Origin: an uncultured Candidatus Saccharibacteria bacterium | Lineage (GTDB): Bacteria; Patescibacteriota; Saccharimonadia; Saccharimonadales; Saccharimonadaceae | DNA length: 36,050 bases | NCBI GenBank assembly: GCA_947307355.1 | Contig: CAMZIV010000003.1 | Coordinates: forward strand, 1 to 36,050 | Reading direction: 5' to 3' | Shown here: positions 1-36,050 of the stretch, in pieces | Layout of the letters: each line of letters opens with the position of its first letter | Numbering within the stretch: position 1 is the stretch's first letter | Notes under the pieces: generated by a model | Seen by the model: only the letters and a program-made list of their open reading frames with translations | What the model was told of the DNA's origin: nothing | Database searches by the model: none | Translations under genes and position numbers: made by a program

Positions 1-5
1 AAAAA

Positions 6-81
6 TGGCAGGGGCGGCAAGACTCGAACTCGCGACACCTGGTTTTGGAGACCAGTGCTCTACCAACTGAGCTACACCCCT
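6..81 (-). tRNA. tRNA-Trp (anticodon CCA), CCA end encoded
   Basis: Minus strand reads AGGGGTGTAGCTCAGTTGGTAGAGCACTGGTCTCCAAAACCAGGTGTCGCGAGTTCGAGTCTTGCCGCCCCTGCCA; cloverleaf arms present, anticodon loop CTCCAAA. Confidence 0.95.
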
Positions 82-146
82 ACGTGTTCTATATATTTTA
101 TCACAAAAACTACACTTATGTTTAAAAATATGCTAAAATAATATAG

Positions 147-1370
147 ATGAAAATACTAATGCTTGGTTGGGAACTTCCTCCACACAACAGTGGTGGTCTT
201 GGCGTAGCGTGTTTGAATATGGCTCGCGCCCTTGCACACGAAGGTGCAAACATTGATTTTGTAGTTCCATACGAAGCCGAGCATCCCGAAATTGATTTTA
301 TGAACGTTCTTTCCGCTACACATCTAGACCCAATCTATAGGTACGGTGGCGGTTCTTATGAATCTTTAAAAATTCTCGAAGAAATTATTCCAACTTTCGA
401 CAAAGAGCACCTTGTTTCCATTCGTGAAGTACAAAAAACTTACCAAGATTTTGTTAATAAATATTTGATGGAATACAAACCAGATGTCGTGCACGCACAC
501 GATTGGCTTACCTACGAAGCCGGTATCTTGGCCAAGAAAAACTATGGTTTACCTTTAGTTGCTCACGTCCACGCAACTGAATTTGACCGTGCTGGAATGC
601 ATACTGGCAATCCTCTAATTCATGAGATCGAATACGAAGGTCTCATGATGGCCGATAAAATCATCGCCGTATCAGAAGCTACTAAACGTATTATTCACGA
701 GAAGTACAATATCCCACTTAATAAAATTGATGTAATCTACAACTCGCTCGACGACGACTATACTAAGTCAGATTATCATTTTGAAGATAATACTTACAAA
801 TACATATCATCTCTAAAATCAGCAGGCTGGACCGTAGTCTCAACTGTGGGTCGTTTCACCGTGCAAAAAGGTCTCTGGCATTTGATGCAAGCCGCTGCGA
901 TGGCTATCCACAAGAATCCAAAACTTCTATTTGTTTTTGCTGGTGATGGTGAAGAAAGAAACGAACTTATTAGTATGGCCGCAGATTTAGGTATTTCCAA
1001 AAATGTGATATTTACTGGCTTTATCCGTGGTAAAAAACTCCGTGATATTTATTCCATTTCGGATATATTCGTGATGAGCTCCGTTTCCGAACCGTTTGGC
1101 CTCACTGCCCTCGAAGCGGCTCACCATGGGGATGTTTTAATCTTAACTAAACAATCCGGTGTTTCCGAAATTATCTGGTCGGCCATGAAATACGATTACT
1201 GGGACGAAAGAAAGCTCGCCGACGAAATTCTAGCTATCGCCGATAACCCAGTGTTAAAGCAATCCTTAGTAGAAAATGTTAGGAGCGAATACAACAAAAT
1301 CTCCTGGCAACAAGTTGCCAAAAAATGTCTAAAGGTCTATAATAAAAGCATAAACAAAAAGGGGAAATAA
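147..1370 (+). CDS. Glycosyltransferase family 4 (glycogen/starch synthase-like)
   Basis: N-term MKILMLGWELPPHNSGGLGVA, GRFTVQKG and SEPFGLTALEAAHHG motifs typical of GT4/GT5 alpha-glucan synthases. Confidence 0.85.
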   Translation: MKILMLGWELPPHNSGGLGVACLNMARALAHEGANIDFVVPYEAEHPEIDFMNVLSATHLDPIYRYGGGSYESLKILEEIIPTFDKEHLVSIREVQKTYQDFVNKYLMEYKPDVVHAHDWLTYEAGILAKKNYGLPLVAHVHATEFDRAGMHTGNPLIHEIEYEGLMMADKIIAVSEATKRIIHEKYNIPLNKIDVIYNSLDDDYTKSDYHFEDNTYKYISSLKSAGWTVVSTVGRFTVQKGLWHLMQAAAMAIHKNPKLLFVFAGDGEERNELISMAADLGISKNVIFTGFIRGKKLRDIYSISDIFVMSSVSEPFGLTALEAAHHGDVLILTKQSGVSEIIWSAMKYDYWDERKLADEILAIADNPVLKQSLVENVRSEYNKISWQQVAKKCLKVYNKSINKKGK

Positions 1371-1372
1371 TT

Positions 1373-2572
1373 TTGCGCGCGATATGCTTGTATCTACACA
1401 TACATCAGCCAATTCGCTACCGCGAATATTCCATTTTTGATGTCTCGAATAATTCAGATTATTTTAATGATAGTTGGAATAGCAAACAAAGCAACGAGCG
1501 CATCTTTAAAAAAGTTGCCGAAAAAAGCTATCACCCAATGTTAGATTTAATTGAAAAGAATATCAAAAAATATCCTGATTTTAAACTTTCACTTTCTATT
1601 ACTGGCACTTGGCTCGAACAAGCCGAGAAATGGGATTACAGTCTTATCGAGCAAATCAAAAGATTGGTAGAAACAAAACAAGTCGAGATCGTAGGCGAAA
1701 CCTATTACCATTCCCTCGCCTTCTTCTTTGACCAAAAAGAATTTGAAGATCAAGTAAAAATGCATGACGAGAAGATTTTCGAACTTTTTGGTGTCCATCC
1801 AAAAGTCTTCCGTAACACCGAGTTAGCTTATAATGACAATCTAGCAAAATGGGCCGACGAAAAAGACTATAAAGGTATTCTCGCCGAAGGTTGGGACAGA
1901 GTTCTTGGCTGGCGTAGCCCAAATTATATTTATCGCCCAACTGGTTGCAAGAATATCAAGTTATTGCTCAAGAATTATCGTTTATCTGATGATATCGCTT
2001 TCCGCTTCTCCAACCGCAACTGGTCTGAATGGCCACTTACAGTGCCAAAATACATGAACTGGCTCGATATGGACTGTCTCCGTGGTAATCTCATTAATCT
2101 ATTCATGGATTTTGAAACCTTTGGCGAACACCAATGGAAAGACACCGGTATCTTTGATTTTATGGACAACCTAATTCCAAAATGGCTTGGCGAATACGAA
2201 AATAAATTCGTAACCGTATCAGAGGCTTGCGATTTATCTGGACCAGCCGACGAAATCTCTATGCCAGAAACTATCACCTGGGCCGATATGGAACGCGACT
2301 TATCCGCCTGGCTATCCAACTCAATGCAGAATTCTGCAATGAAAGATTTATATGCAATGAGAAATGACATCCTCGCCACAGGCGATGATAAATTAATCTC
2401 AGACTGGCGCAAAATGACCACATCCGATCATCCATACGCTATGTGTACTAAGTATTGGAACGATGGCGATGTCCACGCTTACTTCTCCGCATACTCTTCT
2501 CCATATGAAGGTTTCATGTACTTCATGAACGTCCTCCGCGATATAGAATATAGGTTGAACAACAAAAAATAG
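1373..2572 (+). CDS. Glycoside hydrolase family 57 (alpha-amylase-like), TTG start
   Basis: LHIHQPIRYREY N-terminus, FRNTELAYND (nucleophile region) and FMDFETFGEH (acid region) typical of GH57; starts 2 nt after the GT4 stop. Confidence 0.85.
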   Translation: MRAICLYLHIHQPIRYREYSIFDVSNNSDYFNDSWNSKQSNERIFKKVAEKSYHPMLDLIEKNIKKYPDFKLSLSITGTWLEQAEKWDYSLIEQIKRLVETKQVEIVGETYYHSLAFFFDQKEFEDQVKMHDEKIFELFGVHPKVFRNTELAYNDNLAKWADEKDYKGILAEGWDRVLGWRSPNYIYRPTGCKNIKLLLKNYRLSDDIAFRFSNRNWSEWPLTVPKYMNWLDMDCLRGNLINLFMDFETFGEHQWKDTGIFDFMDNLIPKWLGEYENKFVTVSEACDLSGPADEISMPETITWADMERDLSAWLSNSMQNSAMKDLYAMRNDILATGDDKLISDWRKMTTSDHPYAMCTKYWNDGDVHAYFSAYSSPYEGFMYFMNVLRDIEYRLNNKK

Positions 2573-2591
2573 CCCCTAAAGGGCTATTTTT
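2564..2591. terminator. Bidirectional intrinsic terminator between GH57 and rpmG
   Basis: AAAAATAGCCCCTAAAGGGCTATTTTT inverted repeat between convergent genes. Confidence 0.8.
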
Positions 2592-2799
2592 AACGTTTCT
2601 TTTCTTTAACTTCGTTACGACCGAGGTTCTTCTTGGTTTCAGTGAAAACAACGTGTTTACGTAGTACAGGATCATACTTCTTTAACGACAACTTGTCAGG
2701 AGTATTCATCGTGTTTTTCTTGGTGTAGTAAGCACGAACACCAGATTCCTCAGAAACGAGGCCAACGAGTTTGCGTTTAGTATTATTCTTCTTTGCCAT
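2590..2799 (-). CDS. rpmG: 50S ribosomal protein L33
   Basis: [56 protein letters not shown] matches L33; start trimmed from the ORF track to the MAKK methionine. Confidence 0.9.
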
Positions 2800-2868
2800 A
2801 ATTCTCACTATTTTACCACAGTTATCAAAAAATCGCAAGACCATTTAGCCCTGCGATTTGATGATTGA

Positions 2869-3069
2869 CTACCAAGATATATAACCGCTTCCGCGATCGA
2901 TGCCACTGCCTCCGCATTTATCACACCAAATGCCAAAGATTTTACCATCGCCATTACATTTTAAACACTTATCACGGCGAACGGTTTCATGCGTTGCTTC
3001 ATGTTGTCTTTTAGCAAATTCGTCTTTATAATCGAATAATTTGCCACAGTATTTGCATGCAGTTGTCAA
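2869..3069 (-). CDS. Small zinc-binding protein (C2H2-like CxxC...HxxxH plus CxxC...CxxC), TTG start
   Basis: CKYCGKLFDYKDEFAKRQHEATH and CLKCNGDGKIFGIWCDKCGGSG; GGGGGTGA upstream as possible SD. Confidence 0.6.
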   Translation of the reverse strand: MTTACKYCGKLFDYKDEFAKRQHEATHETVRRDKCLKCNGDGKIFGIWCDKCGGSGIDRGSGYISW

Positions 3070-3122
3070 TCATTTCACCCCCTTTCTCTAAACTACGAAA
3101 TTTTCGAATTTTTGATATTTTA

Positions 3123-6100
3123 CTATTTTTCGCCACTTTTTGCAAGCAAGAGCGCAATGAAGTCTTTAATATCTTTAATGCCTTTATTTGAATCTGCGGC
3201 AATCATAAGCTCCGGGTCTTCAATGAATTTGAGGGTAGAAATCTGATAATAAACGGCTTTCATGATATCAAGCAGCATTTTTTCGTCCACAGCATTAAAG
3301 TCATATACCTTATCATAAACCTCGCTGTCATTATCTGGTACCACAAACAGAATATGGGCTTTATTTACCTTATATTTAGCATATTTTGGCGAATTATTCA
3401 GAAGGAGTTTATAGAAGCCTAGTTGCAGCATATATTTATATAGCGTAGAATGTGAAGTCCACTTCTCTTTGTGGTATCCAGAGGTCTTAAAATCATAAAT
3501 CTCAATTTCTTTGGCATCTTCGTTAATAGAGATATGGTCAATTACGCCAGTCACTGGAATTCCGTCAATCATCAGGCGGTCTGGGCCGAGATTAACTTCA
3601 GCCTTACCATTATGAAGAATATTCGCAAACTTCTTTAAAGAAATGGCAAGATCGGCTGGGCCTTTTTCACGAAGTCTAGCTTTAGTCTCTTGTGGTAAAT
3701 CTTTTTTGTCTAGCTCCGCAAGGAAATATTCTAGAGCCTCCTCATCAGAGAGATTATCATTGGTAACTTTTTCGAAAGTAGAGTGAATAAGCGTACCAAA
3801 AATCATCGCATCGTTTTCTATGTCAACAGGAGCCATTAGAATACGATCCTCAAAGAACGCTTCTGGCCCAGCATAGCAAACATCTATAAAAGAAGTTAAA
3901 GACGAAGCTGACATCCGGTAATTATCAACACGTTCCTTATATATAGCCATAAGATCCGGCGAGGCATTTACATATGGAACCATCCAAGTGTGGATATTTT
4001 TTTCGGCAATTTGAACGGCGCCTAGATCGTACATCGTCTCTGTTACGCCGGCAGGTATGAGCGGCGAAATCACTTTTTCTTCGTCTTCATATTCCTCTAA
4101 ATATTCTAGCCTTTCCGGAGATTTATCACTAAAATCATGCTTTGAATTTGTGATATATAGATACTTCTTAGCGCGAGTCAGTGCAACGTAAAGCACGCGT
4201 AGTCTCTCGCTATCAGTAATACCGGTATGACGAATATGAACGAGGTTCTTTGGCAAGGTCAAAAGATTATTATTGCCTTTACCACGGCCCCAGGCGCTGT
4301 GATCGGCCGAAATAATAAAAACATACTCGAACTCTAGACCCTTTGCGCCATGCGCTGTCAAAACCTGCACGGCCTCATCAGCTTCTTTATATGGGCTAAT
4401 TACATTTAACCCCATCTCAGCTTCTTGGTAATCATCAACCATATTAATTAGGTCTACCAAGCGAAGCGGTTTCTCACCAAAATGTTTGTGTAATTTACCG
4501 CGAAGCGACGCCAAATTCTCATACAAAGTAAAAGTAGAATAATCCTTTTCGGCTGCATAATAAGAAAGGAATGGTGAACGATATCCTTCTAGCTCTGTGG
4601 CACCAATTAGAAAATCGAGGAATATCTCGAGCGGCTCGTTAAATGATTTTGCAATCAAATTAGCAAAGAAAGTCATCACTGCCTTGATATTTTCATTTTC
4701 GCTTCCAGCAAAAGTATCAAAAGAAGAGGTTTTGCTGTATTTAGCTGCACCAGAAAGTTTAATCACCTCTAAAATCGGTAACTTAAAGAAAGGATAAGAC
4801 AATATTTCTAGTAAAGAAACATCTACGCGTAGTTCATTTGCACATTCATAAATGTATCGTGCGATAGTAAGAATCTGATGAATACGTTCGTCCTGCAAAA
4901 GATCGTTTTGTTTCTCATAGGCAATCTTAATCTCTGGGTGTTGATTTAAAAATGGCAAAAGAGGTTCAAAGTATTTGCGCTTCTGAGAGATAATGGCGAT
5001 TTCGTTTTGGTTTACGCCACTCTTAACTAGCTCAGCAATTTTGGTTGCTACATAATCATATTCCATATCGGAGCTTAGAAACTCAATACGATGGATCCCA
5101 GTAGATTTTAGCGCTTCGCGATGGGCAGTCAATTCTTTATCGGCATATCGGTCCGGAGCTTCCATAATAATCTTATGTGAAAAATCAAGGATTTCTTGCG
5201 TATTACGGTAATTTTCGGTGAGAGCTATCACGTGAGCATTGTAATGCTCCTGGAAAGACGCAAAATTCGAAGATAAAGCACCCTGAAATTCAAAAATCGC
5301 TTGATCATCATCACCTACAGCCATAATCATTGGCTTATCGTAATCAGTGATCGCCTGGATAATAGAGAGCTGCGAAGGGTTAGTATCTTGGAACTCATCC
5401 AGCATAATAAATTGATAACGTTCAGCGAGAGTCAAACAAAAACCCTTATCGGTCTTCAGCACGCGTACAGCCTCTTGAATCATATCATCAAAATCGAATA
5501 AGCCTTCTTCTTTCAGTTTTTCTTCATAACTAGCCATCACTTTAGCAACGCTGATCAATTTCTTATTCGAAACTCGGTCTTTTAATCTATAAGTTCCATT
5601 ATCAGTCTTTTCAAAGAATTCATCGCGCCAACCGGATAGCGGAGTGATTTTCTCAGTCGCCTCAGCTTCCATAATCGCTTCTTTCATAGCTGCAGCAATT
5701 GGTACAATATTCCTATATACAGAATTGTTATTATTTAGCTCAATCGTAGGAGTATCCTCGGCATATTTTTTCAAAACTTCATAAATCGGCTTATAGGCAT
5801 TCTCATAAGATTCTTTAAAGGCACGTGGCACTACATTAAGAAGCAAAGGCGAAATTGTATCGGAAAGTACCTTTGAATCTTCTATATTTATCTCGGCAAT
5901 TTTTAACAAGTCTTCAGAAGAGAGATTCGCTCCCTTAGCAGAAGAAATCACGTCAATAATGTCTTTGACTTTGTCACCATGCAAAATGTCTGTACCAGGC
6001 AGACTATCACGAATTTCTTTAATTAATTTAAACTTCTTTACTTCATCAATTGAATTATCCATTGCACGAGTATACTCATCAGAATAATTCTTATACTGTG

Positions 6101-6374
6101 CTAAAATCTCGGAACCAAAGGAATGATAAGTCGAAACGGTCACCTTAAGACCATCTTTTCCGACAATCCTTTTTAAGCGTTCTCGCATATTTTTGGCGCC
6201 GTTTTCAGTAAATGTTACGCACAAAATATTGGAAGGCGACGTATCAGTATTTTTTAGGATATAGGCTACTTTTTCCGAAAGCAATTGAGTTTTACCGGTT
6301 CCCGGTCCTGCCAGTACAAGCAAAGGTCCATCTAGATATTCTACGGCTTCTTTTTGCTTTGGATTCAAACCCAT
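3123..6374 (-). CDS. UvrD/PcrA-like superfamily 1 helicase with C-terminal PD-(D/E)XK nuclease domain
   Basis: Walker A AGPGTGKT, LDEFQDTNPSQ, GDDDQAIFEFQGA, LTAHGAKGLEFEYVF, VALTRAKKYLYI; C-term GTLIHSTFEK and GVIDHISINEDAKEIEIYDFKTS nuclease motif. Confidence 0.92.
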   Translation of the reverse strand: MGLNPKQKEAVEYLDGPLLVLAGPGTGKTQLLSEKVAYILKNTDTSPSNILCVTFTENGAKNMRERLKRIVGKDGLKVTVSTYHSFGSEILAQYKNYSDEYTRAMDNSIDEVKKFKLIKEIRDSLPGTDILHGDKVKDIIDVISSAKGANLSSEDLLKIAEINIEDSKVLSDTISPLLLNVVPRAFKESYENAYKPIYEVLKKYAEDTPTIELNNNNSVYRNIVPIAAAMKEAIMEAEATEKITPLSGWRDEFFEKTDNGTYRLKDRVSNKKLISVAKVMASYEEKLKEEGLFDFDDMIQEAVRVLKTDKGFCLTLAERYQFIMLDEFQDTNPSQLSIIQAITDYDKPMIMAVGDDDQAIFEFQGALSSNFASFQEHYNAHVIALTENYRNTQEILDFSHKIIMEAPDRYADKELTAHREALKSTGIHRIEFLSSDMEYDYVATKIAELVKSGVNQNEIAIISQKRKYFEPLLPFLNQHPEIKIAYEKQNDLLQDERIHQILTIARYIYECANELRVDVSLLEILSYPFFKLPILEVIKLSGAAKYSKTSSFDTFAGSENENIKAVMTFFANLIAKSFNEPLEIFLDFLIGATELEGYRSPFLSYYAAEKDYSTFTLYENLASLRGKLHKHFGEKPLRLVDLINMVDDYQEAEMGLNVISPYKEADEAVQVLTAHGAKGLEFEYVFIISADHSAWGRGKGNNNLLTLPKNLVHIRHTGITDSERLRVLYVALTRAKKYLYITNSKHDFSDKSPERLEYLEEYEDEEKVISPLIPAGVTETMYDLGAVQIAEKNIHTWMVPYVNASPDLMAIYKERVDNYRMSASSLTSFIDVCYAGPEAFFEDRILMAPVDIENDAMIFGTLIHSTFEKVTNDNLSDEEALEYFLAELDKKDLPQETKARLREKGPADLAISLKKFANILHNGKAEVNLGPDRLMIDGIPVTGVIDHISINEDAKEIEIYDFKTSGYHKEKWTSHSTLYKYMLQLGFYKLLLNNSPKYAKYKVNKAHILFVVPDNDSEVYDKVYDFNAVDEKMLLDIMKAVYYQISTLKFIEDPELMIAADSNKGIKDIKDFIALLLAKSGEK

Positions 6375-7144
6375 TCTTTGCTCCTACTGATTAAATCTTT
6401 GAGCTTTGTAGCGGTTTCTGGTACAATAATCGCACCATTTTTTACCTTAGAAAGCGCCGACAGGCCTTCCACGGTCTTTTCTGGTTCGGCCTTAGGATTT
6501 TTACGAAGAATCTGACCGAATTCATAATTACGTGAAGGATAGTTACAGGTTAGCTTTAGGTCACCTTTACCGCAGACACAGTCAATTGTAGCGGCCTTTG
6601 CTCCATTTGCCTCTAATACTTCTGCCATTTCTTTGGCGGTTTCAGAAAGAAACTTAGTGTGTTCTGGAGTTCCAGCCTCAAGACCAAGAAGACCACAATA
6701 TAGAGCGTAGATATTCTTAAGCGCGCCACACATCAAAACACCTTTTTCATCGTCAGTATAATCAAAGGTTAGATAATCAGTAGTGAATAAATCAATTACG
6801 CGCTGATCCGTAGCAGTCAGAACCGTCTTTTTCTGCGCTTTGATATCATCAGCAAAACCAGGCCCAGAAAGAATCATGTAATCTTTAAAATCTTCAAAGG
6901 TCTTATCAGAAAGAATGCCTTTGGTAGCCACAATCAATGGAATTTCATGTGGTACATTCGGCAAAACATACGGCGCTGCCTTAGAAGGCACAGCTAATAC
7001 AATCATATCAGCATCGGCCACGGTTTCTTTTAAAGTATCACCAGTACGATTAGAGTCATAATAATCAATGTCATGGCCTTTTTCTGCCAGAATTCCGCCA
7101 AGCGCGGTGCCAAAAGCCCCTGCCCCCAAAATTGCAATTTTCAT
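6365..7144 (-). CDS. gpsA: NAD(P)-dependent glycerol-3-phosphate dehydrogenase
   Basis: MKIAILGAGAFGTALGGILAEKG, ILSGPGFADDI, GALKNIYALYCGL motifs; start trimmed to MKIAIL. Confidence 0.85.
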   Translation of the reverse strand: MKIAILGAGAFGTALGGILAEKGHDIDYYDSNRTGDTLKETVADADMIVLAVPSKAAPYVLPNVPHEIPLIVATKGILSDKTFEDFKDYMILSGPGFADDIKAQKKTVLTATDQRVIDLFTTDYLTFDYTDDEKGVLMCGALKNIYALYCGLLGLEAGTPEHTKFLSETAKEMAEVLEANGAKAATIDCVCGKGDLKLTCNYPSRNYEFGQILRKNPKAEPEKTVEGLSALSKVKNGAIIVPETATKLKDLISRSKEWV

Positions 7145-7145
7145 T

Positions 7146-7988
7146 TTATTCCTTTGTCTTTTTGCATTTAATAATACGACTAACAATAAATGAGATTATC
7201 GAACAAACAGTCACAAAAGCGAGGAACATAAACCAAATTGGGCAAGCTACCATGATCTGAGTAGTTACATTGCTCTCGCCTAGGTAATCGATGGTCTGCG
7301 TAATTTCATAAATCCCAAGCGGAGAAATATCTTGGATACTAGTAGTTAAATACCTAGTGGTGCCAGGTAAAATTTCTTCTTGGATACCACCAGTTTTGCC
7401 TTCTTTTGGATAAACGATCTCACCATTAAGCACATTTTTTATCTGAAGATAAATATTTGCTGGCTCGTGTACATTGCCGTCATTTTTTAGCATTACATTG
7501 GATTTAGTTGGAAGCCCAGTTACAAAACCTGGGATAGAATTCTCTAGAACTTCGCCTTCATGATTAATCTCGCCGTCAATTTCGGCATAAATAAGGCTCG
7601 CAATACTGTAGATATTCTGTACACCAACACCCTCATTTACCAAAGAATTATCATTCTTACTGATAAGAAGCGCTGCGTATTGGCCACCGCCAGCCGCATC
7701 TTCCGGTACGGTAATCGTATAATTAATATGCACTTTATTATTTGGCGCAACGGTGCCAGTAGGGTTATCCACTTTAATCCAGTTCGCCATCTCGGTATTA
7801 GGAGTATTGGCGGTAAAATCAGCCTGGTATTCATTGCCAATCACGCCATATGGCATCACATCAACTTTATATTCAAAATCAGCCTTCGTATCTTCCGGAT
7901 TAGAAATCAAAATCGAACCCTGATAAACCTCACCAGGTTTAAGCTCGATTGCATTACTCATCGGCATAACGGTAAATGCATTATCCAT
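7146..7988 (-). CDS. DUF916/WxL-interacting-like Ig-fold protein with C-terminal transmembrane helix, no visible N-terminal signal peptide
   Basis: AIELKPGEVYQGSILISNPEDTKADFEYKVDVMPYG...AAGGGQYAALLIS resembles DUF916-type domains; C-term IWFMFLAFVTVCSIISFIVSRIIKCKK; AGGAGG SD directly upstream of ATG. Confidence 0.6.
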   Translation of the reverse strand: MDNAFTVMPMSNAIELKPGEVYQGSILISNPEDTKADFEYKVDVMPYGVIGNEYQADFTANTPNTEMANWIKVDNPTGTVAPNNKVHINYTITVPEDAAGGGQYAALLISKNDNSLVNEGVGVQNIYSIASLIYAEIDGEINHEGEVLENSIPGFVTGLPTKSNVMLKNDGNVHEPANIYLQIKNVLNGEIVYPKEGKTGGIQEEILPGTTRYLTTSIQDISPLGIYEITQTIDYLGESNVTTQIMVACPIWFMFLAFVTVCSIISFIVSRIIKCKKTKE

Positions 7989-7995
7989 ATTCCTC

Positions 7996-8553
7996 CTATT
8001 CTATAGATAATATTTTACCAGTACCGAGCTCAAGCTTCAAGAGCCTCTGGTTTTTTGACCCTCTAAATCTCAAGCTTAAATCTCTTTGGCTCAAGATAAA
8101 CGGACCGTCAATCAAAGCATCCAAAGATTTTAGAAATTCCCATGGTTCGCCACCAAATTCTTTGATAATCTCGTAAGTAAAACCAGAGAAGCTCCAAACA
8201 TCCCAACCAAGTTCTTTTCGGCAATAGTCAGCGATCTGTTTACAAGCCTTTGGTTGCACGAACGGTTCCCCACCACAGAAGGTAAGACCGGTTTGACCTT
8301 GGAGCTCAGATAGTTCTTTGCAAATATCATCTATTTTTACCAAAGTGCCTACAGTATAATCCCAAGTTTCTGGGTTTTGGCAACCTTTGCAATGATTTGG
8401 GCAACCTTGTGTCCAGAGGACAGCCCGAAGGCCGTCCCCATTCACAATGTTATCGTGTTCAATCGGACCAGATAATCTAATGTAGCCATCTGGCACTTCC
8501 ATCTGTTTGGCGATTTTGTCGAGCGCAATTTGGTGCCAATCGATGTCAGCCAT
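7996..8553 (-). CDS. nrdG: Anaerobic ribonucleoside-triphosphate reductase activating protein
   Basis: Radical SAM cluster CPNHCKGCQNPETWDY, LTFCGGEPFVQP; follows nrdD. Confidence 0.93.
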   Translation of the reverse strand: MADIDWHQIALDKIAKQMEVPDGYIRLSGPIEHDNIVNGDGLRAVLWTQGCPNHCKGCQNPETWDYTVGTLVKIDDICKELSELQGQTGLTFCGGEPFVQPKACKQIADYCRKELGWDVWSFSGFTYEIIKEFGGEPWEFLKSLDALIDGPFILSQRDLSLRFRGSKNQRLLKLELGTGKILSIE

Positions 8554-10748
8554 TATTCCCCCTTTGCGCAGCTACAAACCTTTTCGAAAGGCACATCACC
8601 TTCGAGACGGCCACAGTGTGGGCACCTATCACCACGAATGATACCAGAGAAGCCACAAACTGGGTCGCGATCTACTGGGTGGTTTACGGAACCGTAGCCA
8701 ATACCTTCATCATGCATCTTGCGAATTACGGCTTCGAAGGCTGCAATGTTTTGAGAAGGATCACCATCAAGCTCAATATAGGTAATATGACCTGCATTAC
8801 AGAGATTGTGGTATGGTGCTTCAATCTCAATCTTGCGGAAGGCAGAGATTGGGTAATACACAGGGACGTGGAAGGAGTTAGTGTAGAACTCACGATCGGT
8901 TACTCCTGGGATTACGCCAAATTCTTTCTTATCAATCTTGGTGAAGCGGCCTGCAATACCTTCAGCTGGAGTAGCAAGAAGTGAGAAGTTGAGGTGATAC
9001 TTCTTGCAGAAGCTATCACATTTTTCACGCATGTGGGTAATAATATCAAGACCAAGTTCTCTTGCATCATCATCTTCACCGTGGTGTTTACCAGTCATAG
9101 CTACGAGAGTTTCAGCAAGGCCGATGAAGCCGATAGAAAGAGTACCGTGCTTGATTACATCGCGAAGCGTATCGTTTGGACCAAGTTTTTCAGAACCCAT
9201 CCAGTTGCCTTGACCCATGAGGAATGGGAAGTTGCGAACATGTTGGTTAGCTTGGAATTCAAAACGATCTAGAAGTTGATCTTTTACAAGTTCTAGTTTT
9301 TCGTCGAGTTCTTTATAGAATCCATCCCAGTCAGCTTCCTTTAACTCGCCAGTACAGATACCATGTTTGATACCAATACGTACAAGATTAATGGTAGTAA
9401 ATGAAAGGTTGCCACGGCGAGTTGCGATGCCATCAGATTCTGGGAAAACAGAAGCAAATACACGTGTACGACAACCCATGGTTGCAATCTCGGTACGGTA
9501 ATCGCCCTTCTTGTAATACTTGAGGTTGTATGGAGCATCGATAAAGCAGAAGTTCGGGAAGAGACGCTTTGCGGATACTTCCATAGATCTCTTGAAGATA
9601 TCGTAGTTTGGATCTTTTGGATTATAGTTGATACCTTCTTTAACCTTGAGAATAGAGATCGGGAAGATTGGAGTCTCGCCTTTACCTAGACCATTCTCAG
9701 TAGCTTGGAGAAGGTCAAGAGAAACTAGACGACCGGCTGGAGTAGTATCAGTACCAAAGTTAATCGAAGTAAATGGCACCTGTGCACCAGCACGAGAATG
9801 CATAGTGTTAAGGTTGTGTACGAAGCCTTCCATAGCTTGAAGTGTTTCGTTTTCAACATCTTCGTTGGATGCATCAATAACTTCCTGTGGCCACTTTGCT
9901 TTTGCAAGTTTCTTATCATCACCATAATCGTAAGAGTCCTTGATAGGAAGATCAAGTTTCTTGCCAGTAAACTTATTGTATTTACCAAGATTGCGCTTCA
10001 AAGCTTTGCGGAAAGATTTATTTACGCCTGGGGCCATTGCATAGTCAAAGTTTGGAATCGATTGGCCACCGTGTTGCTCGTTTTGGTTAGCTTGCAATAG
10101 AATAGCGCAAAGCGCGGCATAGGAACCAATGGAATTTGGAGTACGTAGATGACCATGGCCAGTGTTGAAGCCGCCATTTTCAAACATCACAAATGGATCA
10201 CTTTGGCAGCAAGTAAGGGTACCAGTGGCGTAGAAATCCAAATCGTGAATATGGATGTCACCATTATCATGTGCAGCAGCGATATCAGGACGAAGAAGGA
10301 GAGATTTCGCAAAAACCTTCGAACCTTCAGCGCCAAATTGGAGCATCTTACCCATGGCAGAGTTACCATCGACGTTTGCGTTAGAACGCTTCACGTCGGA
10401 ATCTTCTGAAGCATCGGCGTGAGAAATAGTGCGATAAATCATCATAAGATCAGACTTAGCATCGCGTACGCGAGAACGCTCCTGGCGATAACGGATATAA
10501 GCTCTAGCGGTCTTTTTGTAGCTAGACTCCATCAAGACTTCTTCTACAATGTCTTGGATTTGCTCTACATTTGGCGTACGAGCAGAAATTTTCTTCTCGG
10601 CGAGTTCCAAAACTTTCTTAGTAAGAGATTCAGCCTTTTTAGCGTTAAACTCCTCGGTAGCGAGACCAGCCTTAGCGATAGCTTCGGTAATCTTCTCTGG
10701 ATCGAATTTTACAATCTTCCCATCCCGCTTTACAATTCTTTTGAACAT
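8553..10748 (-). CDS. nrdD: Anaerobic ribonucleoside-triphosphate reductase (class III) with ATP-cone
   Basis: N-term ATP cone MFKRIVKRDGKIVKFDPEKI; C-term CGFSGIIRGDRCPHCGR zinc site; TAAGGAGG SD. Confidence 0.95.
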   Translation of the reverse strand: MFKRIVKRDGKIVKFDPEKITEAIAKAGLATEEFNAKKAESLTKKVLELAEKKISARTPNVEQIQDIVEEVLMESSYKKTARAYIRYRQERSRVRDAKSDLMMIYRTISHADASEDSDVKRSNANVDGNSAMGKMLQFGAEGSKVFAKSLLLRPDIAAAHDNGDIHIHDLDFYATGTLTCCQSDPFVMFENGGFNTGHGHLRTPNSIGSYAALCAILLQANQNEQHGGQSIPNFDYAMAPGVNKSFRKALKRNLGKYNKFTGKKLDLPIKDSYDYGDDKKLAKAKWPQEVIDASNEDVENETLQAMEGFVHNLNTMHSRAGAQVPFTSINFGTDTTPAGRLVSLDLLQATENGLGKGETPIFPISILKVKEGINYNPKDPNYDIFKRSMEVSAKRLFPNFCFIDAPYNLKYYKKGDYRTEIATMGCRTRVFASVFPESDGIATRRGNLSFTTINLVRIGIKHGICTGELKEADWDGFYKELDEKLELVKDQLLDRFEFQANQHVRNFPFLMGQGNWMGSEKLGPNDTLRDVIKHGTLSIGFIGLAETLVAMTGKHHGEDDDARELGLDIITHMREKCDSFCKKYHLNFSLLATPAEGIAGRFTKIDKKEFGVIPGVTDREFYTNSFHVPVYYPISAFRKIEIEAPYHNLCNAGHITYIELDGDPSQNIAAFEAVIRKMHDEGIGYGSVNHPVDRDPVCGFSGIIRGDRCPHCGRLEGDVPFEKVCSCAKGE

Positions 10749-10803
10749 ATGAAATATACCTCCTTAATGTATTTCATTTTCACTAAAATTTAATTTTTGT
10801 ATG

Positions 10804-10852
10804 ACCCTATATTTAGTGTCTTATATCAAATATACACCACTAAATATAGCAT
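10804..10852 (-). promoter_or_regulatory. Putative tandem NrdR boxes upstream of nrdD
   Basis: Box 1 (minus) ACACTAAATATAGGGT (10804-10819) is 14/16 to ACACwATATaTwGTGT; box 2 CCACTAAATATAGCAT (10837-10852) about 12/16; centres 33 bp apart; TGATATAAG -10-like element between them. Confidence 0.75.
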
Positions 10853-10892
10853 TACAAGACTTTTATGCTAAAAAAGTAAAAATTACAACAAG

Positions 10893-11819
10893 CTATTTTA
10901 AAAACCCATTAATGATCTTGCTTTCGGCCTCAGTCTGAGTAAGGCCTAGTGTCATTAATTTAGTAATCTGCTCCCCAGCAATCTTACCTATAGCGGCCTC
11001 ATGGATAAGCTCAGCATCAACAGATTGAGCATCAAGAGAAGGTACAGCCAAAACCATAGCTTTATCCATAATGATTGCGTCGCATTCTGAATGCCCACGA
11101 CATTTGTTCTTACCAACAATTACAGATTTAAAAGACTGTTTTGATACGTCTTGTGCTACCGCACGAGAAATAATATCAACAGTAGATTCTTTACCTAGAA
11201 GTTTAGTTTCAATAACGCTTTCAGCAGTTTGGCGACCATGCGTCATCAACCTTTCGTTTATTACCAATTTAGCCCTATCTTTTAATTCGGAATAAGTCTC
11301 GCGTTTTGTAGAATCAACACCTTTAATTTGCTCGAGGTCCATTTCCACAAAACTATTTTCTTGAGCATACACCTTTGTGATTGGATTTAGCGACTTCGCT
11401 CCACGTCCTTGGCCCATGCCATAGTGTTTTTCAAAATACTTCACTCGAGAGTTTTTACCTACGTAAAGAGTATGAACGCCATTGTGCACCGAATCGGATG
11501 AGCCACAATTAAAAATACCACATCCAGCAATAATACAAACATCAGTGTTATCCCCAATATAAAAAGTGTTTCGAACCGTTTCTTTTAGCCCAGTCTTACT
11601 AAGAATCACAGGAATATGCACGCTTTCATTCTTGGTGCCAGGCTTAATATGGATTTCAAGCCCACCATCTACAATATCTACATCGATATTAGCCGACGAT
11701 TTACGAGAGACAGATTTACCATTTATCCGAAAATTATAAGCGCCTTCCGGAATGGCATACAAACCTACAACTTCTTTTAGGATGTCTCTTTCAATTTCAG
11801 AAAAGCCACATTCTTCCAT
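10893..11819 (-). CDS. SufB/SufD-like Fe-S scaffold subunit (short, about 308 aa)
   Basis: C-term SECDAIIMDKAMVLAVPSLDAQSVDAELIHEAAIGKIAGEQITKLMTLGLTQTEAESKIINGF matches the SufB/SufD core; adjacent to SufC. Confidence 0.88.
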   Translation of the reverse strand: MEECGFSEIERDILKEVVGLYAIPEGAYNFRINGKSVSRKSSANIDVDIVDGGLEIHIKPGTKNESVHIPVILSKTGLKETVRNTFYIGDNTDVCIIAGCGIFNCGSSDSVHNGVHTLYVGKNSRVKYFEKHYGMGQGRGAKSLNPITKVYAQENSFVEMDLEQIKGVDSTKRETYSELKDRAKLVINERLMTHGRQTAESVIETKLLGKESTVDIISRAVAQDVSKQSFKSVIVGKNKCRGHSECDAIIMDKAMVLAVPSLDAQSVDAELIHEAAIGKIAGEQITKLMTLGLTQTEAESKIINGFLK

Positions 11820-12484
11820 TATTTTACCCCTTTGATAAATTCATCTGGAGTGATTATATGCTTGACCTTGCCGTCTTCGAATACAATCACCCTATCCGCT
11901 ATCTTAATGATTCTTTCTTGATGAGAAATAATAATTAGCGTATGATTCTTTTTTGCTTTCTTAAACACATTGACCAAATCATTAAAACTCCAGAGGTCAA
12001 TACCAGCCTCAGGTTCATCAAAAATCATTACTTTGGAGTTTCTAGCGAGCACGGAAGCTATTTCTATCCTCTTTAACTCACCACCAGATAAGGAGCCAGA
12101 TATTTCTCGTTCTAGATATTCTTCCGGAGAAAGTCCCACCATTTCAAGAAATGCAGCCGGTTTTTCAGCTCCAGCAATTTCGAGCAAATCTCTTACCTTA
12201 ATGCCTTTAATTTTAACCGGTTGCTGAAAAGAAAATGAGATACCATTTTTTGCACGATTAGTTATGTCTAAGCTAGTTATATCTTCCCCGTCAAAAAGAA
12301 TCTTTCCTTTAGACGGAGCAACAATCCCCATTAAACATTTTACAAACGTAGATTTTCCACTGCCATTTGGGCCTGTAATCACCACAAACTGATTATTATC
12401 AAAAACCAGTGAGATATCTTTTAGAATACTCTTTCGTTTACCGCCTTCTTCAACTGAAAAACTCAAATTCTTAGTTTCAAGCAT
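11819..12484 (-). CDS. sufC: SufC Fe-S assembly ATPase
   Basis: Walker A GPNGSGKST, LSGGELKRIEIASVLARNSKVMIFDEPEAGIDL (SufC-type signature). Confidence 0.93.
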   Translation of the reverse strand: MLETKNLSFSVEEGGKRKSILKDISLVFDNNQFVVITGPNGSGKSTFVKCLMGIVAPSKGKILFDGEDITSLDITNRAKNGISFSFQQPVKIKGIKVRDLLEIAGAEKPAAFLEMVGLSPEEYLEREISGSLSGGELKRIEIASVLARNSKVMIFDEPEAGIDLWSFNDLVNVFKKAKKNHTLIIISHQERIIKIADRVIVFEDGKVKHIITPDEFIKGVK

Positions 12485-12503
12485 AGTAAAAAAATTATAG
12501 CAT

Positions 12504-12533
12504 AAAATTAGGAGCCCATAAGCTCCTAATTTT
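12504..12533. terminator. Intrinsic terminator between orphan CDS 12547-12978 and sufC
   Basis: AAAATTAGGAGCCCATAAGCTCCTAATTTT inverted repeat. Confidence 0.75.
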
Positions 12534-12546
12534 AAATAACGACCAT

Positions 12547-12978
12547 CTAATTAATTGTTTCTAATAACTTTTTAAATGCATCAATTGCATACTTGCAATG
12601 TTCAGCTAATGCTGGATTCAAATTCTTGTCCAGTATTGCCTGATGCATCTCAATACGCTTTTTGATGTATTCACGCTTTTTCTCGACATCGTCCATTGAG
12701 TCAATCAACATTTTGTCGATTTCAAAGCAGCGAGCATTCGAATTTTCTACCTTAGGAGCCAAATCAGAATATGGTCCAAGACAGATCGTCTCGTGCATCC
12801 CAGCATATCTACCGTAGAAAAGCACGTCAGCACGTTCATCGATTATCACAGAGTTAGTTTCTGGATCATACCAAACAAGACTATCTGTAAGATTATCGTC
12901 CTTTAGGTATTCCCTAAAGTTATAACTTTTGACTCCAAACTGAATTCTTTTACCATTAAACATTAAATCATATTGCAT
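12547..12978 (-). CDS. Hypothetical protein (143 aa)
   Basis: Long ORF with GGAGGTAGAG SD, own promoter and flanking terminators; no family recognised. Confidence 0.7.
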   Translation of the reverse strand: MQYDLMFNGKRIQFGVKSYNFREYLKDDNLTDSLVWYDPETNSVIIDERADVLFYGRYAGMHETICLGPYSDLAPKVENSNARCFEIDKMLIDSMDDVEKKREYIKKRIEMHQAILDKNLNPALAEHCKYAIDAFKKLLETIN

Positions 12979-13060
12979 AACTCTACCTCCTGTAACTAAA
13001 TGTAAAACTACGAATAGATGGTTCTATATATTATACAACATATTTAAATAACAGTCAAGA

Positions 13061-13083
13061 AAAAGCCCAGCGATATGCTGGGC
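13061..13083 (-). terminator. Intrinsic terminator
   Basis: Minus strand GCCCAGCATATCGCTGGGCTTTTT. Confidence 0.8.
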
Positions 13084-13096
13084 AAAATAAAAGTAA

Positions 13097-13695
13097 TTAG
13101 GGTGTGTTAAAAGTGAAATTCTCGTCTTCTGCTTCGAAGAATTTCTTTATGACAGGAATTGCCTTCATGGCAATCTTCTCATCCTCTTTCTCAGTAGCAC
13201 CAGACACGCAAACATATATTCCACAGTAATCTTCACCATCTCTTTTCACTTCTACGCAAATAGCACCACGATAGTGCGCAAAACCATATTCAGGCGTAAG
13301 TTCATAGCGTGTATCATCAGACCCAAAATCAAGTCCAGATTGAAGACCTACTCCCATATCTTGTGCGGCAGAGCAATCTGCAATTTTGGCTGCAGAATAT
13401 GCATAGCAGTCAAGGAATTTACCATCAGCAAGAATAACACGGCTCGACCTTTAACGACGGGAAAAGTCCATTCGTAATCAGCAATATCATTGTGCCGAGA
13501 TTGAGCATCACTGTCATCGACAACTCTGATATCACTTAATCCGCCAAGCCAATAATCAGCAGAAGAAGTACATGGATAAATCAGAATACGAATTGCTCCA
13601 TTTTTACTCGTTCTAAAAGTAGGAACATCGATCAATGCTCTTGCGCGCAATTTATCCCTTATGTTTTTTACAAGCGTCAATACATTCTGTCTCAT
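13097..13695 (-). pseudogene. Hypothetical gene split by an apparent frameshift near 13440
   Basis: ORFs 13348-13713 and 13097-13357 are consecutive in different frames. The downstream frame reads VILADGKFLDCYAYSAAKIADCSAAQDMGVGLQ... upstream of its annotated start and joins the upstream ORF at ...FPVVKGRAV. Confidence 0.65.
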
Positions 13696-13758
13696 AAAAA
13701 TCACTCCCTTCAATGAAAATGTACCAACAAAAAGTTATGATATATATTATACCATATC

Positions 13759-14229
13759 TTAAGCATTTTGTAAAGATTTTACAATCTGCTTGAAGGGTTC
13801 AACAAGATCTTCTGGTTTATCGTAAAAGATTACTTTTGTGGCTAAATTAGAAATAGTAGTAGAAATATCACTACCAGTTTTGGCAATTACGAAAATCGGC
13901 TTCCCAATAGCATAGCAATACCCAGCATTAATACCAAGCCCTACCCCTTTTTCACTGAACTCAATAATATTACAGTCGCACTGCTGCATAGCCGGAAAAG
14001 CATAGTCGGTCATCAAAGTTTTACCTTCAGGGATCTCGGCTTGCCCCCATTTTTCGACATCACGCGCCATCAAAGTAATGGTTACCCCAGCCTTATTCAA
14101 GGCTTTTTCAATGGCTTCAACTTTTGCCCTATCCTCATCACCTTCATGAAATTTGAGGGCAAAAAAGGAATGAATTGTTCCTGGTTTTCTATTTTTTGGT
14201 ATTATTACTGGTTTAGCAATTTCTTTCAT
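13759..14229 (-). CDS. Nucleoside 2-deoxyribosyltransferase-like protein
   Basis: MTDYAFPAMQQCDCNIIEFSEKGVGLGINAGYCYAIGKPIFVIAKTGSD resembles nucleoside 2-deoxyribosyltransferase-superfamily proteins. Confidence 0.6.
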   Translation of the reverse strand: MKEIAKPVIIPKNRKPGTIHSFFALKFHEGDEDRAKVEAIEKALNKAGVTITLMARDVEKWGQAEIPEGKTLMTDYAFPAMQQCDCNIIEFSEKGVGLGINAGYCYAIGKPIFVIAKTGSDISTTISNLATKVIFYDKPEDLVEPFKQIVKSLQNA

Positions 14230-14248
14230 AAAACTATTATAACAAAAA

Positions 14249-14325
14249 TGGTGGGATTTACAGGTCTCGAACCTGTGACCTCAGCAATGTGAATGCTGCG
14301 CTCTAGCCAACTGAGCTAAAATCCC
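14249..14325 (-). tRNA. tRNA-Val (anticodon CAC), CCA encoded
   Basis: Minus strand GGGATTTTAGCTCAGTTGGCTAGAGCGCAGCATTCACATTGCTGAGGTCACAGGTTCGAGACCTGTAAATCCCACCA; loop TTCACAT. Confidence 0.93.
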
Positions 14326-14334
14326 ACTTTGTGT

Positions 14335-14346
14335 TATAATTATAGC
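14335..14346 (+). promoter_or_regulatory. Extended -10 promoter of prfA placed for leaderless transcription
   Basis: TGTTATAAT-TATAGC-ATG: -10 hexamer 6 nt before the start codon. Confidence 0.65.
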
Positions 14347-15390
14347 ATGGACATGATCAAATTTGAAGAAGAGTTAAAGAGTATTGAAGATTTTTTGGCT
14401 ACCCCTGATGCCTATAGCCACCCTGATTTTGCCGGCAAATCCAAACGCGCTTCAATTCTTCGTGAAATTTTGTCTCTAGATGCAGACATCAAACAATCAG
14501 AAAAAGCTCTAGATGAAGCAAAGGAATTAATCAACGATCCAGAACTCGGCGAAATAGCCAAAGAAGATATTACCTCGCTCGAAGCAAAAATCAGTGAAGA
14601 CAAAGCTAAACTTGAAGAACTTCTCATCCCTCGTAACCCCGAAGACGACAAACCGGCTATTATCGAAATCCGCGCCGGCGCTGGCGGCGACGAAGCTTCT
14701 CTCTTTGCGGGCGAATTATACCGTATGTATACCAAGTACGCCGAATCGCACGGGCTGAAGGTTGAGTTAATTTCTCAAAATGAAAATGAAGCCGGCGGTA
14801 TGAAAGAAGTCATTTTCAAAATTTCTGGCGATGACGCCTATGGACAACTCAAATTCGAGGGTGGCGTTCACCGCGTCCAACGCGTGCCGGTCACTGAATC
14901 CCAGGGCCGTATCCACACTTCAACTGCTACCGTAGCTGTACTCCCAGAAGCATCCGAAGAAGATCTGATAATTAACCCAGAAGATCTCCGTATTGATATT
15001 TATCGCTCTGGTGGTCATGGTGGTCAAGGTGTTAACACAACCGACTCTGCTGTTCGTATCACTCACCTTCCTACCGGTCTCGTCGTAGCTATGCAAGATG
15101 AACGCTCTCAACAGCAAAACCGTATCAAGGCTATGAATATTCTCCGTTCCCGCCTCCTCGAGCGCAAAAAAGAAGAGGAAAGAAAGAATGCATCGGAGGC
15201 TCGCAAATCCCTCATTGGTACTGGTGATCGTTCTGAAAAAATCCGCACCTATAACTTCCCACAAGACCGCATTACAGACCACCGCATCCACTATTCTCGT
15301 TCCAATATCAACGCCGCCATGGAAGGCGACATCGAAGACATCATCAAAGAACTAGTCAAAAATGAACGCGCCCTTGCCGAAAGCCTATAA
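14347..15390 (+). CDS. prfA: Peptide chain release factor 1
   Basis: GGQ motif [45 protein letters not shown]; start trimmed to MDMIKF. Confidence 0.95.
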
Positions 15391-16030
15391 AGACGGCCGA
15401 ATAGATTTTTATGGGCGTGATTTTTTTGTGTCGCCCGACGTTTTAATTCCACGTCCAGAGACCGAGTCAATCATAGATATTGTTAAATCTCTGGCTGGTA
15501 AACCAATTCTGCCTGGTGTCAAAGCCCCAGCTCCAAAAATTGCCGAAAATGTCAAAATTCTAGACGTCGGCACTGGCTCTGGTTGTATTGCTGTAACTAT
15601 CAAAAAAGAACTTCCTCTAACCAAAGTTACAGGGGTAGATATTAATCCAAGCGCCCTTAAAGTTGCCGAAAAAAATGCCGAAAAACTTGGTGCAGACATA
15701 GAGCTAAAAGAATCCAATCTCCTTAGCAATGTAGAAAGCGAATATGACATTATCATCGCAAACCTTCCATATGTAGATGCAGGATGGGATTGGTTAGATA
15801 AAGAAGCCTTGTCATATGAACCGGCAACCGCTTTATACGCCGAAGACCATGGGCTTAAACTAATTAAAGAATTAATTAACCAAGCTAAAGAAAATACTAT
15901 ATATCTTATTCTAGAAGCCGACCCTTCCCAGCACAAATCTATCGTAGAATATGCCACAAAAAACGGGTTCCTGCACTCAGAAACCCGCGGTTTTGCTCTG
16001 TTATTTACTTATTGTACTCACCAAGAGTGA
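15362..16030 (+). CDS. prmC: PrmC-like release factor glutamine methyltransferase, short N-terminus
   Basis: [41 protein letters not shown] (NPPY motif replaced by NLPY); overlaps prfA 3' end. Confidence 0.82.
15957..15987 (-). terminator. Putative htrA terminator inside the prmC coding region
   Basis: Minus strand CGGGTTTCTGAGTGCAGGAACCCGTTTTTT. Confidence 0.55.
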
Positions 16031-17135
16031 CATTCACTGCAATCTCATTACCATCACGAATCACCGAAAGCTGCACCGTATCGCCAGGCTTGTATTCGCC
16101 AATCAAACTAGACATCGAACCTGCTTTACCAACCTTTGCACCATTAATAGCTGTGATAATATCTTTATCTTTGAGGCCAGCCTTAGCTGCTGGGCCATTA
16201 GAAATAATAGCAGAGTAGTTAGAACTATATAGATATGCGCCGGAAGAAACTGGAAGGTTGTAATTCTTCGCGATTTCAGCCGTAATCTCGACACCATAAA
16301 CACCAAGATATGCACGCTTAGCGGTACCTTTTTCAATTAATTGAGAAAGCATGCCCTTAACGCTTGAAATAGGAATAGCAAAGCCCATATTCTCCGATGA
16401 AGAAGAATCGCCAGTTGCGGAGTTGATACCAATTACTTCGCCCGCAGCATTTACGAGCGGACCACCAGAATTGCCTTGGTTAATTGCGGCATCGGTTTGA
16501 ATCATATCAGAAAGAGTCTCAGCGTTAGAACCGTTGCTATCAGTAGCAGTAAGCGAACGACCAGTACCAGAAATAATACCGGAAGTCACTGAGTTTTGAT
16601 ACTCACCGAGAGCGTTACCGATTGCAATCACCTGTTGGCCGACCGAGATCGTCTTAGAGTCACCAAGTTTTGCTGCCGGCAAGCTTGAAACATTTTCGAT
16701 TTTTAGATAAGCTACATCGTTTAATGGGTCCGTGGCAGCGAGCTTAACACTCTCATAAGTTGTACCGTCAGCTAGAACCACATTAATCTTATTTGCGCCT
16801 TCGATTACGTGTTTATTGGTAATAATGTAACCATCGGCAGTAGCAATAATACCAGTACCGGCTGCACCAGAATCGTAAGTGCCAAAGATAGTTCGCTGTT
16901 TGATCGAAGTTACAATCGACACCACGCTAGGCGAAACATAGTTAGCCACATCTGCAATTGAGCCCTCTACAAAGTTTGCAGCATTGCCATCAGAACCAGA
17001 ATTCAAAAAGGTGATAGGAGTATCGGTCTTAAAATACGCTAAAAGCGCAAAAGTAGTGCCTACGCCGCCCAAAATAAGTGCAAATAAGGCTATTGTAATT
17101 AAAAGACCATAGCCGCGCCTTCTGTTTTCTGTCAT
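16005..17135 (-). CDS. HtrA/DegP-like S1C serine protease with PDZ domain
   Basis: TM near N-term, GTGIIATADGYIITNKHVI, QTDAAINQGNSGGPLVNAAGEVIGIN, C-terminal PDZ; start at MTENRRR with TAAGGAGG SD. Confidence 0.9.
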   Translation of the reverse strand: MTENRRRGYGLLITIALFALILGGVGTTFALLAYFKTDTPITFLNSGSDGNAANFVEGSIADVANYVSPSVVSIVTSIKQRTIFGTYDSGAAGTGIIATADGYIITNKHVIEGANKINVVLADGTTYESVKLAATDPLNDVAYLKIENVSSLPAAKLGDSKTISVGQQVIAIGNALGEYQNSVTSGIISGTGRSLTATDSNGSNAETLSDMIQTDAAINQGNSGGPLVNAAGEVIGINSATGDSSSSENMGFAIPISSVKGMLSQLIEKGTAKRAYLGVYGVEITAEIAKNYNLPVSSGAYLYSSNYSAIISNGPAAKAGLKDKDIITAINGAKVGKAGSMSSLIGEYKPGDTVQLSVIRDGNEIAVNVTLGEYNK

Positions 17136-17145
17136 TTTTACCTCC

Positions 17146-17928
17146 TTAGATATTAAATATTGGGTTGCTAAAGAATACCACGATAATACCAATTAAGAAT
17201 ATTCCGAAAACCACCGGCCCAGCGATGTGTTTAAATCTAAAGTCGTCCTGGTATTTTACGATTGCCTGACGTGCATAATTATAAATAAACGCGAAGATAG
17301 TGAGGATAATAGCAGTCTGTGGAATACGAATACCAGAATTGCCAAAAGTATAAATAATGGACCAAGAATGGCAAAGCCAAGCGATTTCGCCAAACACCAA
17401 ACCACAGACAAAGGTAGTAAGAGTAAAATCTTCGTCATTTGTCTGAGCAAGTACATGACGGCTTGCGGCATAACCTATAACAAAAGCAAAAAGCACAGCC
17501 CAAAGAGATTCGAGATTGGCGGTTAAAATAGTTGATGCAGAAATTCCTAAGAATACGCCAATGAGCGACTGTGCCAAATTAGCATTTTCGGAGCTAAGTG
17601 GTTTAATAAAGAGCAGCCAAACAACATACATCGCCGCTAGAATGAAATGCACTGGAGCAAGAGAACTACCAGATACAAATGCCAGAAGAACAATACTGAT
17701 ACCGACGATAAGATCGACTAGGTTTGATTTAATATTTACCCATAGATAACGGCTACGCACTGCAAAGATACGCCACTTGGACATTACTACTAGAATAATA
17801 CCGAGCGCTGGATTGCCACTAAAAACAGTGACAAGCACAGACCCGAGCCCTAGCAATATGTTCAAAAACACATGCACTAGGTTCGATGCGATATTACGCG
17901 ATTTGCGGATAAATACAAAATCTGCCAT
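17146..17928 (-). CDS. Polytopic membrane protein of unknown function
   Basis: Multiple hydrophobic segments over 260 aa; directly upstream of htrA. Confidence 0.75.
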   Translation of the reverse strand: MADFVFIRKSRNIASNLVHVFLNILLGLGSVLVTVFSGNPALGIILVVMSKWRIFAVRSRYLWVNIKSNLVDLIVGISIVLLAFVSGSSLAPVHFILAAMYVVWLLFIKPLSSENANLAQSLIGVFLGISASTILTANLESLWAVLFAFVIGYAASRHVLAQTNDEDFTLTTFVCGLVFGEIAWLCHSWSIIYTFGNSGIRIPQTAIILTIFAFIYNYARQAIVKYQDDFRFKHIAGPVVFGIFLIGIIVVFFSNPIFNI

Positions 17929-17988
17929 ATACCTCTATATTATAGCAAAAAATTTAAAATAAGCATAAATAATGATATAATACTCGTT

Positions 17989-18657
17989 ATGAAACCAACA
18001 TTCTTCCAAAAGTATCCAATGATAAAAGACATCCTTAGTTTATTCTGTTTCATTGGTGCAATTGTGCTTGGTACTCTCTTTTTAAACACCTATATTTATC
18101 GTTCTTACAACGTTGTAGGTGGCAGCATGGAAAATACTCTTCATAACGATGACCGTGTGATTGTAAACCGCGCTGCTGTTTCCTGGGCTCACCTCTGGGG
18201 CCAAGAATATATACCAGAACGAGGGCAAGTAATTGTCTTTGCTAATGAAGACGCTGAGCTCGTCAAAAAATACAAAGCTGAAGGCGTAGAACATCCAGTT
18301 ACTTGTAATGTACCAGATGGCGTCAATGATCAATATATTATTAAACGCGTAATCGCTTTTCCTGGCGAACGTGTCACTGTCAAAAATGGCATCATGAAAA
18401 TATATAACGACGAGCATCCAGATGGCTTTGTTTACGATACAGACTGGCGCGTTTCCGAAACCGATGGGCCAAAAGAATACACTTCTGGTGAAGTTGACAC
18501 TACCGTTCCAGAAGGCGAGCTATTTGTTTCTGGCGACAACCGCGAGGGCTCCAACTCTTGGGACTCCCGCAACGGCCTCGGCACTATCCCATATTGTCGT
18601 ATTATTGGCCCAGTTGTTTTCCGTCTATATCCGTTTGATAAGATGAGACTATTCTAA
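17989..18657 (+). CDS. lepB: Signal peptidase I
   Basis: GGSMENTLHNDDRVIVNR, IIKRVIAFPGERV, SGDNREGSNSWDSR motifs; N-term TM. Confidence 0.93.
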   Translation: MKPTFFQKYPMIKDILSLFCFIGAIVLGTLFLNTYIYRSYNVVGGSMENTLHNDDRVIVNRAAVSWAHLWGQEYIPERGQVIVFANEDAELVKKYKAEGVEHPVTCNVPDGVNDQYIIKRVIAFPGERVTVKNGIMKIYNDEHPDGFVYDTDWRVSETDGPKEYTSGEVDTTVPEGELFVSGDNREGSNSWDSRNGLGTIPYCRIIGPVVFRLYPFDKMRLF

Positions 18658-20543
18658 TTATTCTTATTAATACAACGAAGAACAGTTTTTGATGAATAGC
18701 CTAATTCACTGATAGGTGAAACCACGTGTTGTTCTATTTTAGTTACAGATAAACCATAAGTAGTACTACCGTTTTTATAAGTCGAAGAACGAATTAAAGC
18801 CTTTTGTCCAGCATCTTCATTGCCACTATAACTCGAACCGGTTAGTGTGATATGAAAAGCCTTTCGAAAAATCCAATAAATGCCATTAACACCTACGCCA
18901 CTATCACCAGAGTAAGAATTATACAACGTGCTATATTCTCCACCATAGGTTTCCCCACCATTGGCTGGCAAAGGACCACCAGTAGGAAGCCGCCAACCAA
19001 ATGGGCAAACATCTTCGGGAGAATCTATGGCAGTATCAGCTATATCAATAGGAGATTTGTACGGTCCAGGGCACACATAACCAGCCGTAGCAGCACAATA
19101 ATTATAAAATATACCAGTTTTCCAATTATATGCTTCATCAGATACTACAAAAGAAGAGCTATCTTTTGCGACACTATCTTTATATGCAGTATAAATGATA
19201 GGGTTTTGGTTAGCGCTACCATAATAATGGTCATAGACGCCAGATTCAGGTCTATAGCCACTTCGGCCGGCAGCCCCAGCACCATTAATTAAATAATTAA
19301 TGGATTCATCAGACGCATTCGTATTTGTAGAGTCAAGCACAGATTGAACATTTGTGTCAACGAGGTTGAGCGCAAGGTTATCAAGCATCCAGCATCTACC
19401 GTCTTGCATTTTTGCAATACGATAAGACTTATAATCACGGAGGTCGAGAACGACAGCTTCAGAACCTTTCATGGTCGCATAGTCGCATACACTTACACCG
19501 TCGATGGTCAGCCCAATATCCTGAATGGCAAATCTTAAGTCATTCGCAGGAATTCCATCATAGTCAGACTCCTCTGTAGCCTCAAAGTAGGTACCATCGT
19601 ATCGAGGCACATAGAGGCCTTTTTTGTAACGTCCCGCGTTAGTATCATAATAGTGGCCTGAATTATTCTCATTTCTTACATAAGCCTGCTCAAAAGCGTC
19701 TTGAAGAGTCTTGCCAGCATATCCACTGCCACCACTCTGTCCACTATTCTCGACCCATTGAGCATATAAATTAATAGTAGTCGTTGCAGCTGAAAGTGCT
19801 TTGCCATCAATAAAAGTATCAAGATCTCTATAACTTACACCTAATCCGTCTGCTCTGGTATTCCAGTACGCAAAATCATATCCCTCAACGCTAAATCCGT
19901 TACCGTTAAGAATAGTTGGTTCACCCCTAAATACTAACTGACTCGGAGTAGAACCAGTTGCGTTTGTATTATTAGCATTAAATACGACGGTATCTCGGGG
20001 AGCATTTGGGTTTGTAACCACATTAAAAGTCAAAGTAGTCTCATAAGCACCAGATGGCTTAGACCCATCAACCTTGGCAGCAAGGTTAACAATATGATTT
20101 GTCCCATTTGTCGGTTCTTCTACAAACCAAGAGTCTGGAGTATTACTCTTAAGGACAGGGAGGTAATCATTATCTACCACTTTGTAGCCCCAAGCATTAG
20201 CTGGAAAAGTAGATTCAGGAGCAGAATTAGAAAGCGTAGGAATTACTGTATTCGCCAAAGAATTATGTATTAAATCCGTAGTAGGAACAGACATAGATAG
20301 CCTATATCCATTCATATTATTCGTAGCAACACTTACAGTAACATTTGTAGTACCGAATACGGCATTACTTGACGTAGGGTTCAGTTCAATGCTAGCAGTT
20401 GGTGGCACGGTTAACTGCAAAGCAGCGTCCGATACATCAATAGAAAATTGGGTTAAATTTTCGGCAAAAGTAACGGCGCCTGAATTAAGTGCAAAAAAAG
20501 TAGATACAAAGCAAACAACACCAACTGCAACTCTTTTATTCAT
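18654..20543 (-). CDS. Secreted FISUMP-domain protein with one Listeria-Bacteroides (InlB B-type) repeat
   Basis: Signal peptide MNKRVAVGVVCFVSTFFALNSGAVTFAE; YWNTRADGLGVSYRD...INLYAQW repeat; MQDGRCWMLDNLALNL...CPFGWRLPTGG...VLRCINK (Fibrobacter succinogenes major paralogous domain pattern). Confidence 0.8.
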   Translation of the reverse strand: MNKRVAVGVVCFVSTFFALNSGAVTFAENLTQFSIDVSDAALQLTVPPTASIELNPTSSNAVFGTTNVTVSVATNNMNGYRLSMSVPTTDLIHNSLANTVIPTLSNSAPESTFPANAWGYKVVDNDYLPVLKSNTPDSWFVEEPTNGTNHIVNLAAKVDGSKPSGAYETTLTFNVVTNPNAPRDTVVFNANNTNATGSTPSQLVFRGEPTILNGNGFSVEGYDFAYWNTRADGLGVSYRDLDTFIDGKALSAATTTINLYAQWVENSGQSGGSGYAGKTLQDAFEQAYVRNENNSGHYYDTNAGRYKKGLYVPRYDGTYFEATEESDYDGIPANDLRFAIQDIGLTIDGVSVCDYATMKGSEAVVLDLRDYKSYRIAKMQDGRCWMLDNLALNLVDTNVQSVLDSTNTNASDESINYLINGAGAAGRSGYRPESGVYDHYYGSANQNPIIYTAYKDSVAKDSSSFVVSDEAYNWKTGIFYNYCAATAGYVCPGPYKSPIDIADTAIDSPEDVCPFGWRLPTGGPLPANGGETYGGEYSTLYNSYSGDSGVGVNGIYWIFRKAFHITLTGSSYSGNEDAGQKALIRSSTYKNGSTTYGLSVTKIEQHVVSPISELGYSSKTVLRCINKNN

Positions 20544-22317
20544 AGGGTTCAAGCCTATTAATGCAACGTACAGGATAACCATAGTTGCGTCCAGCAGTAC
20601 CGGTACCGCTATTTCTCCCTGTATGCCAAGAATAGTACATCATCATATTATCCGCTGCCCTTGTAGAAGTCCACATGCCGCCGCCAGTCCCAGTTGCTTG
20701 TGCCCAACCATACCAGAATATACCCGAATAGGAGAGTCTAAAAGCCGTCAAGAAATTACCATACCCATAAACATTCTGAATATATAAATTTTCACCATTT
20801 GGCCCACCAGTCGGCATACGCCAACCGTAAGGACAAATATCATATTGAGAGTCAATATCTGTGCCAGGTCTATCTTCTGGCGAGCCAGCAGAATTTCCAC
20901 CACTACCATAGCAATAACTGCCCGCAGAAGCAGCACAAAAATTATAATAGCCACCATATTTATATCCACGTATATCAACATTAGTAAAGTGTGAAGTATT
21001 TAACCAGGCATCGGAAAAAGATGCACCAGAAGCAGTCCAGTTTGTAGGGCGCGATGTTGCCCAACGATCGGAACTATTGCCGTTACCATTTCTATAGTGG
21101 TTAAGGACATCGTTTGTAGCATTTGTATTTGTTTCATCCATACCGTTAAGCACATTACTATTTAACACGTCGAGTGCAAGATTTTCCAACGTCCAACAAC
21201 GCCAATCAGCCATTCTGCCAATCGTGTAAGTTTTGCCATCACGTACATCAAGCACGTTTAAAGTGTCATTAACAATAGTTACACTTTCACAAATCTCACG
21301 TGTCATATCTTGTAATGCAAATCTTAAGTCACTTGCGGGAATACCATCGTAATCCGAAGCTTGCGTGCCCTGAGAATAGGTACCATTATATTCACCGGTA
21401 TCTGGGTCTTTATTCGGAACGTACAGGCCTTTCCCATCCCTGGTATAAGCAATTTCATAAGCGCGCGCAAGGGATGTACCGGTCGCGCCACCACTGCCAC
21501 TGCCGCCCATATCAGGAATATCATTAGACACCCAAATAGCATATAGAGTAACCCTTCTGTTAGTAATAATATTAGGAACGGTGTATTGTGATTGGTCACT
21601 GTAAACCATCCCCGAACCAGAAGCAGTTGTGCTCCAACCCACAAAACGATAGCCGTCATAGGCAAATGTATTCGCTGGGAGATTTGCGGAAGTGCCCGTG
21701 TCGATACTGATATCACTCATGGATCCAGTAGCCCCATTAGCATTTTTATTAAACGAAATGGTGTCGTGTGCAATCGTCGGTTTTGTCACCGCTTGGAAAA
21801 TAAGTGTAGTTTCATAGCTACCAGAAACCTGTGTGGCATCTACTTTGGCTGCAAGTGTCAACGTATGGGTTTCACCATTCGTTGGCTCATCAGAATCCCA
21901 TGTGCTGAGATTATTGGAAGTAAGTACAGGATTATAATTATCTCCAATCACTTTATACCCCCAAGCATTAGCTGGAAATGTAGATTCAGGAGCCGAGGTG
22001 GCAAGTGTCGGAATTACAGGAGTGTCATCTTGAATTCCAGTATGAGTCAAGTCTGTATTAGGGACATTCATAACTATCGAATAACCAGTAGAATTATTCG
22101 TAGCGATAAATAGATTCAAATTCGTAGAACCAAAAACTCCTCCTGCAAAAGTAGGGGTAAGATTAATCACGGCCGAAGCCGGGACATATAATTCTAGCAC
22201 AGTATCAGCCACATCAACAGAGAATTTTGTTGGACCTTCGGCAAAAGTAACGGCGCTCGAATTAAGCATAAAAACAGCACAAATTGTACAAATTACACCT
22301 ATTACCCTTTTTACCAT
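20536..22317 (-). CDS. Secreted FISUMP-domain protein with one B-type repeat (paralogue of the next gene)
   Basis: Signal peptide MVKRVIGVICTICAVFMLNSSAVTFAE; FVGWSTTASGSGMVYSDQ...VTLYAIW; MADWRCWTLENLALDV...CPYGWRMPTGG...YPVRCINR. Confidence 0.82.
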   Translation of the reverse strand: MVKRVIGVICTICAVFMLNSSAVTFAEGPTKFSVDVADTVLELYVPASAVINLTPTFAGGVFGSTNLNLFIATNNSTGYSIVMNVPNTDLTHTGIQDDTPVIPTLATSAPESTFPANAWGYKVIGDNYNPVLTSNNLSTWDSDEPTNGETHTLTLAAKVDATQVSGSYETTLIFQAVTKPTIAHDTISFNKNANGATGSMSDISIDTGTSANLPANTFAYDGYRFVGWSTTASGSGMVYSDQSQYTVPNIITNRRVTLYAIWVSNDIPDMGGSGSGGATGTSLARAYEIAYTRDGKGLYVPNKDPDTGEYNGTYSQGTQASDYDGIPASDLRFALQDMTREICESVTIVNDTLNVLDVRDGKTYTIGRMADWRCWTLENLALDVLNSNVLNGMDETNTNATNDVLNHYRNGNGNSSDRWATSRPTNWTASGASFSDAWLNTSHFTNVDIRGYKYGGYYNFCAASAGSYCYGSGGNSAGSPEDRPGTDIDSQYDICPYGWRMPTGGPNGENLYIQNVYGYGNFLTAFRLSYSGIFWYGWAQATGTGGGMWTSTRAADNMMMYYSWHTGRNSGTGTAGRNYGYPVRCINRLEPYE

Positions 22318-22335
22318 AACCTTATTATACTACAA

Positions 22336-23460
22336 TTATTCAGAAATATCACCAATAAGTTTTGTGGATTCAGACTCTGGTAGCTCCTCCACATCTTTTA
22401 ATTGGCGTTCAATCTGACGAGAAGAGACCTTAGCTGTCTCGATTTTATTTGCAGATTCTTGAAGTTTCTTTTGTACCGCTTCAAGGGTATCACCAAATTT
22501 CCCAAACTGCGTTTTAATTGCACCAAGCTTTTGCATAATATCATTACTACGCTCACTAATTGCAATTGTACGAAAACCAGATTGAAGGCTTGAAATAATT
22601 ACAGGGAGCGTAGAAGGTGAAACGATGTAGACGTCTAGTTTTTGTCTAATCTCATCAAAGAGCCCCGGAATACGAAGAATTTCTGCATACAAAGACTCTG
22701 TCGGCACAAACATAATTGCAGTTGGTGTAGTTTTTGGCGGATCAAGATATTTTGAGTTAATCTTTTTTGCCTGCTCTTTCACGTCATTCGCAAGGGCTTT
22801 TTGGAATTTGATTATGTCTTCTTTTTCCCCATTGTCATAAGCATCAATGAGACGTGAATAATTTTCGATTGGGAATTTAGAGTCAATTGGCAAAAGTACA
22901 TTACCATCACCTTGACCTGGCATTTTAATTGCAAACTCTACACGGTCATTGCTGCCAGCTTTAGTAATAACGTTTTCTTCATATTGTTTAGGGTTTAGCA
23001 TATCAGAAATAATCGAACCGAGCTGCACTTCACCATAAATACCACGAGTCTTTACCCCCTCCATCACCTTCTTAAGATCACCGACATCATTAGTAAGATT
23101 CTTCACTTCACCAATTCCTTGAGATACTTCAGTTAGCTGATGAGACAAAGCTTTAAAACTTTCATTAAAACGCTTTTCTACTGAAGCTCTGAGTTTCTCA
23201 TCTACAGTCTCGCGCATCTCTTCGAGTTTCTTTTCGTTCCCAGTCTGCAAACGTTCAAGATTCTCGGCGATTTCCTTACGGTTTTCACGGAAATTACGGT
23301 CAATCGCAGGATTGATCTCTTTTACTTGCCCCTCCATGCGGATGAGCCTCTCTTCCATCGATTTAAAATCGGCCGACTTCTCTACTTTCGGTTTTCTAAG
23401 AATCAAAACCAAAAGAAGAATTACAATTAATATCCCTAAAACCATTAACACTATATCCAT
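22336..23460 (-). CDS. rmuC: RmuC-family DNA recombination protein
   Basis: N-term TM, coiled coil, GVKTRGIYGEVQLGSIISDML, VLLPIDSKFPIENYSRL, TAIMFVPTESLYAEIL. Confidence 0.92.
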   Translation of the reverse strand: MDIVLMVLGILIVILLLVLILRKPKVEKSADFKSMEERLIRMEGQVKEINPAIDRNFRENRKEIAENLERLQTGNEKKLEEMRETVDEKLRASVEKRFNESFKALSHQLTEVSQGIGEVKNLTNDVGDLKKVMEGVKTRGIYGEVQLGSIISDMLNPKQYEENVITKAGSNDRVEFAIKMPGQGDGNVLLPIDSKFPIENYSRLIDAYDNGEKEDIIKFQKALANDVKEQAKKINSKYLDPPKTTPTAIMFVPTESLYAEILRIPGLFDEIRQKLDVYIVSPSTLPVIISSLQSGFRTIAISERSNDIMQKLGAIKTQFGKFGDTLEAVQKKLQESANKIETAKVSSRQIERQLKDVEELPESESTKLIGDISE

Positions 23461-23466
23461 AAAAAA

Positions 23467-23500
23467 ATTATAGCATATCTAAAGAGAAATATGCTATAAT
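23467..23500. promoter_or_regulatory. Mirror-image divergent extended -10 promoters (rmuC minus, tRNA-Thr plus)
   Basis: ATTATAGCATAT-N10-ATATGCTATAAT, perfect 12-bp inverted repeat; each arm is a TGC-TATAAT element facing outward. Confidence 0.7.
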
Positions 23501-23510
23501 ATCTAAGGAT

Positions 23511-23586
23511 GCCGTAATAGCTCAGTTGGTAGAGCAGCCGCCTTGTAAGCGGCAGGTCGTCGGTTCAAGTCCGACTTGCGGCTCCA
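23511..23586 (+). tRNA. tRNA-Thr (anticodon TGT), CCA encoded
   Basis: GCCGTAATAGCTCAGTTGGTAGAGCAGCCGCCTTGTAAGCGGCAGGTCGTCGGTTCAAGTCCGACTTGCGGCTCCA; loop CTTGTAA. Confidence 0.95.
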
Positions 23587-23600
23587 CGAGTGAAAACAAT

Positions 23601-23625
23601 AGAGAACGCTTGCGTTCTCTTTTTG
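23601..23625 (+). terminator. Intrinsic terminator downstream of tRNA-Thr(TGT)
   Basis: AGAGAACGCTTGCGTTCTCTTTTT. Confidence 0.75.
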
Positions 23626-23635
23626 TTTTCCGAGT

Positions 23636-23671
23636 GGAGCAAAAGTGCAACGCACTTGCGGCTCCATTTTT
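23636..23671 (+). terminator. Second hairpin + T-tract whose 3' arm copies the tRNA-Thr 3' end
   Basis: TGGAGCAAAAGTGCAACGCACTTGCGGCTCCATTTTT. Confidence 0.6.
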
Positions 23672-23676
23672 GTTGA

Positions 23677-24213
23677 TTAATAATTCTGAGCTTTAATCTC
23701 GAAATAACTCTGTGGGTGGCTACATACAGGACACACCTCAGGCGCTTCCTTGCCAATTACCACATGGCCACAGTTTCTACAAACCCAAATCGCGTCACCG
23801 TCAGCAGAAAAGACTTTTTTGTCGCGAATATTTGCAAGCAGTTTGCGATATCTTTCTTCATGTTCTTTTTCAATTGCAGCTACACCTTCAAATTTCTTGG
23901 CAAGCTCTTCAAAACCTTCTTCTCGTGCAGTCTTAGCGAACTCTGCATACATATCGATCCATTCATAATTCTCGCCATCAGCAGCGGCTTCGAGGTTTTC
24001 TTCAGTAGGGCCAACCGCGCCATCATGCAATTCTTTATACCAAAGCTTAGCATGCTCTTTTTCATTCAAGGCCGTCTCAGTAAAGATAGCCGCGATTTGC
24101 TCATAGCCATCCTTCTTAGCTTTTGACGCAAAATAATCGTACTTATTACGAGCTTCACTTTCACCCGCAAAAGCTTTCTTTAAATTTTCTTCAGTTTTTG
24201 TACCTTTGTACAT
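23677..24213 (-). CDS. Rubrerythrin
   Basis: [41 protein letters not shown]-term rubredoxin-like [36 protein letters not shown] before MYKGT. Confidence 0.95.
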
Positions 24214-24221
24214 ATTCCTCC

Positions 24222-24983
24222 TTAGATACAAGTGTAGCCACCATCAACAGGCATGATGAGGCCGGTTACATAAGAAGCTTCTTCTGAGGCTAAGAAAACA
24301 ATAGCAGCATCCAGCTCACCAGGTTTACCATAGCGTTTCATTGGTACCATGGTTTTTGCAAAGTCTTGGAAACGATCAGTATCAAGAACGGCCGTGGTAA
24401 GTTCTGTATAGAAATAGCCTGGGCAAATTGCATTACAAGTGATACCATCGGTTGCAAGTTCAGCTGCTACAGCACGAGTAAAGTTTACTACAGCGCCTTT
24501 TGATGCGTGATATGCAACAGTAGGGATTTCAGTATTACCAACGAGGCCATACATAGAAGCAATGTTGATGATACGACCATACTTATTCTTTTTCATGATT
24601 TTACCAAAAGCACGAGTCATCTTAAATACAGAAGTCTCATCAGTAGCGATGGTGAAATCCCATTCATCATCGGCCATATCAAGCACGCCTTTATCTTTGG
24701 AAGAGCCGGCACAGTTGAGAAGAATATCTACCTTACCAAATTCTTTTTCGGCAGCCTCTGCTGCGGCATCAATATCCTCGGTTTTAGTAACATCTACTTT
24801 TAAACACAAAACCTTTGGAGCACCAGCTTTTTCTAGTTTTGGTTTGAACTCTTCAAGGCGTTCCATTCTGCGCGCCATAATTACGAGCGATGCACCTTGG
24901 CGAGCCAAAGCTAAAGCCATTTGTTGGCCAAGACCAGACGAAGCGCCAGAAACCGCAGCCACTCTACCTTTTAAACTAAACAT
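24222..24983 (-). CDS. Short-chain dehydrogenase/reductase (SDR)
   Basis: [67 protein letters not shown]. Confidence 0.9.
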
Positions 24984-25021
24984 TTTGTATTATCTCCTTT
25001 CGTTCTTACTATTATACCAAA

Positions 25022-25219
25022 TTAAAAGTATTCTGCATCATCAAAATCAATATGCGCCCACTCTTGATTCATTGCTTCATCTGCAGAATCCCCCACCATT
25101 TCATCATATCCTTTCAAAGATTTAAATGGCATAAACTGCCCCGCCCTATCTCGCATCGACATGTATGGTTTACCTGGCACATGATACGCCGGTAGATTTA
25201 TAATGTCATCATATTTCAT
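25022..25219 (-). CDS. Small YolD-like protein partnered with the Y-family polymerase
   Basis: MSMRDRAGQFMPFKSLKGYDEMV resembles small proteins encoded beside Y-family polymerases in Firmicutes; ATGA overlap with the polymerase stop. Confidence 0.55.
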   Translation of the reverse strand: MKYDDIINLPAYHVPGKPYMSMRDRAGQFMPFKSLKGYDEMVGDSADEAMNQEWAHIDFDDAEYF

Positions 25220-26574
25220 GCTTTATGTCCTCCTACTTGTTCGTTTCGTTGTCGCATTGTGGCGCCTTTTTCATAATTCATGCCCCGAAGAATCGCATTT
25301 TTACCATATTTCCCTTTAATTTTTAAAATCGCTTTCTGCCGGCGCTTTTCTCGTTCGTTTTTCTTAGTCTCATCCTCATAATTCGTAAACAAGTTCAGTT
25401 GCTTCTTATTGCTATAACCAGTCTCAATTTTAACGTGATTAAACACCACGTACATCCGGCGAATCGTTAAATCTTCCTTGACAATCTTGTCAAATAGTTC
25501 ACCAACTTTCTGCATTATCAATTCAGTAGAGGAAGAAAAGTCATCAAGATTAATCGTACCATGTGAATGCTTTGGTACACTCCTTCCGTAGAAATCTTTA
25601 GTGGTCTCACCTTTATAATTAGAATTCGAAACATCATAACCGATTGTGATCACGATTTGGTCCGTCACGAGCCTCATCCTCACGAGATCTAAAGAAAGTT
25701 TATCGGCCATCTCCAAAATCACAACTCGCGCCTCAGTATAATTATACGGTTCATGCAAAACTTGCCCTTCCGTCATGCTGCGATTAGACGAATGGTAATC
25801 CAGCACGTCCTTAATCGTCACCGGCTCATACCCCCACGCATGGTCAATAATCAGCTCAGCAATTTTGCCAAACTCAGAATATAATTTTTCTCCACCAGAA
25901 AGCGAATATCTAGCCAGTTCGCCCATGTTATGAATCCCGAGCTTATATAATCTTCTCGCAATACCTGGCCCAATTCGCCAAAAATCAGTAATGGGCTCGT
26001 GTGCCCATAATTCCTTACGGTAATTCATTTCATCAAGTTCAGCAATCCTGACACCGTCTTCATCGGCCGGCATATGTTTAGCTTTTATGTCCATCGCGAT
26101 TTTTGCTAAATACATATTAGTACCAATCCCGGCCGTAGCAGTAATACCAGTTTCTTTTAGCACCTTCCTGATAATCGTGCGCGCCAAGTCATGCGGAGTT
26201 TGATTGTAAGATTTAAGATAAGTTGTCACATCGAGAAATGCTTCATCAACCGAATAAACATGAATATCCGTTGGTGCTACAAATGAAGCATAAATACCAA
26301 AAATCTTAGTACTGATCTCCATGTACTTTTTCATTTGTGGAGGCGCAATAATAAAATCTACATTTCTGGCTTTTTGATAAACTTCATATAATCTCGCACG
26401 ACCCGGAATCCCTAACTCCTTCAAGGCGGGCGACACCGCCAAACAAATCGTTTTCTCGGTACGCGAGGGATCAGCTACCACGAGCTTGGCCTTTAATGGG
26501 TCTAGCCCACGCTCTACACACTCAACAGACGCATAAAAAGATTTTAGATCTATCGCAATATAGACTCTATTCAT
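25216..26574 (-). CDS. Y-family DNA polymerase (DinB/UmuC-like)
   Basis: VYIAIDLKSFYASVECVERGLDP, HVYSVDEAFLDVT, TGITATAGIGTNMYLAKIAMDI. Confidence 0.92.
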   Translation of the reverse strand: MNRVYIAIDLKSFYASVECVERGLDPLKAKLVVADPSRTEKTICLAVSPALKELGIPGRARLYEVYQKARNVDFIIAPPQMKKYMEISTKIFGIYASFVAPTDIHVYSVDEAFLDVTTYLKSYNQTPHDLARTIIRKVLKETGITATAGIGTNMYLAKIAMDIKAKHMPADEDGVRIAELDEMNYRKELWAHEPITDFWRIGPGIARRLYKLGIHNMGELARYSLSGGEKLYSEFGKIAELIIDHAWGYEPVTIKDVLDYHSSNRSMTEGQVLHEPYNYTEARVVILEMADKLSLDLVRMRLVTDQIVITIGYDVSNSNYKGETTKDFYGRSVPKHSHGTINLDDFSSSTELIMQKVGELFDKIVKEDLTIRRMYVVFNHVKIETGYSNKKQLNLFTNYEDETKKNEREKRRQKAILKIKGKYGKNAILRGMNYEKGATMRQRNEQVGGHKA

Positions 26575-27280
26575 CGGCGTCTTCGTCTTCGCCGTCACCC
26601 GATTGCTTGTTCAGAGTCTCAGTTTTTACAATTCTAACAATATCTTTACCATCGTTCAAAGTGCTGCGAATATTATCGGCAGTAAACGAAGATACTACTT
26701 CAATCACCCCAGCCACAGTAGTAAGCGCGCCCATCACTACATACCAACCAATTTCGATATTGTCGGAAGCAAAGATAAAGTAAATACCAAGCGAGAATTC
26801 AATCACGGTGAGAAAGATTCTAAACTTCCACCAGAGCGTTTGGTTTTCACGATTTTTAAACACATAAATCGCGCCAAACACGCCGTTTAGAATCGAGAAG
26901 AACCCAGACATCAAATTGAGTGCTTTATTAGTAAAGCCTTCGTTTAAAATCAAGAAGAAACCAACTCCGGCGACAAGAAGATAAAGTGCCGTTTCGAAGA
27001 ATTGAGAGAATAATAAATGGCGCTCAATCAACTTAATCTGTCTTTCTTTGGCCTTGTCGTAATTGTTTTTGATTACGCCAATGCGGTAAAAAGACCAAAA
27101 GCTAAGAACTAACCCAATAGAAGTAATCAAAAGTGGTAAAGACCTAGTGTCGTTACCTTTCCCATTAATAGCCGCAATAAGCATCATTGCACCACCCATA
27201 AGCATCATAATAGATGAAGCAAGTTTGTTTTTAATAAAGATTTTCCAAATATTAAACCCACTTGTAACTAGTCTATTCAT
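26567..27280 (-). CDS. Polytopic membrane protein of unknown function
   Basis: MNRLVTSGFNIWKIFIKNKLASSIMMLMGGAMM..., several TM segments; start trimmed to 27280 because the longer ORF reads into tRNA-Thr; TATAAT-N6-ATG. Confidence 0.75.
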   Translation of the reverse strand: MNRLVTSGFNIWKIFIKNKLASSIMMLMGGAMMLIAAINGKGNDTRSLPLLITSIGLVLSFWSFYRIGVIKNNYDKAKERQIKLIERHLLFSQFFETALYLLVAGVGFFLILNEGFTNKALNLMSGFFSILNGVFGAIYVFKNRENQTLWWKFRIFLTVIEFSLGIYFIFASDNIEIGWYVVMGALTTVAGVIEVVSSFTADNIRSTLNDGKDIVRIVKTETLNKQSGDGEDEDADE

Positions 27281-27293
27281 AATTCCATTATAG

Positions 27294-27345
27294 CACAAAA
27301 ATGGAGCCGCCAATGTACCGCTCCACACAAAAATGGAGCCGCCAA
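27294..27345 (-). repeat. 20-bp direct repeat of tRNA-Thr(GGT) 3' end
   Basis: CACAAAAATGGAGCCGCCAA at 27294-27313 and 27326-27345. Confidence 0.9.
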
Positions 27346-27409
27346 CCGGGTTTGAACCGGTGACCTCATCCTTACCATGGATGCGCTCTACCAACTGAGC
27401 TATAGCGGC
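27334..27409 (-). tRNA. tRNA-Thr (anticodon GGT), CCA encoded
   Basis: Minus strand GCCGCTATAGCTCAGTTGGTAGAGCGCATCCATGGTAAGGATGAGGTCACCGGTTCAAACCCGGTTGGCGGCTCCA; loop ATGGTAA. Confidence 0.95.
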
Positions 27410-27435
27410 AACTGCCACTAATTATACATTAAAGC

Positions 27436-30411
27436 TTAGTAATTTGCAATACAACGCACCGAAAGGGCATACCATTTATTTGTAGTAGATTGGTTATTTC
27501 CAAAATACGAATAACCATACATATTAGCAATAATAGTAAGCCCTTGTTCTCTACCATCAGGACTAGAGCTACTGGTCCAAAGCTTACCTTGCTCACCACG
27601 AGCAGAGCCAGTTTCATTTGCACTATAAGAACCAGCGAGTACGAAGTTCACAGGATATGAGAGCCAGTGGTTAGTAAGAGCATAAGTGGTGTTGCGAACA
27701 CCATTACCGCCCATAGCTTCATCAAGCTTGGAGCCTTCAGCGCCAGTTCTACCAGTTGGTAGATGCCAACCAGATGGGCAAATATCACCAGCGGTCCTTT
27801 CAGTTCCTAAATAATTAGTGCCATTTCCAGCTGTCGCAGTGTACCAGTTGTAGTGACCACCATAAGCATACCAAGAAGTCACATTCGACTCATCATTATA
27901 ACTAGCAGGATTATTGCGATTTATTTCTGCCACACTAAATGAAATTCTATCTTCGCATTCTGCACCTATAGTAGCACATGGTGCGATTGTAGAGGTAATA
28001 TTATTGTCAAAACGCAATTGAAGCTCCCTTAGAAAACCAGGCGTTGGATTATTAGTATTACTAGTAGTAATATAAACATCCGGATTATTTAAATCTAGGC
28101 GCAAATTTTCAATCATCCACCAGTGACCGTCAGCAAGTTTAGCAACAGCATAGATTTCATCATCGCGTGCATCACGAAGTGCGATTACGGTACCAATTGG
28201 TGCATGAGCGTCAAACGCACCACTAAACTCCTGCATCGTTAGATAGCCGACTGGCTCAATCCATTGTGCATAAAGATAAATGTCATCCTCGGCTGGCAAA
28301 TCAATGTATTCATTTGGACCGTACATTGTACCAGAGCCATCAGCCTTGGTATTCCAGCCAATATAACTATGTCCAGCTAAACTGTAGTTTGGTGCAATAA
28401 GAGTTGCATTATGTTTTGGCGGGCAAATAGTCTGTACGCCCATCTCACCAACCACCCCATTAGCATTTGGCATATAATGGATATTCACACAATTCTCTTC
28501 CCAAATCGCGTATAGAGTAGAATCAGCAGAAATAGTATAATCATCACCAGCATGGAATTGTTCTTCTTCATAAATATAGTTTACACCACCAACTTTATCC
28601 TTATTTTCCTCTTCAACCCAAGCATACAAATGATAGTGATTACGAGTCGGCACAGAGTCAGTGACTGTAAAGGTATGAGTCCGATCCGCAGTATTTACGG
28701 TCTCGGCGGCTGGAGCATCTACGCCACCATTCGCATCATAGGTAAGAGTGATATCGCGAGGAGTGATATTAGCCATATAAGAATCGCCTACCACGCAACG
28801 GGCAGACAGACTAAAACCAGACCCACCACCCATTTGTACGCCAGCCATGAAGGTACCTGAAGTCCCGCCTTCAACACCAGGCAGCATAAGCATCGTAGCA
28901 TATAGGTTGTAACTACTATTGCCATGATCATACAGAGCATCACTGCCCAAATAATAACCAACTCCACCACGATAAAGAGCATCGCTCGTTTGGCCAAAGA
29001 AAGCACCGTATCCTGGAGCATAAAGTCCAGAAAAAACGTAATTATTTGGATAACTTGTCCAAGCAACAATTTGCTCATCCATGCTTTGAGTACCATCTGG
29101 ATCTAACGCCTCTTCAAGGGCACGATAATCACCCCCATCATCACCACTTGGTAGTCTCCAACCGGTTGGACAAATCAATTCGTCACGTGCTTCATCTTCG
29201 GAGTAGTAATGCCCATAGGCATAAATATCTCCGTTTGGAGCAGGATTATCCGCGCGATCTTCAGAGGTGTTGTCATTAGCTGAATCATTAGTAACTTTAC
29301 GACTATTTTCGATAGTCCAACAATTCCCGTTTGCAAGTTTTGCAACAGCATAAGTCTGCCCATCTATATCATCAAGCGCTGTGATATCACCTACATTCAA
29401 GGTGTCACAAGAGAAGCCCACCATTTCACCAGCGGACTCAATCCAATTTGCGTATAACTTAAGCGAACCACTTTCCGGCATAGTAATAGTCTCATTTGGC
29501 CCATAATTTACACCAGTGCCATCAGGGCTCGTATTCCAGCTAGCAAAACCATAGCCACGACGAGAGAAGTTCGATGCCATTAATATTACTTCATCACCAG
29601 CATCAGCCGTTTGATCTGCCATTGTACCACCATTAGCGCCATTACTGTAATAGCAAATACCAGTGCAGGCGCGATAATAGAAAGTCATATCATTATGAAT
29701 CGTAATCGAATCATCTAACGTTGCCGCAGCGTTCACTGCGAACGATAACACAACCGTAACGGCCGTAGCCGAAACCGCCATCGTAGTCACCGCTACCTTT
29801 TTATACTTTTTAAAATAACGGACTCCTACAATAATAGCCGCCACCAAGATCGCAACAGCGGGAACAGCAACCGCACCCACATTTTGCATCGTCCCGGCGC
29901 CGGTATTTGGTACCACAATCGCCAAAATTTCTTCCTCTTCCTCATCACCAGTCACAATATCTTCATAAGTAATTTTAATCAACGTATCAAAGGTCTGGTC
30001 AGCAAGACTTGCACCTTCAATTTCAGTGGTATATACAGCGATTAAGATATAATCAAAAGTCTCCCCAGAGGCAAAAGTCTGGTCAATATCTCCATTATAC
30101 ACATATGTAAGATATGGGTTGGGGTTTTCTACAGTAAGACGCACTACTTTGCGTGCATTAATATCAGTGTTTCTCAACGTAAGAGTATATTCTACATATT
30201 CGTCCAGGCCACCAAAGACCACTTCGTTGGCAAAACTGTCTTCACCCCCGCCAGTAATTACGGCAGTGGTGGCGGCAGATTTATCCGTAATCTCCACGCC
30301 ATCTAATTTAAAGATATTTCCTTCAGCAAAAGCGGAGGGCACAGTCAAAAAAGTACCCACGATAATAATCAGGGCACCCAACACTGCGCTTAATTTTTTT
30401 GTTATTTTCAC
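27436..30411 (-). CDS. Large surface protein with two FISUMP domains, three B-type repeats and an internal VPNTG-TM segment (GTG start)
   Basis: Signal peptide VKITKKLSAVLGALIIIVGTFLTVPSAFAEG; VVPNTGAGTMQNVGAVAVPAVAILVAAIIVGVRYFKKYKK then a second TM; KLANGNCWTIEN...CPTGWRLPSG and KLADGHWWMIENLRLDL...CPSGWHLPTG; LYANW/LYAIW/LYAQW repeats. Confidence 0.8.
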   Translation of the reverse strand: MKITKKLSAVLGALIIIVGTFLTVPSAFAEGNIFKLDGVEITDKSAATTAVITGGGEDSFANEVVFGGLDEYVEYTLTLRNTDINARKVVRLTVENPNPYLTYVYNGDIDQTFASGETFDYILIAVYTTEIEGASLADQTFDTLIKITYEDIVTGDEEEEEILAIVVPNTGAGTMQNVGAVAVPAVAILVAAIIVGVRYFKKYKKVAVTTMAVSATAVTVVLSFAVNAAATLDDSITIHNDMTFYYRACTGICYYSNGANGGTMADQTADAGDEVILMASNFSRRGYGFASWNTSPDGTGVNYGPNETITMPESGSLKLYANWIESAGEMVGFSCDTLNVGDITALDDIDGQTYAVAKLANGNCWTIENSRKVTNDSANDNTSEDRADNPAPNGDIYAYGHYYSEDEARDELICPTGWRLPSGDDGGDYRALEEALDPDGTQSMDEQIVAWTSYPNNYVFSGLYAPGYGAFFGQTSDALYRGGVGYYLGSDALYDHGNSSYNLYATMLMLPGVEGGTSGTFMAGVQMGGGSGFSLSARCVVGDSYMANITPRDITLTYDANGGVDAPAAETVNTADRTHTFTVTDSVPTRNHYHLYAWVEEENKDKVGGVNYIYEEEQFHAGDDYTISADSTLYAIWEENCVNIHYMPNANGVVGEMGVQTICPPKHNATLIAPNYSLAGHSYIGWNTKADGSGTMYGPNEYIDLPAEDDIYLYAQWIEPVGYLTMQEFSGAFDAHAPIGTVIALRDARDDEIYAVAKLADGHWWMIENLRLDLNNPDVYITTSNTNNPTPGFLRELQLRFDNNITSTIAPCATIGAECEDRISFSVAEINRNNPASYNDESNVTSWYAYGGHYNWYTATAGNGTNYLGTERTAGDICPSGWHLPTGRTGAEGSKLDEAMGGNGVRNTTYALTNHWLSYPVNFVLAGSYSANETGSARGEQGKLWTSSSSPDGREQGLTIIANMYGYSYFGNNQSTTNKWYALSVRCIANY

Positions 30412-30481
30412 TGTATGACCTTTTTTATTAAGCTTATTTTTATAATAACATAGTATGTCTAATAATTGCAAGAAAGAAAAT

Positions 30482-30501
30482 CCCCGGCCATAAAGCCGGG
30501 G
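30482..30501 (-). terminator. Intrinsic terminator
   Basis: CCCCGGCTTTATGGCCGGGGATTTTC on minus strand. Confidence 0.75.
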
Positions 30502-30519
30502 TTTTCCAGAAACGATAAT

Positions 30520-31197
30520 TTAGAAAGGAGTCAAAATTGGGAACAAGTCCCTTTCACCTTTAAACGCGCGAAGAGCACGTGTATCGGTCTTAATTATAGA
30601 ATCAGACGTTGTAGAGAACTCTTTGGCTACCTGCGCTACGGTTTTAGGCTCACAATCTTTAAGCCCGTAAAGGCTTAGGATCTTACGGTATTCTATACCA
30701 GTGCCACCAAGCACCTTTGCCAAAGCTTGTCTTACATTGTAATACTCTTTTTCTGCGGGTTTTCTAAAACTTTCATAATTTTCGTTAAAAGTTTCCGGCT
30801 TATAATCAGTCTGGCCTTTTTTACTCGAATACATGAAGGTTTCGACTGACGCCGGGAATTCGCCCTTTAACTGGGAGTTATAGAATAATATTCTATAAAA
30901 TCTGTATAACACGAATGATTTCTCATCTATATCGTGTCTGATGTACCCAGCGGCGTCCAGCGCCTCAAATATCTCTCTGTAGTATCTGCCATTTTGTGCT
31001 CCAGCACGGCACGACGGATAAACATCCAAATCGCCTTGAGCAAAGGCACATCTAGCATCAAATATGATGCCTTCGATGGAATGGACATTTCTAGGTCCTT
31101 CCTCTTCCTCAAGATACCACTTTAAAAATTTTCTAGTCGGTTCAGACAAATTTAATTTATCGAACGACTTTAAACTCTTTGCTTTCTTAACAACCAT
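30520..31197 (-). CDS. Hypothetical protein with C-terminal sigma-70 region-4-like HTH
   Basis: C-term ILSLYGLKDCEPKTVAQVAKEFSTTSDSIIKTDTRALRAFKGERD parallels sigma region 4; AAAGGAGGTG SD. Confidence 0.65.
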   Translation of the reverse strand: MVVKKAKSLKSFDKLNLSEPTRKFLKWYLEEEEGPRNVHSIEGIIFDARCAFAQGDLDVYPSCRAGAQNGRYYREIFEALDAAGYIRHDIDEKSFVLYRFYRILFYNSQLKGEFPASVETFMYSSKKGQTDYKPETFNENYESFRKPAEKEYYNVRQALAKVLGGTGIEYRKILSLYGLKDCEPKTVAQVAKEFSTTSDSIIKTDTRALRAFKGERDLFPILTPF

Positions 31198-31321
31198 GTT
31201 AACACCTCCTTTGAAAGCAATTCCGATTCTCCTCTCTAATTTTAATGTACACTATATCTCTCCATTATACCACAAAATGCTTATTTTGTCAATGTGGACA
31301 GCTTATGGTAAAATAAAAATA

Positions 31322-32041
31322 ATGAGTTTTTGGCGTAAAAAAACTACTTGGTGTATTCTCGTGCTGATCCTTGCGACAGTATCAGTGGCAGCGTTTTTTA
31401 TCGTAAAAAACTTAAATACAACCGATAAGCCTGTAGAGGAACCAGTTGCTACCATCGAAGAAACTCCAACCCCTGAACCAAAACCAAAGCGCGAACCCGA
31501 ACCGGAATATACCGGCGAACATGGATTCTATATTGAAGTAAACCGTTCTCAAAATGTTGTAATTATTTATGCCCTTGATCCAAGTGGCAACAAAGCAAAT
31601 ATTCTCAAAATCTTTGTTAGCTCCGTTGGCAAGGCCGGTTCCGAGACCATCGTCGGTACGTTTAAAACCTCAGCAAAATTCGAATCCTTATATCTAGTTG
31701 GCAACGTTTGGGGTCGCTACGCCACCCGTATCGACGGCCGTTATTATTTTCATTCCGTTCCCTATTTTTCAAAAGGAAATCCTTTCTGGAATGACTTAGA
31801 ATATGAAGAATACAACAAACTCGGCGAAGGTGCATCTGCCGGATGTGTAAGACTGGCTGTTAGAAACGCAAAATGGATTTATGAAAATATCCCCGCTGGC
31901 ACCACAGTCTATATATATGATTCCGACACCTTACCGGAAGGAATAGAAAAACCAAGCGCGATTAAAATTGACATAAATAGCCCCAACCGCGGCTGGGACC
32001 CTACCGACCAAGATGAAAATAATCCGTGGGGACAAATTTAA
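31322..32041 (+). CDS. L,D-transpeptidase (YkuD family), membrane anchored
   Basis: N-term TM, Pro/Glu-rich linker, HSVPYFSKG and SAGCVRLAVRNAKWIYENI catalytic motif. Confidence 0.88.
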   Translation: MSFWRKKTTWCILVLILATVSVAAFFIVKNLNTTDKPVEEPVATIEETPTPEPKPKREPEPEYTGEHGFYIEVNRSQNVVIIYALDPSGNKANILKIFVSSVGKAGSETIVGTFKTSAKFESLYLVGNVWGRYATRIDGRYYFHSVPYFSKGNPFWNDLEYEEYNKLGEGASAGCVRLAVRNAKWIYENIPAGTTVYIYDSDTLPEGIEKPSAIKIDINSPNRGWDPTDQDENNPWGQI

Positions 32042-32083
32042 AATAGTGGTATAATTAGAAACGGACAGTAAAACGGAGGTACT

Positions 32084-32434
32084 ATGAATCTAGCAAAAAA
32101 ATACATACTATATCTTATTAGATGGCAGCTTAGTACCCCAATTCTTGCAATTGTTTTAAATCTTCTAACAGACATCCCAACTATTTGGGCAACCATCATC
32201 GCAAACCTCATCGGTGGTTTAATCTTCTTCTGGGTAGACAAGATTATTTTCAGGAAGAAGAGCGACGTGCCTTTATGGGAAATCAAAGATGAAGTAAAAT
32301 GTGTTGATTGTAAAAAGATGGGGCGTGGTTATCGCGTTGTTTCCTGGGGCAAATACGATCGCAGCGAAGACAAAAACCCAAAGTACAGATGCAGAGAATG
32401 TAGCCTGAAGAAAATGAATCAAATTAAGAAGTAG
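32084..32434 (+). CDS. Small membrane protein with C-terminal zinc-ribbon-like CxxC pair
   Basis: Two TM segments then CVDCKKMG...YRCREC; GGAGG SD. Confidence 0.65.
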   Translation: MNLAKKYILYLIRWQLSTPILAIVLNLLTDIPTIWATIIANLIGGLIFFWVDKIIFRKKSDVPLWEIKDEVKCVDCKKMGRGYRVVSWGKYDRSEDKNPKYRCRECSLKKMNQIKK

Positions 32435-32513
32435 GACTCGTTGGCGAAGCCCGATGTCCTGTTTTTTGAGATTTTTGTGCGAAGCACAAAAATGGTGCTG
32501 GAAGTAGGACTCG
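32428..32513. repeat. 13-bp direct repeat of a tRNA-Tyr T-arm/acceptor segment
   Basis: GAAGTAGGACTCG at 32428-32440 and 32501-32513 (inside tRNA-Tyr). Confidence 0.85.
32433..32467 (+). terminator. Intrinsic terminator of CDS 32084-32434
   Basis: AGGACTCGTTGGCGAAGCCCGATGTCCTGTTTTTT hairpin. Confidence 0.65.
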
Positions 32514-32577
32514 AACCTACGAAGGCCGAAGCCGAGAGATTTACAGTCTCTTGTCATTGCCACTAGACGATTCCAGC
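32493..32577 (-). tRNA. tRNA-Tyr (anticodon GTA), long variable arm, CCA encoded
   Basis: Minus strand GCTGGAATCGTCTAGTGGCAATGACAAGAGACTGTAAATCTCTCGGCTTCGGCCTTCGTAGGTTCGAGTCCTACTTCCAGCACCA; loop CTGTAAA. Confidence 0.9.
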
Positions 32578-32598
32578 ACGCTATCTATATTATAAACC

Positions 32599-33369
32599 TT
32601 AAATTCGTTTTTGTCCAATATGATTTTTGATAACTTTATTAGGACGTTTTACGATTCCTTTGGTAGTTTTTACAGCCTTTGATGCGGTCTTTGCGACAGC
32701 CGCCGCTGGTTTAGTTTTAGATAATTTCAGAGCGCGTTTTTTCTTAGCTTGATTATCCTTAATAATCTGCTCCTCAATGCGTGCAGCCGTAGCGGTAGCA
32801 GCCTCAGTATCACCATCGTTTTCGTAAATCGCCAAAATCTGGCGAAGAGTGTTTACATTTGGATCCAACTCATAAGCATTCTCTAGAGCCTCAACGGCCT
32901 TCTTAACTTTACCAAGCTTTTCTTCAGCTTTAGCGAGAGCAATAAATCTAGAAGGCACGTCGCCCTCAAGTTCAATCGCCTGGAGAAACGCCATTTCTGC
33001 TTTTTCATAAGCGCCAGTTTCAAGATAAATCAGGCCAGCATTGTGAATAGAAGCCGGATTATTATCAAGCGACTGCGCAATCTCAAAACACTCCACCGCT
33101 TCATCGTACTTTTGGCCCTTAGCATAAAGAATCCCGAGACGGTTATAGGCCGCGGCGTTTTTTTCATCGAATTTCAAAATCGTAAGCAATGCTTTTTCCG
33201 CACGGAAAGGTTTACGCTCCTTCATCGAAGTTTGCGCAATTTGCCAAAGTTTTTTCATCTGTGCAGTATACTTTGGAGACTTTTGCTCCTCTACTTTCTT
33301 GAAATCTTCAAATGGAAAAATAAAGACTAGGAAAGCTGCAAACATAACAATCACAAGTATCGCGATCAT
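32599..33369 (-). CDS. TPR-repeat protein with N-terminal TM
   Basis: NAAAYNRLGILYAKGQKYDEAVECFEIAQSLD, PASIHNAGLIYLETGAYEKAEMAFLQAIEL tandem TPRs; Lys-rich tail. Confidence 0.85.
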   Translation of the reverse strand: MIAILVIVMFAAFLVFIFPFEDFKKVEEQKSPKYTAQMKKLWQIAQTSMKERKPFRAEKALLTILKFDEKNAAAYNRLGILYAKGQKYDEAVECFEIAQSLDNNPASIHNAGLIYLETGAYEKAEMAFLQAIELEGDVPSRFIALAKAEEKLGKVKKAVEALENAYELDPNVNTLRQILAIYENDGDTEAATATAARIEEQIIKDNQAKKKRALKLSKTKPAAAVAKTASKAVKTTKGIVKRPNKVIKNHIGQKRI

Positions 33370-33378
33370 AGATTTATT

Positions 33379-34041
33379 TTAGCATAAATCGGCCACGATA
33401 TGCAATTTTACATGACCGTTTTTATCAATATTCTCATAAGCCGTCAAAAATTTAGGCAGCTTCTTAATAAACACATCCTTACCAGTTTTGTAATAAGATT
33501 TATAAAGAATTTCTATTGCCGTGCCAAGTACAGTCATCGCTTTCTGCCTTACACCATCTTTGCTTTTGGTGATTTCATCAGCAAGCGAAGGCAAATCTGC
33601 AGGTTTTGCTACCACCAAACGTTTTGCAAGCTCCATCATTTTTTTATCGGCATCAATCGGACCATCAATGGGCTCGTCTTTTCTTAAAAAATAAATAGAG
33701 GAACGGCTAAGAATCGTCGGGATAATTCTAGACGCACTAGAAGTAATTAAAACAAAGTGGACTTTATCCTGTGGTTCTTCCAGATTTTTTAAAAGTGCAT
33801 TAGCCGCATCAAGACCAAGTAGATCTGCTGGACGAATAATAATAAATTGCTCGCTCGTCTGCCTTATACCTAAACGTTGAATTAGCTCTTTGATATCATC
33901 AATCGAAATCACGGTTTTGGTAGTAGGTTCCAAAACATAGGCATTTTTTATCTCCACTTTTGTGCTGTCCGGAACAACAAAAACCGCACAACCAGTGCGG
34001 GAGGCAATATTCTTAATCTCAGAAGCATCATTAAAGAACAT
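33379..34041 (-). CDS. DNA polymerase III delta'-like (HolB) subunit
   Basis: IIRPADLLGLDAANALLKNLEEPQDKVHFVLITSSASRIIPTILSRS matches delta'/clamp-loader motif. Confidence 0.8.
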   Translation of the reverse strand: MFFNDASEIKNIASRTGCAVFVVPDSTKVEIKNAYVLEPTTKTVISIDDIKELIQRLGIRQTSEQFIIIRPADLLGLDAANALLKNLEEPQDKVHFVLITSSASRIIPTILSRSSIYFLRKDEPIDGPIDADKKMMELAKRLVVAKPADLPSLADEITKSKDGVRQKAMTVLGTAIEILYKSYYKTGKDVFIKKLPKFLTAYENIDKNGHVKLHIVADLC

Positions 34042-34909
34042 TTTTAAACTCCTTAGGAAGCGGTGCTTCAAATACTTTTCTAATGCCGCCAGGAAGTGTA
34101 ACTTCTAGAGAGCCAGCGTGTAGGTATAATCTATCCGCTTTTTCCTCACCATAAACTGGGTCGCCCAAAATTGGGTGACCAAGATATTTCATGTGTACAC
34201 GAAGTTGGTGTGTGCGACCAGTTGTAGGTTTGAGTTCTACAAGTGAATATTTGTCATTAGATTTAAGGACTTTATAAAATGTTTCCGAAGCTTTACCACC
34301 AGCATCGACGCGAAAAGTAGTTGGACGTTTCAAATCGCGCTTCAATGGCAAATCAATCCTAGCCTCATCAAGCTTTGGTCTACCTTGCACAATAGCATAA
34401 TAAGTTTTGTGAACCTTGCGGTCTTGAAATTGCTTCTTTAAAAACTTTTGTACTTCTTCGGATTTAGCAAGAATCATCACGCCAGAAGTATCACGGTCCA
34501 AGCGATGCGCCACATAGCCAAAATCGGCCAAAGTTTTTTCTGGGCAATACTCACCTTTTGCCTCGCTTAAAAGACCTTCCGGCTTATTCACTACAATCAC
34601 ATTTTCATCTTCATAAATCACATCAGGTTTTACGTCGGCATTCTTTAAATCTTCGGGCACATTAAGCTCAATCTTCACGCCCTCTTCAAATTTAGAATTA
34701 GGTTTTGTCACTAACTCACCATCCACCGTCACAAAACCGTTCTCGATAAATTTCTGAATCGTAGAACGATTATAACTCTTATAAATCCCCACCATCATAA
34801 TATCAAGACGAATCTTTTCGGCTTTCTTAGCCTCTTCCGGCAAAATGGTGTCGCCATTTATCACGCGCGACATCTCTGGCTTACTAAACTTTTTACCGGT
34901 AATAATCAT
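34031..34909 (-). CDS. RluA-family pseudouridine synthase with S4 domain
   Basis: GYVAHRLDRDTSGVMILAKSEE, ELKPTTGRTHQLRVHMKYLGHPILGDPVYG. Confidence 0.92.
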   Translation of the reverse strand: MIITGKKFSKPEMSRVINGDTILPEEAKKAEKIRLDIMMVGIYKSYNRSTIQKFIENGFVTVDGELVTKPNSKFEEGVKIELNVPEDLKNADVKPDVIYEDENVIVVNKPEGLLSEAKGEYCPEKTLADFGYVAHRLDRDTSGVMILAKSEEVQKFLKKQFQDRKVHKTYYAIVQGRPKLDEARIDLPLKRDLKRPTTFRVDAGGKASETFYKVLKSNDKYSLVELKPTTGRTHQLRVHMKYLGHPILGDPVYGEEKADRLYLHAGSLEVTLPGGIRKVFEAPLPKEFKNVL

Positions 34910-34946
34910 ATAAATATTATATCATACTTGTGCTTACAAGTCAAAT

Positions 34947-35957
34947 CTATCTCAGTTGAAAAGCTTGTTGCACTTCGTGTAATTTTTCGTTTGCAACCAC
35001 ATTTGCATAGGCTTCGCCTTTTTCTAGAAGGCTAATCACTTGTTCGTCGGAAATAGTCTCCAAGTTTGCTTGGAAATCAGCAAGCATTGTGGAGACACTC
35101 TCGGCAACTTTCTTTTTAAGGTCACCATAGCGAGTTTCACCTGCCCAAGTTGAGATAACATCCTGAAGTGGGACATTGTTTACAAGAGCTTCAATTTGGA
35201 GTAAATTAGAAATTCCTGGCTGAGCCCACATATCGAATTTAATCTTTCCAAGCGAATCGGTAGTCGCAGACATAATTTTTTTGGCGGCCACTTCCGGAGC
35301 ATCATCAAGCATGATTTTAGAATTCTCAGCTTTGGTAGATTTACTCATTTTCTTCTCAGGATTAAGCAAGTCACGAATCCTGATACCATTATCAATTTCC
35401 ATGAATTTCACTTGCTCAGCTGTAGATACAGGTACAGTAAAAATGTCGCCATATTTATGATTTACGCGCATAGCAAGGTTGCGGGTAAGCTCGATATGTT
35501 GGAATTGATCCTCGCCGATTGGCACATAAGTCGCATCATACAGTAAGATGTCTGCAGCCATCAAAATCGGATAATTAAAAATGCCAACATTACACGATTC
35601 CTGACCTTTTGATTTCTCTTTGAATTGAATCATGCGTGAAGTCTCGCCCATGGTGGCAACACAGTCAAGAATCCAACATAGTTCAGAATGCGCTGGCACG
35701 CGACTCTGGCGATAGATATGTACATTTTCGTTAATTTGAAGTCCGGCAGCAAGGTAGTATTTAAGAGTACGAATGGTATTTTCGCGCAAATCGCCGTCTA
35801 CTTCAGAAATAATCGAATGAAGATCTGGCACAAAAATATTCACATTATAATCTTTGGAATGTTCATTTGCAAGCCTCACCATCGGGAGCAGCGCCCCAAG
35901 ATAATTTCCAAGCGTTAAAATTGAATTTGATCTGATGCCGGTTAGAATCGTTTTCAT
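34947..35957 (-). CDS. trpS: Tryptophanyl-tRNA synthetase
   Basis: TLGNYLGAL (HIGH region), KKMSKS, MAADILLYDATYVPIGEDQFQHIELTRNLA. Confidence 0.95.
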   Translation of the reverse strand: MKTILTGIRSNSILTLGNYLGALLPMVRLANEHSKDYNVNIFVPDLHSIISEVDGDLRENTIRTLKYYLAAGLQINENVHIYRQSRVPAHSELCWILDCVATMGETSRMIQFKEKSKGQESCNVGIFNYPILMAADILLYDATYVPIGEDQFQHIELTRNLAMRVNHKYGDIFTVPVSTAEQVKFMEIDNGIRIRDLLNPEKKMSKSTKAENSKIMLDDAPEVAAKKIMSATTDSLGKIKFDMWAQPGISNLLQIEALVNNVPLQDVISTWAGETRYGDLKKKVAESVSTMLADFQANLETISDEQVISLLEKGEAYANVVANEKLHEVQQAFQLR

Positions 35958-35996
35958 ATTTTCATTATAGCAAATCTATGGTAAAATAAAAGAGCT

Positions 35997-36050
35997 GGGG
36001 CATTAGCTCATTTGGTAGAGCGCTTCCATGGCATGGAAGAGGTGAGGAGT
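35997..36050 (+). tRNA. tRNA-Ala (anticodon GGC), truncated by window end
   Basis: GGGGCATTAGCTCATTTGGTAGAGCGCTTCCATGGCATGGAAGAGGTGAGGAGT; loop ATGGCAT. Confidence 0.9.

Follow-up and report, generated by a model that had tools for sequence, protein, structure and literature searches.

Here, we describe a 991-residue protein of a Candidatus Saccharibacteria bacterium in which a stretch resembling a C-terminal sortase sorting signal lies near the N-terminus, ahead of another, signal-like helix and a long chain of surface-type domains. It is encoded in the window, by which we mean the whole stretch of 36,050 nucleotides that was analysed, contig C3 of a 0.66 Mb genome that is 93% complete. With moderate confidence we read the protein as a conserved two-part precursor, a surface polyprotein from which sortase would take the N-terminal part and signal peptidase would free the C-terminal part, both cuts being predicted. 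The architecture and its conservation, the agreement of the motif with the lineage's own sorting signals, an AxA site after the second helix and the genes for both enzymes in this genome all speak for this reading.

The reading frame is open across 27436-30411 on the minus strand, on which all features of the gene lie, and starts with GTG preceded by AAAAGG; the translation is matched by a full-length orthologue (L176). A promoter-like site of the gene's own (TTGCAA-18-TATTAT with TG before the second hexamer, 30442-30471), found by consensus scan only, and a terminator-like hairpin of the neighbouring gene just upstream suggest that the gene is a unit of its own. The protein begins with a signal peptide (aa 1-29, 30325-30411), recognized by sequence and hydropathy only and predicted to be cut between AFA and E, within which AlphaFold2 places a helix at 3-23. 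It is followed by an Ig-like beta-sandwich domain (aa 34-166, 29914-30312) that ends in an acidic linker (acidic run at aa 156-161), the internal motif VPNTG (aa 167-171, 29899-29913; predicted cut between T170 and G171), a first hydrophobic segment, TM1 (aa ~179-197, 29821-29877), the basic, predicted cytoplasmic loop RYFKKYKK (aa 198-205, 29797-29820), a second, internal signal-peptide-like helix, TM2 (aa 206-225, 29737-29796), and a predicted signal peptidase site between VNA and AA (aa 226-230, 29722-29736). About 760 residues follow VNAAA, or 786 counted from KKYKK, and comprise a first List_Bact repeat (Flg_new; aa 259-321, 29449-29637, the best PF09479 stretch), a first FISUMP domain (aa ~329-543, 28783-29427), List_Bact repeats 2 and 3 (aa ~554-720, 28252-28752) and a second FISUMP domain (aa ~724-991, 27439-28242; PF09603 at 762-988, TIGR02145 at 838-989), the limits of the first FISUMP domain and of repeats 2 and 3 being set by eye. 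All elements named in the preliminary description of this DNA, from the signal peptide through the Ig-like domain, acidic linker, VPNTG, TM1 and basic tail to TM2, were thus recovered by sequence, hydropathy and AlphaFold2, and its three B-type repeats and two FISUMP domains were found again by Pfam and TIGR02145. The seemingly complete wall protein that it saw at the N-terminus is present as well, with a length of about 205 residues and not about 190.

The AlphaFold2 model of the first 237 residues (mean pLDDT 81), built on an alignment of 53 sequences, shows a confident beta sandwich at 34-166, a disordered motif region at 168-174 and consecutive helices at 179-202 and 204-229. Foldseek with this model returned generic Ig-like folds only, no sequence relative of the N-terminal part was found in the PDB, and among Pfam and NCBIfam models none fitted, the matches being weak ones to DUF11-type and Ig-like families. 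For the C-terminal part, three Flg_new and two Fib_succ_major stretches were found by Pfam with both families over cut-off, and the FISUMP scores exceed the curated cut-offs (TIGR02145 76.1 against a cut-off of 41.65; PF09603 56.2 against 33.9). In a check for the CLec fold of C-type-lectin-like variable proteins, the FISUMP domain itself was modelled with middling confidence (pLDDT 74.5), and Foldseek gave no significant match to it. FISUMP domains are reported targets of diversity-generating retroelements with similarity to DUF1566 (PMC4159848), which makes a binding role of the C-terminal part plausible, and by this analogy the FISUMP part may be a ligand-binding domain.

A search of 60 genomes of the window's genus with the N-terminal 207 residues gave full-length matches within long open frames, and a profile made from ten of the modules found there was used for wider searches. 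The module occurs in 24 of 174 genomes of the window's genus (g1) and in nine genomes of a second, sister genus of the same family (g11), and 60 proteins from these 33 genomes carry the whole of it, each in one open frame. In all 60, when read, the Ig-like domain is followed by a P-x-T/S motif and by TM1 and TM2 with a short basic loop between them, and a C-terminal part comes last. Strong full-length matches beyond the two genera were absent from class-wide (127 genera) and phylum-wide (281 genera) samples. The C-terminal parts have a median length of 746 residues, the shortest ending at contig ends, and are unrelated to one another, with FISUMP, List_Bact repeats, DUF285 (BspA-like) and a metallo-beta-lactamase fold among them. 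The last of these is ComEC-like (L025 and, by eye, L026), and the hairpin thus also precedes enzyme-like domains. The window's own genome, which was searched by family and profile and of which stretches only were read, has a paralogue with VPNTGANT on contig C21. The orthologue L176 (CAMZEA010000001.1, from another Saccharibacteria MAG) is matched over residues 1-991, with 53% identity in the best segment, and is a single reading frame that keeps the hairpin. Judged by these sequences, the architecture is a shared N-terminal module of two genera and not the oddity of one locus.

This distribution bears directly on the possibility of a recent fusion of neighbouring genes by loss of a stop codon, or of a sequencing or assembly error. 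The N-terminal part does resemble a complete wall-anchored protein, KKYKK serves at the same time as n-region for a second signal peptide, and other FISUMP proteins of the genome begin directly with an ordinary signal peptide. The same single-frame architecture nevertheless recurs in independent MAGs, including the full-length orthologue, and in the paralogue of the own genome, and no split version was found among them. We regard such an origin as extremely improbable and have rejected it on the strength of the independent MAGs. The suggestion that two proteins had been peculiarly fused at this locus, and the expectation that orthologues might show two separate genes, are accordingly not borne out. 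That the module itself arose long ago by a fusion is likely. The best candidate for a split orthologue in another genus (L277 of genome G310) proved by eye to be an unrelated camelysin-like protein.

Across the 53-row alignment the mean column identity is 26%, and P168 is the sole invariant column; T170, N81 and Y127 are conserved in at least 90% of the rows. The conservation of P168 and T170 indicates that the motif is more than a chance occurrence. The exact VPNTG is not needed, since some relatives lack the glycine (L018 reads APDTSG), and so does the nearest orthologue, L176, where NPKTDSD stands in place of VPNTGAG. In the window's genus, canonical C-terminal anchors are of the form PxTG in 21 of 23 cases and never PxTxD, and the internal motifs comprise 31 PxTG, 8 PxTxD and 3 others. 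In the sister genus, 15 of 16 canonical anchors are PxTxD and none PxTG, and the internal motifs comprise no PxTG, 15 PxTxD and 3 others. The canonical anchors were gathered with models derived from the internal motifs, each model being applied to both genera, and since internal and canonical motifs share descent within a genus these counts are non-independent and their agreement is not independent evidence. As far as can be read from these counts, the internal motif is of the same form as the ordinary C-terminal sorting signals of the lineage in question, and the own genome has ordinary anchors with FPNTGANE and YPNTGPVE.

Sortase genes had been proposed as a check on the prediction, and three (PF04203, over cut-off) are present in the own genome, on contigs C28, C5 and C11. 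They best match the class C/E, F and D models, all under the subclass cut-offs, and no class B sortase was identified there with TIGR03064 and the other subclass models. The sister genus carries class B sortases over the TIGR03064 cut-off, and so does one genome of the window's genus (G130). Within the window's genus a tie between NPxTxD and the class B enzyme is only suggestive, because genome G123 has the motif and no class B sortase was found in it, and in G042 the enzyme is present but the module reads VPNTG. Co-occurrence of sortases with the module proved uninformative as a test, all 44 of 44 genomes having sortases with or without the module. In G130, G140, G148 and G042, class B-type sortase genes lie beside a small PxT-anchored protein, and at L237, L238, L239 and L255 the class B-type sortase adjoins a protein of 203-218 residues that ends in P-x-T, a transmembrane segment and a basic tail. 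Such an enzyme and its small anchored neighbour may possibly form a dedicated enzyme-substrate pair in Saccharibacteria.

One may ask whether the motif still functions, or whether the hairpin is a static, uncut structure with both ends outside in which PxTG persists as an inherited relic of a former sorting signal. The loss of the glycine in several relatives, the nearest orthologue among them, and the existence of minimal hairpins with nothing to sort are in line with such a remnant. A remnant would be expected to decay, whereas nearly all of the 53 very divergent relatives retain P and T, and the motif follows the sortase substrates of each lineage, including the shift to PxTxD where class B sortases occur. 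A static hairpin is for these reasons considered unlikely.

The second site lies after TM2, where the -1 column is Ala in 47 of the 60 proteins and the -3 column is A, V, T or I in 57. After removal of near-duplicates, [AVTSI]xA is found in the same columns in 41 of 53 relatives, compared with a maximum of 19 in 40 shuffles of the tail and 19 at the TM1 region. The window protein has the features of an internal signal peptide at this place, with KKYKK as a basic n-region, the hydrophobic TM2 and the small residues of VNA, and a signal peptidase I gene is located in the window itself (17989-18657, plus strand). Both hydrophobic segments and the basic loop are found in 60 of 60 relatives; the net charge of the loop is at least +2 in every one of them, and its flanks are negative on average (-2.6 and -1.9). 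By the positive-inside rule, this charge pattern would place the motif and the C-terminal part outside. The membrane hairpin with both ends outside, as first proposed, is thereby upheld as a prediction, and the two plausible cleavage sites named at the time, at VPNTG and after the second transmembrane segment, are both conserved. Two sites inside the hairpin, P-x-T before TM1 and [A/V]-x-A after TM2, are by this comparison of sequences under constraint.

Conservation of the first site and its match with the lineage require sortase only, and the protein might therefore be cut at PxTG while TM2 is left intact, so that the Ig-like domain would go to the wall and the C-terminal part would be held in the membrane by the hairpin or by TM2 alone. 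The lack in the C-terminal parts of any other membrane anchor, such as a parasite's surface adhesin would require, also suits this arrangement. A plain membrane anchor would have no need of AxA, however, and the -3/-1 AxA pattern is the most conserved feature of TM2, far over the shuffles, which leads us to consider an uncut TM2 rather unlikely.

For the two-part precursor, the following series of events is envisaged. The N-terminal Ig-like domain would be exported by Sec until VPNTG-TM1-KKYKK stops the transfer as a C-terminal sorting signal would, and TM2, acting as an internal signal peptide, would restart export of the 760-residue FISUMP and repeat part. Sortase would, we infer, cut VPNTG between T and G and attach the Ig-like domain to an acceptor, for which the cell wall and other surface proteins are candidates. 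Signal peptidase I is predicted to cut after VNA, and the C-terminal part would be freed as a secreted, possibly ligand-binding domain. The TM1-loop-TM2 hairpin would act as a linker tying production of the two chains together and would then be discarded. Since the C-terminal parts of the module proteins carry no C-terminal anchor, a freed part would be secreted or held non-covalently.

Nine relatives fit this scheme less well, and it is mainly because of them that our confidence in the two-part precursor is held to a moderate level. In these, PxTG-TM1-loop-TM2 stands at the very N-terminus behind a tail of 20-50 residues, with neither a signal peptide nor an Ig domain. No obvious counterpart is known for a sortase motif placed at the N-terminus. 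Cutting by sortase would here release next to no product, so that a two-product model explains them poorly; either the hairpin itself is what counts, for instance by serving as sortase acceptor once it has been cut, or the tail plays an unseen role. Four FISUMP proteins with such bare-tail hairpins stand in tandem at L279 (G046:C1:52000-62000, 1257-8819, plus strand), and further bare hairpin proteins with tails of 20-50 residues, likewise without a signal peptide, are found at L315, L318, L319, L321 and L324.

The minimal hairpins with a short N-terminal tail would be accounted for if the hairpin were generally a sortase acceptor, in which a new N-terminal Gly before TM1, or Ala before the C-terminal part, received PxT-ended surface proteins and the hairpin or the C-terminal part became joined to partners. 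Ala does often follow the predicted signal peptidase cut (22 of 60 proteins), but the glycine of the motif is not invariant and the residues after it are variable, and we hold a general acceptor function to be highly improbable. It is likewise very doubtful, if conceivable, that PxT[G]-TM1-basic loop-TM2-AxA is a distinct mobile module at the N-terminus of surface proteins in Saccharibacteria, a sorting-signal hairpin through which sortase and signal peptidase jointly process a single chain. One gene would then give rise to two separate surface proteins or, once both sites are cut, the N-terminal part would be joined to the new N-terminus of the C-terminal part, so that the hairpin is lost by sortase-mediated splicing.

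In teaching and in annotation alike, sortase signals are regarded as C-terminal. In the textbook scheme, a C-terminal PxTG-hydrophobic-basic signal stalls export, sortase cuts between T and G, and the tail stays behind (PMC4617865). The window protein resembles substrates with an LPXTG-type C-terminal sorting signal (TIGR01167/PF00746) in having P-x-T-G, a hydrophobic stretch, a basic run, a signal peptide and an acidic linker, and its motif is the same as that of the C-terminal anchors of its own genome. Unlike in those substrates, the signal occupies aa 167-205 of a chain of 991, with another signal-like helix and about 760 further residues behind it. As the known sorting signals stand at the C-terminus, the protein is set apart as a variant and not counted as a member. 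Nothing on internal or N-terminal sorting signals was found in the open-access literature searched. The substrates of class B sortases (NPxTx type, TIGR03064 enzymes) offer a second comparison, given that PxTxD occurs at internal and canonical sites in the sister genus and in some genomes of the window's genus, with class B sortases next to PxTxD proteins; the own genome differs in that no class B enzyme was identified in it. Bacterial precursors cut at an internal signal peptide exist, an example being FbcH, which gives cytochrome b and c1 as two chains from one reading frame. Unlike in a precursor of this type, the window protein has a sortase signal at the end of its first chain, and the second chain differs from one module protein to the next. 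The C-terminal part, scoring over curated cut-offs, is like other FISUMP (TIGR02145/PF09603) and List_Bact (PF09479) surface proteins. Taken by its sequence features, the module suggests a sortase signal joined to a signal peptide.

A whole lineage of tiny episymbionts appears to carry sortase signals within its largest surface proteins, or even at their very beginning, and to couple them to another export signal. Were processing to occur as predicted, one gene would give two chains in fixed ratio, one linked to the wall and one secreted; the use of such polyproteins is to our knowledge rare in bacteria. It would also follow that in Saccharibacteria sortases act on the giant proteins that probably come into contact with their host bacteria, and that substrates of this kind escape annotation tools. 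The window locus is not among the TIGR01167 matches of its own genome; the window module matches no anchor model of NCBIfam, and any one of these models matches at most 4 of the 53 members.

The leader AAAGGTCATACA lies at 30412-30423 (minus strand), directly ahead of the start codon of the 991-residue reading frame. It is also found ahead of three of the four FISUMP genes at L279 in another genome and at one other site in the own genome; as a marker of hairpin genes it was rejected, there being only two sites in the own genome. The own genome (contigs C1-C50) gave 43 FISUMP matches at E 0.01 or better, an unusually large family of surface proteins for a genome of this size, and most of those with the start seen have an ordinary signal peptide and no hairpin, the paralogue on C21 being an exception. 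Two further FISUMP-like secreted proteins with a List_Bact repeat are encoded in the window at 18654-20582 and 20536-22317 (minus strand), with full-model scores under the FISUMP cut-off. The window also encodes an HtrA-like trypsin/PDZ protease (16005-17192, minus strand) and a YkuD L,D-transpeptidase (31064-32041, plus strand), which together with signal peptidase I are envelope enzymes.
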